Part shown: piece by piece, positions 1-64,000 of the stretch | Numbering within the stretch: position 1 is the stretch's first letter | Layout: every line of letters begins with the position of its first letter | Assembly: GCA_016872725.1 (NCBI GenBank) | Contig: VGZC01000023.1 | Span: forward strand, 1 to 64,000 | Length of the DNA stretch: 64,000 nt | Origin: Planctomycetota bacterium | GTDB taxonomy: Bacteria; Planctomycetota; Planctomycetia; Pirellulales; Pirellulaceae | Reading direction: 5' to 3' | The notes under the pieces: model-generated | The model's input: only the letters and a program-made list of their open reading frames with translations | Database searches by the model: none | What the model was told of the DNA's origin: nothing | Translations under genes and position numbers: made by a program

Positions 1-464
1 TCCTGGACTATGTGCTGACATTGCCCGATTCATTGGCCTGTCGGTTTGACCGGGAGGTGGAGGATATCGAGGAGGTCTTGAATATGCCTTATGTGACCAG
101 CATCGAACGACGCGCGCGCCAGGAAGGACTCCAACAGGGAATGCAGGAAGGACTCCAACAGGGAATCCAGGAAGGGCTCCAACAGGGAATCCAGGAAGGA
201 CTCCAGCAGGGAATGCAGGAAGGACTCCAACAGGGAATCCAGGAAGGACTCCAACAGGGAATCCAGGAAGGACTCCAGCAGGGTCAGCAGGAGGGGATGC
301 TCCAGGGCGTGCGTGACTTGTTGCGGCAGGCGCTCGAGGTGCGGTTCGGCGCGCCACCCGATTCGGTGCTGTCGAAGATCGAACAGTGCCGGGATGTGGC
401 GGCGCTGCGCGCCTTGCATGAGCAGGCGCTCACCGTCTCATCCATCGGGGAACTCACGTTCTGA
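1..464 (+). CDS. C-terminal part of an Rpn/PD-(D/E)XK-type protein with octapeptide repeats (5' end outside window)
   Basis: The reading frame is open to the first base of the window, so the GTG at 12 is only an internal codon and the N-terminal domain is missing. The visible part ends a predicted nuclease-like fold with the motif NMPYVTSIERRARQEG. Seven consecutive QEGLQQG(M/I) octapeptides follow, then a helical tail (LLRQALEVRFG...). Rpn/recombination-promoting-nuclease and related PD-(D/E)XK 'transposase-like' proteins often end in exactly such an ERxxRQEG(x)QQG coiled region followed by a short RFG helix, which is why I place it there. The repeat is nearly identical at DNA level (24-bp unit), so its copy number may vary. 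The catalytic residues lie outside the window, so family membership is inferred from the tail alone. Confidence 0.6.
   Translation, partial: LDYVLTLPDSLACRFDREVEDIEEVLNMPYVTSIERRARQEGLQQGMQEGLQQGIQEGLQQGIQEGLQQGMQEGLQQGIQEGLQQGIQEGLQQGQQEGMLQGVRDLLRQALEVRFGAPPDSVLSKIEQCRDVAALRALHEQALTVSSIGELTF
117..290 (+). repeat. 24-bp in-frame tandem repeat coding QEGLQQG(M/I)
   Basis: About seven 24-bp units run head to tail inside the partial CDS. They differ by only a few third-position changes (ctccaacag/ctccagcag and atg/atc). Because the unit is a multiple of three, unit gain or loss keeps the frame. Confidence 0.95.
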
Positions 465-512
465 TCGGTCATCGTCCTTCGCGCCCCGGACCCCGCGATA
501 TCCATCGTCCAC

Positions 513-540
513 GAAAAAACCCTCGGGAGTTCCCGAGGGT
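513..540 (-). terminator. Rho-independent terminator of the DUF3467 gene
   Basis: A perfect 10-bp inverted repeat (accctcggga / tcccgagggt, 2-nt loop) occupies 519-540. Read on the minus strand it is followed by six T residues. It lies 27 bp past the stop of the minus-strand DUF3467 gene, so it most likely ends the transcript of the whole 954-to-568 side. It also sits 55 bp past the stop of the convergent plus-strand gene. Confidence 0.85.
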
Positions 541-567
541 CCATTCATTGGGCGCGACGCCTGGTCC

Positions 568-954
568 TTAGCCGTTGATCGGGCCGGGCATCGGGCGCAG
601 CCGCTTCTGGATGTCCGTTTCGAGCACTCCGAAAATCGCTTCGTGGCGCTGCACGGACATCTGGAGCGCGGCGAGGAGCCGTTTCGCCGTGTAGTAGTTC
701 ACGATCACGCGCTGCCCGACCTTGATCGGATCGCGGGGGACGCCGACCGGTTGCGGATTCAAGCCGAAATCGATGATCAGTTCCTCGGGTGAACCCGTGA
801 CTCGGCAAAAATTCGAATAGGTCGCCATGACATTGCTGTCGTCCACATGGACTTGGGCCACGGGATTCTGGGCCTGAGGCGCCCCTTCACCCTTCGCCGC
901 CACCGGGGTCGGTTCCGCCGCGATCGCGTCGTTCTTGGCCGTGTCTTTCGTCAT
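568..954 (-). CDS. DUF3467 domain protein
   Basis: 128 residues. A low-complexity Ala/Pro-rich N-terminus (1-35) is followed by one compact domain from about 36 to 120. That domain contains VDDSNVMATYSNFCRVTGS, ELIIDFGLNPQ and YYTAKRLLAALQ, the signature layout of DUF3467, a small soluble family of unknown function common in planctomycetes. There is no signal peptide or membrane segment. The start is supported by a strong GGAAGGAG ribosome-binding site. It is the last minus-strand gene before a strong terminator and follows the M50/HlyD fusion gene by 87 bp, so co-transcription with the secretion genes is plausible. Function is unknown. Confidence 0.85.
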   Translation of the reverse strand: MTKDTAKNDAIAAEPTPVAAKGEGAPQAQNPVAQVHVDDSNVMATYSNFCRVTGSPEELIIDFGLNPQPVGVPRDPIKVGQRVIVNYYTAKRLLAALQMSVQRHEAIFGVLETDIQKRLRPMPGPING

Positions 955-1041
955 CTCGCTCTCCTTCCAGTTACCAACAGGACTCTACCATGGGATCCGT
1001 ACGTGGATCCCATACCAGCAGCTTACGACACTTCCGACATC

Positions 1042-3288
1042 TTACAACTCAAAATGGAACGTCTTGGCGACGTACCGGTATAACCGACTTCCCAGCGGAG
1101 TCCAGGCCGTACCGACACGGGCCTGTCCCTTCATTCCGATGATCAAACGACGTTCGGGGTCGTCGAGGAAGACCTTGGCCGGATATGACGGACTTTGCGG
1201 TATTGCCGCACCCGTTTCGTCGGTCACCGTCTCGACACCACCGCCTCCGGCGCCTGACAGGCTCGCGGGGACCGTTTCGAGCTTATCCTCGCCGATCTTG
1301 TCGATCGTGCCGTTCAGCGTATCGTGCGGGAACGCGTCGAGTTTGAGCTTCACCGGCTGTTCGAGGCGAATCGCGTCGATGAACGCCTGATCGACGACCA
1401 ACTCGGCGACGAGCCGGCTCGGGTCGCCCACACGGCAGAGCATGTCGCTCGGCTCGATATGCGCGGCGGCGTTTCGCGGCTCCAGGAGCGATCCGGTCCA
1501 ACCGGGGAGCCTCCCTTCGCTCGACTTGCGGTCGGGCCGCGGTTCGGCGGAGATTACGAAACCGTCGATCGGGGCGGCGATCTCCTGATACGCGATCTGT
1601 TGGCGCAATTCGAGGATCTCGTTCCGCGTCCCGGCGATCAGCTTCTCCATCTGAGCGATTTGGCCGCTCACCGGATCCCCGCTCTTCACGACGCGGACCT
1701 GCTGCCGTCGCAACGTGTCCAACTGGGCCACATAGCGCCGCTCGTCGCCGATGCGTTCGGCGAGCGCGATCTGCAACGTCACGTTGTCGACTCGGGCAAG
1801 CGTTTGTCCTTTTCGGACGGATTCGCCCGGCCGGACAAGGACCTCCTTGAGTGTGCCGGGGACGTGCGGGAAAACGGGCTGCGACTCGCTTGGCTGCACG
1901 GTGAACATGCAGTGGACTTCGTGCGGCAGAGGCACGAAGAGGACGAACGCGAGCGCCGCGAGCGCCGCGGCGACGCTGCTGGTCAATCGAACGCGTTTCA
2001 CTTGATGCATCCTCCCCGGAACGTGGAAGAACTTGCCCAGTTGCCAAAGCGGTTGAACGATCAATCCCACGAACCCGATCGCCGCGATCGTCCGGCCGAT
2101 GATCTTCAGACCGTACGGCTCAAGGACCTTGTTCAGGAAATAGAGAATCGAGAACACGACGATCCAGCGGTACACGACCGCGGCCACGGTATAGAGCCCG
2201 AACAGGAAGTGGTTCCGCTGGGGAAGGAACGGATTCTCGGGCTGCTCGATGCCGAGGCAGAGCCAGACCATGAATCGCTTCAGGATCTCGGTCGATTTCT
2301 GCCGGAGATTCGGGATCTCGAGCAGGTCCATCAGGATATAGTAGCCGTCGAACCGCAGGAGCGGATTGCCGTTGAACAGCACCGTGCTCACCGAACAGAT
2401 GAACATCATGCTGAGGCAGAGCTGGTTGAGCAGGCCGGGCGACGAGAACCACCAAATGAACGTCGCGATCGACGCCAGAAACAGCTCGACATACATACCC
2501 GCCGCGCCGATGAACGCGCGGTGCCACTTGTTCGGGAGCATCCATGAATCGGAGACGTTGCAGTACAGGCAAGGCGTAAAGACCAGCAACATGACGCCGA
2601 TTTCGTGGCATTCACCGCCGTATCGCTTGCAACTGAGCCCGTGCCCGAATTCATGCAGCACCTTCACGGCGGCCATCGTAACGCCCAGGTAGATCCAATT
2701 GGACGGTCCGAAGAACTCGTGGAACGAGGGCAGGCGCGACTGGAAAATGTCGAACTGCACGGCGACGAGCGTCGCGGCCGCGGCGCCGATGAGCGTGACG
2801 CCCAGGATGGCGGCCGGCGAGAAGAACCAGCCCGTAAAGCGGATCAGCCAATTCAAGAACCGTTCGGGATCGACGCCGCGAAATCGCAGCGAGAAAACGT
2901 TGGCGACCTTGCCGATCAGCTCCTTGCGTTTCTTCTCGTCGCGCCGCTTCTTGAGCTGCTGGCCCTGGCCGGGCACGTCCGAGATCACCAGCCCGCTGCG
3001 GTGGAGCATGCCGACAAACTGTTGCAGATCCTGAAACGTGATCTTCTGCGGCGCGAACCGGTTCTCGAACTCCTCCTTGATCCGGTCCATGCTCGTCTGC
3101 CCGTCGAGCATGCGGAGGATGGCGAATTCCTCCTCGTGGAACCGGAAGTAGTTCAGTCCGACCGGTTCCTTGACCACCCAGAAGACGCGTCCGTGGTAGC
3201 GATGCTGACGCGCCGAAAGGTCGGGCCTTAGCCGGAGCGGCAACGGGCGCGATGTGCTGCTTACCAGGCTTTCGGCGAGGGTTGCCAT
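1042..3288 (-). CDS. PqqD-like / site-2-protease (M50) / HlyD fusion membrane protein
   Basis: 748 residues with three parts. (1) About 25-115: a winged-helix segment like PqqD-type peptide chaperones (FHEEEFAILRMLDG ... LHRSGLVI). (2) About 155-450: a multi-pass M50 zinc metallopeptidase core with HEFGH at 212-216 inside a membrane helix and the second metal-site motif NPLLRFDGYY near 312. (3) About 465-748: a HlyD/biotinyl-lipoyl adaptor (PGTLKEVLVRPGESVRKGQ, then the return strand EIAAPIDGFVIS). COG1994-type 'peptide zinc metalloprotease' proteins with a HlyD tail are known, usually beside exporters. It should sit in the inner membrane with the adaptor outside. The gene follows the HlyD and GAF-HlyD genes on the same strand, which suggests one envelope complex. 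The substrate is unknown. Confidence 0.85.
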   Translation of the reverse strand: MATLAESLVSSTSRPLPLRLRPDLSARQHRYHGRVFWVVKEPVGLNYFRFHEEEFAILRMLDGQTSMDRIKEEFENRFAPQKITFQDLQQFVGMLHRSGLVISDVPGQGQQLKKRRDEKKRKELIGKVANVFSLRFRGVDPERFLNWLIRFTGWFFSPAAILGVTLIGAAAATLVAVQFDIFQSRLPSFHEFFGPSNWIYLGVTMAAVKVLHEFGHGLSCKRYGGECHEIGVMLLVFTPCLYCNVSDSWMLPNKWHRAFIGAAGMYVELFLASIATFIWWFSSPGLLNQLCLSMMFICSVSTVLFNGNPLLRFDGYYILMDLLEIPNLRQKSTEILKRFMVWLCLGIEQPENPFLPQRNHFLFGLYTVAAVVYRWIVVFSILYFLNKVLEPYGLKIIGRTIAAIGFVGLIVQPLWQLGKFFHVPGRMHQVKRVRLTSSVAAALAALAFVLFVPLPHEVHCMFTVQPSESQPVFPHVPGTLKEVLVRPGESVRKGQTLARVDNVTLQIALAERIGDERRYVAQLDTLRRQQVRVVKSGDPVSGQIAQMEKLIAGTRNEILELRQQIAYQEIAAPIDGFVISAEPRPDRKSSEGRLPGWTGSLLEPRNAAAHIEPSDMLCRVGDPSRLVAELVVDQAFIDAIRLEQPVKLKLDAFPHDTLNGTIDKIGEDKLETVPASLSGAGGGGVETVTDETGAAIPQSPSYPAKVFLDDPERRLIIGMKGQARVGTAWTPLGSRLYRYVAKTFHFEL

Positions 3289-3392
3289 GCGGGCGCCGCG
3301 TCAGGAAGGCGAATGGAAGAGCCGAGGAACCAAGACGGAAAGCGACAACCGGCCCGGTCGACACCGAACGGGCCGGGCGGGAATCTCGAGGA

Positions 3393-4298
3393 TCATCGGT
3401 TCGAGCCGATATCGATCGACATCGAAGCCGACATGCCGGGGCGCATGAGCCAGTGCGTGCGCTGTTCCGTCTCGCGAACGGGCACGTTGTCGATCTCCGC
3501 CCAAACGCGATACTCGCCGCTCGCCTCGATGATCTGGCTTGCGAACAGGATCGTGCCCTCGACGGAATGCTCCTTCCTACCGGGGAGCGCGACCTTGATG
3601 ACGACGGGCCGACCCTCGATTTCGTGCGGCGCGAACAGGTCGGCCTTGACCTGTCCTTCGACGCGCAGCCGGTCCATCCGCACGATCCGGAGCACGGCAT
3701 CGCCGGCCTGCACCCACTCACCCTCCTGCCGATACCGCTCGGCGACGTACCCCGCGAACGGCGCGATGATGCGGCGCGTCTCGATCTCGTGCTGGATCAA
3801 CCGGACCTTGGCCTCCTGGGCCAACGAATTATGCCCGGCGACGGCGTACTCCATTTCGGCGACCTTGACCTGAAAACCGGCGCGCTCGGCGGTCAATTCC
3901 TGGCGCCGGACTTCGGTGAGCGGAATCGCGCCGGGGGAACGCGCGTTGACGGCGACGGAATCCCGATGCTCCACTTCGGCCACCGCGGCGGCGGCGCGAG
4001 CCGCCTGCGCCTCGACGTCCTCCTTCGCCTGCTCGGCCGCCGCGTCGTATTCGCGCTGGGCCGCGGCGAGTCGCAGTTGGGCCTCGCGTTCATCGACCTG
4101 CGCCAGAAGTTGGTCGGCCGCCACCATCATCCCCTCGGTGACCGGAAACGACTCGAGCACTCCGGATTGGCGAGCCGGGATCTCGGCGAACCGGATCAAC
4201 GTGAGTTCGCAGTAGGGCAATTCCAGCCGCGTCGAGGAAGGCGCGTTTCCGGATTGGGCGATCGCCATCGAGAGGAACACCACGGCCACCGAATGCAT
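3393..4298 (-). CDS. HlyD/RND-type periplasmic adaptor protein
   Basis: 301 residues. A short hydrophobic leader ends near residue 20. A lipoyl half-motif (GVLESFPVTEGMMVAADQLL, about 47-66) is followed by an Ala/Glu-rich coiled-coil hairpin (about 70-150), the return lipoyl strand (IIAPFAGYVAERY) and a beta-barrel domain ending LMRPGMSASMSIDI. This is the standard membrane-fusion-protein architecture. The start has a GAGGAG ribosome-binding site, and the gene begins 10 bp after the GAF-HlyD stop, so the two are almost certainly co-transcribed. No transporter subunit (RND, ABC or MFS) or TolC is present beside it, which is unusual for an adaptor gene. Confidence 0.85.
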   Translation of the reverse strand: MHSVAVVFLSMAIAQSGNAPSSTRLELPYCELTLIRFAEIPARQSGVLESFPVTEGMMVAADQLLAQVDEREAQLRLAAAQREYDAAAEQAKEDVEAQAARAAAAVAEVEHRDSVAVNARSPGAIPLTEVRRQELTAERAGFQVKVAEMEYAVAGHNSLAQEAKVRLIQHEIETRRIIAPFAGYVAERYRQEGEWVQAGDAVLRIVRMDRLRVEGQVKADLFAPHEIEGRPVVIKVALPGRKEHSVEGTILFASQIIEASGEYRVWAEIDNVPVRETEQRTHWLMRPGMSASMSIDIGSNR

Positions 4299-4308
4299 GC
4301 GATTCTCC

Positions 4309-6372
4309 TCAAAAGAGCAGCTTGGTCTGGACCCAGGCGATCACTTCATGGAACAGCCGGTATCCGAGGTTCGTGCGTCCCGCGACGACCCGCGCGTGGA
4401 CCTTCGCGCCCGGCCGGAGATTCGATTCCAAGTCGCCTTTCGCGATCCCGACTCGCAGCAGGACAACGTGCCCCGCCTCGCCCTCCACGCGCGTCACCTG
4501 GTCCACGTATCGCAGTTCGCCCTTGAGCTGTCGGCGCGGATCGGTCGCAAGGACGTAGTCGACCGGCAAATCCCGATCGCCCTCCGAGCGATCCAGCCGC
4601 GCCCGGTTCACATGGCCGACCCGCCGATCGGGCATCGCCAGTTCCAGTTCCCAGTCGCCTTGGAGATTGGCGACCGCCATGATCACCTGGCCCGGCTCGA
4701 CGTGCCGCCCCAGGAGCGACCGTTCGACGTCCCACGACAACATGATCTGGCCGGAAGCCGGCGCGACGACCGTCAAGTCCTCGATCTGCCGGCGCCGCAG
4801 GACGACCTGCTCGTCAAGACTCTTCAGCGATTGTTCCAATTCGAGCACCTGTCCGAACAGCTTGTGCCGTTCGTCCTCGGCCAGCCTCGCCACATGCGTC
4901 GCGGCGCGGACGGCCGCGAGCCTCTGTTCGGTCACCGAGCGCTCGCCCTCGATCTTCTTGAGCTCGACGGTCAGTTCCGGATTCTCCATCACGGCGATCA
5001 CGTCGTCCTTGGCCACCTTCTGCTGGTCTTTCACTTTCAGCTCGACGACCGTTCCCGGCACGTTGACGAAAACGAATTTCTTGTCGACCGGTTCGAGCGT
5101 TCCGTCGGCCGCCAGTTTGAAATCGACGGGGATCACGAACATGGCGACGACCAGGACGAGCATCGCGGCGATGGCGGTGAGCGTCTTGGGGAGGTTTCGC
5201 GCCTGGACGACCCAACCCGCCTTCCCGAGCGAGCGCCATACGGGCATCAGGAAGAGACTGTTGTGAACGACTGTATTCGACATCGCGCGGGCAGCGTGCT
5301 CGTACACGAGGTCGATGCGGGGCGCCAACAACTCGCGGGGCAGGTCGGTCTCGATCTGCTCGATGATCATCGCGCCGATGATCTCGTTCGATTCGTTCCG
5401 CTCCGCGCTCGCCTCATGCCGCTTCAGTTCGATCACCTTCATGTCGACCGATTTCGGCCGGCGCAGCGGCATGACGATGATCGTCTTCGCGTACGATTCC
5501 TCGACGTACCGGTGGATGGCTCGATCGAGCTGGGGCGGGAGGTCGTCGGTGTGGCCCTCGTACCAGAGCGTTTCGCCCGTCGCGACGACCTTGGAGGCCA
5601 GTTCATTGAGCGCCGCGATGACGTTCGATCGGCTTTCGACCGTGTCCTGGCCGCTCACCGCCTCGACGACGCACTTGCGGCCTCGCCGGATCGCCAGCGT
5701 GACCCGGTCGGCGCCGATCAACCGCCGCCCCTCGTTGACGACCGTGTACGCCGTTTCCCGAAGGCTCAGACTCTCGTGCACGAGCCTCGCGAACTGATCC
5801 GCCTGGGCCCAAAGCGAATGGCGATCGCTGAAGTGGCGCAGTTTCTGCGATTTGAGCCACTCGCCCGCCAGTTCGCACATCTGAGTCAGGAACCGCTCGT
5901 AGCCGCGCTGCGTCGCGGGCGGCGAGTCGGACCTCTGGAACACCTCGATGATCGCTTCCGGATCGCCGTCCGCCGTGATCGGAGCCAACACGAGCAAGTA
6001 GCGCGTCGGATTCGCGCCGAACTCCTCTTTCTCCGCGCTCGAAAGGGGCGGGATCAGATGCGAACGGCGCGAGGCGAGCGCGAAGCGGAGCAGGTTCATG
6101 TGCCGCTGCGCGTCCTCGGTGTCCGTATCGAGCAGCGACTCGCTCAGGTTGATCTGATACCGCATCCGCAGGCCGCGGCCCTCGCCCACCGTCCATACCG
6201 CCCCACCCACCGCCGCGAGCGCCTGGAGGATGCGCTGCATCAACGCCGGATAGTATTCGTCGGGCCCCAGATCGCTCTTCGAAAGCTGGGCGATCTCGCT
6301 CACCAAACCCCGGATCTGCTGACGCGTCTGTTCGATCGTCTCGGAATTGACGGCGGAGGGATCGGACGACAT
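4309..6372 (-). CDS. GAF-domain protein fused to a HlyD-type adaptor
   Basis: 687 residues. Residues 1-370 are soluble and look like two tandem GAF-type sensory modules (about 30-160 and 185-340; for example LRETAYTVVNEGRRLIGADRV). A single membrane helix follows (about 390-410, AIAAMLVLVVAMFVIPVDF). The C-terminal part is a periplasmic adaptor: a lipoyl motif (VPGTVVELKVKDQQKVAKDD), a coiled-coil hairpin, the return strand VVAPASGQIML, a barrel, and an aromatic amphipathic C-terminus. The predicted topology puts the GAF modules in the cytoplasm and the adaptor outside, so it may couple a cytoplasmic signal to export. GAF ligand residues cannot be judged by eye. It is the first gene of the GAF-HlyD / HlyD / M50-HlyD run. 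Confidence 0.8.
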   Translation of the reverse strand: MSSDPSAVNSETIEQTRQQIRGLVSEIAQLSKSDLGPDEYYPALMQRILQALAAVGGAVWTVGEGRGLRMRYQINLSESLLDTDTEDAQRHMNLLRFALASRRSHLIPPLSSAEKEEFGANPTRYLLVLAPITADGDPEAIIEVFQRSDSPPATQRGYERFLTQMCELAGEWLKSQKLRHFSDRHSLWAQADQFARLVHESLSLRETAYTVVNEGRRLIGADRVTLAIRRGRKCVVEAVSGQDTVESRSNVIAALNELASKVVATGETLWYEGHTDDLPPQLDRAIHRYVEESYAKTIIVMPLRRPKSVDMKVIELKRHEASAERNESNEIIGAMIIEQIETDLPRELLAPRIDLVYEHAARAMSNTVVHNSLFLMPVWRSLGKAGWVVQARNLPKTLTAIAAMLVLVVAMFVIPVDFKLAADGTLEPVDKKFVFVNVPGTVVELKVKDQQKVAKDDVIAVMENPELTVELKKIEGERSVTEQRLAAVRAATHVARLAEDERHKLFGQVLELEQSLKSLDEQVVLRRRQIEDLTVVAPASGQIMLSWDVERSLLGRHVEPGQVIMAVANLQGDWELELAMPDRRVGHVNRARLDRSEGDRDLPVDYVLATDPRRQLKGELRYVDQVTRVEGEAGHVVLLRVGIAKGDLESNLRPGAKVHARVVAGRTNLGYRLFHEVIAWVQTKLLF

Positions 6373-6768
6373 GACTCACCATTTTCCACGCGAGAGGAAC
6401 GCCGCGCCAGCTTCAATAGGAGGCTCGGCGAGACCGCCGGGCGCGCAAGACAATTTCAATGTATCGAGGCCTCCGGCGCCTTACAACGCATTGGCGCCGC
6501 CAACCCCGCGAAAAACGGGTCACCCGCGTTCGGTTTAACGGTTGTGCCTGATTCCCATGGACGTCCGATGACCGCGGATGTGACCGATGATTGTCACTCA
6601 TACATCCCGCAAAAACCCCCCAGGCCTCCCAAGCCCCCAAGCCGGATCGGCTTCGACGGGTGAGCGCCGTATCGGGGATTCCAGCCCGCGTGCGAACCAA
6701 CGCGGGTGTGTGGTCTTGGAGTGCGGCGCGGAGTGCAACACGGCACGGAGTGCCGTGCGATGGGGGGA
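6373..6768. other. Intergenic region upstream of the GAF-HlyD gene
   Basis: I see no credible gene here. Next to the accessory secA stop lies a hairpin (6739-6757). The part nearer the GAF-HlyD start has a modestly AT-richer patch that could hold its promoter, but I cannot define -35/-10 boxes. Confidence 0.5.
6739..6757 (-). terminator. Possible terminator hairpin after the accessory secA gene
   Basis: CACGGCAC / GTGCCGTG form an 8-bp perfect stem with a 3-nt loop, starting 12 bp past the minus-strand stop codon. There is no clear T-run after it (TTGCAC...), so it may only slow transcription or protect the mRNA 3' end. Confidence 0.4.
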
Positions 6769-8715
6769 TTAGTCGGGTGTATCGAGATAGGGGTCCTGGC
6801 CGAGTTCGCGTTGCAGTTTCTTGCGCTGTTTCTCGTGGTGGAGGAGGACCGACCGATCGCGGAAATGACGCCGCTCGACCTTCCGCTGCGCGCGGCGGAA
6901 CAGCCCGGTGAACCGGTCGCACGGCGCGGCGTCGATCGCCGCGCCGCGCCGCTTCCAACGACGGGACGCCTTGGGCCCGAAACCCGAAAGGAGGATTTCG
7001 TCGTCGAGCGACATGAACTGTCGAGCCGTTCCGGGATCGCCTTGGCGCCCGCATCGGCCGATCAACTGGCGGTCGATCCGCGCCGCGTCGTGAACCTCGG
7101 TGCAGATCACGTGCAGCCCGCCGAGTTCGGCGACGCCGGGGCCAAGCTTGATGTCGGTGCCGCGGCCCGCCATATTGGTCGCCACGGTGACCTTGCCGGT
7201 CTGGCCGGCCAGCGCGACGATCTCGGCTTCCTTGGCGATCTCGTGCGCGTTGAGCACTTGGTGCGGAACACCTTCCTGGGTCAGGTACCCGGCGAGGATC
7301 TGCGACTTGTCGATCGACCGGGTCCCGATCAGCACCGGTCGCCCCGCAAGATGGAGTTCGCGGATCTCGGCGACGATCGCTTGCCATTTCGCGTCGCTCG
7401 TCCCGAACGCGCGATCGGCCAGTCGCCGCCGGCACACCGGCCGGTTCGTCGGAACGCGGACGAACGGCATCTTGTAGATCTTCCGGAATTCGCGGGCCGA
7501 GCTGCGCGCGGTTCCGGTCATGCCGGCGATTTGCCGGTAGCGGAGGAACAGATCCTGGACGGTGATCCGCGCGGCTTGGCCGGTCGGCACGGTGACCTCG
7601 ACCCCTTCCTTGGCCTCGACCGCCTGATGGATGCCGTCGCGCCATTTGCGGCCTTCGGCCTTCCGCCCCGTGTATTCGTCGACGATCACGATTTCGCCGT
7701 CGTCGACGACGTATTCCCGATCGAGCTGGTACTCGCGGTCGACCTTGACCGCGCGCTCGGTGTACTCGTACAGATCGACCAGCCCCATCGAACGCACGAG
7801 ATCCGGGCGGGGAAGCACGCGGACGAACTGCCGGCCCGTCGCCGTCAGTTCGACCTTTTTCTTGTCGTGGTCGAACGTGTAGTGTTCGTCCTCGATGAAC
7901 TGCTTGGCGTTCCGCGCCGCCCAGTTGTATGTCGCGACGATCTGTTCGCGGGCCTTGCCCTCGATCGAACCGATGATGAGCGGCGTGCGCGCCTCGTCGA
8001 TCAAGATGCTGTCGGCCTCATCGACAAGACAGAAATGGAATCCGCGCTGAACGGGTTTCTCGCCGCTCGTGTCCCAGCGCTGGGAACTGCCTCCGCCCAG
8101 AAAGTCCGTTTCGTTCAAGCCCATGCGGCGCATGAGCAGCCGATCCCGGAGGAAATCAAACCCGAATTCCTTCGCCGTGCCGTACGTGATATCGCACGCA
8201 TAGGCGGCTCGCCGCTGGTCGGACGAATGCGGCGTCAGCACGACGCCGACGGAAAGTCCGAGCAGTTCGTAGAGGGGCCTCAGGAGTTCGCCGTCGCGTT
8301 CGGCCAGGTAGTCGTTCACCGTCGCCAGGTGAACGCCCCGCCCCCCCAACGCGTGGAGATACAAGGGTAGCGAGGCGGTGAGCGTCTTCCCCTCGCCCGT
8401 CTCCATCTCGGCGATCGCGCCGAAGAAGAGGGCCGCGCCGCCGAGCATTTGCACATCGTAGTGGCGGAGCCCGGTCGCCCGGCAACTGGCCTCGCGCACC
8501 AACGCGAACGCCTCGGGGAGCAATCCGGCGAGGCGTTCTCCGCTTTTCGCCCGATAGCGAAGCGACAGACTTTGTTTTCGGAGTTCGCGGTCCGTCAACT
8601 GGGAATACTCCGATTCCCACGCGCCGCACCGCGCGACCACGTCGCGGTATGTGGCGACGCGCCCTCGAAAAAAGGTCGTCCAACTCGTCGCCGTTCGAAA
8701 TTGCAAACTGGGCAC
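6769..8715 (-). CDS. Short accessory SecA-like preprotein translocase ATPase
   Basis: About 648 residues if translation starts at the GTG at 8715, which has a strong GGGAGGG site 4 nt upstream; an upstream in-frame TTG at 8808 is less convincing. All SecA motor motifs are present: Walker A METGEGKT (about 104-111), DEAD with its SecA context LVDEADSILIDEARTPLII (about 230), AGMTGTA, TNMAGRGTDIKLG and the arginine-finger region DRQLIGRCGRQGDPG. The protein ends about 70 residues after motif VI (LHHEKQRKKLQRELGQ). It therefore lacks most of the helical scaffold/wing region and the Cys-rich C-terminal tail of the roughly 900-residue housekeeping SecA. This is typical of an accessory SecA paralogue used for selected cargo. 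It lies between the adaptor/protease genes and the giant exported proteins. Confidence 0.85.
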   Translation of the reverse strand: MPSLQFRTATSWTTFFRGRVATYRDVVARCGAWESEYSQLTDRELRKQSLSLRYRAKSGERLAGLLPEAFALVREASCRATGLRHYDVQMLGGAALFFGAIAEMETGEGKTLTASLPLYLHALGGRGVHLATVNDYLAERDGELLRPLYELLGLSVGVVLTPHSSDQRRAAYACDITYGTAKEFGFDFLRDRLLMRRMGLNETDFLGGGSSQRWDTSGEKPVQRGFHFCLVDEADSILIDEARTPLIIGSIEGKAREQIVATYNWAARNAKQFIEDEHYTFDHDKKKVELTATGRQFVRVLPRPDLVRSMGLVDLYEYTERAVKVDREYQLDREYVVDDGEIVIVDEYTGRKAEGRKWRDGIHQAVEAKEGVEVTVPTGQAARITVQDLFLRYRQIAGMTGTARSSAREFRKIYKMPFVRVPTNRPVCRRRLADRAFGTSDAKWQAIVAEIRELHLAGRPVLIGTRSIDKSQILAGYLTQEGVPHQVLNAHEIAKEAEIVALAGQTGKVTVATNMAGRGTDIKLGPGVAELGGLHVICTEVHDAARIDRQLIGRCGRQGDPGTARQFMSLDDEILLSGFGPKASRRWKRRGAAIDAAPCDRFTGLFRRAQRKVERRHFRDRSVLLHHEKQRKKLQRELGQDPYLDTPD

Positions 8716-9107
8716 CTTGCCCTCCCGCTCCCGCTGACCGGGGTTTTGGGATTCCCGCGGTCGGCGTCCCACCGAACCGTCCGAATCGCCCGCGCCGCCT
8801 TCCTTCAATTTACCAGTGAATCCCAGGGCGTGCGATGAACGGGTTGATGCCGCGCGGGGTTCCGCCGAGCGACCTTGGGTGCAGGCCGCAGTTTTTGCTC
8901 AATCGTCATAACGCGTTTTGCCGAATGAACAGTAGGAATCCGACCAACCCGCATTTCGGGCGTCTTGCGGAGGTCTGGGAAAACCAGACAAGCTCCGAAG
9001 AACGCCTCGGATGCGGTTCAAGCCGGTTTTGCTTGAATTTCACGTTATACCGGCCGATCTGAATTGAACGGATAGGCGGACCGCTCCATCCACGCGGGAA
9101 ATACGCG
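8716..9107. other. Divergent intergenic region between accessory secA and the BBP7 gene
   Basis: I see no gene here. The region becomes AT-richer towards the plus-strand start (gaatttcacgttatacc near 9036-9052) and probably holds the BBP7 promoter and leader. No reliable -35 box can be assigned. If the TTG start at 8808 were used for secA, this region would be shorter. Confidence 0.5.
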
Positions 9108-10520
9108 ATGAAACGAACAACGCTGGCGATGGCGACTGTCGTGCTGGGACTCTTGGCGAGCCCCCGAGAGGGCGCCGGACAGGATGCGAACATGTGGCGA
9201 CCCGCCGTCGCGCCGGCTCCGATCAACAGCCCGGCCCCTCCGCCGGGTGAACCCGTGTGGCAGCCCGCGGTCTACCCCTCGCCGTTTCAGCCGGGCATGA
9301 TGGTCTCGCCCCAGGCCCAAATGGCGGCCTATGGAACGAACGGCGCGTCCTGCGCGTCGCAAGGGTGCGCGTCGGCGGATTGCGCGAGTCGCGGAGGCAC
9401 CGGACAGGATTGCGGCTGCGAGCGTGATTGGTGCCGGGAATTCCTCGCCGACCGATTCGGCGTCTGCGGGACCTGGGGGTCGGTTGAGTTCCTCCATGTC
9501 TGGGCCGAGGGGCGGACTCTCCCGCCGCTCATCACAACCAGCCCGGACGCCACGCCGCGTTCTTCGGCCTGCGTCCTTCCCGGCGCGACGATTCTCTTCG
9601 GCGGTGACCGTGTCGGCGACGACCGGCAGTCGGCCGGACGGCTCACGACCGGCGTTTGGCTCGACGAGTGCCAGACCACGGGCGTTGGAGTGCGGCTCTT
9701 CGCGATCGAGGGAAGCAACGCGGGCATGCTCTGCTATTCCGATGCCACCGGTTCGCCGATCTGCGGCGTCCCGTTCAATAACGTGCTCACCGGCCTCCCC
9801 GACGCGCTGCTCGGCTCCTATCCAGGCGAGCAAGCGGGCCAGGTCCGTGTCACCACGTCCCAGGACGTGATGACCGGTGAACTCTTCCTCCGCGCGCTCG
9901 TGCTGCGGGGCGACGGCCTCCGCGTCGATTTACTCGGCGGCTATCACTACGCCCAAGTGAGCGACGGCGTCAATATCAACACGAATACGACGATGATCGA
10001 CCCGGGTGGCCTCTTTCCCGTCGGAACCACAGTCGACGTCATCGACCGGTTTGACGCGCGCAACGACTTCCACGGCGCATCCGCGGGCCTGCAGGGCGAA
10101 CTCCGCCACGGATGCTGGCGCTGGCACAGCCTTACCAAGATCAGCTTCGGCAACATGCGCGAAGTACTTACCGTCTCCGGGCAGACAACGACGTTCATCG
10201 CCGGCGGCGCGAGCACGATCGATGCCAACGGGCTCTTCGCTCAGACATCGAATATCGGCACGTTCGTCCGCGACGAAACGACGTTCATTCCCGAGTTGGG
10301 GTTGGGAATGGGCTATCAGATCACGGACATGCTCGAATTGACGGTCGGATACTCGGCCATCTACTGGGCCAACATCCTCGCCGCCGGAGATCAGATCGAC
10401 ACCTACGTCGATCTGTCGCAGGCCGGCGGCGGTCCCGTCGCCGCACGCCCGGCGATCAACCTCCGCGACACCGAGTTCTGGGTCCAGGGCATTTCGCTGG
10501 GACTGAACTGGAACTACTAG
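9108..10520 (+). CDS. BBP7-family outer-membrane beta-barrel protein
   Basis: 470 residues. An N-terminal signal peptide (MKRTTLAMATVVLGLLAS, cleavage near residue 25) leads to a Pro-rich linker, then a Cys cluster at about 83-110 (CASQGCASADC ... CGCERDWC). The rest is a repetitive beta-strand domain with alternating aromatic and polar residues (LGGYHYAQVSDGV, WRWHSLTKISFGNMREVL, ELTVGYSAIYWANI) ending in WVQGISLGLNWNY, an outer-membrane-barrel C-terminus with terminal aromatic. Layout and wording match the BBP7 barrel family, expanded in planctomycetes. It is the only plus-strand gene in this part of the window. It stops 16 bp from the convergent 1400-residue surface-protein gene. A role as porin or anchor is inferred only. 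Confidence 0.85.
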   Translation: MKRTTLAMATVVLGLLASPREGAGQDANMWRPAVAPAPINSPAPPPGEPVWQPAVYPSPFQPGMMVSPQAQMAAYGTNGASCASQGCASADCASRGGTGQDCGCERDWCREFLADRFGVCGTWGSVEFLHVWAEGRTLPPLITTSPDATPRSSACVLPGATILFGGDRVGDDRQSAGRLTTGVWLDECQTTGVGVRLFAIEGSNAGMLCYSDATGSPICGVPFNNVLTGLPDALLGSYPGEQAGQVRVTTSQDVMTGELFLRALVLRGDGLRVDLLGGYHYAQVSDGVNINTNTTMIDPGGLFPVGTTVDVIDRFDARNDFHGASAGLQGELRHGCWRWHSLTKISFGNMREVLTVSGQTTTFIAGGASTIDANGLFAQTSNIGTFVRDETTFIPELGLGMGYQITDMLELTVGYSAIYWANILAAGDQIDTYVDLSQAGGGPVAARPAINLRDTEFWVQGISLGLNWNY

Positions 10521-10536
10521 GAGCCCGGTTCGCGTC

Positions 10537-13500
10537 TTACGCCCAAGCGGCGTCCGCCATCAGCGCATCGACGTCCCGCTCATACGACTCGGCCGATTGC
10601 CCCGCATCGTTCGGGCCTTCGCCCTCGCCGTCCGATGCCGCCAGCGTGAACCCGAAATCCGTCGCCGCGCCATCGAACCGAATCACTCGGGCCCCCGACG
10701 GATCATGGCCCATGATGCGGAGTCGATTTCCGTCGACCGGCAGGTTGCGCGGCCGCGGCCCCACGTGATCGTGGATGATCGCGTCGATCGATGAGGGCCC
10801 CGGACCGAGCAGCCTCGCATGGGCGTCCGACAGGTTGGTCCAACCGCCGAGCGTCACGAACCAGAAATCGTCGCCCGCTCCGTTCGCCCCGATCATCAGG
10901 CCGTTGCCCGACGATCCGTCGCCGCTCGAACCCCGCGAAGCCAGGATCTCGTAGATCGAGAAATAGGCCGCGTCGAGCCCCCGTTCGCCGAAGTTGTTGC
11001 CGGTCCCCGTCACGCCGCCGGGCAGATTCACCGTGAACGTGATCGCGTCGTCGGCGAGCGTTCCGCCTTGCGTCCCGACACGGTCGAGACCATCGAGGAT
11101 CATTTGGGGTCCGTGTTCGACGATGGTGTACGTCCCGGGCATCGTCAGCGTGAACTGATAGTGGCCCGTCGGATCGGTGCGCCGCGTATCGACCACCGCG
11201 CTGGTCGCCGTATTGACCAAGTCCACGCGTACTCCGCCGATCCCTCGCTCCATCGGGCCCTTCAAGCCGTTGTTGTCGACATCCATGTAGACGAATCCCG
11301 AGATCGGACTCGGAATGAAGTCGATGACGTTCAGATTGAGATGAGCCACCGTTTCGTTGAACTGCTTCACGCCGTCCGCCGGTCCGCTGTCGCGGACGAT
11401 GTACGTGACCACGTCCGGACCAAGATAGCCGGTCGGAGGCGTGTATTGGATCGTCTGACCGACCAACACAACGGTTCCGCCTTGCTGGCTCAGGCCCGTC
11501 ACGCTCGCGATGGAAAGCGTCTGCGCCGACTCGTTCGCCGGGCCCGGCGAGTCGTTCGCGAGGACCGTCGACGCCGAGTGCTCGGTCGTGAAGTTCTTGA
11601 TGCCTATGCCCGCATCGTCGACGACGACCGGAGCGTCGTTGAGCGGATTGACGGTGACGGTCACCGTGCCCGTCGTCGACTTGAAATCGTCGACGCCGTT
11701 CGACTGGCCGTTGTCGCGGAGCGTGTACGTGAACGTATCGGTTCCAAAAAAGTCCTGAGCCGGCGTGTAGGTCACCATTCCGCCCGCCAGGACGACCGCA
11801 CCGCCTTGAGCGCTCGTCGCGCCGACCCCCGTGATCGAAAGCGCCTGGCCCAATTCGTCGGCGCCTCCGCCCGGCGCGCCCTTGCCGGTCAGCGTGCCGA
11901 GCGGGATGGCGAGCGGCGTGTCCTCATCCGTCGAGCCGGAATGGGCGCCGGGAACGGGCGCGTCATTGACCGACCGCACGGTCATCGTCACGGTGCCGAC
12001 CGCCGTCTTCGGATCGGGCTGTCCGTTGGTCGTCCCGTTGTCCTGGATCGTGTAGGTGAACGTGTCGACGCCGTTGTAGTTGAGCGGCGACTGGTACCGC
12101 ACGTTGCCGTTGACGAGCGACACCGAGGCGCCGGCCGCCGAGGTCGCCGAGACGCCGACGATCGTGAGCGACTGGCCGCTCTCGTTCGCGGGGCCTTTCG
12201 AGTCATTGCCCGTCAGGTTGAGCGAGACGATCTCGATCGGGATGTCCTCGTCGGTCGCCGCCAGGTCGTTCGCGGCCGTCGGCGCGTCGTTGATCTCCGT
12301 CACGCGCGCCGTGACCGTCGCCGTGCTGTCGGCCCCCGCGCCGCTCGTGTCGTTGATCGTGTATCCAAACGTATCGATCCCAAAGAAATCGGGGTTCGGC
12401 GTGTAGAACAGGCGGTCGTCGGTAAGGTCGCCCGGTGTGCCCCGATCGTCACGCGCCACGGTCCCGTTCGGGCTCTGGGTGAACCCGATCAACGTGACCC
12501 GCGCTTCGACATTCGGAATATCGTTGTTGAGCACGGCGAAGATATTGCCGGCCGAATCCTCGACGACCGTCCCCTGATCGGCCCGAGCACGCGGCCGAAC
12601 CGCCGGCTCGACCACGATCGCGAACGCGTCGGTGTCGGTCAAAGCGCCGCCCACTCCCGTGTTACCGAGGTCGTTGGTGACCATGGTCATGGTCACCGTT
12701 CCGATGAACCCGGCGGCCGGCGTGTACGTCGCATTGAGCAACGCGGATTGAATGGCCGCGAGAGTACCTTGGAACGTCGCCGACGGGCTGTTGTCGGCTC
12801 CCGCGACGAGCGTGATTCCGGCCGTCGATCCGATCTTCAATTTGCCCGGATCGGGCCCGTCACCCGTCGCCACCGCGATCTGAACCTGGATATTCCCCGC
12901 GCCCACGTCGACGTCCGTCGGGAAGAACACCGCGTTTCCCGCCCCGTCGTTGTTTGTCAGCACCTCGTCCTCGACGATGAACTGATCGCCGGGCATCGTA
13001 TTGACCGGCGCGTCGTTCACGGCCGTGACGGTGATCGCGACCGTATCGACATCCGTCTTTGGCCCCCCGTCGCCCGTATTGCCCAAATCGTCGGTCGTCA
13101 TGACGAGCTGATCGGCGCCGTTGTAATTCAAGTGGGGCGTGTATCGCAGGCCGTTCAGAGCCGCGTTGATGCTCGCGATCGGTCCTTCAAGCCTCAGCGC
13201 CGACGTGTTCTGGCCGTTCACGGTCGTGAGACCCGCCGTCGTGGAAACGAACAGGCCGCCGTGCTGCGCCGCCAGGTCGACGCGCACCGTCGCGGCTCCC
13301 GCGTCGACGTCGCTCGTCGACATGCCGTTCGCATTCGCCGTCGAAAATACCAGCGCGGTGTCCTCGGGCGTCGTCTGAAGGAGAGGGGTCACGTTCACCG
13401 GCGGATCGTTGACCGGCCCCACACTGACGGTCGCCGTCGCGGTCGCCGTGGTGCTCTGCCCGTCGTTGATCGTGTAGACAATCTCGACTTGCCCGACGAA

Positions 13501-14739
13501 GCCCGCCGCTGGAGTAAACCGGATCCGGTCGTCGTTGCCGACGCCCGGCGTTCCGTTGTTGTCGACGACCGCATTGCCCGAGGACGCGCTGATGATCGTC
13601 AAACCGCCGAGCGAAACGCCGTTGATCGGCAATTGGACCGTCGGATAGAGGATCTCCGCTTCCGGCACAATGAGACTTCTGATGTCCGGCGCGGAAAAAT
13701 AGGTCGCGACCGGGTTGCTGTCGCCGTTGGCGAACGAGCCCTGAACCCTCAGGTTGCCGTTCACGGTGTCGTTGCTGAGAACCGTTAAGAAGTTGTTCTG
13801 CGAGCTCTCGTCGACATTGTAATTGTCGTTCACCGCCTTCGGATTGCCGCTGTCGACGTGCAGCGCCAACTGCACCAGGTTGAACTCGCCCGGACCGAGC
13901 GGATCAAAAATCACGTTCCCCGAGTTGTCGATCGTGAAGTTCTGATTGCCCCCTAGGTCCTCGATGATGCCGACGCCGAGGTTCGGATACGGGACGCCGT
14001 TGTTGCTGCCCGACGCGAACAGCGTGTACGGAGCAAAGTGATTGAACGTGTGGGCCGGCGCCGGCGTCGTGTAGAAATTCGGAACAACCGACGCGTTCAA
14101 CGAGTAGACCAGGTCCAGGAACGCCTGAGTCAATCCCATGCGCGCCTGGCTGCCTTGCAGGTCCGGAAAACGCGGATCGTTCGGGTCGCGGATGTCCTGA
14201 ACGGTGAGATTGACGAGCACCGTTTGACCGACCGATACACTGTTGATCGCCTGGCCCGACGTGTTCGTAATCGTCGCCCGGAATCGAGCCTGCGGGTCGC
14301 CCGGAGCACCCTCCCCGAGTTTTTTCAGGACATGCACGGCATCCTGCATCGTGAGACGGCTGTCGCCGTCGACGTCAAGCATCACCGCTCGGCTGGTTCC
14401 CGACGACGGCTCGCCCTCCCCCCCACCAATCCCGCTCCGCGACGCGGTCAAATACCGCGAGCCGTAGCTCCGAATGTCCGAAAACAAGGTGATCAGATCG
14501 GTCGGCGTCACCTTCGAGTCGACATTCACGTCGAACCGATTGATCGGATTCTGGAAATCGGACGCGAGCAGACACCGGCTTTCGAGCTGCTCCGCGTTCA
14601 ACGGACGACGCACTGACTCGGATTGCCCCCGAGCCAAACGCAACCGGCGGCGCAGCGACCGACGAATCGACCCCGAAATTCGCTCTTTCATGACTCGCAC
14701 TGGACCCTCTCGCGGACGACGAAACCGATGAGAAGCCAT
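10537..14739 (-). CDS. Exported 1400-residue protein: LExRxLL signal, N-terminal dockerin, cadherin-like tandem repeats
   Basis: The Arg-rich N-terminus leads into NAEQLESRCLLAS (about 48-60), a LEPR-XLL-type signal. A dockerin-like pair of calcium loops follows at about 67-150 (DVNVDSKVTPTDL and LDVDGDSRLTMQDAV). The bulk (about 290-1200) is a run of cadherin/VCBS-type ('tandem-95') repeats with markers such as NDAPVN, TPEDTALVF, YNGVDTFTYTIQDNG. Then comes an SdrD-B-like collagen-binding-type domain (GFVYMDVDNNGLKGPMERGIGGV) and a C-terminal tail ending SAESYERDVDALMADAAWA. It is a surface or extracellular adhesin-like protein. The dockerin is at the N-terminus, whereas the two neighbours have it near the C-terminus. 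A second possible start is the ATG at 14691 (MKERISG). Confidence 0.85.
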   Translation of the reverse strand: MASHRFRRPREGPVRVMKERISGSIRRSLRRRLRLARGQSESVRRPLNAEQLESRCLLASDFQNPINRFDVNVDSKVTPTDLITLFSDIRSYGSRYLTASRSGIGGGEGEPSSGTSRAVMLDVDGDSRLTMQDAVHVLKKLGEGAPGDPQARFRATITNTSGQAINSVSVGQTVLVNLTVQDIRDPNDPRFPDLQGSQARMGLTQAFLDLVYSLNASVVPNFYTTPAPAHTFNHFAPYTLFASGSNNGVPYPNLGVGIIEDLGGNQNFTIDNSGNVIFDPLGPGEFNLVQLALHVDSGNPKAVNDNYNVDESSQNNFLTVLSNDTVNGNLRVQGSFANGDSNPVATYFSAPDIRSLIVPEAEILYPTVQLPINGVSLGGLTIISASSGNAVVDNNGTPGVGNDDRIRFTPAAGFVGQVEIVYTINDGQSTTATATATVSVGPVNDPPVNVTPLLQTTPEDTALVFSTANANGMSTSDVDAGAATVRVDLAAQHGGLFVSTTAGLTTVNGQNTSALRLEGPIASINAALNGLRYTPHLNYNGADQLVMTTDDLGNTGDGGPKTDVDTVAITVTAVNDAPVNTMPGDQFIVEDEVLTNNDGAGNAVFFPTDVDVGAGNIQVQIAVATGDGPDPGKLKIGSTAGITLVAGADNSPSATFQGTLAAIQSALLNATYTPAAGFIGTVTMTMVTNDLGNTGVGGALTDTDAFAIVVEPAVRPRARADQGTVVEDSAGNIFAVLNNDIPNVEARVTLIGFTQSPNGTVARDDRGTPGDLTDDRLFYTPNPDFFGIDTFGYTINDTSGAGADSTATVTARVTEINDAPTAANDLAATDEDIPIEIVSLNLTGNDSKGPANESGQSLTIVGVSATSAAGASVSLVNGNVRYQSPLNYNGVDTFTYTIQDNGTTNGQPDPKTAVGTVTMTVRSVNDAPVPGAHSGSTDEDTPLAIPLGTLTGKGAPGGGADELGQALSITGVGATSAQGGAVVLAGGMVTYTPAQDFFGTDTFTYTLRDNGQSNGVDDFKSTTGTVTVTVNPLNDAPVVVDDAGIGIKNFTTEHSASTVLANDSPGPANESAQTLSIASVTGLSQQGGTVVLVGQTIQYTPPTGYLGPDVVTYIVRDSGPADGVKQFNETVAHLNLNVIDFIPSPISGFVYMDVDNNGLKGPMERGIGGVRVDLVNTATSAVVDTRRTDPTGHYQFTLTMPGTYTIVEHGPQMILDGLDRVGTQGGTLADDAITFTVNLPGGVTGTGNNFGERGLDAAYFSIYEILASRGSSGDGSSGNGLMIGANGAGDDFWFVTLGGWTNLSDAHARLLGPGPSSIDAIIHDHVGPRPRNLPVDGNRLRIMGHDPSGARVIRFDGAATDFGFTLAASDGEGEGPNDAGQSAESYERDVDALMADAAWA

Positions 14740-15082
14740 GGGCAGCCACGCGAGCGCCGCACCCGATCGAGCGGGCGGCGCACCACCTGATGGAGCCGAG
14801 TTCCGTTTTCGTCGCGGGAAACCAACTCGGTCCGCCGGGCTGCAAACTTCAGACTAGTTACGATCGAAAAACTTTGCAAACGAATTGCAAATTCCCTAGG
14901 CGTTAGCCGCTGACAATACACAACGCCATGATTTTGAACAGGTTACGCGGAAAGCCCGCGCGAATTACCCAAGCTCTCCGCATTATCATTGAAGGGCGGG
15001 ACGACTTCAAGCACTTTCGCGGTGCACGCGGACGAAACTGAGTCGTTGACGCGGAAAGTCGCCAAGAAGTTCCGCAAAACCG
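14740..15082. other. Intergenic region upstream of the 1400-residue gene
   Basis: An AT-rich stretch at about 14855-14950 contains two TTTGCAA motifs on the minus strand and is the likely promoter and leader region of the downstream surface-protein gene. Weak open frames exist here (for example 14989-15372, plus) but show no recognisable protein features. Confidence 0.45.
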
Positions 15083-17812
15083 CTACGAGTTCCCCGGATT
15101 CCCTCGTCCCGTCGACCGAACCGGACCGATCGCCCATCGCCCCGACCCCAACGTCCGCCGACCAAGGCGATTCGACGGCCTGTCATCCGAAAGTCCGCTC
15201 AATAACTCGGACTTGTCCCGTCCCGCGCGCGACGCGTCCGGCCAGACCGCCATCACTCGGTCGACGTCATTCACCTTCGCCGACGCCGGACCCGACCGGC
15301 TTCTCGCCGAGTCAAGAACGGCGGCGGACGGAACGGACCGCTTCGCGCGATGCGATTCTGCGAACGGGGTGAGCGGCGGTTCGCCTTCCTTCGGGGAATA
15401 ATGCGTGGGAAGTGCGGCCGGGTGGAGGGCGATTCGGATCTCGCCGCGCGGCCGATCGCTTTCGGCGTGCGCGTCGGAAACCCGATCCGGTCCGAGGTTC
15501 GACCGCCCACCCGCGTCTCCCGAACGGCCCCCCGACGCCCCGTCTTGGGACTCGCCGGAACCCGACCCTTGGCTTTGGGAAAGGAACGTCAACAGGCGGA
15601 CGATATCCTGGGTCGACACGCTTCCGTCGCCCGTGATGTCAAGGTACGGAAAAGGTCCATACGCGTCCGTCGGCGCGGGCAGGACGCGTGAGTGATTGCG
15701 CGAAACGTCGGTGACCAGCAACACCAAATCGGTCGTGGTGACCAGTCCATCCCCATTGATGTCGTGGACTTGCTGGGGGTTCTGCCAGCGATGGGCGGGG
15801 CGGAGTCCGAAATCCAAGTCTTCGGCCGATCCGCCCGAGGCAAGCGTCACCATGTGGAACCCGTTTTCCGGCGTGGTCACCGTCGAGCCGGCCGGCGCGA
15901 CGACCTGGACGCGATAGCTGGCGGCGGGCAACGAGGAGAACCAATACGCGCCTCCGGCTTGGGTCGTCGCGATGGGCGACGGCCCCAATCGGAGTCGATC
16001 GAGTTGCACGGTGGTCCCGCCATATCCGAACGCGCGGACCGAGACGATGTCAGCCGTGGGTCGAGCGACCACCAACGTCGTCGATTGGCCCGCGCTCAAC
16101 AATGAACTCGTCGTCCGCGCGATCCGGTTCCCCGCCGCGTCGTACGCCTCAAGCCGCGCGTAGCTGCCGCCCGTTTCCCCCCGCGCGTCGATGGTGACAT
16201 ACGTCCGCGGCGAACCGAACGTCGCACGCAATTCGGCCGATTCGCGCGAAAAACTCAGCGGTGAACCAAACCCGATCGAATCATACGCGAAGACACGGCT
16301 TCCGGTCGGCGCCTGGGTCGTCGTTCGCGACCGTACCGATTCGTCGATGGCGTTGTAGCCGTAGACCGAGAGCGTGACGCCGGGAACCGCTTCGTTCAAG
16401 AGGCTCGAATCGTTGTAATTGTCCGGCTCCACCGTCGTCTGGAGAGCCGCGAGATCCCCGTTCGCGTCGACCAATCGAACCGTTTGCTGGGTGAGGCCGG
16501 CATCCTTGGCGTCCCGCGTTCCATCGCCGTCGGGATCATTCCAGACCAAGCCCGATAGACCTTGCGCGTCGGTCAATGCCGCGCCGTTCGTCGCGCCGAC
16601 GAACAGGGGTGAAGCGGTGACGAGTTGCCCGGTGATCGGATCGATCGTCACCGTTCGAATGGCGATCGCGCGCACTCCCGAGGGAACCGTGATTCGCAGG
16701 TCCAGATCGGCCGTATGGGTTCCGTAGCTCGCGGCCGTCTGCCACGCGCCCCCATCGATCCGATACTCGGCCCGCGTAATCGTATTGATGGTGAGATCGC
16801 TCTGCAAGCCGCTCGAATTCCGGTTCAGGAGCGTGCCGACCTCGGCCGTCCCCCGGAACCGGTATTTGCCGATCGCCGGATCGTAGTACCCCGCGCCCCG
16901 CAGCACATGGGGCACATCGAGCACATCAAAAACGCCGTCCGCGTCCGAGTCCTGCCATCCGAGTTGGGCCAGCGTGCTCGGGGCGCTCGTGTGATTCTCG
17001 TACGCGTTGAACATCCGCGTACCGGCCGCCATGATGCTGTCCTGTTGGACGAACCCAGGGGTCGGATTGTCGGCCGCATTCCAGTTCTGCGTGTCGTAGT
17101 AACCGCGACGATCGGAATAGCTGCCCCCGCCGTCATATTCGTCCCGCGCCCAAAAAATATGCCCCGTCTCGTGGGTGATCGTCATGGCCGGACGACGGGA
17201 CGGCGTCACCAGGTACCGCCCGCCCGGATAGGCGAACGCCTGCGAAAAACTGCCTCCCGCCCGAAACTGGCCGTCGACGTCGTTCTGCGCGTTCACGACG
17301 AAAATCGTGAACGCCCAATTCGTATCGTGGTTCCCTCGCAGCGCGTTGTTGTAGAGGCGAATGTCGTCGTCAAGGCTGAGCGGCGAGTCATAGCCCACGA
17401 AGCCGAGGAACTCGCCGATCCAGAGCCGCGAGTCGTCCGAAACCCGCGAGATCGGCTCGTACGCCGTCGGAACGGGGTTGTCGGCGTAGGTGAAGTCGAA
17501 TCGGAAATCGAGCGAGTGGACCGAATTCCGTTCGGCGAGCGTCTGCTCCCACCATTCGACGCCCGTAACGACCTTGGCTTTCGCGTCGGCGATGAGCTGC
17601 GGGGTCCAGTTCTCGGTGCTCGCGTCGATCTGACCGTTCGATTCGAGCAAGACCACGCCGACCGTCACCGTCCCCATCATGAATTCGGCCGTGTCCTGCG
17701 GGTGGGCGCCGAACGGAACGGCGGAGAGCAGGGCGCGGCCTTCGAGCCGTTCCAGCGCGAGGCGGCGCGGACGTTTTCGGGATCGTCGCCGATGGGGCCG
17801 TTCCAAGGTCAT
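15083..17812 (-). CDS. Exported zinc metallopeptidase with dockerin repeats
   Basis: About 909 residues from the ATG at 17812, chosen because a GGGAGAG site precedes it and the LEPR-XLL-type signal LALERLEGRALLSA follows within 35 residues. The open frame extends upstream but reads as Arg-rich noise. The catalytic domain (about 50-370) carries HETGHIFWARDEY with H214, E215, H218 and a likely third ligand D224, plus a Met-turn-like DSIM. The spacing HExxHxxxxxD resembles snapalysin-type metzincins. An SdrD-B-like segment (GLVWNDPDGDGTRDAKDAG) and beta-sandwich stretches follow. A dockerin pair lies at about 680-750 (DINGDGLVTTTDL, LDITGDGSVSTQDIV). The last 150 residues are low-complexity and do not end in the acidic tail seen in its neighbours. 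It is probably a secreted, calcium-dependent protease. Confidence 0.8.
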   Translation of the reverse strand: MTLERPHRRRSRKRPRRLALERLEGRALLSAVPFGAHPQDTAEFMMGTVTVGVVLLESNGQIDASTENWTPQLIADAKAKVVTGVEWWEQTLAERNSVHSLDFRFDFTYADNPVPTAYEPISRVSDDSRLWIGEFLGFVGYDSPLSLDDDIRLYNNALRGNHDTNWAFTIFVVNAQNDVDGQFRAGGSFSQAFAYPGGRYLVTPSRRPAMTITHETGHIFWARDEYDGGGSYSDRRGYYDTQNWNAADNPTPGFVQQDSIMAAGTRMFNAYENHTSAPSTLAQLGWQDSDADGVFDVLDVPHVLRGAGYYDPAIGKYRFRGTAEVGTLLNRNSSGLQSDLTINTITRAEYRIDGGAWQTAASYGTHTADLDLRITVPSGVRAIAIRTVTIDPITGQLVTASPLFVGATNGAALTDAQGLSGLVWNDPDGDGTRDAKDAGLTQQTVRLVDANGDLAALQTTVEPDNYNDSSLLNEAVPGVTLSVYGYNAIDESVRSRTTTQAPTGSRVFAYDSIGFGSPLSFSRESAELRATFGSPRTYVTIDARGETGGSYARLEAYDAAGNRIARTTSSLLSAGQSTTLVVARPTADIVSVRAFGYGGTTVQLDRLRLGPSPIATTQAGGAYWFSSLPAASYRVQVVAPAGSTVTTPENGFHMVTLASGGSAEDLDFGLRPAHRWQNPQQVHDINGDGLVTTTDLVLLVTDVSRNHSRVLPAPTDAYGPFPYLDITGDGSVSTQDIVRLLTFLSQSQGSGSGESQDGASGGRSGDAGGRSNLGPDRVSDAHAESDRPRGEIRIALHPAALPTHYSPKEGEPPLTPFAESHRAKRSVPSAAVLDSARSRSGPASAKVNDVDRVMAVWPDASRAGRDKSELLSGLSDDRPSNRLGRRTLGSGRWAIGPVRSTGRGNPGNS

Positions 17813-17915
17813 GCTCTCCCTGATCCTAACCAGACCCCCTCGATGCCTCAAGGAATCCGTATTTCGCACGCTGGGAAACGTAGGAATCCCCGGCGAATCG
17901 TAGCGGTTAAGACAA

Positions 17916-17954
17916 GAAACGGAGAAAGGAGGGTTCCTCCTCCTTTCTCGTTTC
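17916..17954 (-). terminator. Hairpin after the giant surface-protein gene
   Basis: gaaacggagaaaggagg and cctcctttctcgtttc pair over 16 bp with a single bulge, 31 bp past the stop codon of the 5354-residue protein and upstream of the next minus-strand gene. No long T-run follows, so either a Rho-independent terminator or a bidirectional 3'-end stabiliser is possible. Confidence 0.6.
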
Positions 17955-17984
17955 CTTCGTACCTTGGACGACGCGGCGCGCCGA

Positions 17985-20900
17985 TTAGTTGCCGAATTCC
18001 GCGAAGAAATCGTCCACCGCGCCGGCATACGCGTCGGCCGATCGATGGTCGGCAAGCGACTTGAGCAGATCCTCATCCTGATGCCGGGACGCGTCGAGTG
18101 GGCCGATGGCCGTCCGCCCGATATCCGCGAACGGCGTCTCGCTCCGGGCCGGCAGTCGGAAGGTGACTTCCCGCACCGACCTGGACGACGACGGTCGCCT
18201 CGCGGCACTCCCCGAATCCCCGGTTGCCTCGTCGCTGGCCGCGACCGACGCGCGGCCGGAGCTCGAAAGGTCGGACGTCGAGACAACGAACGACGTGGAT
18301 GCCCGATCGCCTTCCACCGAACGCGCCGGTTCGTTCGCCGAGTCCACGTCGAGCGCCGCCGACTCGCCCTCTCCGACGCCCCGTGTCCGGACGTACCTCA
18401 GGACATCGAAAAGGTCTTGGGTCGTGGCGCGGGTGTCGCCGTCGACGTCGATCATGAAACGCGTCGCGAAGATCTGCTTTCCGCCGGCGGCCACATAGGG
18501 CGGAACGGCGGGAAGTGCGACCGAACCGTAGCTTTGCAGGAACCGCAGCAGGAGGAGCACGTCGAACGGCACGACGCGCCCGTCGCCGTTCACATCCTGA
18601 CGCAGGGCTCCGTTCTGCCATGGGCTCGAACTGACCGTGACCTGATAGTCCTCGACTTCACCGTCGGCCGCGTCGCCGAACGGCGCGAGGCCGCCGACGC
18701 TGCTCATGCGGAATCGCGCGTACGTCCCTCCCAATTTCGTCGTCGTCGGCAATGTCACGGTGAACGTGTTGGCGCCGTTGGCGAGCACGGCCCGATTCAG
18801 GATCTGTTCACCGGCGTCGTTCCAATCGCCGTCACCGTTGAGATCGATCCAGGCGTCGAGATATCCGGGCATGGCCGCCGTGATACCGCTTGCCGCGACG
18901 ACGATCGACGAGGCATAACCCCGCACGAGCGTGCCGAATGTCACACCATCCTCGTCGTCCGATGCGTCGGCATCATCACCCGTCGCCCCGATCGTCGGCT
19001 GGCCGTCGACATCGACATCGACCGAATCCCCAAGGCGGTAACCGCTGACGATCGCATGCCGAGCTCCATTGTCGGTGAGCAGGGTCGGGTATCCGAGCGT
19101 CTGGGGGGCGTCGCCGAAGTCGAGTCCCGATCCGAGTTCGATCGTGAATTCGGTCGTGCCGTCGTCCTGGTTCGGCCGGAGCACATTCCCGGCGATGTCG
19201 CGGATGCCCGACACGAAGACCTTCACGATCCCGCTGACGCTCGTCGCGCCGCTGATCAACACCTGATCATCGCGAACGGTCGCCGATACGCCGTCGAGCG
19301 CCGTGTTGGCGTTGATCAATTGGCCGATCAGCGCGGCCATGGCGGCCGCCGTGAACGAATCGTCGGGCACATAGTTGATCGGTACGGCCGCATCGACACC
19401 CGGAGTGCCCAATTGGGTCAATGGGCTCGTGAGCCCGTTGAAGGAATGCGACGGCGTGTCCCCGTTCAGAAGTACCCGACCGCTTCCCACGCTGACCGCC
19501 GTCACGCCCAAACCAACGCTGTTGATCGCCTGCGCCATCGCGTTCGCGATCTGCGTCAACGTCGGATCGGTCGCCGGAATGCGGACAATCGTGTTGCCGG
19601 GAACGACCACATTGTCGGAATCGAACTCGAACGTCACCGGCAGACCCACACCGTTTCCGATCCGGAATGTCTGCCCATCCAGGATTCCGACCGGCTTCCC
19701 GGCGGAACTCGGGATGAGGATTCCGAACTCCGGTCGAACGCCCGGCTGCCCCGCTTGCGTCAGCCGGCTTCCGCTCGTGTTGAGCACGGTCAGCAGATTG
19801 CCGCCGACGTGGACAACGCCGAGTCCGTAATGCGTCGGATTGAGGCCGACCGCATAGGTGCGGATCGCATTCGCGAATTTGTCGGCGATCTGTTCGTACG
19901 TATCGGCTTGTCGAATGGGAATCGTCGTGTTTCCGGCCGCCGACTTGCCGTCGATGTCGAACTCGAACGTCTGGAGCGTCGCTCCGTCGTCGAGCGTGAA
20001 CGTGTCGCCGTCTCCGACCCCCCCGTTCACCGACCCGGTCTGGGTCAGGCTCGGCGCGTTCGTAATGTCGACGACGTGCGACGAGAGCGTTCCGACGTGC
20101 ACGACGCCCCGTCCGAGGTCGACCGGTTCGAGCTTGACGTTCGCGTCGATCAAGGCCTGAACGACGGCGGCCGCGAGCTGTTCCGACGAATACTGCGGCG
20201 TGAAGACGATCGGCTGATTGCCGGCCGCCACGCTTCCGTTGTTGTCGAACTCGAGCGTCACCTGCTTCGAGCCGTCCGAAACGCGGAACGACTGGCGGTC
20301 GGTCATGCCACCAAGCCCGCCGCCGGCGGCGGGCATCGTGAGCGCCAATGTCGGCGCCACCGTCACCGTATATCCCGACTCGAATTCAAACGTCGCCGTG
20401 TTCCCTTGTCCGTCGGTCACATCGAATCGACTTCCGTCGGCGACCCGGTCGCCCGCCGGCGCGGTCACGATGAACTGGTCCTGATTCGTCATCTGGATGC
20501 GGTACGTGTGGTTCGTTTCCCAGATGCCCGCGATCGGAGTAAGCCGAATGACATCGTTGAGCGCGTCGTAGCGGAACCGGTAATCGACACCCTCGGTCAG
20601 ACGCACGCCGTCCCGCAGGAGGGTAAGCTGTTCCTTGATGACCGAACGATCATCGATGCCCGATCCGTTGACCGCGTCGATCGGTTCAACGCCGTCGATC
20701 AGTTGGATCGAGAAACCCTCGAGCGATACGACGGACAGCTTGACGATCGTCAACCGGCCGTCGAGATCCTTCCCTTGCGAGTCGTTGTCGCGGGGGTCGA
20801 GCAAGAGGGCCGACGGACCGCCGAAATCGACGCGATCGAGCGCGCCGCGGTCGATATACACGTTCTCGCCTGCGCCCGGCGGCGGCTCGACCGTCGGATC

Positions 20901-23900
20901 GTCGCCGCGGAGTTGACCGAGTTGATCCCGCGCGGGAGCGAGGATCGGCGAGACGGGGATCCCGATCGCGCCTTTGACCGAGACCAGAGCGGGGCGATCG
21001 GTGAGCGAGTTGATGCCGCTGTCGATCGCCTGCGACCTCGATGCCAGATAGAAGTTACCGATCGCCGGTTCCATGAAAAGCGGTTCACCCGGCTGGACGG
21101 TGATTGCGTAGCTTCCAAGCGTACCAGTGGAATGGACGCGGTTTCCCTGATAGAGCGTGCCGCCGACCACGGTCGTGCTCGACGATGCGTCAATCCTCAG
21201 CCCCGTGTCGAAGTTCGCGATGACGTTGTTCAGGAGGGTCGGGCTCGCGTTGTTTTCGACCAGGATACCCGTATCGGCGCCTTGGCGGCCGTACACCGTG
21301 TTGTTGACGATGCGCCCGAAGGGAACCGAGGCAATCTGGCCCTGCGCGTTCGTGTTCGCGTCCCCGGAGTAACGGATGCCGCCCGCGACATTCGCGTACA
21401 CGATGCTGTTCTCGACCACGACGCCGGGAACCAGCCGCTGGGCGTTGACTTCACGGGTCACTCGGGTCGCGCCCTGGTGCGGCGTTCCCTCGGGTCCGTC
21501 GCGCCGACCCGAATCGATGTCGACGCCGAATCGCGCCGAGTTCGAAACCCGGCTCGACGCGATCACGAACTGACCTTGATCCCTCGTCAGATTGCGGTCG
21601 CCCAATCCCGACGTCTGTTCGAAGGCGATGCCTCCGGACCGCGACGTGACCTCGATGGCGTATTCGCCCGTGCTGAGCCCCGCCGTGCCGCTCGCCACCG
21701 TCTCGATGTCGTAGGTCTGGTTATTGTACGCGCTGATCCCGATGAAATAGGTTCCCGTCACGGGGATCACGAAGTCGAGGTAGGGATCGAGGGTGAACGG
21801 CTCGCCCGGGGCGGGCGTGTCATCGCTGATCGCGAGCTGGTTTCCGGCGACGTCGAAGAGACGGAGCATGCCGTCGAGGAACGAACCGTTCAGCGCCGCG
21901 TCGATGTCGACGGTGACCCGGGTCCCGGTCGTGAACTGGAACTGGAGCAGATCGACATCGAGCGAGGCGTTGTTGCCGACGAGCGTCGGGTTGTCGCCGA
22001 TCCGGCCCGATGCGCGGTAGGTCGACGTGGCGCCCGCGATCGTGTTGGCCCGCACGGCCTGCGGGCGGGCGTCGTTGATCTCGGTCGCCGACGACAGGTC
22101 GCCGACCACGTCCGTGCCCGTAATGCCGCCTACGACCGCGTTGCCGTAGAGGTGCACGCGCGAGTCGGTGCTCGACGTCCCCGAGTTTTCGCCGTCCGAA
22201 AATCCCGCCTTGAGCTTCAGCACGGCCTGGACAGGAACGCTGTTGATCGCGTCCCGAATGCGCTGCGCCATCACCGTCGACGATTCGGCGGTGAACCCGC
22301 CTTTCCCGTCGCTGGCCGCCGGATGGAACAGGATCGGAATATGGCCCTGCGCCACGCCGTTCGCGAGCGACGCGTCCTCGAACTCGAACACGACGCTGTT
22401 CGTGCCGTCGCTCAGCGTGAACGTCTGGCCGTCCGTGATCTGATGCGCCGCCGGCGCCAGCAGCGTGTGCTCCTCCGAGAACCGGTAGTTCGTATCGAAT
22501 GTGTCGGGCAGCAGGGGCGTCGGAACCGGCGCGGGATCGGCGATGCCGTAGTCGGTGCTCCGCCGGATTTCGAGCTGATAGTCGCCGACGAGGATCTGGT
22601 TATCCGGAAGTACGGGGTTCGCGATGAATGCCGTGGAGTCAGCCGCCGAACCGGTGACCATCTCGCCGCGCTCGGCGAACCCGATCACAATGTCGTCGAC
22701 ATACACGCCTTCGAAGTCGTTGTTCTGGGCGCGCAGCGCGCCCGGATTGTTGGCGTCTATCGTTCCGTCGAAACGGGTCGATGCGTAGAACGAGCCGAAC
22801 GGGTCGCCGACCTGTGACCGCGTCAAGCCGAGCGGACCCGGCGCGGAGACGTTGTGGCCGATCACCCGGACGCGCGTCCGATCGACGGGGAACGCGGAGA
22901 GTTCGCCGCCCGCGTACGCGTCGGCGAGCGCCTGCTGGACGACGCCCGCGACCTGGGCGGCCGTCATGTCGGCGTGCACGCGGACCGCGTTCGCGCCCGC
23001 CGCGACGCCCGCCGCGCCGTCGATCACCGTCGCCGCGCCGGCGCTCTGCGAGACCTTCACCGCGCCGTCCAACTGGATGCGGTTGTCGTGCAGCCGAGGA
23101 ATCACGCCCGTGAACCCGTTGACCACGATCTCGAGCTCGTACGCGCCCGTGCTGCCGTTGATCGCGAACCCCTCGATGATCGGATTGTAGTTGTCGTTCG
23201 GAGCGCCGCTCACGCCGATGTAGTACAATCCGGTCCGCTGCACGGTGATATCGAGCTGCGAATCGAGGCCGATCGCGTTGTCGTCCAAGGCGAGCGGGAC
23301 ACCCGCGACATCGAAGAGCCGGAGAACTGAATCGAGCGTCGAACCGATCCGCTGGGCGCGGACGTTGACGAGGATATGATCGCCCTGGTTCAGCGCGAGA
23401 CGGACCATGTCGACGTCGAGACCCGGCGTCACGGTGAGATTGGGGTTGTCGCCGATCACGCCGAGCGCGCGGAAGATGTCGGCGCCGCCGAGCAGACCCG
23501 TGTTCACCGAGGTCGACATGACCTCGTTGCCCGTCGTTTCGGCCCGCAGATCGGCGGTCATCGTGTAGTCGGCCGCGCGCAGCGCGTTCTCGATCGTCGA
23601 GGCGATCGCGCCCGCCGACTGCGTCGCGTCGAACGGAATGCGGATGTTCGAACCCAAAACGCCGTTGCCCGAATCGAATTCAAAAGTCCGGCTGTGGATC
23701 GTGAACGTCTCGCCGTCCGTCAAATGGGCTCCGGTCGGCGCCACGAGCGTCGAGCCGAGATCGAATTCAAACACGTCGCCGCCCACGATCATGCGCTGGC
23801 CGTCTCGGACGTCCCGGCCGTCGATCGCGTGCAGGAACTGACCCGTCGAATTGACATTGCCGACATTGAGCGATCCGGCCGTGCTGAAATCGAACTTGAT

Positions 23901-26900
23901 CCGCAGGTTCCCGCGGCCGGCGAACGGCGCGAGATTGACCCGCGCCTGGCGCCAGCTATCGGGAGCCCCGTTGTCGCCGACGTCATGCAACTCCTGCACA
24001 TCGACAGTGATTCCGTCCGCCGTGAAGTCGTCGTACTCGTCGTTCGCCCAGCCCGTTCGACGCCCCGAGTTGTTCGTCGCGACAAGTTGCCATTCGCCGT
24101 CGTCGTCGGCCACGAACACGCGGAACGCGTCGCGCATGTACTGCGGCGGGTTCACGCCCAGCACGGCGCTCGCATTCTCCGTCGCGAGACGGTAGTTGAA
24201 ATACAGCGTCGGCAAGTCAATCGACGAGTATCCCTTCAGGCTGAACGGATTCGAAACGAGCGAGCCGTGCGCGCCGCCCGGGAAATCGAAGTCGTTGACG
24301 TTGTTGACCGGATTGTAAAACGGATCCACCGAAACGTTGTTGCGCGCTTGCGATTCCCACCCAAACCAGAAACTGCTGCCCCCGTCGACCGCCCGCCGGC
24401 TCCCGTCGAACGGCTGGTTGATGCCGTGGCCGGCGTTGGTGTCCCGGTTGTTCGTCACGTGCCAAAGGTTCGAGTCGAGGATCGAGAAGGTCAGGCCGTT
24501 CGCGGCGAACACGCCCGTGTCGATCGAGGATTGACCGTCGATGAAGAGGGGGAGCAGGCTCCCGTTCGTGTCGAACGCGTAGATCCGGCCGTTCCCGGTG
24601 ATTCCGAACAGGACGTCTTGGTACAGGCCGTTGCCGAGATTGCGGGGCCCGGCCGCCAAGCCCTGGAACGCGATGCCGAGCAGGTCGGTCGCCGTATCCA
24701 CGTAGTCCACGAACGCGCCCATCGGCGCGTGCGGATTGACCACGCGGTACAAGCCGCCTCGATCGCTGACCGCATACAGGGCCGATCCGAGGAACGCGAG
24801 GCCCGTCACGTTGCCGCCGGGCGCGGCGCCCGCGATCTTGAGCGGCGGATCGTCGGTTTGATTGGGATCGAACCGGGCACCGCCGCGCAGCGACACGACG
24901 GTCCCGTTCGTATTCACCAAGACACCCGCGCCCGAAATGGCGTTCGCCATCCGCGCCGCGATCTGGCTGCCCGAATCCTCGGCGAGGAACGGAACGGCGA
25001 TCGCCGCCGGATTGTTCGGCAGATTGTCGTGCCCCAAATCGATGGCGACACCCCGCGCGACGAGCTCCGTGAAGCTGCCGCCCGCCGGTCCCACGAAGTT
25101 CACGCGGTTCCCGTCCGTTCCCACCGTGATTCCGGGAACGCCCGGTACCGGCGGCGGACCGACCTGCCCATTGAACACGCGCCGCAGATTCTGTGTCAGC
25201 TCCGCGTTCAGACTCACTTCCTCGATCGGAATCAGCACCGTGCCCGGCGGATTCGGGAGTCCGCGCGACGTGCTTCGGCCCGTATTGCCCGAAATGCTCG
25301 TGCCGAGCGACGTCTCCGTCGCCGAAGTGCTGCTCAGCAGGCTGATCCGGTTCGACTGCAGAAGGGCCTGCGCCGAGGCGGCGTATCCGCCGAGCCCCGT
25401 CTGGCTGTTGATCGCGTTCACGGCGGCCGTGACCAGCGCGGCCTGGTTCATGCCGACGTTGAAATTCACGCCGATGACGCTGCCGCCGAGCGGCGGGCCC
25501 GATCCGTTGTCCCATTCAAAAATCCGGGTCACCGGAACCAACTGGTTGTCCGTGACGGTGAATCGGTCTCCATCCGTAATGAAATTCCCGCTCGCCGCGT
25601 CGATCACGAACACCTCGCCCGTGTCGAACTCGTAGGGAACCGAATCCAGGAAGAACGTGTCCCCGTCCCGAATGTAGGCTTGGTTCGGCAACCGGTTCGG
25701 CGCGAGGCCGACCGTGATTTCGGGTCCGCTCACGAACTCAAAGTAGGTCGTGGCCGCGCCGTCGAGCACTGTGAATCGCGTGCCGTCGAGAATGATCGGC
25801 GTGGTGACGCCCAGCGAATCGACGTTCGTCGCCTCCGGAGCGATGATCACCGTGTCCCCCGTCGAAAAGGGATCCGCGTCCGTGATCAAATGGCCCCGCT
25901 CGACGATCTGCGTGCCGGCGCCCTGCAACAGGCCCGTGCCCGTCCGGTCGGACGCCGGATCGCTGATCGCGTCTCCCGTCGCCGGAAGGAACTCGTACAT
26001 GATGTTGCTCGTGTACGCGATCCCCGGAGGCCGTACTCCGGCCGGACGCCCGCCGACCGCGAAACCGCGTTCGGTATTGTCGCCGATCTGGCCGAACGTG
26101 ATGGCATCGAAGTGGATCCCGTGCCCGATCCGGTTTCCATTCACGAGGTTGCTTCGGATCGCGTTGCCCGGATTCGCGGTGTCCTCCTCGTACGTCTCAA
26201 TCCCCGACGCGCCGATATCGGTCGTCGCGGCGGTGCCCGTGTCGATCTGGAAGTAGATCCCCGTCGTCGCGTCGGCGGGGGGCGGGTTCTCCAAGTCAAG
26301 CGAGTACGACATCAGGTCGCCGTTGGGCCGCATCGCGATGTCGCCGACATCGTAGTTGAATCGGCCGACCTGCGTCTCGCGCTGGCCGGTGAACGGGTTC
26401 ACCGTGAAAAGATTCGTCTGGTCCCGCGTTCCCGGGTCCTGGCTCACGTAGAGCGTGATGTCGCCGAGCGTCCAGGGAACGACGCTCGAATCGTCGAGCA
26501 GCACGGGAACGAGGGGCGCCGACGCGGTCCCGCCGCCGCTCGAATTGATGTGGTCCTCGGCGATCCGCTGGATCGAGTCGACCGGTTCGAGTCGGGCGAG
26601 CGCGTTTGACGGATTCGCGAGCGAGAATTGCCCGAGGTCGGTCGGAACCCGCGCGACCGACGAAACGGCCACGTTGTAGGTGCCCACCGGGAGTTCCACG
26701 GTTCCAAGGAATGGATCGAGGGCCCCCGCCGTGCCTCGAGACAGGTCGTCCATGTTCGCTCCCGAAATGGGAGCCGGACGGTCCTCGGCGATGTTGCTGT
26801 CGTTCGCGACAAGCACGAGATTTCCGGCGGCATCAAACACCGAAAGCATCGTGTTCGGACGGCCGAGCCCGTCGGCGTAGTCGACGTCGAATGTCGTCGC

Positions 26901-29900
26901 CACGTACTGTGGATTTGTCGCCGTGCTCTGCGACTGCACCTTCATGTACCGAACATCGAACTGAAAGAAGTCGACGTCGTTCGCGGAACTCAACGCGCCC
27001 GACGTTCCGAGCGCGGCGCGATCCGTCTCCATCAGATTTCCGACTTGCTGCGCGTCCACGACGAGGTCGTTCGGCGAAGCATCCTCGCCGATCTCACCCG
27101 TCAGCGGCGAGTGGATCGACTGGCCGCGCACCTCGATGCCCGTCCGCGCGTATCGGATATCGGCGCCTCGGATGACCGAACCGGCGATTTCATCCAATTC
27201 GCGCAACCGGACCTGAAGCTGATAGACGCCCTGCGTCCGCCCTCCGTCGAGCAGGCTCAGATCGGGTCCGTTGCTCCGCACGCGCGCGTAATACGTCCCG
27301 CGTGATCCCTTGATGCCAGGAAGAACGACCCGCATTCCCGCGTCCCGCGGATTCGTCGTCCACCGATCCTCTCCCTCGAAGACCGATTTCTGAAGGATGT
27401 TCACGGCGTTCGACGGGAGACTCGGATCTCGCACAAGCAGATTCGGATTGGCGCCTTCCGCTGCCGAGTCGTTCGATCGGGCGAGGACTTTGCCGTCGGC
27501 GTCGACCAGTTCCAGGACCGTATCGAGCGCGTGCGTCGTCCGATCGATGTCGAACCACGCCTCGGTGCCCGCCTCGGCCGTGAACCGGTACACATCCACG
27601 TCGTAGGGGCTGTTGATCGCGCCGTGCACGGTGAACCCGAGCCGCAACTTGTCGTCGCCCGCCTTCTCGTGCGGCGCCAATTCCCCGAGGAACTCCGCCG
27701 TTCCCGGCGTGCCGTTCGTATTGGGAATGACGCTGTCGAACGGTTCGATCTCGGTGAGCACATCGACGTTGCGGTCGTGGCTGTACGTGTCGAGCATCAC
27801 GCTGCGCCAATCGCCGGGCGCCGCCGGATTGCCCCCAGCCTGCTCGACGATCGAACTGACCATCGCGCGGCTGAAGCTCGTCGCCGTCAATCCGCCCGCC
27901 GAAATCTGATAGATGTCGCCGACGATCCCGCCGGTCGCGAAGACCATGTTCGCGTAATCGGGTACCGTGGTGTCCCAGCCAGGGAGAATCTGGCCGCCCG
28001 GAGACGTGGTGAACCCGCCCGCGCCGTCCTGCTGATAGGCGTTACCCTGCGAGTCGATCGCCATCGCGCGCAGGCCCTGCGCGTCGACGATCGAGACGCC
28101 GAGGATACCTTCGAGCTTGACGCCGGCGGCCTGCAGTTTGGTGAGCGTGTTCTGATACGTCAGCGTCGAATCGAGCTCGTCGCGGTCCTCGTCCGTCACC
28201 AGGATGGCGAACTTCGCCGACTCGGGTCGGTACGAATACGTATCGACCATGAAGTGCAGCCCTTGCCAGCCGTCCTCCCACGATCCGCTCGTCGAAAGCG
28301 TCTGTGCCGCGGCCGCGTACTCAGTCGACGTGCCGAACAACGCTCGGCCCGCTCCGACGGGCACCGCCCGCGCGTAGTCGTTGATGTCGCCGTAGCCGAC
28401 GAGCCCGAACCGATTGATGCCCTTCGAGCCGTCGCCGATACCGGCGGCGGCGAGCGACGCGTCGAGGTCGGCGATCATGCCGATCGAGAACTGCTGCGCC
28501 GAATACATCGAGTCCGATTCGTCCATGACCACGATGACGTCGGCGTAGGGGACGGACGTCGCGCCGCCGCAAAGTCCCGTGTTCGCGGTATCGGTCTGCG
28601 GGCTTCCGTCCGGCGTGAACCCCGCGCCGACGCTGCAGTCGTTCAGCGACGTCACCACGACCGGATGCCGCGGTTGGCCGAGCACCCGGAGCGCGCCGCC
28701 GATCCGGTCGTCGATATCGAGCGGAGCGCCCGTCGCCGTGAACCCCGCATCGGGACCGAACGCCTTCACCACAAGGCTCTGATCGGCCTTGCTCGCCAAC
28801 CGCAGTCCGCCGAACGAATGGAAATCGGGAATCTCGATATTGCCCTGCATCACGTGGACGATATCCGTGTCGTCCCACACGCCCTCGGTGTTCAGCGTGC
28901 CTTCGCGCACGACCATCGCGTTGATGTCGTTATTGTGCAGTCGGTTGCCGGAGACGAGCGGGCCCTGGTTGCCGAACACGCCGCGATACACGTTGGCGGT
29001 TCCCGTCGCGCGACCCAGGTCGTTGACCAGATTCGAATTCAGCGCGTTGACGTTGGCGTTCAGCGCCGGCGCGGCATTGTCGCGCAGGATGCTGTTCACG
29101 ATGACGGGCTGGGCGCCCCGAATGAAGATCGCGGCGGGACGGTTGAACCCGAGTCCAAACCGTGATTCGATACTCGCCGGATTGTTGTCGGCCGGTTGGA
29201 ATCCGTCCGCATTGCGTTCGAAGACCGAATTCGCGACGCGCGCGTCGGCCTGATGGATCTCGAGCGCGTTGATGCTCCGGAAACTCCCGCCGATCCGCGC
29301 CATGCCGCCGCCGTACGCGACGATGGTGTGGTCGAAATGGAGCGACGACGCGGGTCCGGCGACGATGCCGCCCCAGTCGCCGGGCTGCGCGACGTGCGTC
29401 GCGCTCAGGTTGTTCGTATTGAACGTGCCCCCCGCTCCGTAGCGTTTGTCGGCGAGCGACGTGAAGACGGCCCGATCTCCGTCGACACCCTCGGCGATCA
29501 AGTGCGCGCCCATGCCCACATGAATGTACGCCGCCTCGCTCTTGACGATCGTCCCCGGATCGAGCCGCAGGCGCGCGTCGAGCCTGCCGCGGACGATCTC
29601 GTCGAAATCGGCGAGCGATCCGCCGACCGTCGTCCCGTCGTCGGTGAACGATGTCGACGTTCCGTTGATCTGGGCGACCAGCGCATACGGTCCGAAACCG
29701 CCCGGCGTGCTCCGATAGATCCGCCGCGCCACGTTGCCCGGGAACCGCGCCACCGTCGGCAAGTTCGACAGCACGACCGTGCCGATGTTCGGCGCGCCGT
29801 TCGTGTCGGGGTTGCCTTCGACCACCACGTCCGACGTGACGTCCGACGCGGGACCCTCATTGCCGTTCACATCGACGAACGTCATGCGGTAGTTGTAGGT

Positions 29901-32900
29901 TCCCGGAGTCAACATCCCACCGACCGCCGTGCCGGGTAGCGCCGTTACGAGCGTCACGGGAGGGGCGATCGATTCGAGGATCGGTCCGCCCGGCGTTCCC
30001 GCGATCGCGAGATTCTCCTGAAGGACATGCACGATGTCGGAATCATCGAAACGCGCGGAAACGGTCAGCGATTCGGGCGCGGCGCCCGGCGCCGTGCGCA
30101 CCCGAACGAACAGGCCATTGATCGTGTTGTCCGTCTCGCGATTGCCCGTCGCGTCGAGACCGCTTCGCGTATAGTCCGACGTGAACGCTCCCGATACCTG
30201 GTACTCCGGCGCGTGGAAATTCGATTCCTCGAAACTGTTCGGGTTCGCCGATACGGCCGCGTGCGCGCTCCGCGCGATCCGGTTGTACGCGATCGTCGGC
30301 CGCGAATCGACGATGTGGATCGGGTCAACCAGCGTGGGGATGCCGTCGACCGTGACGTTGCCGCCTCCGTACCGCATGTCGGCGAACGTCACGTTGTTGA
30401 GGAAAATACCCTGCTTCTCGTAGCTGAACCGGTTCGCGTCGCGCGAATCGAGGTCCGCGCGCATCACGATGCCGCCCCAATCACCGGACAAAGCGGCGGG
30501 CGGCTTGCTGTCCGGATTGGTTCCAACGCCGATCTTCTCGTGCAACGACGTGAAGACCACATTCCCCTCGATCGTCTGGCCGGTCGAATCGCGCCGCACG
30601 GCGCCCGCCGCGTCGACCACGCGGGGCGTGCCAAGGACCTGCAGCGCGCCGGCGCTGCGGTCGATCGACGGCGAGGAACTCCCGACGCCGATCCGCGCGC
30701 GGCGCATCTTGATCATCGCGCCCGAGTCGATCATGACGGTGACGCCCTTGGGAACCTCCAGGGTCGAACCGTCCGCCAACACCTGCCCGCCCAATGCGCT
30801 GAAACCGACCTCGTACGCGAGGTTGTCCTTCAACGTCGTGATGTCGCCGTCCGCGCCGCCGTTCCCCACAATTCGGACGATGTCGCCGGCCCGCGCGGCG
30901 CTGATCCCCGCCTTGATCGTGTTGAACGGCGCGGCGAGCGATCCGTCGGAAACGGCGCCTCTGTAGGCCTTGTCGACGAAGATCGTCCGAGCGGCCGCCT
31001 GGACGCGGAACCACGTGTTGTACACGCCGCCCGGCACGCCGTCCGCGTCGCCGTCGAGCGGCGTGGACCTCGAAAGGGCCGACGCCGTCGGCGTCGTCGC
31101 GTTGTCCGCGTCGATCATGCTGCTCGTCGCCTCGCCACGGAAATTCAGCCGCAGTTGGTAGAGGCCCTCCGAGCGCCCGCCGATTCCCGTATCCTCGACA
31201 CTCGGGTCGTACTCGTCGTTCCCGCTCGCCGATACGCCGATGTAGTAGGTGCCCGGTTCGAGCTGCAGTTCGAGGTACGAGTCCTTGCTGAAGTAGTCGT
31301 CGTTCCGCGCGACCAACTCGCGCCTCGTCGGCGTTTCGCGGTAAACGGCCAGCACCGTGTTCAAGCGGCTGTCGTTCGGCAATCGCTCGGCGATCGTCTC
31401 CGCCGTGAAGAGGCCCTTCTGCGGAACCTCGAATCTGAAGAGATCGATGTCCTTGCTCTCGGGCCGATAGAGATACTGGCCGTGCACGATGTCGTGGTCG
31501 CCCGGAAAGACCGGTTCGGCCGTCGCCGACACGGCCTGCGCGAACCCCGACATGACGGTCAGCGCGGGCAGTTCCGTGTCGTGGCCGAGCCGGAGCAAAT
31601 GGCCGATCTCGTGCATGGCCGTCCGGAAAAACAGCTCGCCGTATTCGTCGTTCTGATCATCGAAATCCTGCAGGTCCATCACGAGGCGGCCGGTCAAACC
31701 GCCGGAAGCGACGCCGAGCACGCCGCCGGGACCGGTCGGGATGGTGGGATCGAGCGCGCGCAGGTCCCCGACGGCGATCGTCATGCCGCGCGTCGCGCTC
31801 TCGATGAACTGAATCCCGAAATAGCTCCCGTAAAGCTCGTAGATCTCGCGCACACGCTCCTTCTGCACGTCGGTGATCGCGTTGCGGAGAACGTTGCCCT
31901 GCGGGTCGAACCCGTAATCGCTCTGGAAGTTGTAGTACGCCGTCGTGATCCCGCTCGTCGCGTCCGGACCCGAAAGGTAGTGATTCTCGACAAGGTAGTG
32001 ATTCTCGACGGGAATCGTCCGGTGCCCCGCCTCCTCGATGTCGCCCGGGAACGTCAAATCGTACGGCTGGCCGCCGTTGTCAATCGAACCGGAGACGATC
32101 AACCCCTCGCTGGATTCGGCGATCGCCGTCATCGTCGGGGAAAGGACGACGCGCTGATCGTTCGCCAGATAGACGCGATTGCCCAGGGCCGTCGCAATGA
32201 CGCCCATATTCACGTTGTTGATCGCGTTGGCGAGCGATTGGGCAATCTCGTCGGGCGTCGATCCGGCGCTGAACGCCACCGGTTCGCGCCCCGCCAGAAC
32301 GCCCGTCGGCCCTCGGAGCGTGTCCTCGAACTCGAAGATCCGCTCGGTCCCCGCGCGGCTCGCCACCGTCACCGTCTGCCCGTCGCTCAGCGCCGATCCG
32401 TCGTCCCGCACCACCAGCACGGCGCCTGTTTCAAACCGGGAAACCACATCCAACGCCGTCGCGAAACTCGAACCCGCGTCCGAACCGGGATCGTAGGCGA
32501 CCGGCGCCAACGGAAGCGCTTCGTCGGTTCCGATCCTCAGCCGGAACGTCGCCGCGACCTGCGGACCCAGCAGGTTGTCCAAGTCGGCCTCGAACGTCAA
32601 CACGGCTCGATCGGCCGCCGCGTCGTACGCGACCGATACGGGCCGAAACGTCGTGTCGTCCGTGTTCCGGACCGTGTCGTTCGTCGCAATCAGCTGATAG
32701 AAATTCGGGTTCTCGGCCGACGCGCGATCGAGATCGTCGTCGTTGAAATAGACGTGGACCTGATTGCGGGCCTGAACCAGTGCCCCCGCCGCATTGCGCG
32801 AAACGGGCATCGGCACGACCGAAAGGACCCGGGCGCCAAGATCGAGTTCGAACGAAAGCGACGTGTTCGCTTTCCCCTCGAGGTACACGTTGCCCGAAAG

Positions 32901-34049
32901 ATCGGAGACGGGCTGCCGACCCGCGCCCGCGCGACCCAAGATGTTCACTCGGTACGTGTCGTCGATCAGCGTCTCCGCGAACCGGAATACGGCGACGTTC
33001 GGAGATTCGCCGAGCCCCACGTATCCGGGCGTCAAGACGAAGTCGGTGGCGCCGAGCAGCGTCACGTCGGGAATCGCCTGGCTGGTGATGAGTCGAGTCG
33101 AACCGGCGCCCGCGACGAGACTCGCGCGCGCCAGTTGGCTCGCCTGGGGATGCGCGTTGATCGCGCCGATCAGCGCCGAAGCCGTGGTTTCGTTGCCGGC
33201 GTTCGAGTTCAAGACGACGTCGATCCGCCGATTGAGCGGATCGGTCGCGTCGACCGTGATCCGGGGAGCGCCCGCTCCGCCGAAATCGCTCTTCGCGAAC
33301 GTCAACCGCACGCCGTTGCCCGCGACCCCCGCGCCGACCGCCATGAACTCGATCTGCAGCGAGTTCCCCTGGTTGACGTCGCTCGTGCCCCGCGCCTTGT
33401 TCGCGCCGGTCAACGTGAGCGGCGAATAGTTGATGTCGGGGCTCGCCACCGCCGTGAACGCGTTGCCGCGCACGATCGACGCCGTCACCAATTGGCTCGC
33501 CAACGGATGCGCGTTGATCGCCGAACGCAGGTCCGACGCCGTCGTCAACGCGCCGAACGTCGAATTCAGGTCGACCTTGATCGTCGCGCCCTGCACGTCG
33601 ATCCCGACGCCGCCACCGATCCCCCGCGCGTTCTTGCTCACGACGAGCGCGATGCCGTCCCCAGCACTCCCCGCCTGCCTCGCGGAAAACTCCATCACCA
33701 CCGCGCCGCCCGTGTTCAGATCGGTCCGCACCGATGCCGACTCGAACGCGCCGTCCAACCCGCTCCGAAGGATCTCGATCCCGCTCGATAAGGTCGCCTC
33801 ATTCAGACGCGCCCCGTCGTTGAATCGGAACTGCAATTCCTTCGGACCCGTGTTGAACACGAGCCCGTCACGGAGCAGAGACCCCTGATTGGTCGCGATT
33901 CCGGCAAGCTCCAAACCGGCCATCAGACGGCGATCCTCGAGCGCCTCCATCTGAAGGTCCCGGCTCGTCTTCCGACGGTCCAACCTCGCGCGCCGTACGC
34001 GGCGATAGGATGCTCGAGCCAACTGCGATCGCGTGGAACGGATGGTCAT
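17985..34049 (-). CDS. Giant 5354-residue multidomain exported protein (matrixin-like motif, PPC, beta-helix, VWA, GEVED, dockerin)
   Basis: The Arg-rich N-terminus carries EALEDRRLMAG at 35-45 (LEPR-XLL-type signal). Visible in order: a duplicated segment with INAHP(L/Q)ASQL (about 110-300); repeated FEFD-type modules; a metallopeptidase motif HEIGHLLRLGHD near 813; a PPC-like domain just after it (LEPGTYYIGVSASGNDEYDP); parallel-beta-helix-like stretches; a VWA domain near 1835 with MIDAS DESDS and later VTDEDRDEL; more PPC-like and FEFD modules; a GEVED domain near 5070 (DAWIDLNGDGDWNDAGEQIL); a dockerin pair at about 5146-5210 (DVNGDGRVVPFDV, IDVDGDTRATTQD); and an acidic tail (SADAYAGAVDDFFAEFGN). 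It is secreted or surface-bound. Peptidase, adhesion and calcium-dependent folding roles are inferred from the motifs. No stop or frameshift was seen across 16 kb. Confidence 0.85.
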   Translation of the reverse strand: MTIRSTRSQLARASYRRVRRARLDRRKTSRDLQMEALEDRRLMAGLELAGIATNQGSLLRDGLVFNTGPKELQFRFNDGARLNEATLSSGIEILRSGLDGAFESASVRTDLNTGGAVVMEFSARQAGSAGDGIALVVSKNARGIGGGVGIDVQGATIKVDLNSTFGALTTASDLRSAINAHPLASQLVTASIVRGNAFTAVASPDINYSPLTLTGANKARGTSDVNQGNSLQIEFMAVGAGVAGNGVRLTFAKSDFGGAGAPRITVDATDPLNRRIDVVLNSNAGNETTASALIGAINAHPQASQLARASLVAGAGSTRLITSQAIPDVTLLGATDFVLTPGYVGLGESPNVAVFRFAETLIDDTYRVNILGRAGAGRQPVSDLSGNVYLEGKANTSLSFELDLGARVLSVVPMPVSRNAAGALVQARNQVHVYFNDDDLDRASAENPNFYQLIATNDTVRNTDDTTFRPVSVAYDAAADRAVLTFEADLDNLLGPQVAATFRLRIGTDEALPLAPVAYDPGSDAGSSFATALDVVSRFETGAVLVVRDDGSALSDGQTVTVASRAGTERIFEFEDTLRGPTGVLAGREPVAFSAGSTPDEIAQSLANAINNVNMGVIATALGNRVYLANDQRVVLSPTMTAIAESSEGLIVSGSIDNGGQPYDLTFPGDIEEAGHRTIPVENHYLVENHYLSGPDATSGITTAYYNFQSDYGFDPQGNVLRNAITDVQKERVREIYELYGSYFGIQFIESATRGMTIAVGDLRALDPTIPTGPGGVLGVASGGLTGRLVMDLQDFDDQNDEYGELFFRTAMHEIGHLLRLGHDTELPALTVMSGFAQAVSATAEPVFPGDHDIVHGQYLYRPESKDIDLFRFEVPQKGLFTAETIAERLPNDSRLNTVLAVYRETPTRRELVARNDDYFSKDSYLELQLEPGTYYIGVSASGNDEYDPSVEDTGIGGRSEGLYQLRLNFRGEATSSMIDADNATTPTASALSRSTPLDGDADGVPGGVYNTWFRVQAAARTIFVDKAYRGAVSDGSLAAPFNTIKAGISAARAGDIVRIVGNGGADGDITTLKDNLAYEVGFSALGGQVLADGSTLEVPKGVTVMIDSGAMIKMRRARIGVGSSSPSIDRSAGALQVLGTPRVVDAAGAVRRDSTGQTIEGNVVFTSLHEKIGVGTNPDSKPPAALSGDWGGIVMRADLDSRDANRFSYEKQGIFLNNVTFADMRYGGGNVTVDGIPTLVDPIHIVDSRPTIAYNRIARSAHAAVSANPNSFEESNFHAPEYQVSGAFTSDYTRSGLDATGNRETDNTINGLFVRVRTAPGAAPESLTVSARFDDSDIVHVLQENLAIAGTPGGPILESIAPPVTLVTALPGTAVGGMLTPGTYNYRMTFVDVNGNEGPASDVTSDVVVEGNPDTNGAPNIGTVVLSNLPTVARFPGNVARRIYRSTPGGFGPYALVAQINGTSTSFTDDGTTVGGSLADFDEIVRGRLDARLRLDPGTIVKSEAAYIHVGMGAHLIAEGVDGDRAVFTSLADKRYGAGGTFNTNNLSATHVAQPGDWGGIVAGPASSLHFDHTIVAYGGGMARIGGSFRSINALEIHQADARVANSVFERNADGFQPADNNPASIESRFGLGFNRPAAIFIRGAQPVIVNSILRDNAAPALNANVNALNSNLVNDLGRATGTANVYRGVFGNQGPLVSGNRLHNNDINAMVVREGTLNTEGVWDDTDIVHVMQGNIEIPDFHSFGGLRLASKADQSLVVKAFGPDAGFTATGAPLDIDDRIGGALRVLGQPRHPVVVTSLNDCSVGAGFTPDGSPQTDTANTGLCGGATSVPYADVIVVMDESDSMYSAQQFSIGMIADLDASLAAAGIGDGSKGINRFGLVGYGDINDYARAVPVGAGRALFGTSTEYAAAAQTLSTSGSWEDGWQGLHFMVDTYSYRPESAKFAILVTDEDRDELDSTLTYQNTLTKLQAAGVKLEGILGVSIVDAQGLRAMAIDSQGNAYQQDGAGGFTTSPGGQILPGWDTTVPDYANMVFATGGIVGDIYQISAGGLTATSFSRAMVSSIVEQAGGNPAAPGDWRSVMLDTYSHDRNVDVLTEIEPFDSVIPNTNGTPGTAEFLGELAPHEKAGDDKLRLGFTVHGAINSPYDVDVYRFTAEAGTEAWFDIDRTTHALDTVLELVDADGKVLARSNDSAAEGANPNLLVRDPSLPSNAVNILQKSVFEGEDRWTTNPRDAGMRVVLPGIKGSRGTYYARVRSNGPDLSLLDGGRTQGVYQLQVRLRELDEIAGSVIRGADIRYARTGIEVRGQSIHSPLTGEIGEDASPNDLVVDAQQVGNLMETDRAALGTSGALSSANDVDFFQFDVRYMKVQSQSTATNPQYVATTFDVDYADGLGRPNTMLSVFDAAGNLVLVANDSNIAEDRPAPISGANMDDLSRGTAGALDPFLGTVELPVGTYNVAVSSVARVPTDLGQFSLANPSNALARLEPVDSIQRIAEDHINSSGGGTASAPLVPVLLDDSSVVPWTLGDITLYVSQDPGTRDQTNLFTVNPFTGQRETQVGRFNYDVGDIAMRPNGDLMSYSLDLENPPPADATTGIYFQIDTGTAATTDIGASGIETYEEDTANPGNAIRSNLVNGNRIGHGIHFDAITFGQIGDNTERGFAVGGRPAGVRPPGIAYTSNIMYEFLPATGDAISDPASDRTGTGLLQGAGTQIVERGHLITDADPFSTGDTVIIAPEATNVDSLGVTTPIILDGTRFTVLDGAATTYFEFVSGPEITVGLAPNRLPNQAYIRDGDTFFLDSVPYEFDTGEVFVIDAASGNFITDGDRFTVTDNQLVPVTRIFEWDNGSGPPLGGSVIGVNFNVGMNQAALVTAAVNAINSQTGLGGYAASAQALLQSNRISLLSSTSATETSLGTSISGNTGRSTSRGLPNPPGTVLIPIEEVSLNAELTQNLRRVFNGQVGPPPVPGVPGITVGTDGNRVNFVGPAGGSFTELVARGVAIDLGHDNLPNNPAAIAVPFLAEDSGSQIAARMANAISGAGVLVNTNGTVVSLRGGARFDPNQTDDPPLKIAGAAPGGNVTGLAFLGSALYAVSDRGGLYRVVNPHAPMGAFVDYVDTATDLLGIAFQGLAAGPRNLGNGLYQDVLFGITGNGRIYAFDTNGSLLPLFIDGQSSIDTGVFAANGLTFSILDSNLWHVTNNRDTNAGHGINQPFDGSRRAVDGGSSFWFGWESQARNNVSVDPFYNPVNNVNDFDFPGGAHGSLVSNPFSLKGYSSIDLPTLYFNYRLATENASAVLGVNPPQYMRDAFRVFVADDDGEWQLVATNNSGRRTGWANDEYDDFTADGITVDVQELHDVGDNGAPDSWRQARVNLAPFAGRGNLRIKFDFSTAGSLNVGNVNSTGQFLHAIDGRDVRDGQRMIVGGDVFEFDLGSTLVAPTGAHLTDGETFTIHSRTFEFDSGNGVLGSNIRIPFDATQSAGAIASTIENALRAADYTMTADLRAETTGNEVMSTSVNTGLLGGADIFRALGVIGDNPNLTVTPGLDVDMVRLALNQGDHILVNVRAQRIGSTLDSVLRLFDVAGVPLALDDNAIGLDSQLDITVQRTGLYYIGVSGAPNDNYNPIIEGFAINGSTGAYELEIVVNGFTGVIPRLHDNRIQLDGAVKVSQSAGAATVIDGAAGVAAGANAVRVHADMTAAQVAGVVQQALADAYAGGELSAFPVDRTRVRVIGHNVSAPGPLGLTRSQVGDPFGSFYASTRFDGTIDANNPGALRAQNNDFEGVYVDDIVIGFAERGEMVTGSAADSTAFIANPVLPDNQILVGDYQLEIRRSTDYGIADPAPVPTPLLPDTFDTNYRFSEEHTLLAPAAHQITDGQTFTLSDGTNSVVFEFEDASLANGVAQGHIPILFHPAASDGKGGFTAESSTVMAQRIRDAINSVPVQAVLKLKAGFSDGENSGTSSTDSRVHLYGNAVVGGITGTDVVGDLSSATEINDARPQAVRANTIAGATSTYRASGRIGDNPTLVGNNASLDVDLLQFQFTTGTRVTVDIDAALNGSFLDGMLRLFDVAGNQLAISDDTPAPGEPFTLDPYLDFVIPVTGTYFIGISAYNNQTYDIETVASGTAGLSTGEYAIEVTSRSGGIAFEQTSGLGDRNLTRDQGQFVIASSRVSNSARFGVDIDSGRRDGPEGTPHQGATRVTREVNAQRLVPGVVVENSIVYANVAGGIRYSGDANTNAQGQIASVPFGRIVNNTVYGRQGADTGILVENNASPTLLNNVIANFDTGLRIDASSSTTVVGGTLYQGNRVHSTGTLGSYAITVQPGEPLFMEPAIGNFYLASRSQAIDSGINSLTDRPALVSVKGAIGIPVSPILAPARDQLGQLRGDDPTVEPPPGAGENVYIDRGALDRVDFGGPSALLLDPRDNDSQGKDLDGRLTIVKLSVVSLEGFSIQLIDGVEPIDAVNGSGIDDRSVIKEQLTLLRDGVRLTEGVDYRFRYDALNDVIRLTPIAGIWETNHTYRIQMTNQDQFIVTAPAGDRVADGSRFDVTDGQGNTATFEFESGYTVTVAPTLALTMPAAGGGLGGMTDRQSFRVSDGSKQVTLEFDNNGSVAAGNQPIVFTPQYSSEQLAAAVVQALIDANVKLEPVDLGRGVVHVGTLSSHVVDITNAPSLTQTGSVNGGVGDGDTFTLDDGATLQTFEFDIDGKSAAGNTTIPIRQADTYEQIADKFANAIRTYAVGLNPTHYGLGVVHVGGNLLTVLNTSGSRLTQAGQPGVRPEFGILIPSSAGKPVGILDGQTFRIGNGVGLPVTFEFDSDNVVVPGNTIVRIPATDPTLTQIANAMAQAINSVGLGVTAVSVGSGRVLLNGDTPSHSFNGLTSPLTQLGTPGVDAAVPINYVPDDSFTAAAMAALIGQLINANTALDGVSATVRDDQVLISGATSVSGIVKVFVSGIRDIAGNVLRPNQDDGTTEFTIELGSGLDFGDAPQTLGYPTLLTDNGARHAIVSGYRLGDSVDVDVDGQPTIGATGDDADASDDEDGVTFGTLVRGYASSIVVAASGITAAMPGYLDAWIDLNGDGDWNDAGEQILNRAVLANGANTFTVTLPTTTKLGGTYARFRMSSVGGLAPFGDAADGEVEDYQVTVSSSPWQNGALRQDVNGDGRVVPFDVLLLLRFLQSYGSVALPAVPPYVAAGGKQIFATRFMIDVDGDTRATTQDLFDVLRYVRTRGVGEGESAALDVDSANEPARSVEGDRASTSFVVSTSDLSSSGRASVAASDEATGDSGSAARRPSSSRSVREVTFRLPARSETPFADIGRTAIGPLDASRHQDEDLLKSLADHRSADAYAGAVDDFFAEFGN

Positions 34050-34750
34050 AAACCGAACCCTAAGAATGCCTTCGATTCACGAGGATCGTCGGATGGAGCG
34101 TTACGCGTCCCGAGGTCCCGCTCGGTCGGCGCACACAACGCCTCCCCAACGCGACCCCATCCCCGCCCCGCACTCGACACGCCAAGCGCGGACCCATTCC
34201 CTCCCCTTGGACGAGAATTTGGAGAAAGCGGGAATAATGGGCAAATTCGACAATGCAATGAAGGTACCAGTTTTGGATTGTAATTACCGAGCTAAGGTTT
34301 GCAACGAAAAAGGGTCCGGCCGGCCGCCCGCCCGCCCCCACGGGCCTATCGTCCCTTGTCCATGCCATGCCAGCCGTTGCAACCGCGCCAACCGCTGCGA
34401 CCCGCCCGGTTCACACCGCCCCTGAGCCTCGATCGAGACCTAATCCAACGGAAGGAACCCCACTCAACAAGGCGAATGCACACCCCTCACGCCGAGTAAT
34501 CCGGCCCTTCATCCGCGGTTCGACCTGGAAGACGCCCCGACTTCGACGACCGGCGCGCCGGAAAAGTTCCCTCCGACGCCCCCGTCCCGCCGGATACCGG
34601 GACGTGTCATTCGCGGTCCATTCCCGCGTGGATCGCGTGGTTTGGCGTCGAAGACGCGACCCGGTGACCGTCGAATGGCCCGGAATGCGGAGCGTGCGTG
34701 GTCTGCCGTCCAGCGCCCACTGCAAACACGGCCCATTCGTGCCGGCGGCA
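34050..34750. other. Intergenic region upstream of the giant gene
   Basis: This contains no convincing gene. The stretch at about 34200-34310 is clearly AT-richer than its surroundings and, on the minus strand, offers TTGCAT followed 16 bp later by TATTCC. It is the probable promoter/leader of the giant gene. The rest is GC-rich. A short GTGCC/GGCAC hairpin touches the stop of the next gene at 34739-34751. Confidence 0.45.
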
Positions 34751-37700
34751 CTAGAGATGATCCCGCAGGAAGCGGGTCATCAGTTCCTGCAAATGGCGCG
34801 ATTGCTGGGGCTGCGAGATGCCGTGCCGGTTCTGCGGATAGATCATCATGTCGAACACCTTGCCCGCGCGCTGCAGGGAGCGGGCGAGCTGGAGCGTATT
34901 CGCCAAATGCACGTTGTCGTCGGCGTCGCCGTGGATGAGCAGGAGTCGCCCGTGCGTCTGATCGGCCCCTTCAACGACCGACGATCGGCGGTAGCCCTCG
35001 GCGTTCGACTGCGGCATGCCCATCAGCCGTTCGGTATAGACGGCGTCGTAGTTCCGCCAATCGGTCACCGGCGCGCCGGCGATGCCGGCTTTGAACAACG
35101 TGCTGTGGGTCAGCGCGTAGGCCGTGAAATAGCCGCCGTAGCTCCACCCCCAGATGCCCATGCGATCGGCGTCGACCCACGGCTGGGCCCGCAACCAGTT
35201 CACGCCGTCCTCAAGGTCGGCCAGTTCCTGTGTGCCAAGCTGACGATGGACTTTCCACGTATGGGTGATCCCCCGGTGGCTCGCGGCCCGATTATCGCTG
35301 ATCCAAATGCAATAACCTTGCTGCGCGAGCATCTGATGCCATAGGTAGTTGGAGCCTCCCCACCGATCGCGAACGACGGGAGACTGCGGACCTCCATAGA
35401 CGTAGCAAAGGACCGGATATCTCTTGGATCCGTTCGCCGCCGCCTCCGCATCAAAATCGGCCGGTTTGATAAGATACGCGTCGAGCGGATGGCCGTCCCG
35501 CGCGGCGAAGGCGACAGGTTCCGGCGCATTCACACGATAGTACGGCAGGTGATCGTCGATCGCGGCGGACAGCACGTGGCATATCGTCCCATCGGCTCGG
35601 CAAACGCGAACGCCCGGCGGTCCGTGGATTCGGCTATGCGAGTCGATGAAATACGTCTTCGCATCGTTGAAACGGGCGGAATGGCAACCTTCGCCATCGG
35701 TGATCCGTTGGGGTTCGCCTCCGGCCGGCGCGACGCGGTAGACCTGTTCACGGGCAGGCGTCTCGCGCGCCGCCTGGAAGTAGCACCACTGTTCGTCGTG
35801 ATCGGCGCCGAGAAGCGACCGGACTTCCCATGCGCCGCTCGTCACCGGATCGACCGCCGCGCCGTCGTCGCGGACCCGGTAGATATGAACGTATCCCGAC
35901 CGAGGGCTCAGCCAAAGGAAGCTGCCGTCCTTGAGCCACTGGGGGTCGTCGAGCGGATCGATCCACGCGCTGCTCGATTCCCGCAGGATCCGTTTGGACG
36001 GTCCGCCGCCCGCATCGGCGCGCCGCAGATCCAGCCACGTCTGCGCGCGATCCTGCACCTGGAAATAGACGGCCGTCGCACTCGGGTGCCACGCCACGCG
36101 CACGATGAGGAACTCCGCCGCGGAATACTCGTAGTCCTCCACCCACGCGACAGCGCCGCCCGCCGCTTCCACAATGCCCAACTTGACGTGGGGCAGGGGA
36201 TCTCCCGCCTTGGGATACGACGTGACTTCCAGATCCTGCCGATAGGGCATGTGATTGGTCACCGTGTACCGATGCACGGGCGTTTCGTCGAGCATGATCA
36301 GCGCGATGCGCCGCGAGTCGGGACTCCACCAAAACCCCCGGAAATTCCCTCGCCCAAAGATCTCCTCCTGATACACCCAGTCGAGCTCGCCATAGAGCCG
36401 CGACGCGTCGCCGTCGGCCGTCAGGCTCCAACCCCGCGCGTCCTCGATCGAAACGACGTGCAGGTTGTGTTGCCGTACGAATGCGATGAAGCGGCCGTCC
36501 GGACTGAATTGGGGAAGCTGTTCCTTGTGGGGATCGTGGGTGAGCCGGCGCGCGGCCGATCCATCGAGCTTGACGTAGTACAGATCGTTGTTGAGTTCGA
36601 TCAACTCGGCGTCGGCTTGAGGGCTCAGCGCGTGCGGGGACCGCGCGAAACGGGCCGCCTGTTCCCGCGTGAATTCGGGCAGCTTGCCCAGCGCTTCCGC
36701 GACCTTCGCGCTGTCGAAGAACGGAGAGACGGCTCCCGTCGTGGCGTCGACTCGCACCGACTCGCCGCCGTATTCCCCCAGATACGCGTCCGCGCCGGGC
36801 AGCCACCGCCCCCCTCCGCCGCCCGATCCGCCGATCGGAACGCGACGCTTCGGCCCATAGATCCGATCCAAATCAAGCCGCTCGGCCGGTTCGATCGCGT
36901 CGACTTCCCGCAACGGCAGGTCATGCGGGTCGGAAATCCGGTACACGGGGATCGAGTCGCCCGCGTCGGCGCAATCGGCGTCCCAGAAGTTCCAGGTGGC
37001 GAGTCCATCCTGCGACTCGGGTTCGAGCAGATTGACGATCAGGTTCGCGTTCGGCTGGTTGAGCCGAACGACGTACGACCGAGCCGGCAGCATTGTATCC
37101 TTCGATTCCCACCGCGCCGTGATCGCGGTCAGCGCGTGCCGCTGAAAGGGAGGCGACCGCCGCTCGATTTTTTCCGCAACGGCCGATTCGGCGACCAGCG
37201 TTTGATCGGCGGTGAGTTGTTCGACGCGGACGCCGTGCATCCGCAGCCGCGCGGCGACGCGGCTCGCTTCGAACGGCAGCGCGTAGGCCCACGGCCGTCG
37301 CACGGACCGCGTCGGCTCGGCTCGCCCCCAAAATTCGATTTCATAGTCGTTTGGCGTCCCGGTCTCCGCGCCGCGTTCGTCGCGCCGGAACCCGCGGATG
37401 ACCGCCTTCTCCGCGTACTTGGCGAGTTCTCCCGCGATCGGCACCGAATCACGTTCGGTCGATTGGTTCGCGGCGACCACCGATTCCCGCATCGTTCGGC
37501 GAGCGGCGACCGCCGCGTCCCGATTCGCCGCGAACGCATCCAGGCATTCGGAAAGGAACTGCCAGCTCGCTCGGACACGCTCCTCGTACGGTCGGTAGGT
37601 ATACGATTCCGCGAGGATCGAAAACCGACCGCAAAGCCCGAAATACTCGGTTCCATATCTGGGTTCGAGACCATACGTCGTCCAGCGCGAATGGTCGGCG

Positions 37701-38506
37701 TTGAAGTTCCCGTAGTAGAACGTGCCGATGCCCTGGCTATCGAGCCTCCGTGTCACCACGGGCAGGACGTGGTCCCTCAGGAAGCCGACGCCGGCCCCCG
37801 GCGCGGCCGGATGATGGGGTATGTCGTAGGTGAGCGCGTACCGATGGCGTGAGCCGTTGGTCGTGTGCGTGTCGATGACGACGTCGACATCCCAATCGTG
37901 GACGAACCGCACGAGCGCGCGGACCTCGGGCGTTTCGAGCTTGACAAAATCCCGGTTCAGATCGAGTTGCTGAGCGTTTTCGCGGCGGCCCGTCCGCTCG
38001 GGCCCCGCCTGGCCCGGCCGCTGTCCGGGTCCCATCCGTTCGCCGCCGTCCACGTTGAAATTCGGCACGGCGATCAACACGAAGTCGCGCCACCATCCAT
38101 GCGCCGGGTCGGCCGCCAGATCGCGGAGCAAGGCGAGGATCGCTTCCTTGCCGTCGCATTCCCCGCTATGGATGCCGCCCACGAGGAGCACGACGAGCCT
38201 CCCGTCGTCCGAGGCCCGCGCCGGCGATGCCGGAAGCGGATCGCCCGCGATCGCCGCCAACAGGGGCCGGTCTTCGACCGACCGGCCAAACGTCTCGATC
38301 CGAATCCGATCGGTTCGCGACGCGATCCGTTCGAGAAATCCCCGCACGTCCGACTCGACGGCCGTCGCCTGATAGCCGCTCGATTCGGCGATCGTCTTCG
38401 GCCACGGCTCATCGCCCCGCGCGGCGCCTACCGCGTCGACCGCGATCGGGAGAGCATAGACAACACAAAGGACAAGACGCCCGACATGGACACGGATCGA
38501 TCGCAC
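34751..38506 (-). CDS. Exported M14 carboxypeptidase fused to an S9 prolyl-oligopeptidase
   Basis: About 1251 residues from the GTG at 38506, chosen because CAGGAG lies 8 nt upstream and a signal peptide follows directly (VGRLVLCVVYALPIAV). An in-frame ATG at 38569 would leave only 17 bp to the divergent gene. Residues 45-340 form an M14 zinc carboxypeptidase: H113-x-x-E116 (GIHSGECDGKEA), LDLNRDF (N184, R185), H214 (IDTHTTNG) and E300 (ILAESYTY). Residues of about 400-990 form a DPP-IV-type beta-propeller. Residues of about 1000-1251 are the S9 alpha/beta-hydrolase with Ser1122 (GWSYGGY), Asp1196 (GDADDNVH) and His1228 (NRHGI). All catalytic residues of both peptidases appear intact. It is likely periplasmic or secreted and degrades peptides for nutrition. 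Confidence 0.9.
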   Translation of the reverse strand: MRSIRVHVGRLVLCVVYALPIAVDAVGAARGDEPWPKTIAESSGYQATAVESDVRGFLERIASRTDRIRIETFGRSVEDRPLLAAIAGDPLPASPARASDDGRLVVLLVGGIHSGECDGKEAILALLRDLAADPAHGWWRDFVLIAVPNFNVDGGERMGPGQRPGQAGPERTGRRENAQQLDLNRDFVKLETPEVRALVRFVHDWDVDVVIDTHTTNGSRHRYALTYDIPHHPAAPGAGVGFLRDHVLPVVTRRLDSQGIGTFYYGNFNADHSRWTTYGLEPRYGTEYFGLCGRFSILAESYTYRPYEERVRASWQFLSECLDAFAANRDAAVAARRTMRESVVAANQSTERDSVPIAGELAKYAEKAVIRGFRRDERGAETGTPNDYEIEFWGRAEPTRSVRRPWAYALPFEASRVAARLRMHGVRVEQLTADQTLVAESAVAEKIERRSPPFQRHALTAITARWESKDTMLPARSYVVRLNQPNANLIVNLLEPESQDGLATWNFWDADCADAGDSIPVYRISDPHDLPLREVDAIEPAERLDLDRIYGPKRRVPIGGSGGGGGRWLPGADAYLGEYGGESVRVDATTGAVSPFFDSAKVAEALGKLPEFTREQAARFARSPHALSPQADAELIELNNDLYYVKLDGSAARRLTHDPHKEQLPQFSPDGRFIAFVRQHNLHVVSIEDARGWSLTADGDASRLYGELDWVYQEEIFGRGNFRGFWWSPDSRRIALIMLDETPVHRYTVTNHMPYRQDLEVTSYPKAGDPLPHVKLGIVEAAGGAVAWVEDYEYSAAEFLIVRVAWHPSATAVYFQVQDRAQTWLDLRRADAGGGPSKRILRESSSAWIDPLDDPQWLKDGSFLWLSPRSGYVHIYRVRDDGAAVDPVTSGAWEVRSLLGADHDEQWCYFQAARETPAREQVYRVAPAGGEPQRITDGEGCHSARFNDAKTYFIDSHSRIHGPPGVRVCRADGTICHVLSAAIDDHLPYYRVNAPEPVAFAARDGHPLDAYLIKPADFDAEAAANGSKRYPVLCYVYGGPQSPVVRDRWGGSNYLWHQMLAQQGYCIWISDNRAASHRGITHTWKVHRQLGTQELADLEDGVNWLRAQPWVDADRMGIWGWSYGGYFTAYALTHSTLFKAGIAGAPVTDWRNYDAVYTERLMGMPQSNAEGYRRSSVVEGADQTHGRLLLIHGDADDNVHLANTLQLARSLQRAGKVFDMMIYPQNRHGISQPQQSRHLQELMTRFLRDHL

Positions 38507-38586
38507 GACGCATACTCCTGGAGGTTGGTTCGAGTATAACCAACGCCGATTCGGTTTTCCCGCTTCCATCGAGGAGTTGACGATCC
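38507..38586. promoter_or_regulatory. Divergent promoter region of the peptidase and serine-hydrolase genes
   Basis: This 80-bp region separates two divergent starts. TATACT (minus strand) and TATAAC (plus strand) overlap at 38533-38540 and could serve as -10 elements. I see no convincing -35 boxes. A GAGGAG at 38570-38575 is the plus-strand ribosome-binding site. Confidence 0.4.
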
Positions 38587-40281
38587 ATGTCGCGATGGCC
38601 CAACCGGCGGACGCTCCGCACGCTCGTCCTTTTCAGCACGATGCTGGTGATCCCGCCGGATGCCTGCGAGTTCGTTACGGGCGCGGCGAACGGACGGAAC
38701 TCGCCGAACCGGCCGGGCCGGAGCCACGTTGCGGCGGGCCGCGCATCGGCCCAGGAACCCGACGCGGCGGCCGTCCAACCGTCCGCCTCGTCGCCGATCG
38801 TCGACGCCCAGACGCCGATCCCCGACCTGGACGCGTATGTCCGGAGCGCGATGGAGGCGTGGCGCGTACCCGGCCTGTCGGTCGCCGTGGTCAAGGACGG
38901 CCGGTTCCTCTTGAGCAAGGGATACGGAACGAAACGGGCCGGAACCGACGATCCCGTCGATCGCCGCACGCTGTTCGCCATCGCGTCGAACACGAAAGCG
39001 TTCACCGCCGCGGCGATCGCCATGCTCGTTGAGGACGGCAAGGTGCGATGGGACGATCCCGTGCGGCGTCATCTGCCTTGGCTGGAAATGTACAATCCGT
39101 ACGTCACGGCGGAACTGCGCGTGCGGGATCTGCTTTGCCACCGCAGTGGGCTCGGCACGTTCAGCGGCGATCTGCTCTGGTACGGCACCAGCTACTCGCC
39201 GCGGGAGATCCTCGACCGCGCGAAACACCTCAAGCCCGAGGGCCCCTTCCGCACGCACTACGGGTACTCGAATCTGATGTTCCTCGCCGCCGGGGAGGTC
39301 GTCGCCTCGGCCGGAGGGAAATCGTGGAACGCGTTCGTCGAGGAACGCATCCTGAAACGGCTGGGCATGGACCGGTCGGCCACGTCCGTTCGGGACCTCG
39401 TTTCGCGAGGCAACTTCGCGACGCCCCACAAGACGAACGCCAACGACTCGCAGCCGATCGAATGGGTCAACTGGGACTCGATGGCGGCGGCGGGTGGCAT
39501 CGTGTCGAGCGCCGACGATATGGGCCGCTGGATGATGGCCCAATTGCGCCAAGGACAAATCGACGACCATCAGCGACTGTTCAGCGCCGAATCGAGCCAT
39601 GAAATGTGGTCGGCCCAGATGCCGATCCGCATCGGACCGCGCGCTTCCCAGCGGTTCCCGACAACCCATTTCCGCGCGTACGGCCTGGGCTGGTCGCTCT
39701 CCGATTACCGCGGTTCCAAACTCGTGGGGCACGGAGGCGGATACGACGGAATGTACTCCCAGGTGATGCTCGTCCCCGAAATGAATCTCGGCATCGTCGT
39801 TCTGACGAACAGCATGACATCGCTGCCCGACTCGATCGTCTACCGGGCGATCGATCTGTTCATAGGCGGCGAGCCTCGCGACTGGAGCGCCGAGAACCTC
39901 GAGGTCTTTTCGAAGTCGCGCGCGGAGTTCCGCGAACGGATCGACCGGGCGATTCAGCCTGTAAGGGCCGATACGAAGCCGAGCCACGACTTGGCGGACT
40001 ATGGGGGCCGTTATGGTTGCGATCTGTACGGCGACGCGGTCGTGAGTCTTGAAGGCGAGGGACTCGTCCTGCGCCTCGAACCCAATCCGCTCCTGGTCGC
40101 CGACCTGACGCACCTGCACTACGACACGTTCGTGATCCGATGGCGACACGCGTTCTCGTGGTTCGACGAAGGGACGGCGCATTTCACGGCCGATGCCCGC
40201 GGCGTCTTTCGACAATTGGAACTCGATGTTCCCAACGACGACCTCTGGTTCCACGAACTCGAACTGAAACGCCGCAAGTGA
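38587..40281 (+). CDS. Exported serine hydrolase, beta-lactamase/penicillin-binding fold
   Basis: 564 residues. An N-terminal signal segment (RTLVLFSTMLVIPP) and a Pro/Ala-rich linker (30-75) precede the catalytic domain at about 80-430. It has the class-C/AmpC-type triad S134-x-x-K137 (IASNTKAF), Y227-x-N229 (YGYSNLMF) and H382-G-G (VGHGGGYDG). The C-terminal 130 residues form a separate beta-rich domain like DUF3471, often attached to such hydrolases. Members include D-aminopeptidases, esterases and transpeptidase-like enzymes; true beta-lactam resistance is rare. It is divergent from the M14-S9 peptidase gene with 80 bp between, so shared control and a role in peptide or ester hydrolysis are plausible. 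Confidence 0.85.
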   Translation: MSRWPNRRTLRTLVLFSTMLVIPPDACEFVTGAANGRNSPNRPGRSHVAAGRASAQEPDAAAVQPSASSPIVDAQTPIPDLDAYVRSAMEAWRVPGLSVAVVKDGRFLLSKGYGTKRAGTDDPVDRRTLFAIASNTKAFTAAAIAMLVEDGKVRWDDPVRRHLPWLEMYNPYVTAELRVRDLLCHRSGLGTFSGDLLWYGTSYSPREILDRAKHLKPEGPFRTHYGYSNLMFLAAGEVVASAGGKSWNAFVEERILKRLGMDRSATSVRDLVSRGNFATPHKTNANDSQPIEWVNWDSMAAAGGIVSSADDMGRWMMAQLRQGQIDDHQRLFSAESSHEMWSAQMPIRIGPRASQRFPTTHFRAYGLGWSLSDYRGSKLVGHGGGYDGMYSQVMLVPEMNLGIVVLTNSMTSLPDSIVYRAIDLFIGGEPRDWSAENLEVFSKSRAEFRERIDRAIQPVRADTKPSHDLADYGGRYGCDLYGDAVVSLEGEGLVLRLEPNPLLVADLTHLHYDTFVIRWRHAFSWFDEGTAHFTADARGVFRQLELDVPNDDLWFHELELKRRK

Positions 40282-40339
40282 ATTGGTCAGCGCCGCCCGA
40301 CACGGCGCCGGGAGGGACGAGGCGGATAAGGGTCGCCGT

Positions 40340-41299
40340 TCAGCGCTGCACTTGGAACGCCGCGGGATCGGCCCCGTCCTCCGCGACAAAGACGCCGCTG
40401 ACGGTGTTCAATCGCGCGTAGTCAAAGAACTCACCGACGATTTTCTTGTCCCGAGTGATTTCGAAGATCTGGGGCTGCTTGCCGATATGTCCATGCCCGC
40501 CCCAGTTGCAAACGAGCGTATTGCCGTTGGCAAGTCGTTGCATGCCGGCGATGAACCGCAGTGGGTTGCCGGCCAATTCGTTCTCGGTGACTTCCCACAC
40601 GACTCGTCCGTTCCGATCGACTTCGAGAATCCGATGGGCGTCTCCCGACGCGATCAGCGTGTTGCCGTCACTCAGGCGAATGCCGACAAAGGCCATCGGC
40701 TGGGCGAATTCCCGAACGATCTTGCCGGATCCGTCATACTCCCGGACCACGCCATCTCCGAACTGGCCGACGAGATAGTGGCCGTCACTCAGTTTGCGCG
40801 CGCCGCGCATCTGAAGGTGCGTGCGGTCGGTTGCCGTCGTGAGTTTCACCTCGTGGGTCACGCGGCCTTCGCGATCGACTTCGATCAGCCGCATGGGGCC
40901 CGACTCGGCCACCATGACCTTGCCGTCCGGCAACGGCTGGCACGCATGGACCTCGTTCTTTTCCGCGGTCTGGTATTTCCAAACGACCTGACGGTCCCGC
41001 GTGACCTCGGTCGCGCCCCCGACGTGGGAGAAAAGCACGTTTCCGTTTTTCAGGATCCAGATGTCCTGCGGTCCATCGGCCGGGTACTCCCACGTCACCT
41101 GGCCCTCGGTGTCGACAAGGCACACCCGCTTTCCGCCGTAATCGGCGCATGCGAACGGCCGTCCGAGGGTACGACGAGAGGTCGCCGGATCGGTTGGTGC
41201 ATCGCCGCGAAGTTCGCCCCAGATCGCGAGCCGCGTCATCGAAGCCAGGACCGCGCCGATCACGAACGCGCGTGGGGAACGAAACGTCAACCCTGCCAT
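40340..41299 (-). CDS. Exported PQQ-like beta-propeller protein
   Basis: 319 residues from the ATG at 41299; the frame continues upstream but without a signal peptide or composition typical of coding sequence. A hydrophobic leader (FVIGAVLASMTRLAIW) is followed by about six blades with repeated patterns such as VCLVDTEGQVTWEYP, LIEVDREGRVTHEV and ILEVDRNGRVVWEVT, each ending in D-(R/T)-x-G-(R/K)-(V/I). This matches the arylsulfotransferase/PQQ-like propeller proteins often seen beside planctomycete hydrolases. It is convergent with the serine-hydrolase gene, separated by 58 bp. No catalytic residue is recognisable; a binding or structural role is likely. Confidence 0.75.
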   Translation of the reverse strand: MAGLTFRSPRAFVIGAVLASMTRLAIWGELRGDAPTDPATSRRTLGRPFACADYGGKRVCLVDTEGQVTWEYPADGPQDIWILKNGNVLFSHVGGATEVTRDRQVVWKYQTAEKNEVHACQPLPDGKVMVAESGPMRLIEVDREGRVTHEVKLTTATDRTHLQMRGARKLSDGHYLVGQFGDGVVREYDGSGKIVREFAQPMAFVGIRLSDGNTLIASGDAHRILEVDRNGRVVWEVTENELAGNPLRFIAGMQRLANGNTLVCNWGGHGHIGKQPQIFEITRDKKIVGEFFDYARLNTVSGVFVAEDGADPAAFQVQR

Positions 41300-41984
41300 C
41301 GGTTGGGCACTCCAGTGTCTCCGAGGTTTCCCGACCGTCTCCCAGGGAGGCCGGAAAGGCGGAGGCACGGAACTCAAACGTCCGCGACATTCTCGCCACA
41401 CTCGCGGCCGCGTCGTACGACGGGCGCGGATCGCGGCGCACTCGCCGATAACGCCGCGAATCCCCGCACTTCGGATGCCGCGTCCGTCGACCTCGACCTC
41501 GTCGCGATTATAGCGGCCTGACCCACTCCCCCGCCAGCCATCCGCGCCGGCGTGATCGCGCTGGTTCGCGCCGCGGGAGTCTGACAAGCGTGCTGTGGCG
41601 TAAGCTCCCAGCTTGCATTCCCGAAGGTCGTTCGGGCGACGGAGGCATCCGACTTTCGGTCCCCGTCGCCAGGCGACGGTCCCATCAAAGTCCGAGGCAA
41701 GCCGACGCGGGTTTTGCAACGCGGCGGCGCCGCCGCGGGTGGATGCCCGCCGCGCGCTCGGAAGCCGCGACGCGACGGCCCTATCGGATGCCATTTCGCA
41801 CGTGACGCGGTTATGTCAGCCGATCATCGAGTCGCCCGGATCGTGAAACCCGAAGCCGACGGCGTCCGCGGCGCGAGCCGCGGATGCCCGGAGGCGAGGA
41901 TGTTCCTTCGCGCGCGGACGGTAGCTGGCCATTCTACAAGAACGGGCGTTGGTGGAAATCGGCGGGTCGGTTATCAAGTGGGGC
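41300..41984. other. Non-coding region with strong hairpins
   Basis: I see no gene here. It contains a CCGTCGCC/GGCGACGG hairpin (41663-41679), a perfect 16-bp GCGGCGGC/GCCGCCGC palindrome (41721-41736), and a minus-strand copy of a dispersed palindromic element (41840-41898) also found at about 43008 and 60869. Confidence 0.6.
41840..41898 (-). repeat. Dispersed palindromic repeat, copy 1
   Basis: Read on the minus strand it has CTCGCCTCCG, then a hairpin (CCGCGGC/GCCGCGG), then GTCGGCTTCGGGTTTCACGA. The flanking blocks match copies 2 and 3, but the hairpin sequence has diverged while keeping its pairing. Confidence 0.65.
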
Positions 41985-42239
41985 ATGGATGAGAAGTCAC
42001 TGGACAATCTGCGGGAGGAGATTCGGCAAGGTCGGCTTGACGCCGAGCACCTGCTGTCGGTGATTGGTTCATTGAATCGGCGGCTCTTGGCGGCCCTGCA
42101 ACGGATCGAGGAACTGGAGCGGGAAAAGGGCGGGGCCGGGAAGGTGGAACAGCCGTTCTCCGTGCGGGAGGAGGAAAAACGCCAAGAGGCGCGGGGGCGA
42201 ACCCGGAAGCGAAAGAGACCCGGCAAGGGAGTGCGGTAG
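41985..42239 (+). pseudogene. Remnant of an IS66-like transposase (N-terminal part)
   Basis: 85 residues starting MDEKSLDNLREEIRQG, with a leucine-zipper-like segment (LLSVIGSLNRRLLAALQRIEELEREKG), then VEQPFSVREEEKRQEARGR and a basic end. This resembles the N-terminal coiled region and basic linker of planctomycete IS66-type transposases, which normally continue for another 350-400 residues with a DDE domain. Here a stop codon ends the frame. A further short segment in another frame (42286-42430) cannot be assigned. I see no terminal inverted repeats. It is most likely a decayed insertion sequence; a small stand-alone coiled-coil protein is less likely. Confidence 0.5.
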
Positions 42240-42766
42240 CGATGCCGGACGTCGGCGGCGCGTCGACAAACTCCAGGACCGCGTTGTGGACCTGTGTGGC
42301 GGCGTATGGGGCGCCGAACTGCCGACACTCGAGGGTCCGGCGAACGATTTCCGTTTGTTGTGCGAAGAACGGATGCGGCTGCTGATCCGGAATCGGTTGC
42401 TTCCAAGAGCTGTTGAATCAACTCACCGGCCGTCACGGCGGCGATTCCGACCGGGCGTCCCGCAAATCCGTGCTTGACGAACGGCTTCCTGTTCCGGCCG
42501 GCTAGCGACGCCGCTCGTCGGCCGGCTGGCCAACGAGCGGCGACCTTCTTCCTGGAACGCTTCCTGGTCCGCACTCCTCCCGTATCGCCATCCCACCGGC
42601 GCCTTGCGACATCGCTCCACCCGCACAGTCGGCACCGGCGTCGGGCCGCGCGGCCTTGCGCGTCGTGAGCCCGTTCCATCGCAACGCCGCGCTTGCCGCC
42701 CATCGTCTGACATCCCGCAACCATCCGCTTCGCGGCGCTTGGTTCCATCATCGCCCCCTCTCCATT

Positions 42767-42799
<33 letters not shown>

Positions 42800-43007
42800 A
42801 GGCCCCCCCCCTCGAGATCATCGCCGAACGCGGCCATCGGGCGCCAGGCCTTCCTGACGGCGCCGTAGAATGGACCGCTACTGCGGCCTCGGTGATGGAA
42901 CTCCGATGCGACAGCGGGGGGGCAGTTTAGCGCGCCCACCTGGGCTATCACGCGAATTCCGGAAAAAATCCCGAGTGTTCCTTGAGGTCTTCGTTGTCGC
43001 TGGTTGT

Positions 43008-43082
43008 TTGGGGACCGCGCCCCCGCGCCTCCGCGTCGCGAGCCTGACGGCTCGCAACGCTCGGCTTCGGGCTTCACGAGGG
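43008..43082 (+). repeat. Dispersed palindromic repeat, copy 2
   Basis: It contains TTTGGGGACCGCGCCCCC, GCCTCCG, a 7-bp hairpin GCGAGCC/GGCTCGC with a 4-nt loop, and GCTCGGCTTCGGGCTTCACGAG. It matches the copy at 60869-60942 at most positions, including the hairpin. Confidence 0.8.
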
Positions 43083-43496
43083 ACGGATCGGCCTCGCCGC
43101 CGCGCGAATCCCATTCGCAAACCGCGCCGGAACCGGGAAACCCCCAGCGCCTTCGCGCCGCGGCGCCTCATTCGACTTCCCTCGGAATGGAGCCGCGCGC
43201 CAAATGCGCTCGTTCGTGACGATCAGCCACGTCCGCCTGCAGGATCTTCGCGGAGCGCTGGCCGGCGTCCCGGTGGTGTCGGGAAACGCGACGACTCCCT
43301 CGGCGAACATCTGACCCGCGGGGCGCAGCACAAAGCGCAGCCGTCAGGGCGCGAAATAGCGCCGCGCCGTGCGTCGGCATGCGAATCGATGGCTGCGAAT
43401 CGAGCCGACACGAAAGGACTCGTCCCGGCCTGAACTCGCGACGAATCGCGGGCTTGGACGAAGAAGTGCGACGCCGTACGGCGTCAGACCAGAATG

Positions 43497-43578
43497 CGGA
43501 GGGCACGGGATTCGAACCCGCAACCCCTGACGGGGCACCACATTTCCAATGTGGCCGCTAGCCATTCGCTTACCCTCC
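43497..43578 (-). tRNA. tRNA-Ser(GGA)
   Basis: The acceptor stem GGAGGGT pairs with GCCCTCC, with discriminator G. The anticodon stem CCACA/TGTGG encloses the loop TTGGAAA, giving anticodon GGA (serine, UCC/UCU codons). A long variable arm (CCCC/GGGG) is typical of class II tRNA-Ser. The T arm is GCGGG-TTCGAAT-CCCGT. The 3' CCA is not encoded (CAT follows). The gene is about 250 bp downstream of rho on the same strand. Confidence 0.93.
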
Positions 43579-43676
43579 GTTCGCCGACCCGGGGCGGTCG
43601 ACGCAGCGCCTTGGATCCTGTCGAGCTCCGCCGAGCGATTCACCAAGGAAAACGGCCGCGTTCCGCCGCCGTCGTT

Positions 43677-43759
43677 CCCCAGTTCTTCCCCAGTTCTTCC
43701 CCGGTTCTTCCCCGGTTCTTCCCCGGTTCTTCCCCGGTTCTTCCCCGGTTCTTCCCCGG
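43677..43759. repeat. 11-bp minisatellite (ccccrgttctt)n
   Basis: Two copies of ccccagttctt are followed by five of ccccggttctt and a partial unit, in the gap between rho and tRNA-Ser. The 11-bp period is not a multiple of three, so it is not a coding repeat. Confidence 0.92.
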
Positions 43760-43826
43760 CGTTCACGGGGGTCTCGGCGGCTTCATCCTCGCCATGCCCG
43801 CGCGCCGAACACCCGGCAACGAACCG

Positions 43827-45107
43827 CTAGTCGAGGGCCGACGAGCCGCTGATCAGCTTAATGAATTCGCGGTTCGTCTTGAAGCGTCCAAGCTGCTTGG
43901 TGAGCTGTTCCATGGCGTCGACGTGGTGCATCGACGTCAACGTGCGCCGCAGCATGGTCACCGCGTGGTACGTTTCCGGATCGTGCAGCAGCTCCTCGCG
44001 CCGCGTGCCGGACTGCGTGATGTCGATCGCGGGCCATACGCGGCGATCGGCGAGCTTCCGGTCGAGCACCAACTCCATGTTGCCCGTCCCCTTGAACTCC
44101 TGGAAAATCAACTCGTCCATCCGGCTCCCCGTATCGATGAGCGCCGTGCCGACGACGGTGAGCGATCCGCCCTCCTCGAACGCGCGGGCCGTCGCGAAGA
44201 GCTTTTTCGGGATGTCCATCGCCTTGATGTCGACACCGCCGCTCATCGTCCGGCCCGTATTGCCGACCCATTTGTTGAACGCGCGGGCGAGCCGCGTGAT
44301 GGAATCGAGCAGGAGGAAGACATCGCGGCCCATTTCGGCGAGCCGGCGGCACCGATCGAGCATCAACTGCGAGATCCGCACGTGACTCTCGACGTCCTGG
44401 TCCAGGCTGCTCGCGACCACCTCGCCGTCGACGTTGCGGCGCATGTCGGTCACTTCCTCGGGCCGCTCGTCGATCAGCAACACGAACAAGTTCACGTTCG
44501 GATAGTTCTGCGAGATTCCGTGGCTGATATGCTGCAACAGGATCGTCTTGCCGCTGCGCGGCGGCGCGACGATCAGCGCGCGCTGGCCTCGGCCGAGCGG
44601 AGTCAGCAGATCCATGACGCGCGTCGTGAGCGGAGCGGGCCCCGTTTCAAGCCGGTACCATTTCTCGGGATTGATCGGCGTCTTCTGATCGAACGTCTTC
44701 ACCTCGACGTACCGCTCGGGCGGAATCCCATCGACGTCGACGATCTCGCGGAGCCGAGGTCCTTGCTGTTTCCGCGCGTGCTGCACGAACCCGCGGATCA
44801 TCACGCCTTGCCGCAATCCATAACGCTCGATCATCGTGCCCGGCACGAACGGATCCATCCGCTCCCGCGAATATCCGTTCGCCGGACTGCGCAAGAATCC
44901 GTATCCGTTGGGATGCAGTTCGAGCAAACCGTAGCCGGCTTCGATCGGCGCGTCGGACGGATCCATCGGCTCCCGATCGAACGCCACGCCCCGCCGAGGC
45001 TCGTTGCCCATGCGGCGCCGATTCCGATTCCCTCGAATTCCCCGTCCGTTCATGTTCGGTACGTGAGGCCCGCCCGGCTTCGTCCGCGGCCTGCGCTTCT
45101 TACCCAT
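43827..45107 (-). CDS. rho: Transcription termination factor Rho
   Basis: 426 residues, close to the usual 419-430. A short Arg/Gly-rich N-terminus (1-40) precedes the cold-shock-like RNA-binding domain (about 55-130) with RNP motif NGYGFLRS. The ATPase domain has Walker A APPRSGKT (181-188), the Q-loop/Walker B region (LFVLLIDERPEEVTDM, VFLLLDSITRLARAFN) and the Rho-specific RGVxxKAMDIPKK-like segment (SGGVDIKAMDIPKK). The C-terminus REFIKLISGSS is typical. It is a hexameric RNA helicase that ends untranslated transcripts. AGGTGG precedes the ATG. Compared with other bacteria, Walker A has Arg-Ser in place of Lys-Ala/Gly before GKT. The gene is flanked on both sides by minisatellites. Confidence 0.96.
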   Translation of the reverse strand: MGKKRRPRTKPGGPHVPNMNGRGIRGNRNRRRMGNEPRRGVAFDREPMDPSDAPIEAGYGLLELHPNGYGFLRSPANGYSRERMDPFVPGTMIERYGLRQGVMIRGFVQHARKQQGPRLREIVDVDGIPPERYVEVKTFDQKTPINPEKWYRLETGPAPLTTRVMDLLTPLGRGQRALIVAPPRSGKTILLQHISHGISQNYPNVNLFVLLIDERPEEVTDMRRNVDGEVVASSLDQDVESHVRISQLMLDRCRRLAEMGRDVFLLLDSITRLARAFNKWVGNTGRTMSGGVDIKAMDIPKKLFATARAFEEGGSLTVVGTALIDTGSRMDELIFQEFKGTGNMELVLDRKLADRRVWPAIDITQSGTRREELLHDPETYHAVTMLRRTLTSMHHVDAMEQLTKQLGRFKTNREFIKLISGSSALD

Positions 45108-45796
45108 GCGATTCCACCTGATCGGAGACTACGAAAACGACCGCGTGTCCGCGTGAATCCGGCATACGACGACAACCGATCGCCGAACTCCGTTCGGCCA
45201 TCGATCGGACTCGCCTTTTTTCCAGGATTCCTCGATGCGATCGAGGCAACTTCATCCACGGCTCGAATGCGACGGCTTGAATCGCCGCGGAGCATCATCC
45301 GCGAATCGCCGATATGCGGCACGCGGTTCCACGATTCCGGCCAAGCCGTACCCCGCGCACCGGCGACCAACCACCGCGCCTCGCGGGATCACCCAGAGCC
45401 GCCTCACCCCAGCGACATTCCCCAATGCCAAGGACACGCATGCCAAGGACACGCATGCCAAGGACACGCATGCCAAGGACACGCATGCCAAGGACACAAG
45501 CCCAACGTTCCGTCGTGCGAGGAATCTCGGAAGGTGCCCACCAGAAGTTGAGCGTGGGCAAGCAGCGCCTGCTTGTCAGGCAGGTCGTCACAAACTAACG
45601 GCATCTTACTCATCTCTTCGGTCCTGTCAAGCGCAGTCTCCAATTCAAGTTGGGAAATCTGAAGCGAATTGGCCGGATGGGCGTCGCTCGCCGCCGCCTC
45701 CCCGCGATCGGCTCGATCGGCAACGGCGGAACAACCGGTATTTTTGCTGCATTTTGCCCAATCGGACGGCCGATCCTAGGCATGACGGGAGGTACC
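45108..45796. other. Divergent intergenic region between rho and the thioredoxin-YHS gene
   Basis: I see no gene. It holds the 15-bp repeat array (45425-45499) and a perfect CAAGCAG/CTGCTTG hairpin (45559-45575). The stretch at about 45735-45760 (tatttttgctgcattttg) is AT-richer and may contribute to the plus-strand promoter. The rho leader is about 320 bp long if its promoter lies beyond the repeats. Confidence 0.5.
45425..45499. repeat. 15-bp minisatellite (atgccaaggacacgc)n
   Basis: Four identical 15-bp units and a fifth with two changed bases lie in the rho / thioredoxin-YHS intergenic region. Confidence 0.93.
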
Positions 45797-47095
45797 ATGT
45801 CAGCGTCATCCGCGTTCCACGCACGCCGCCGTCGCGGCTTCCTGGGCCTGGGATTGTTCGCCCTGTCGGTGCTTGCCGGCTCCGCGCCGGCGCGGGCGCA
45901 GATCGAATGGCTCGGCTCCATCGAGGAAGCGCGCGACATCGCGTCCCGAACGCATCGACTCGTCCTGGTGCATTTCTGGTCCGAGTCGTGCGGGCCGTGC
46001 ATGAAACTCGACCAGACCGTCTTTCGACAGCGCGCGTTCTCCCAGTCGCTCGGCGCCAACTACGCTCCGGTGAAAATCAACGTCGCCGAACATCAGGACC
46101 TCGCCCGGCTCTACCGCGTCGAACGGATTCCAACGGACATCATTCTGACACCCGACGGCCGCGAGGTGCATCGGTCGATCAGTCCGGGCGAAACGAACGG
46201 GTACGTGCGGATGCTCGACCAAGTCGCGGCCCATGCCCGCGTCGCCATGCGTCCTCCGAATGAGCCGTCCTCCGACGCCGCGGGCGATTCGGTTCCGGTG
46301 AACGGCCTCGAACCGGCCTGGGGCCCGAACGCCGTTCACTCCGCACCGCGTCCGGCGAATCCGGCTCAGGCGTCGGGCCGCGCCGTCGAGAATCCGTTTG
46401 TGGTTCCAGCTCCGCGGGTCGAATCCCAGCCGCGCGCGCCGGTAACGCAATCGGCCGGCGGACCTGGGCCCGGCCCGAGCGCGGACGCGTCGCGATACGC
46501 CCCGTCACCGGAACCGAACGACCCGCGCGCCTCGGCCGCGACCCGAACCATGCAGGACCTCGACGAACAGCCGATGCGGGCCGCGCCGCCGGGTTCGCCG
46601 AGTCGCTATTCGATATCGGCGCCGCCGCTCGATGCACGGCCCGCGTCGCGTGGCGGCGCAACGGCGCCCCATGGCTTCCAGGCCGATCCGTCACGTCCCG
46701 GCGCGGACCCGCGGACCGGATCGGCGCCGGTCGCCGCGTCCCCGGACGCGCCGCCCGGCACGGGCGGCGCCCCGCCGGGTCTCGAAGGATATTGCCCGGT
46801 TTCGCTCGTCGAAGAACGCGCCTGGAAAGCCGGGAATCCCCAGTGGATCGCAAGCCACGAAGGGCGGATCTACTTCTTCGCGAGCCCCGGCCACCAGCAG
46901 GCGTTTACGCGCGATCCGCGCCGCTACGCGCCCGCGCTCGCCGGATTCGATGTCGTCCTCCATCGCGAACGCGGGATCCTCGTACCGGGCCAACGCCGGC
47001 ACGGCGTCGCGCACCGAGGCCGCTACTATTTGTTCGCCGACGAAACGACGCTCGAACGATTCTGGCAAGCGCCGGCGGCCTACGAAAGCCCGTGA
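45797..47095 (+). CDS. Exported thioredoxin-like protein with two C-terminal YHS-like units
   Basis: 432 residues from the ATG at 45797, which has GGGAGG 6 nt upstream and is followed directly by a signal peptide (RRRRGFLGLGLFALSVLAGSA). The thioredoxin-fold domain (about 38-145) has the redox motif CGPC in FWSESCGPCMKLD and the cis-Pro segment RIPTDIIL. A long Pro/Ala/Arg-rich linker (about 150-325) leads to two YHS-like units: GYCPVSLVEERAWKAG ... RIYFFASPGHQQAFTRDP, then HGVAHRGRYYLFADETTLERF. YHS units often bind metals in copper- or iron-handling proteins, but the usual second Cys is absent here. It is probably a periplasmic disulfide reductase linked to metal or cofactor handling; this role is inferred. 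Confidence 0.75.
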   Translation: MSASSAFHARRRRGFLGLGLFALSVLAGSAPARAQIEWLGSIEEARDIASRTHRLVLVHFWSESCGPCMKLDQTVFRQRAFSQSLGANYAPVKINVAEHQDLARLYRVERIPTDIILTPDGREVHRSISPGETNGYVRMLDQVAAHARVAMRPPNEPSSDAAGDSVPVNGLEPAWGPNAVHSAPRPANPAQASGRAVENPFVVPAPRVESQPRAPVTQSAGGPGPGPSADASRYAPSPEPNDPRASAATRTMQDLDEQPMRAAPPGSPSRYSISAPPLDARPASRGGATAPHGFQADPSRPGADPRTGSAPVAASPDAPPGTGGAPPGLEGYCPVSLVEERAWKAGNPQWIASHEGRIYFFASPGHQQAFTRDPRRYAPALAGFDVVLHRERGILVPGQRRHGVAHRGRYYLFADETTLERFWQAPAAYESP

Positions 47096-47147
47096 ACTCG
47101 GCGAGCCGCGCATTCCGCATCCCGTGAACGCGGCGCGAACCACTTCG

Positions 47148-47810
47148 CTAACGGCCTTCCAACGACCGCTGCAGATAGTGAATCTGAGCTCGAACCGACT
47201 CGAGATTGGGGTTCAGCTTGAGCCCTCGGCGAAAACACTCGAGCGCCGACACGAGGTCGTCCAATTCGAGATAGCATTGCCCCATCCCGATCGCGGCCGG
47301 GAAATGATACGGGTTCAATTCGAGCGTTTGTTGGCAATCATCGGCCGACGCGTCGAACTGGGCCATTTGGAACAGAGCGATCGCGCGCTGATTCCATGCC
47401 TCGGCGTACCACGGACATTCCTCGATGAGCACCCGCGCGGCGTCCGCCGCCGCGTCGAATTGCCCGCATCCGTTCCATCGCACGACGACTTCGAGCCGCT
47501 TCTGGTGCTCGTCCGCGCCGTCCCGCTTCCAGATATCGCGGATGGCGTTTTCCGCGATCAATCGGACGCCGCGATCGCGATCGAGCAGCGCGCGGCCCAT
47601 CGTGGAATTGACTTGGTAGTCACCGAGGTAGCCAAGCGCCATCACCGCGGCGCGGCGAACCGTGCGATCGCCCGCGCCGGCCAGCCGCGCGAGGGTCGGC
47701 GTCATGTAATAATCGGCCACCGATCGGATGAACCGCGCCGAATCCTCTTCGAGCAAGTAGCGGTGATAGAGCCGAACAAGGCGAGGCACCCGCGGCATGG
47801 AATCCGTCAC
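47148..47810 (-). CDS. HEAT-repeat/TPR protein
   Basis: 220 residues, soluble, no signal peptide. Residues of about 25-100 contain two HEAT-like helix pairs (TPTLARLAGAGDRTVRRAAVMALGYLG and a DRGVRLIAENAIRDIW unit). Residues of about 105-215 contain TPR units (AEAWNQRAIALFQMAQFDAS, YHFPAAIGMGQCYLELDD, ALECFRRGLKLNPN). Both are protein-interaction scaffolds, so the protein probably assembles a complex whose partners are unknown. The GTG start has GAGGA upstream; an in-frame ATG 12 nt later is an alternative. It is divergent from the STN-like gene. Confidence 0.75.
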   Translation of the reverse strand: MTDSMPRVPRLVRLYHRYLLEEDSARFIRSVADYYMTPTLARLAGAGDRTVRRAAVMALGYLGDYQVNSTMGRALLDRDRGVRLIAENAIRDIWKRDGADEHQKRLEVVVRWNGCGQFDAAADAARVLIEECPWYAEAWNQRAIALFQMAQFDASADDCQQTLELNPYHFPAAIGMGQCYLELDDLVSALECFRRGLKLNPNLESVRAQIHYLQRSLEGR

Positions 47811-48047
47811 GGATTTCGTTCCTCATCCAAGGCATCGCCCAACCACGGTCCGCACCGCGCCGCGGGACTCCGCGCCGCCATTTCGAGTGAACGTCCCGTC
47901 GCCCGCCAGGCAATGCCCATATCCTCCGAGTGTAGTTGGGGTGCCGGAATCCCACAATCAGTTGGCGCGCGTGCGTTGGCATCCCGCCGCGACTTTGAGC
48001 CCGATCGGCAGTAAACTGAAACAATGAGTCAAAATGGGAGGACTCCC

Positions 48048-49169
48048 GTGGCGGATATGAGACGCGTTTTCGTCGGGTTCGTCGTCGCCGCCGCAATGTC
48101 ACTCGGCCACGTTCCCGACGGATGGCCGGGCGAACCGGGGCAGGGGACGCCGCCTCGATCGGGCGACTCCTTTCGCCGCCAACTGCTCACGCCCGCAACG
48201 GTCACCTGGACCCAAAACCCGCTCCGCGACGCGCTCGGAGAACTATCGCGGCAAGGGTCGATCGCCGTGTGGCTGGATCGTCGCGTCGATCCGGATCAGC
48301 GTGTCGACTTCGTCTCCCCGCGCGACGCGACACTTGACGCGTTGCTGCATGACCTCGCGCGCCACATCGGACTCGGCGTCGCCTACGTCGACTCGGTCGT
48401 CTACGTCGGCCCGACCGAGACGGCGTCCGTCCTTGCCACGGTCGCCGAAGCGCGGCTTGACGCGGCGCGGCGGGACCGGCTCGCGTTCCTTTCCCGGAAG
48501 GCCCCCTTGTCCTGGCCGGAGCTCACCGAGCCCAGATCGCTTCTCGCGCGGATCGCGGACGGGAACGCGTTCGCGTGGTCGAACCTGGACGAAGTGCCGC
48601 ACGATCTCTGGCCGGCCGCCGATTGGCCGGCGATCCCGCGGACGCACCAATTGACCCTCCTGCTCGCCGGCTTCGACCGGTCGTTCGAATGGACGTCCGC
48701 ATCGCAAACGCTGCGGATCGTCCCCGTCCCCCGCATCGAGCGGATCGAGCGGAATTACGGGATGCGAGGCGACAGCGGCGAGAAACTGGCCGAACTGCGC
48801 CGTCGTTTTCCCGGCGCCGAATTGACGCCCTCGGGCGCCCGATTGCGGGCTGTCGCGTCGGCCGAAGACCATTTCTGGATCCAACGGACCTTGCAAGGCC
48901 TGCCCTCGCTCGCGCCGCGCGGCGACACGCCGCGGGAAGTGCGCTACACGCTGCGCACCACGGCGCCGTTCGGCGGCCTCGCCAAGGCGATCGCCGATCG
49001 ATTGGAACTCCAACTCGATATCGACCCGCGACTCGAATCCCAGTCCGCGCGCAACGTCATGCTCGACGTCAAGGAGGTCACGCGTGACGAGTTGCTTCGC
49101 ATATTGGCCGACGCCGTCGGCGCGACCTATGAGGTCCGCGACGGTACACTCATCATCCGCCCTCGATGA
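48048..49169 (+). CDS. Exported protein with secretin/STN-like domain repeats
   Basis: 373 residues from the GTG at 48048, which has a strong GGGAGGA site; an ATG 24 nt upstream lacks one. A signal peptide (VFVGFVVAAAMSLG) is followed by an STN-type beta-alpha-beta unit (about 50-115: NPLRDALGELSRQGSIAVWL ... LGVAYVDSVVYVGP). A second, degenerate unit lies in the middle, and a third at the C-terminus has the classic ending (VTRDELLRILADAVGATYEV, RDGTLIIRP). STN and secretin N domains mediate contacts in outer-membrane secretin and TonB systems. Planctomycetes have many stand-alone versions of unknown role. It is convergent with the PHA-granule-type gene. Confidence 0.6.
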   Translation: MADMRRVFVGFVVAAAMSLGHVPDGWPGEPGQGTPPRSGDSFRRQLLTPATVTWTQNPLRDALGELSRQGSIAVWLDRRVDPDQRVDFVSPRDATLDALLHDLARHIGLGVAYVDSVVYVGPTETASVLATVAEARLDAARRDRLAFLSRKAPLSWPELTEPRSLLARIADGNAFAWSNLDEVPHDLWPAADWPAIPRTHQLTLLLAGFDRSFEWTSASQTLRIVPVPRIERIERNYGMRGDSGEKLAELRRRFPGAELTPSGARLRAVASAEDHFWIQRTLQGLPSLAPRGDTPREVRYTLRTTAPFGGLAKAIADRLELQLDIDPRLESQSARNVMLDVKEVTRDELLRILADAVGATYEVRDGTLIIRPR

Positions 49170-49226
49170 ACCTCGACGCGTGCGCGGGGCGGTCCCCCGT
49201 TCCGGCGGCGATCGCGTGCCCCGTGG

Positions 49227-49529
49227 CTATGCGAGGGCCCGTTTGAGTTCGGCGGCGAACGACGACTCGATCTTGCCGCGGAAGGCGATGGCGGCGAACG
49301 GCAACTGGCCCGCCAATCGAACGGACGACTCATCGACGTCCAGTCGCCCCGTGATCTTGAACCCGTAGGTCGACATGACGAAGTCGAGCGAATCGCCGCT
49401 CCACGCGCCTGTCAACTCGCTGACCTGGTTCTTGTAGATTTCCTTCGCGCGATCGAGGAAATCGCAGAGCCGCCGCCGCGCTTCGTCGCGCCCAAGCTGG
49501 TGTGGAACCTCGACCTGAAAACCGGGCAT
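49227..49529 (-). CDS. Polyhydroxyalkanoic-acid-system (PHA granule-region) family protein
   Basis: 100 residues, full length for the family. The protein begins PGFQVEVPHQLGRDEARRRL and continues with a helix, then a beta-sheet (WSGDSLDFVMSTYGFKITGRL, RLAGQLPFAAIAFRGKIESS), matching the PHA_gran_rgn family pattern of helix-grip-like proteins. Despite the family name, members occur in organisms without PHA; a lipid- or hydrophobic-ligand-binding role is the usual guess. An AAGGA site lies upstream of the ATG. Confidence 0.8.
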   Translation of the reverse strand: MPGFQVEVPHQLGRDEARRRLCDFLDRAKEIYKNQVSELTGAWSGDSLDFVMSTYGFKITGRLDVDESSVRLAGQLPFAAIAFRGKIESSFAAELKRALA

Positions 49530-49640
49530 CTTCGTTCCTTCCCCTGCCGAGCGGCCTCAACGCCTGTCTCGCCCACCAACGGCTCGATCCGCACGGCGTC
49601 TGCCGACCGCATCTCCATTCGCTCGCCAAGATATCGACGT

Positions 49641-49646
49641 TATAAT
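49641..49646 (+). promoter_or_regulatory. Candidate -10 element of the 49766 gene
   Basis: A perfect TATAAT sits 120 bp before the plus-strand start. The position 17 bp upstream reads TTCGCT, only a weak match to a -35 box. The same spot reads TATAAC on the minus strand, upstream of the divergent 49529 gene. Confidence 0.45.
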
Positions 49647-49765
49647 CGAACCCTCCCGTGGATGTCGCGGGGGGGAACAGGGCGGCCGCCGGTCGAATCG
49701 ATCGCATCGGCCGGCTGAGGGTCGGACCGAGCCTTGGCTTCCCGTCGCCGACGTGCGAGGAAGAC

Positions 49766-50821
49766 ATGTCATTGCCGCGAAAAACCATGCCGAGCTCGCG
49801 AGCGCCGTTCGCCGTCGTTTCCTTGGTCGCCGCACTCGTCCTCGCGGGCACGGCCACCCTGCTGACGCGCCCCTTCTGGTATCTTCCGCACCCCGACGAC
49901 GCGGGCCCGAACGATCTGTTGCGGTGGATCGCGCTCCGCGAGGTGGACCAATACCCGCGCGAGCTGCAGGTCCATCTGATCGATCGCCTGGAATCGGAGG
50001 TGGACCCTTCCGATGTCGCATCGACCTCGAAGGCGAGCGGCCTGGCACGCTACTTCACCGAGCGGATTGATCGGAACTGCCGGCTGCTCACGCGTGTCTG
50101 GTTCGAGACCCGGTGCGAACGGTACGCGGAATGCGACCATGGCGAGCGGGTGGGATACCTGTGCGACCAGATTCGGTTTCTGCTCGACTGGGGAGACGCC
50201 ATCGGTGGGCGGCGGGCGTCGCGTTCCTCGTCGGCGGGCTACCTTGACGCGTTCATCGCCGACGTTGAGCGTTGGACCGAGGAATCGCCCGAGGCGGCGC
50301 GCGATCGGATGCGGGACACGGTACGGGACGCCGTCATCTGCTGGCTCGCGACCCACGACCTCGATGCGGAGCCGCTCGGAACGCGCCGGACGATGGCGCG
50401 TGCCGTCTGCGATCACCTCGGAAAACCCCAAGACGGCCTCGACGCGCCGCCCCTCGAGCTCGACAACGACCAATGCGCCCGGTTCCGTTCGAACGCGATA
50501 ACGCTCGCCAGGACATGGCTCGAGGAGCAGGCCGTTCGGTTCGCGGGCGCCGCGGCGCCGGAACGGGAGCGCGTGTTGGACGAGTGCGTCGAGCGGCTCG
50601 ACGCGCTGCGTGCGAGCGGCTATCTCGCTTTGACGCCGCCGTCATCCGCGTCGCGCGCGTCCGCTGCGTCGATCTGGACGGAAATCCCCCGCTGGATCGC
50701 GTCGGTCGATCCGAATGACCAAGCGTCGCTCTCCGCATTCATGGCCCAACTCCAAGCGCGATTCATGACGCGGTGGTGGAAACGCGTCTGGTCCCAAGCG
50801 ACGGCGCCCCGAACGGGCTGA
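49766..50821 (+). CDS. Membrane-anchored protein of unknown function
   Basis: 351 residues from the ATG at 49766 with GAGGAAG upstream. One N-terminal membrane anchor (FAVVSLVAALVLAGTATLL, about 15-33) is followed by an all-helical, Arg/Glu/Ala-rich body with scattered Cys (for example CRLLTRVWFETRCERYAEC). I do not recognise the family. The composition and single anchor suggest a periplasm-facing helical protein; no catalytic motif is visible. Confidence 0.65.
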   Translation: MSLPRKTMPSSRAPFAVVSLVAALVLAGTATLLTRPFWYLPHPDDAGPNDLLRWIALREVDQYPRELQVHLIDRLESEVDPSDVASTSKASGLARYFTERIDRNCRLLTRVWFETRCERYAECDHGERVGYLCDQIRFLLDWGDAIGGRRASRSSSAGYLDAFIADVERWTEESPEAARDRMRDTVRDAVICWLATHDLDAEPLGTRRTMARAVCDHLGKPQDGLDAPPLELDNDQCARFRSNAITLARTWLEEQAVRFAGAAAPERERVLDECVERLDALRASGYLALTPPSSASRASAASIWTEIPRWIASVDPNDQASLSAFMAQLQARFMTRWWKRVWSQATAPRTG

Positions 50822-50917
50822 CGCGCCGCGCGAGCTTCCAACGAAACGCCCCGTGGCGGCGATGACCTCGTGAGGAGGACCTCGTGGGGATTTCGATGGC
50901 GACGAGCGTCCGCCGAG

Positions 50918-51163
50918 CTATCCGGACATGCGTTCGTCGTTGAATCCCTCGATCGTCCGCCGGTCGCGCGGGTGCCACAAGGGGAGCCCCTTGGCGACGC
51001 GCTGCGCCAGCACGGTGATCTTCTCAAGCGTTCCGGGCATCGCCTGGGTCGCGGCGAAATGCGCCGCAGCGTCCGACTCGGGTTCGTAATCCCAAATGCC
51101 GAGCTTGATGGCGTCCAATACCGAGCCGGGGAAGGAACTTGGTTCGTTGAGCATCTTCGTCAT
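50918..51163 (-). CDS. Small planctomycete-type protein of unknown function
   Basis: 81 residues from the ATG at 51163. The pattern DYEPESDAAAHFAATQAMPG, then GTLEKITVLAQRVAKGLPLW and HPRDRRTIEGF recalls small planctomycete proteins with a conserved MPGTxEKxxVLxxRV(x)GLPLWHPxD stretch. There is no signal peptide. The frame extends upstream to 51286 without features, so the shorter start is preferred. It lies 119 bp after mfnB on the same strand. Confidence 0.65.
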   Translation of the reverse strand: MTKMLNEPSSFPGSVLDAIKLGIWDYEPESDAAAHFAATQAMPGTLEKITVLAQRVAKGLPLWHPRDRRTIEGFNDERMSG

Positions 51164-51282
51164 GATCGCGACTTCAATTCCGAGCGGTCCAAGCGCGAAT
51201 GCGCGGAACGACGGGCCTACCAATCCATGACGTGCGATGACCTCCCTGAGGATGCAAGTGCGATCCGAGTATCGGACCGCGT

Positions 51283-52026
51283 TCAACCGAAGTCAAGCGC
51301 GCCGGATCGGAAGCCGCGCGGATTGCGTGTCGAGTCGAGCGACCCACTCTTGACACGGGCGGAAAACGCGCGCACGCGCTGTTCGTCGACGATTCCCTCG
51401 CGGCCCCGGGAACAGACCGCGCCGCGCACGGCGATCCAATCGGGATGGGCGTCGAGCGCGGCGTCCACGATCGATTCGGTCAGCGAACCGGCGATCGCGA
51501 CGCGCATCCCCGCCTCGCGCGCGGCGGCGGTCCATTCCTTCAATTCCGAAGGAGAGAGCCAGTTGGTGAGGGGGCCATCCTTCCGCCACGTGTCGCACAG
51601 CGCGGCGGCGCATCCCAGTTCGCGACCCGCGCGCAGCACGTCGAACGGATTGGGAGCGTCCGCGCGCCGCCAGTCGGCGTACGCGACCGCGACGGTCGGC
51701 GCGAACGGCGCGAACGGCGCGAGCGATTCCCTCCACCGCGCGATCCAGTCGGCCTCCCGCGAGATGCCCGCCAGGCCAAGCTTGACGAACGCGAATCCGT
51801 TCAGGTCCGCGGCGCGCGGGGCGTCACCCGGCTCATTCCATTCGCCGAGCGCCGCGCTGAGCGCGGCTTGGTCCCCGACCCGCGCGCGGATGGAACGCCA
51901 CGCGTCGACCGACGCGCGCCCGAGCGGGCCGCGGCCGGGTTCCTTGATGTCGATCAGATCGGCCCCGCCTCGAACGGCCGCCGCCGCCTCGTCCGCGTCA
52001 CGCACGCTCACCAACAGACGGGTCAT
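51283..52026 (-). CDS. mfnB: (5-formylfuran-3-yl)methyl phosphate synthase (MfnB, DUF556)
   Basis: 247 residues from the ATG at 52026. The N-terminus TRLLVSVRDADEAAAAVRGG followed by ADLIDIKEPGRGPLG (K28 in the position of a catalytic Lys) is the signature of the MfnB/DUF556 TIM-barrel family. MfnB condenses two glyceraldehyde-3-phosphate molecules to the furan precursor of methanofuran. Planctomycetes carry the H4MPT/methanofuran-linked C1 pathway, so the gene fits the organism. Its start codon overlaps the stop of the upstream membrane-protein gene as ATGA, indicating translational coupling. Confidence 0.85.
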   Translation of the reverse strand: MTRLLVSVRDADEAAAAVRGGADLIDIKEPGRGPLGRASVDAWRSIRARVGDQAALSAALGEWNEPGDAPRAADLNGFAFVKLGLAGISREADWIARWRESLAPFAPFAPTVAVAYADWRRADAPNPFDVLRAGRELGCAAALCDTWRKDGPLTNWLSPSELKEWTAAAREAGMRVAIAGSLTESIVDAALDAHPDWIAVRGAVCSRGREGIVDEQRVRAFSARVKSGSLDSTRNPRGFRSGALDFG

Positions 52027-52562
52027 CGGGGCGCACTCCCGCGCGGCATGGACCGCTCCCGCTTCACAGCGATCAACCGGTCGTTGAGCCGCTTCAGCAG
52101 GGAGCCGTCGATCGGTTCGCACCATGTTCCCCGGATCAGAATATGGCTTTCACGCCACTGCCCGAGCGCGGGATGGACTTGCCGGTCCCGGAGTTCACGG
52201 GCCCCTTCGGCGAGCCGCACAAGGACGGCTCGCGTCGGCTCCTTGCCGCCGCGCGCCAGTCCGCTCGGCCCTTCCGCGAACAGAAAACACTCGACCGCCT
52301 CGATCGGAACGCGATACGGCATCGAGGAACGCAGATAGACGAGCAATTCGCCGCGCGAGTAGGCGAGCCGAGGCGTCCGCCAGAGGACGACCAGCGATAC
52401 GCCGAGCACGGCTCCGAGTCCAAGGAGTACGGAGGCGGCCCACCGCGCGGCGGCGCCCGCGGCGCCGACCCAGATCCCGCCGCCGAGCACCATGCACAGC
52501 GCGGGAACCACCAGCGAGACGGCCATCGCGCGCCGATTGCCCTGCAGCCAAACTTCCCGCAT
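52023..52562 (-). CDS. Small two-helix membrane protein coupled to mfnB
   Basis: 179 residues from the ATG at 52562; the longer frame upstream reads as Arg-rich noise. Two adjacent membrane helices (AMAVSLVVPALCMVLGGGIW and AASVLLGLGAVLGVSLVVLW, about 13-65) precede a soluble domain (RLAYSRGELLVYLRSSMPYR, VPIEAVECFLFAEG) that could be PH-like. The family is not recognised. Its stop codon overlaps the mfnB start by 4 bp, so the two are translated together. Confidence 0.65.
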   Translation of the reverse strand: MREVWLQGNRRAMAVSLVVPALCMVLGGGIWVGAAGAAARWAASVLLGLGAVLGVSLVVLWRTPRLAYSRGELLVYLRSSMPYRVPIEAVECFLFAEGPSGLARGGKEPTRAVLVRLAEGARELRDRQVHPALGQWRESHILIRGTWCEPIDGSLLKRLNDRLIAVKRERSMPRGSAPR

Positions 52563-52820
52563 GACCCTCGATCGATCCCCCCACGCGCGCGAACGAAAAC
52601 GAAAACGGTCGTGATGAACGCCCGTCCCTCCGCGCGACGGAAGTCCGTCACGCCGTAGTTCCGCCACCATGCCGACCACCATCGGCCCGCGGAGTGTTCA
52701 CGGGCCCGCGAGCTCATCGTAGTGATCCAGGCCTCCATTGGCCACGGGGCCCAGGAACGCCGAACGCATGGACCGGACGTCCCGCAATGCGAGGGAAGCT
52801 CGGAAGGGCAGGGGGGGGAG

Positions 52821-54008
52821 TCACTCGTCCGAGCATTCCAGGAACGCGAGCGGTTGTTCGGAGAGCGGATCGGCGATGCGGACCGCGGATCGGCCCAACA
52901 GGAGATCCTCCATCCGTCGTCCAACCACTTCCGATCTCCAGCCGTGAGCCAAGGCGGGAGGCTCCGCCGGCCGCGGTTCGAGATTCAGCCGAAAGGCGAC
53001 AAGGTCCCTGACGTCTTCAGCGGAACCGACGAGCGGCGCGGCGATACGGGCCTCGCAACAAATGCTGCCCAGCGCCGTCGCAAGGAACTGGCCCACAAGA
53101 TTCAGAGGAGGCCGCGCGGTCCGCTCGGACCGCGTCGGCAACATGTCGTCGGGCAGATGGAGGGCCGCTTCGATCCGATCGGCGATGATCGGCAGGAATT
53201 TTTGGAGGTGTCGGTATTCGAGGCCCCGCACGGCCCGAATGCGCTTGGGATCCGACGACTGGCGCCGCGCGAGTTCGACGAGCAGGTCGTCGCGCAGCAG
53301 GCGCCGCGCCGGGATGTTCTGACGCTCGGCCTCGGCCTCCCGCCATCGCCACAGCTCGCGCGCAATCGCGAGACTGCGCACGTTGAGTCCGGCGATGCCC
53401 GGCAGGCGGCGCCACCACTCGGTTGTCTCGGCGAGCAGGATCGACTGCTGCCATCGGTCGAGTTCATCGCGGACCCAGTCGGTCCGTCCGAGCCGCTCGG
53501 TTTCCGCATGGAGTCTCTCGCTCAGCGCCTCGAGGTGCACGACGTCCTGCAACGCGTATTCGATTTGCATCGGAGTCAACGGGCGTCTCCGCCAATCGGT
53601 GCGGGTTTCTCCTTTCGCGAGGTTGACGCGGGCGAACCGGGAGACCAACGTCGAATAGGCCGCGGGATACTCCAATCCGATGAAACCCGCCGCGATTTGC
53701 ACGTCGTAGACCTCGTTCGGAAACCGGCTGATCGCGCGCCACGAGAACCGCAGTTCCTCGCGTCCGGCATGCATGAGCGTGAAATGGCCTGGCGCCGCGA
53801 GGCACTCCCAAAGCGCGGTCATGTCGGGAACGGCGTACGGATCGACCACGTAGAGCTTTCCGTTCGCCGCGACCTGGACGAGACAGAGCTCCGGCCGGTA
53901 AGTATGCTCCGATACGAACTCCGTATCGAACGCAATGACCGGGGCTCCTCGCAGTTCCGCGATCATTGCGTCGAGTCGTCGCGCGTCGGTGATGCTCTCA
54001 TATCGCAT
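52821..54008 (-). CDS. rnd: Ribonuclease D (3'-5' exoribonuclease)
   Basis: 395 residues. The DEDD exonuclease domain occupies about 20-175: Exo I AFDTEF (D28, E30), Exo II region LMHAGREELRFSW and Exo III YALQDV (Y151, D155). One or two HRDC-type helical domains follow (about 210-290 and C-terminal). RNase D trims tRNA precursors. The Exo II acidic position is Glu85 (HAGREEL) where Asp is usual. The DUF11-type gene lies 30 bp upstream on the same strand, so the two may be co-transcribed. Confidence 0.88.
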   Translation of the reverse strand: MRYESITDARRLDAMIAELRGAPVIAFDTEFVSEHTYRPELCLVQVAANGKLYVVDPYAVPDMTALWECLAAPGHFTLMHAGREELRFSWRAISRFPNEVYDVQIAAGFIGLEYPAAYSTLVSRFARVNLAKGETRTDWRRRPLTPMQIEYALQDVVHLEALSERLHAETERLGRTDWVRDELDRWQQSILLAETTEWWRRLPGIAGLNVRSLAIARELWRWREAEAERQNIPARRLLRDDLLVELARRQSSDPKRIRAVRGLEYRHLQKFLPIIADRIEAALHLPDDMLPTRSERTARPPLNLVGQFLATALGSICCEARIAAPLVGSAEDVRDLVAFRLNLEPRPAEPPALAHGWRSEVVGRRMEDLLLGRSAVRIADPLSEQPLAFLECSDE

Positions 54009-54038
54009 TACAGGATTCGATCGAAGGGACGACGATCT

Positions 54039-55973
54039 CTAACGACGCGTGGCCCCGCCCGAACGGGCCGTTTCCACCGGCTCGTCCCCGAAGAACCGCG
54101 TCATGTCCTCGGCGGTCAGCTCGGTGTCCGGATCCTCGCACTTCACGACGGCGCGGAACCGGTGATTGCCCGCCGATTCCGCCTTCGCCACGATCCGCAA
54201 CACGACCTGCTGGCCGGCCTCGACACGCGGCAGATCGCGGAACAGCACCTGCCCCGGCACCAGTTCGGCGGGGGATCCTTCCGCGCGGATCGGTTCGACG
54301 CCATCGGAAAACTGCCCGACGACATGGACGTTCTGCGCGGCCTTGGTGCCCCGATTCACGACGCGTATCTCGAAGACGACTTCCTCTCCGACCGTCTTCG
54401 GACCCTGCGGATCATTGACCTGCAATTGGAGGTCTGCGAGCGCTTCGACCTTGGTCGGGCAGCTCGCGGTCGACGCGAGCTCCCCGGCCATGGTCGTGAT
54501 GACTTCGCATTGAAGATCGCCGGCTTTCTCAAACGCCACCTCGATCGCGACCTTGCGCGCGTCGTTCGGCGCGATCTCCTTGACCTTCCACGCGAGGCGG
54601 CCGGCCGTTTCGGACGCGTTCTCGACACCCCCGACATATCGCGAGCCGGCGGGCAACTTCACCGAAACTTCCACATCGGACGCCGACGCATTGCCCGTGT
54701 TCTGGATCGCCACTTCGTAAGTTCCCGTCGATCCGGCGAATTTGAGTCCGGGCCCGCGGATCTCGACGGCGAGTTCGGCGCGGCGCACGAGCACCGTGCG
54801 AGCCGCCTCGTCGCGCAGACCATCGCCGTGGGCCGTCGCCTTGATTTCGAGCGATCCGGATTCCCGCGCCACCAGCTCCATGCGGATCTGCTCCCGCGCG
54901 CCGGCCGCGAGCGTGCCGATGCGCCGCGCTTGGCCGTTGCCGCCGGTCGACACGTCGAGGCTGACGTTTTCCGCGGGACCCGTTCCGGGATTGCTGACCG
55001 TGATCGTGTAGATCTGCCGCGTTCCGTACAGAATGTCCTCAGGCCCGCCGACTTGCACGTCGAGCGCGGGCTTCAAGACGGGGATCGAGGCGGTCAATTC
55101 GGGCGAACGCATCGTCCATGTGACCGAAATTCCCGCCGGTTGATCCGAATTGGCCGTGATCTGGAGCTCAAGCTGCTCGCGAGCTCCGCCCGCGAGCGCC
55201 GGAATCCGCCACTCGATCGAACCGCCCGTCGGCGCCGCGCCGCGCGCTTCACCGGCCGACGCCGCCATGCCGTCCACGGCGACATGCCCCGGTACGGCGA
55301 CTGCCACAACGACTTCTCCCGCGCTTTCCGTCGATTCGTTCACCGCCGCGATCCGATACGCCGCCGGCTTGCCGAATGAAATGGCCGCCGGGCCGACGAC
55401 CTCAACACGCACCCGCGCCGATTGCCCGCGAAGCGACAGGGACTCGGCGACCGACCCGGGAGCCGGACCGCTCGGCGCGATCCCACGCGGCGCGATCGGA
55501 CGAGCCGCCGGTTTCCGAGCCGTTTCCGCCGGCGCCGGAGACGACAGGGCCGGTTCGGCGACCGGTTCCATCGAAGGGCGTCGCGATGACCCGGCATCGC
55601 GCGCGCCTTGTTCCTTGTCGCTTCGATCCGCATCGCGTTCCGCGGCCGTTTCCGGGCCTCCATCCGATGCCGTCGACTCGGGTTCGACCGAACGCCGTTT
55701 CAATACCGACTTCAATCCGTCTCCCGACGCGGCTCGGCTCTCTTCATCGTCCGTCGGATCGACGGCGCCCGCCGGACTCGTCAATCGATCGTCGATGCGA
55801 CGCTCCGTTCCCTTCGCCTCCGCGCTCCGCCAGCGACTCGGCACTCCACCGTCGCGAGGAAGTACGGGCGCCTGCAGCACGGGCACCTGAGCGGGGCGCT
55901 CCTGAGCTCCGACAATCCCCAGGACGGCCGCGAGTCCCAACCCGGCCACGACAATGATAAGACGGCGTGACAT
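54039..55973 (-). CDS. Exported DUF11-type repeat protein
   Basis: 644 residues from the ATG at 55973, with GGGGAGAG upstream. A signal peptide (RLIIVVAGLGLAAVLGIVGA) is followed by about 140 residues of low-complexity Pro/Ser/Arg/Ala linker, then four or five Ig-like DUF11/CARDB-type repeats of about 110 residues. Each repeat has patterns such as YTITVSNPGTGPAENVSLDV, YEVAIQNTGNASASDVEV and FEIRVVNRGTKAAQNVHV. Such repeats stack into rod-like surface or periplasmic proteins and are common in planctomycete cell-envelope proteins. No enzyme motif is visible. Confidence 0.8.
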   Translation of the reverse strand: MSRRLIIVVAGLGLAAVLGIVGAQERPAQVPVLQAPVLPRDGGVPSRWRSAEAKGTERRIDDRLTSPAGAVDPTDDEESRAASGDGLKSVLKRRSVEPESTASDGGPETAAERDADRSDKEQGARDAGSSRRPSMEPVAEPALSSPAPAETARKPAARPIAPRGIAPSGPAPGSVAESLSLRGQSARVRVEVVGPAAISFGKPAAYRIAAVNESTESAGEVVVAVAVPGHVAVDGMAASAGEARGAAPTGGSIEWRIPALAGGAREQLELQITANSDQPAGISVTWTMRSPELTASIPVLKPALDVQVGGPEDILYGTRQIYTITVSNPGTGPAENVSLDVSTGGNGQARRIGTLAAGAREQIRMELVARESGSLEIKATAHGDGLRDEAARTVLVRRAELAVEIRGPGLKFAGSTGTYEVAIQNTGNASASDVEVSVKLPAGSRYVGGVENASETAGRLAWKVKEIAPNDARKVAIEVAFEKAGDLQCEVITTMAGELASTASCPTKVEALADLQLQVNDPQGPKTVGEEVVFEIRVVNRGTKAAQNVHVVGQFSDGVEPIRAEGSPAELVPGQVLFRDLPRVEAGQQVVLRIVAKAESAGNHRFRAVVKCEDPDTELTAEDMTRFFGDEPVETARSGGATRR

Positions 55974-56205
55974 GGCTCTCCCCATGCGCAACGATCGAAA
56001 GACCCCGAGTCGTTGCAAGCTTATCGGTCGCGCAGATCGGGAATAATTAGCCGTCTTTTCCTGTTTATCCGACTAAACAAGATAGGCAAGACAGGCACCG
56101 CCTCGGCCGCGGAGTGGCCGGCTTATGCATGGAACCGGAATGCGGATGGCCTGACGACGCTTCTTCCCCCCTGCCATGAGTGGATCGTCATTCGTGCGAT
56201 TCGTG

Positions 56206-57291
56206 TCATTCGTGGTCGATCCGTTCGTGCGGCACTAGGGGGCCGGGCGAAAGGCCGTCGGATTCGTGGCGCGTGATCCGGAACCCCAAGTCCTCGATCA
56301 TCCGATGGTCGGCGTCGGGGGATTGCCCTTTGGTCGTCAGATAATCGCCGACGAAGATCGAATTGGCGGCGTAGAGGCCGAGCGGCTGAAGGCTGCGCAG
56401 ATGAACCTCTCGGCCGCCGGCGATGCGCAGTTCGCTCCGCGGATTCGTGAAACGGAACATGGCCAGCGCGCGCAGGCAGCGCTGGGGAGTTAGCGCGCGG
56501 TGCTCGGAGAACCGCGTGCCCTCGATCGGGATCAGGAAATTCACGGGAATCGACTCGACGCGCATCGCGCGAAGCTCAAGCGCCATGGCGACCATATCCT
56601 CGGACCGTTCGCCCATCCCCACGATGCCTCCGCTGCACAGTTCCAGACCCGCCTCGCGGACCACCCGCATCGTTCGGAGCCGATCCGAAAACGTGTGCGT
56701 CGTGCAAATCGACTCGTGGTATCGTTCGCCCGTGTTCAAGTTGTGATTCACGCGATCAACGCCGCACGCTTTGAGCCGAGCGGCTTGGACCGGGTCGAGC
56801 AAGCCAAGACACGCGCAGATACGGAGAGGGAAGCGGTTCTTGATTTCGGGAACGACGGCCTCGATCATCTCCAATTCGCGATCTCGAGGTGATCGGCCGG
56901 AGATCACCATGCAATAGGTCTTGGCTTTCCGATCGTGCGCGGCGCGGGCTCCCTCGAGCAACTCCTCGCGACTCAGCATCGGATAACGGGGAATCTCGGC
57001 CTCGGAGATCCGGGACTGCGAGCAGTAGTGGCAGTCCTCCGAACAGATGCCGCTCTTGGCATTGACAAGAAAATAGAGCTGCACTCCCGTCCCGAAATGG
57101 GCGCGGCGGATCCGAAAGGCGGCGGCAAGCAAATCGAGCAGTTCCTCGTCGGATGAATCGAGAATCGCGAGCGCCTCGTCGCGCGACGCTTCGTGTCCGG
57201 CAAGAACGCGATCGGCGAGCGTTCGCCATCGAGCGGCATCGGAAGACGGCGGCGCCGCCGCGTCGAATTCGGAAACCGAAGCCATACCCAT
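56206..57291 (-). CDS. bioB: Biotin synthase
   Basis: 361 residues from the ATG at 57291. It is a radical-SAM enzyme with the CxxxCxxC cluster at C83, C87 and C90 (GICSEDCHYC), glycine motif MVISGR, HNLNTGERYHESICTTHTF, GGIVGMGE and NFLIPIEGT, all conserved in BioB. It inserts sulfur into dethiobiotin. No other biotin gene is next to it; it follows the beta-propeller gene on the same strand. The last residues (VPHERIDHE) and the stop fall in a short ATTCGTG direct repeat, so the native C-terminus may have been altered. Confidence 0.92.
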   Translation of the reverse strand: MGMASVSEFDAAAPPSSDAARWRTLADRVLAGHEASRDEALAILDSSDEELLDLLAAAFRIRRAHFGTGVQLYFLVNAKSGICSEDCHYCSQSRISEAEIPRYPMLSREELLEGARAAHDRKAKTYCMVISGRSPRDRELEMIEAVVPEIKNRFPLRICACLGLLDPVQAARLKACGVDRVNHNLNTGERYHESICTTHTFSDRLRTMRVVREAGLELCSGGIVGMGERSEDMVAMALELRAMRVESIPVNFLIPIEGTRFSEHRALTPQRCLRALAMFRFTNPRSELRIAGGREVHLRSLQPLGLYAANSIFVGDYLTTKGQSPDADHRMIEDLGFRITRHESDGLSPGPLVPHERIDHE

Positions 57292-57353
57292 GCGAGCCTC
57301 GCGGGAATCGGGAATCGCGCGCGTCGAGGGGACGCGCGGCTCTTGATGTCGAC

Positions 57354-58391
57354 CTACCATTCGATCCTGAGCAGTCGTCCGGCGGGAGGCGATCCCTCGG
57401 CGGCCGCCCCCAGTTCCGTAACGTACAGCGTTCCAGCCGGATCGAAAACCAGGGCGGTCGGCCGCGTCAGCCCGATGATCTTCTTGGCGGCCGAGCCGGA
57501 CTTGTCGTCGGCCTTCGCGACGATTTCGTAAAGGCCCCCCCGCGCCGGATCGGCCGACGCGAAATCGACGGCGAGCAGTTTGCCGCGTCGAGGATTATCG
57601 GCGACGGGAGGGAAGTAGGCGAGCCCCACGATGTCGCGGAGTTCGGTCGTGAACGACGCTTCGAGCTTTCCCGACTTCGCGTGGAAGAACGCGAGCAAGC
57701 TGTCGGTCATGTCGCCCCGTTCGCCCGCTTGCCCGACGACCAAGTTGCCGTGCCCGTCGATCGTCAATCCGGCGGGCCCTGCGGCGGGGAGAGCATCCTT
57801 CGTCGCGAGGAACCGGGCGAACGGACCGAAACTGCCGTCCTCCTTGAGTTCGCATTTCCCGATCCAACCCTTCGCGAGGTCTTTGCGTCCGACCGCGAAT
57901 ACGGCCGTGGGATTCGCGGCGAGACAAGCGAAGTCGCCTTCTCCGGCCGCGTTGTCGATCGGCCCGAGCGTGAACCCGCCCCGCATCGCGTCCGCGGCGA
58001 TCGCCGATCCATCGGCCGGAAGATCAAATACCCGGAGTTGATCCTCGCCGGCCGGTCTCCCGCCTTCGCCGACGATCAGCACGTTCTTGCCGGTGAAGGC
58101 GAGTCCCAGCGGGCCGACCGGAAAACCGAACGCATCGGGGCCTTCCGCATCGGGAGCGACGGGGAAGCCCGTAATCACATCGGCGGCCTTGCCATCGGCC
58201 CCGACTCGAATCACTTTTCCCGCGCCGCTCTCCGAAAGGAACACGGTCCCCGTTTCCGGCTGAACGGCCAACGACATCGGCGCCGCGAGCCCTTCGAGGA
58301 TCGGCACGATCTTGGGCTCATCCGCGATCGCGTTTCCCACCACGACCGCGGCGAAGCCCAGCAAGACAACTCGACCGATCGACTTGCGCAT
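57354..58391 (-). CDS. Exported SGL/NHL-type beta-propeller protein
   Basis: 345 residues from the ATG at 58391, with GGAGGG upstream and a signal peptide (IGRVVLLGFAAVVVGNAIA). The mature part has propeller blades with repeated patterns such as MSLAVQPETGTVFLSESGAG, GLTIDGHGNLVVGQAGERGD and ALVFDPAGTLYVTELGAA, like SMP-30/gluconolactonase-type and NHL propellers. No catalytic acid is evident, so an enzymatic role is open. It lies between leuD and bioB on the same strand, probably by chance of operon structure rather than pathway. Confidence 0.75.
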   Translation of the reverse strand: MRKSIGRVVLLGFAAVVVGNAIADEPKIVPILEGLAAPMSLAVQPETGTVFLSESGAGKVIRVGADGKAADVITGFPVAPDAEGPDAFGFPVGPLGLAFTGKNVLIVGEGGRPAGEDQLRVFDLPADGSAIAADAMRGGFTLGPIDNAAGEGDFACLAANPTAVFAVGRKDLAKGWIGKCELKEDGSFGPFARFLATKDALPAAGPAGLTIDGHGNLVVGQAGERGDMTDSLLAFFHAKSGKLEASFTTELRDIVGLAYFPPVADNPRRGKLLAVDFASADPARGGLYEIVAKADDKSGSAAKKIIGLTRPTALVFDPAGTLYVTELGAAAEGSPPAGRLLRIEW

Positions 58392-58501
58392 GACCGTTCC
58401 CTCCATCCCGCGCCGCGGCGGACATGGCCGTCGAGCCTTGCCGCGATGCGCTGTGTGCATCGTACGGTTTCCGCGCGGTGACCGCGAGGTCGCGTTCGCG
58501 G

Positions 58502-59104
58502 CTAGGTTCGAGCGAGTCGATCGGCGTGCCGCCGTTCGTACGCCTCGATGCGGGATTCGCTCCGCAGCGTTTGAGCAATCTCGTCCCGCCCGGTCAAGAG
58601 CGACTGCCGAAGGGATTCGTCGACGGTGAACGCGATCGACAGCCCGGCAGCGTCGGTGATGCGGCACGCGTCCAGATCGACGGTCAGTTCATAGCGCCCC
58701 TTTCCCGCTCGACGAAACAGTTCGTCCATTGAAGATCCGTCGAGCACGATGGGGAGAACCCCGTTCTTGAAGCAGTTGTTATGAAAAATGTCGGCGAACG
58801 ACGGCGCGATGACGCATCGGATGCCGTAGTTCTCGAGCGCCCAGACCGCGTGTTCGCGACTCGACCCGCATCCGAAATTGCGTCGAGCCAGCAGGACTCG
58901 GGCTCCTTGCGATTCGGGCCGGTTCAATTCGAAGTTCGGATCGGGCTCGCCGTCCTTCCCATACCGGCAGTCGAAGAACAAGTAGTCCTCGAATCCCGTC
59001 CGCTCGATCCGTTTCAGGAACTGCTTGGGGATGATCTGATCGGTGTCGACATCGGCCCGGTCCAAGGCGAGCACGGGACCGGTGATTTGCGTGAATGGCT
59101 GCAT
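58502..59104 (-). CDS. leuD: 3-isopropylmalate dehydratase small subunit
   Basis: 200 residues, standard length. It begins MQPFTQITGPVLALDRADVD and contains TDQIIPKQFLKR, the swivelling-domain motif NFGCGSSREHAVWAL and SFADIFHNNCFKNGVLPI. It pairs with LeuC to isomerise 2- to 3-isopropylmalate in leucine synthesis. It lies 28 bp after leuC. Confidence 0.95.
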   Translation of the reverse strand: MQPFTQITGPVLALDRADVDTDQIIPKQFLKRIERTGFEDYLFFDCRYGKDGEPDPNFELNRPESQGARVLLARRNFGCGSSREHAVWALENYGIRCVIAPSFADIFHNNCFKNGVLPIVLDGSSMDELFRRAGKGRYELTVDLDACRITDAAGLSIAFTVDESLRQSLLTGRDEIAQTLRSESRIEAYERRHADRLART

Positions 59105-59132
59105 GGTTCGCGCGTCTTTCAAGGGGTATCGC

Positions 59133-60542
59133 CTATCGGAATGGCCAACTTCGCACGTCGACAAAGCGGCCCGCGACGGCGGCCGCGGCGGCCATTGCGG
59201 GCGAAACGAGGTGCGTCCTGCCTTCCTTGCCTTGCCGTCCCTCGAAATTGCGGTTGCTCGTCGATGCGCACCGCTCACCCGGTTCGAGCTTATCGGGGTT
59301 CATCGCGAGGCACATGCTGCAACCTGGTTCGCGCCAGGAAAAACCGGCGTCGAGGAAGATCTGATCGAGCCCCTCGCGCTCGGCCTGTTCCCGCACGAGG
59401 CCGCTTCCGGGAACGACCATCGCCTGAACTCGCCGCGAAACGCGGTGCCCCTTCGCGACGGCGGCCGCCTCCCGCAGGTCCTCGATCCGGCCGTTGGTGC
59501 ACGAGCCGATGAACGCGCGATCGATCGAAACGTCGACCATCGGCGTTCCGGCCTCGAGCGCCATATATTCGATCGCCCGCTCGGCGGAACGGCGCTCGGC
59601 CGAGTCCTCGATCGCCCCCGGGTCGGGAACCCTTCCGTCGATCGGCACGACCTGACCTGGGTTCGTGCCCCAGGTGATCTGCGGAGAAATGTCGTCGGCA
59701 TGATAGGCGTGCGTCGCATCGTAGCGAGCGCCGGGATCGGACCGGAGCTCGCTCCAGCGCGCGGCGGCCGCGTCGAAGTCGCGCGGCGCGCGGGGCCGGT
59801 TTCGAAGGTAGGCGATCGTCGTGTCGTCCGGCGCGATCATCCCCGCGCGGGCACCCGCTTCGATCGACATGTTGCACACGGTCATCCGTTGCTCCATGGT
59901 CAACCCGCGAATCGCCTCGCCCGTGTATTCGATCACGTGGCCCGCTCCGCCCGCCGTTCCGAGACGGCCGATGAGGAAGAGGATCAGGTCCTTCGCGGAG
60001 ACGCCCGGCGCGAGCCTGCCGTCGACGCGGATCTCCATCGTCTTGGGCCGCAGTTGGAGCAGCGTCTGCGTCGCCAAGACGTGCTCGACTTCGCTCGTTC
60101 CGATGCCGAATGCGAGAGCTCCAAACGCGCCATGCGTCGCCGTATGGCTGTCGCCGCAAACGATCGTCATGCCCGGAAGGGTCAATCCCTGCTCGGGGCC
60201 GATGATATGCACGATTCCCTGACGCGGATCGTGAAGGTCGAAAAGGTCGATCCCGAAATCGCGGCAATGGTCGCGCAGCGTCTCAATCTGCCTGCGCGAA
60301 ATCGGATCGGCGATCGGCAGATCGCGGTCGGACGTCGGAATGTTGTGGTCGGGAGTCGCGATCACGAGATCGGGCCGACGAACTCGGCGCCCATTGAGCC
60401 GCAGCCCCTCGAACGCCTGCGGGCTCGTCACTTCATGGACGAGATGCAGATCGACGTACAGCAGGGTCGGTCGCCCCGGCGCCTCGTCCACGATATGGTC
60501 GTCCCAAATCTTCTCAAACAGCGTTCTCGGGCGCGCGCTCAT
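59133..60542 (-). CDS. leuC: 3-isopropylmalate dehydratase large subunit
   Basis: 469 residues, standard length, from the ATG at 60542 ([18 protein letters not shown]). It carries the 4Fe-4S ligands in FIGSCTNGR and GCSMCLAMN, the motif [20 protein letters not shown] and the ending [19 protein letters not shown]. It is aconitase-like and works with LeuD. A promoter with TATAAT lies about 140 bp upstream. Confidence 0.96.
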
Positions 60543-60679
60543 ACGAACCTCGAACCGGTTGAACCCGCCATCATCGCTCCGCCCCCCCCAGTCCGCCGCG
60601 AGCGCCGCCCCGCGGTTGAGCCAGTCCATCGGCCAAACCCGTCCGTCGGCCGCTGAAACCGGGCACTGGCGAGTCGTCG

Positions 60680-60707
60680 ATTATAAGAGACCTTCACCGG
60701 TTGAAAA
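60680..60707 (-). promoter_or_regulatory. leuC promoter candidate
   Basis: On the minus strand TTTTCA (60707-60702) and a perfect TATAAT (60685-60680) are separated by 16 bp, about 138 bp before the leuC start. No attenuator is evident between it and the gene. Confidence 0.55.
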
Positions 60708-60784
60708 GGCAACCCCCGCGCCCGTTCGCTTTGCGTCGGTCCACCGTTCTCGTCGCGCCCGCGGCGATTGCCCTGGGGATGAAA

Positions 60785-60838
60785 GACGGCAAGCAGGGTG
60801 CTTGCTCCACGGACGGCAAGCAGGATGCTCGCTCCACC
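60785..60838. repeat. Tandem 27-bp hairpin repeat (two units)
   Basis: Two adjacent 27-bp units, gacggcaagcag..., differ at a few positions. The first contains a perfect GCAAGCA/TGCTTGC stem and the second nearly so. A similar hairpin occurs at 45559-45575. Confidence 0.85.
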
Positions 60839-60868
60839 ACGCCCGCGACGATGCTCGGCATGCGTTGC

Positions 60869-60942
60869 TTTGGGGACGATCCCCCCTCGCCTCCGCCTTG
60901 CGAGCCTGGCGGCTCGCAAGGCTCGGCTTCGGGTTTCACGAG
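60869..60942 (+). repeat. Dispersed palindromic repeat, copy 3
   Basis: This contains TTTGGGGACGATCCCCCC, CGCCTCCG, a 9-bp hairpin TTGCGAGCC/GGCTCGCAA and GGCTCGGCTTCGGGTTTCACGAG. It is closely similar to the copy at 43008-43082. Confidence 0.8.
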
Positions 60943-60955
60943 GTCGCTTCCGCCC

Positions 60956-61969
60956 TCACGTTACTGCATAGTAGTTCCGGTACCAGGCGACGAATCGCGC
61001 GATGCCCTCGGAGATCGGCGTGGCGGGTCGGAACGCGACGTCGCGCGCCAGGTCGTCGATATCGGCGTACGTCGCCGGGACATCGCCCGCCTGCATGGGC
61101 AGGTAGTTGCGGACGGCCTTGCGGCCAAGGCACGTTTCGAGCGTTTCGATGAACGCCTCCAATTCGACCGGCTGGTGGTTTCCGATGTTGTAGACCCGGT
61201 ACGGCGCGCGGCTCGTGCCCGGATCGGGCCTATCGCCCGACCAGTCCGGATTCGGCTGGGCGGGGTGGTCGGCGACGCGGACCACGCCTTCGGCGATGTC
61301 GTCGATGTACGTGAAATCGCGGCGCATTCGGCCATGGTTGAAGACGTCGATCGGCCGTCCGTCGAGGATCGCGCGCGTGAACAGGAACAAGGCCATATCG
61401 GGCCGCCCCCACGGCCCATAGACGGTGAAAAACCGCAGTCCGGTCGTCGGCAATCCGTACAAATGGCTGTAGGTATGGGCCATCAACTCGTTGGCCTTCT
61501 TCGTCGCGGCGTACAGGCTGAGCGGATGGTCCACATTGTCGTGGACCGAAAAGGGCATCCGCTGATTCGCGCCGTAGACCGAACTGGACGACGCGTACGC
61601 CAGATGGCCGCATCCCGAATGGCGGCAGCCTTCAAGCATGTTCAGGAAGCCGACCAGGTTGCTGTCGACGTAGGCGTGTGGGTTCTGGATGGAATAGCGC
61701 ACACCCGCCTGCGCCGCGAGATGGATGACGGCGGGGAACCGCGTCGAGGCGAACAGATCGGCCATCGCCCGCCGGTCGGCGACGTCGGCTTCGATGAACC
61801 GAAATCGATCGCGACCGATCAATTGGGCGAGTCGATCCCGCTTCAGGCGAACGTCGTAGTAGTCGTTCACGTTGTCGACGCCCAGGACGTGGTCGCCCCG
61901 ATCGAGCAGGCGTTGGCTGACGTGGAATCCGATGAACCCCGCAGCGCCGGTCACAAGGTATTCGGACAT
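60956..61969 (-). CDS. NAD-dependent sugar-nucleotide epimerase (UDP-glucuronate 4-epimerase type)
   Basis: 337 residues. A Rossmann NAD motif TGAAGFIG (7-14), VDNVNDYYDVRLKRDRL, the SSSVYG motif and the catalytic Y153-x-x-x-K157 (YAATKK) mark an extended short-chain dehydrogenase. NVNDYYDVxLK and the segment FTVYGPWGRPDMALFLFTRAI are typical of UDP-glucuronate 4-epimerases, which make UDP-galacturonate for envelope polysaccharides. Exact substrate is inferred. It lies downstream of glmS and the 70-residue gene on the same strand. Confidence 0.88.
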   Translation of the reverse strand: MSEYLVTGAAGFIGFHVSQRLLDRGDHVLGVDNVNDYYDVRLKRDRLAQLIGRDRFRFIEADVADRRAMADLFASTRFPAVIHLAAQAGVRYSIQNPHAYVDSNLVGFLNMLEGCRHSGCGHLAYASSSSVYGANQRMPFSVHDNVDHPLSLYAATKKANELMAHTYSHLYGLPTTGLRFFTVYGPWGRPDMALFLFTRAILDGRPIDVFNHGRMRRDFTYIDDIAEGVVRVADHPAQPNPDWSGDRPDPGTSRAPYRVYNIGNHQPVELEAFIETLETCLGRKAVRNYLPMQAGDVPATYADIDDLARDVAFRPATPISEGIARFVAWYRNYYAVT

Positions 61970-62051
61970 CGAACCGGTTTCCCCCCTGGATGCCGGAGCG
62001 GTTCCGCGGCGCGCGTCGTCCGCGCGCTTCGGCGCCGCTCGATGCGTCCGA

Positions 62052-62264
62052 TCACGCGGCTCGGCGCCGCGCGAACCGATCGTTCATATTCTCGGAATCG
62101 ACCGGCGCGACGGCCATGATGCTGACCTTCGTCCGTTCGAGTTCTTCGACGCGTCGCGCCAATTCCATGACCAGTCCGACCAGTTCCTGTCCGGCGGGCT
62201 CTCCGATCTGCACGGCGATCGCCTTTCGTGTGGTGGCGCTCAGCTTCAATTGCGGTCCCGGCAT
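62052..62264 (-). CDS. Small 70-residue coiled-coil protein between glmS and the epimerase
   Basis: MPGPQLKLSATTRKAIAVQI, then a hydrophobic/acidic helix (ELVGLVMELARRVEELE). GGAG lies 11 nt before the ATG at 62264. No family is recognised. The position between two envelope-sugar genes on one strand suggests co-expression, and the helix may mediate binding or dimerisation. Confidence 0.6.
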   Translation of the reverse strand: MPGPQLKLSATTRKAIAVQIGEPAGQELVGLVMELARRVEELERTKVSIMAVAPVDSENMNDRFARRRAA

Positions 62265-62317
62265 ACGAGCGACTCCTTTCGACTTCGTGATCGAAAAACA
62301 CGCCTCGATCCGCGGCG

Positions 62318-64000
62318 TCATTCGACAGTGACGCTCTTCGCGAGATTCCGCGGCTTATCGACATCGCATCCCCGCAGTACGGCGATATGGTAGGCGAGCA
62401 GTTGCAGCGGGATGACGCTGACGATCGGTTGGAAACAATCGTCGATCATCGGGACGTGGAGCACGTCGTCGGCGAGCCGCGTCACTTCGGCGTCGTCCTC
62501 CGCGCAGATGGCGATGACCGGTCCTCCGCGCGCCTTGACCTCCTGCAGATTCGACAGGACCTTTTCGTAGACCCATCCGCGCGGAACGAGGAAGACGCTG
62601 GGAGTCCTCGCGTCGACCAGGGCGATCGGGCCGTGTTTCATCTCGGCCGCCGGATACCCTTCGGCGTGGATGTAGCTGATTTCCTTGAGTTTGAGCGCCC
62701 CTTCGAGGGCGGTCGGGAAATTGTAGTGCCGCCCCAAATAGAGGAAATTCTGGAATTCGCAGTATTTCTCGGCGATCGCCTTGACCTGATCGTTGAGCGC
62801 GAGGGTCGCCCGCACATGGTCCGGGAGCGCCCGCATGGCGTCGATGATGCGCCGACCCGCCTCGTAACTGACGTGGCGCAACCGGCCGAAGTAGAGGCCG
62901 AGGAGCGCGAGGACGACGCATTGCGACGTGAAGGCTTTCGTCGACGCGACGCCGATCTCGGGGCCCGCGTGCAGGAACACGCCTCCGTCGGCCTCCTGCG
63001 CGATGCTGCTGCCCACGACGTTGCAGATCGCGAGCGTCGAATGCCCCTTGCGTTTCATTTCGCGGAGCGCGCCGAGCGTATCGGCCGTCTCGCCGCTCTG
63101 CGACAGGGCGAAGACCAGCGTGTGCGGATCGACCGGCGGATTGCGGTACCGCAGCTCGCTCGCGTATTCGACCTCAACCGGTATCCGCGCCAGTTCCTCG
63201 ATCAGGTACTCGCCGTACAAACCGGCGTGCCAGCTCGTTCCGCACGCCGTCAGGATGATGCGATTGATGTTGCGGAGCTGCTGGGGAATCAGATTCAGCC
63301 CGCCGAACACGGCGGTCGCGTCGTCGTCGCTCAGCCGACCCCGCATCGCGTTCTGAATCGTATCCGGCTGCTCGAAAATTTCCTTCAACATGAAATGCCG
63401 ATAGCCGTCGGTCGTCACCCGGTCGCTCGCCGCGTCGAGCGTTTCGATACTCGGCTGGATCTGCCCTTGCTCGCGATGCGTCAAATGCAAACGGTCCGCC
63501 GTGATGAACGCGACTTGATGGTCGGCCATGTAGACGATCTTCTCGGTGTAACCGACGAGCGTCGACGCGTCGCTGCCGACAAAATGCTCGCCCGTCCCGA
63601 TCCCGATCACGAGCGGGCTGCCAAGCCGCGCGGCGACGAGGCAATCGGGGTAGTCGCGGAACGCGATGACCAGACCGTAGGTTCCCCGAAGCTGGCCGAG
63701 CGCGGCGCGTACGGCGGGAATCAGGATGTCGCGGGGCGCGGCCTTCCGACCTTGAAGCTGCACGAGTTGCTTGTCGACCATCGACGAGACCAGATGGGCG
63801 ATCACCTCGCTGTCGGTCTCGGATCGAAACCGATACCCCTCGGCCTCGAGGGCCGCTCGGAGCGACTGGTAATTCTCGATCACGCCGTTGTGGACCAGCG
63901 CGAGCGACTGGTTCCCGCCGACATGCGGGTGCGCATTGCCCGGTGTCGCCGCGCCGTGCGTGGCCCAACGCGTGTGCCCGATTCCAATCGCGCCCTGAAG
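62318..64000 (-). CDS. glmS: Glutamine-fructose-6-phosphate aminotransferase (5' end outside window)
   Basis: The frame runs to the window edge; the visible 560 residues lack only the first 60 or so, including the catalytic Cys2. The glutaminase domain shows GHTRWATHG, HNGVIENYQ and GTYGLVIAF; the two SIS isomerase domains show ACGTSWHAGLY, SQSGETADT, EIGVASTKAFTSQ and the C-terminal KSVTVE. It makes glucosamine-6-phosphate, the first step toward UDP-GlcNAc for peptidoglycan, lipopolysaccharide and surface glycans. It heads the glmS / 70-residue / epimerase run. Confidence 0.95.
   Translation of the reverse strand, partial: LQGAIGIGHTRWATHGAATPGNAHPHVGGNQSLALVHNGVIENYQSLRAALEAEGYRFRSETDSEVIAHLVSSMVDKQLVQLQGRKAAPRDILIPAVRAALGQLRGTYGLVIAFRDYPDCLVAARLGSPLVIGIGTGEHFVGSDASTLVGYTEKIVYMADHQVAFITADRLHLTHREQGQIQPSIETLDAASDRVTTDGYRHFMLKEIFEQPDTIQNAMRGRLSDDDATAVFGGLNLIPQQLRNINRIILTACGTSWHAGLYGEYLIEELARIPVEVEYASELRYRNPPVDPHTLVFALSQSGETADTLGALREMKRKGHSTLAICNVVGSSIAQEADGGVFLHAGPEIGVASTKAFTSQCVVLALLGLYFGRLRHVSYEAGRRIIDAMRALPDHVRATLALNDQVKAIAEKYCEFQNFLYLGRHYNFPTALEGALKLKEISYIHAEGYPAAEMKHGPIALVDARTPSVFLVPRGWVYEKVLSNLQEVKARGGPVIAICAEDDAEVTRLADDVLHVPMIDDCFQPIVSVIPLQLLAYHIAVLRGCDVDKPRNLAKSVTVE

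Follow-up and report, generated by a model that had tools for sequence, protein, structure and literature searches.

The question raised by this locus is what the recurring FEFD segments of one giant planctomycete protein are, and what they contribute to that protein. The window (the whole stretch of DNA analyzed, 64,000 nucleotides of contig VGZC01000023.1 from a member of the Pirellulaceae) encodes a giant open reading frame (ORF) in which the original prediction described at least seven segments with DG turns and an FEFD or FEFE strand, spread along the chain, as a possible unnamed domain. The ORF and the full copies identified in it are as follows.

17985..34049, minus strand: giant FEFD-bearing ORF, a stop-free frame of 5354 aa
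32148..32399, minus strand: FEFD unit 1, residues 551-634; leave-one-out 35.5 bits
25314..25586, minus strand: FEFD unit 2, the most divergent, residues 2822-2912; leave-one-out 11.9 bits, the weakest
23514..23732, minus strand: FEFD unit 3, residues 3440-3512; leave-one-out 29.6 bits
22128..22451, minus strand: FEFD unit 4, with loop insertions, residues 3867-3974; leave-one-out 31.5 bits
20085..20315, minus strand: FEFD unit 5, residues 4579-4655; leave-one-out 41.8 bits
19794..20027, minus strand: FEFD unit 6, residues 4675-4752; leave-one-out 48.7 bits
19452..19694, minus strand: FEFD unit 7, fold predicted singly, residues 4786-4866; leave-one-out 38.0 bits; pLDDT 93.4

Exactly seven full units were found, spanning window positions 19452-32399 (residues 551 to 4866), and models built from six units recovered the held-out seventh in every case (11.9-48.7 bits), whereas the best score in the reversed giant protein and 50 shuffles was 3.0 bits. 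The FEFD segments almost certainly form one family, as had been claimed; comparison of the leave-one-out scores with the shuffles also rules out chance similarity among the copies.

The pattern originally proposed for the segments holds in its FEFD core and its two DG turns. Among 273 distinct aligned units, the F, E, and D of the FEFD core are conserved at 93%, 91%, and 75%, and the D of the two DG turns at 79% and 64%; the core of the family is the F-E of FEFD plus the two DG turns. The invariant columns over the seven window units are D, E, and A. The (A/I)NS ending is present in some copies only (INN, INS, ALRA, INS, ALID, AIRT, and INS in order), unit 5 opens with DRQSF rather than DGxxF, and the copy placed near residue 4560 is itself an N-terminal half unit (residues 4536-4564), the full unit beginning at residue 4579. 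This fragment is one of several half units, which are listed here together with a conserved array.

25689..25793, minus strand: N-half fragment, hairpin only, residues 2753-2787; i-E 0.0012
20358..20444, minus strand: N-half fragment, residues 4536-4564; i-E 1.4e-6
24891..25025, minus strand: C-half fragment, residues 3009-3053; i-E 6.7e-7
22866..23024, minus strand: C-half fragment, residues 3676-3728; i-E 1.6e-5
19260..19394, minus strand: C-half fragment closing the array, residues 4886-4930; i-E 9.4e-5
19215..20477, minus strand: conserved array of N-half, three full units, and C-half, residues 4525-4945; same order in other giants

Several giant proteins share the order of an N-half, three or more full units, and a C-half, and a half unit similar to that at residues 4536-4564 opens the array in other giants too. 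The best cross-protein match of a unit sits at the same array position in 91 of 168 comparisons, where chance would give one third. This modest signal suggests that the array is older than the divergence of these proteins.

Scanning of the giant ORF against Pfam identified PPC, VWA, and GEVED domains above their cut-offs and a sub-threshold Dockerin_1 match (21.9 bits, cut-off 22.9), and matches to Matrixin, Planctomycete-extracellular, and Beta_helix were likewise all sub-threshold. The best PPC, GEVED, and Dockerin_1 matches lie at residues ~2150-2200, 4031-4107, 5063-5138, and 5151-5219, and none overlaps an FEFD unit; the best stretches of all Pfam matches in the ORF likewise show no overlap with any unit. 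The segments are thus not PPC, GEVED, or dockerin domains, as the original prediction had stated. No curated Pfam or NCBIfam model scanned covers an FEFD unit above its cut-off, and the Pfam scan detected neither a flagellar nor a tail-sheath domain in the ORF.

Two other regions of the ORF were noted in passing. A metzincin-like domain near the N-terminus (window about 31560-31865, minus strand; Pfam Matrixin 17.3 bits vs. a cut-off of 24) has an intact HEIGHLLRLGHD motif. A second tandem domain lacking a name occupies window positions 33444-33728 and 33081-33386 (minus strand; residues 108-202 and 222-323). It features an ‘AINAHP’ helix, has 11 copies across 8 proteins, and weakly resembles FEFD units (hhalign probability 31) and Flagellin_IN (55).

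Prediction of the fold of one unit, which had been proposed as a check, gave a confident model for unit 7 (AlphaFold2 with 54 rows; pLDDT 93.4, pTM 0.83) with the order b1-b2-b3-helix-b4-b5. The module, ~80 aa or ~100 aa with two trailing strands (b6-b7), is predicted to fold on its own. The single unit matched the PhiTE sheath (Z 5.8), FliC (4.9), the A-1(L) sheath (4.6), and the Kp9 nozzle (4.3) in the PDB, scores that are middling by themselves. A model of the array (residues 4525-4945; nine rows, pLDDT 84.7), which includes the trailing strands, best matched the Sf14 tail (9c3b; Z 9.8, 91 residues, 2.2 A), next PhiTE (Z 9.4), and then the T7 nozzle, Mu, Milano, FliC, and FliD. Nearly every one of the 50 rows listed is a sheath, nozzle, flagellin, or FliD protein, and unrelated-looking rows score lower (GbpA 5.4, YajQ 4.0). 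Foldseek returned H. pylori FliD (E 1.3e-5), and BFVD a viral protein (E 3e-5). The domain is unnamed in the sense that no curated model covers it, but the predicted fold is not new: it matches that of a decoration domain known from the flagella of bacteria and the tails of phages. The link between flagellum and phage in this fold was already known, since the insertion domain of the XM1 sheath has been reported to resemble FliD (PMC10457771). Our literature search found no description of the FEFD module or of a planctomycete link to the flagellum/phage fold.

Similarity to the same proteins was also detected at the level of sequence. Flagellin_IN (PF07196) scored 14.9 bits on unit 7, the only window copy with a score shown, against a cut-off of 22.7, and 10.3 bits on the second half of the giant ORF (E 0.87 over the last unit). 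Among 54 single units, six matched PF07196 at E <=1 (best E 0.00069) and 12 matched the PHROG_165 tail sheath (best E 6.4e-6). Alignment of the FEFD profile with Flagellin_IN by hhalign, in which the latter was represented by 30 matches from planctomycete genomes, gave a score of 29.3 (probability 86) over 41 columns from b3 to b5, and 200 column shuffles, a mild control, reached 14.3 at most. A search of PDB sequences with the FEFD profile ranked unrelated FMN oxidoreductases beside flagellin (E about 0.002).

A profile built from the seven copies, the other check originally proposed, was positive in 18 of 294 Planctomycetota genomes sampled, and a 54-row profile in 69 of the 196 genomes from the window’s order, among them nearly every sampled member of its family. 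A scan of 84,980 species genomes with a sequence pattern, its reach set by that pattern, returned 38 loci, of which 36 were planctomycete-named and two were titled only “bacterium.” In total, 67 proteins yielded 287 full matches, along with 42 N-half and 51 C-half matches. Most units occur in frames several thousand residues long; the source genome itself encodes a second giant (L045, G000:C66) with many FEFD units in a frame of 6533 aa.

The seven-copy profile also detected the unit in other protein contexts. These comprised FlgE hook proteins of ~960 aa from another planctomycete family (L057, L061, L062, L063, and L094; E 1e-8 to 1e-13 at Z=10000), proteins of ~1800 aa with Kelch repeats where scanned (L056 and L064), and, on IMG/VR contigs, tail sheaths (L133, L136, and L138) and a Tail_P2_I protein (L137). 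The IMG/VR proteins were found through a pattern scan of IMG/VR; tblastn with an FEFD consensus against 50,697 phage records yielded no matches. In one phage tail sheath (L138:3752-5647), the unit occupies residues 83-154, before the sheath match. Another match in it, resembling a C-half (267-312), lies near the position that the sheath profile assigns to its own insertion domain.

Because the predicted structure, the profile-profile comparison, and the occurrence of units inside FlgE and tail sheaths agree, the FEFD unit very probably belongs to the superfamily of Flagellin_IN and tail-sheath insertion domains. What counts against the likeness to Flagellin_IN is the sequence score, which is below the Pfam cut-off, as well as the rank of FMN oxidoreductases beside flagellin in the PDB sequence search. 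The sub-threshold score, together with single-unit Z scores below 8, could be read as convergence on a small alpha/beta arrangement. However, the hhalign score is twice that of the best shuffle, one profile detects the unit within both FlgE hook and tail-sheath proteins, and flagella and phage tails supply nearly all top structural rows, so that convergence appears improbable. When the hhalign score is weighed alongside the structures and the protein contexts, common descent is the best reading, and under common descent the FEFD hairpin is the added part. The unit shares with Flagellin_IN a strand-helix-strand-strand core and an A-I-N helix end but has, in addition, the hairpin with the conserved FEFD strand. 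Since its score lies under the PF07196 cut-off, we do not file it there; the description that fits best is a new, planctomycete-expanded family of the superfamily with an extra N-terminal hairpin, DGxTFxIxDG...TFEFD.

The relatives differ from the window protein in their settings. The Flagellin_IN motif occurs in flagellins, FliD, and hook-associated proteins, whereas the window protein has no flagellar domain, although FEFD relatives occur in FlgE. The phage sheath insertion domain (PhiTE, Sf14, Mu, Milano, and XM1) and the T7-type nozzle, which match the array model at Z ~5-9.8 over 76-94 residues, are parts of tube-forming subunits, whereas FEFD units form arrays along one giant protein. 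The D2 domain of flagellin (P. aeruginosa FliC, 4nx9) and FliD D2/D3 are alike in predicted fold but belong to flagellar structural proteins, unlike the giant ORF. FlgE of C. jejuni carries extra domains (D3/D4) that make the Campylobacter hook stronger (PMC5097172), and some planctomycete FlgE proteins hold an FEFD unit. Flagella of R. sphaeroides could not bear motor load after deletions in a part of FlgK that contains at least three PF07196 motifs (PMC7277832).

The contexts of FEFD units that we observed are non-catalytic and of the surface type, which speaks for a spacer role, and the FlgK and FlgE cases serve as precedents for it. An N-terminal motif, the PPC and GEVED domains, and a dockerin-like end indicate that the giant protein is probably extracellular. 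Taken as a whole, the explanation that we favor with reasonable confidence is a superfamily variant that acts as a non-catalytic structural spacer in a giant, probably secreted protein; the spacer role on its own is only slightly favored. Single and arrayed copies would extend and stiffen the chain and bear variable loops facing outward, and these spacers would sit among the metzincin-like domain, VWA, beta-helix, and PPC segments and the C-terminal GEVED-dockerin region. We infer that the FEFD units most likely serve as such spacers in giant secreted proteins of an adhesin-like kind.

The FEFD glutamate is more strongly conserved (91%) than a spacer alone would seem to require, a hint of a metal or binding site. 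The units could accordingly be mainly binding modules, in which the acidic residues of the DG turns (D 79% and 64%) and FEFD (E 91%, D 75%, among the 273 aligned units) hold a metal, likely Ca2+, or contact glycan, and arrays give multivalent adhesion or Ca2+-dependent stiffening. A Ca2+-stabilised ice adhesin does appear weakly among the Foldseek rows, but its probability is 0.03, and the aligned planctomycete Flagellin_IN sequences are without the motif; we consider this reading rather doubtful. It is quite unlikely that the array is an assembly interface instead of a spacer, with half units donating strands to neighboring units or other chains. Half units recur in many giants, the N-half ahead of the array and the C-half behind it, and the N-half comprises strands without a helix in the nine-row array model, as strand donation would have it. 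However, the C-half at residues 4886-4930 is predicted to form a strand, helix, and strands, is close in length to the canonical Flagellin_IN motif, and may fold alone. A possible history, though less likely than not, is that planctomycetes took a flagellum/phage-tail domain, equipped it with the acidic FEFD hairpin, which may be a Ca2+ site, and expanded it in giant surface proteins, while units passed between the phage sheaths, the hook proteins, and the giants of one lineage.

The genes next to the giant gene were also inspected. Downstream (window 1042-8808, minus strand) are genes for three proteins: a short SecA-like ATPase of 679 aa with matches to DEAD, PP_bind, and P-loop, a GAF-HlyD protein, and an M50 peptidase-HlyD protein. 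Two other genera (G205 and G121; the M50-HlyD relative in G205 is incomplete at the end of the stretch examined) have relatives of the whole trio close to FEFD giants, and in G433 and G461 GAF-HlyD and FEFD units share a contig within 30 kb. These proteins may together be dedicated to exporting the giant protein; a literature search found no link of SecA-HlyD-M50 to giant proteins. Two surface-type neighbors, both with a sub-threshold dockerin match, contain SdrD_B (window 15083-18286, minus strand) and cadherin-like Big_9 repeats (10537-14739, minus strand), and relatives of the SdrD_B protein adjoin FEFD giants in several loci.

With these findings, hundreds of segments that lacked annotation in the giant proteins of planctomycetes gain a structural identity, and these giants, the build and function of which are largely unknown, are tied to flagellar and phage-tail domains. 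A profile of the FEFD family would supply annotation for long stretches of giant proteins that are now blank, and the question of spacer versus adhesin becomes testable on a small domain.
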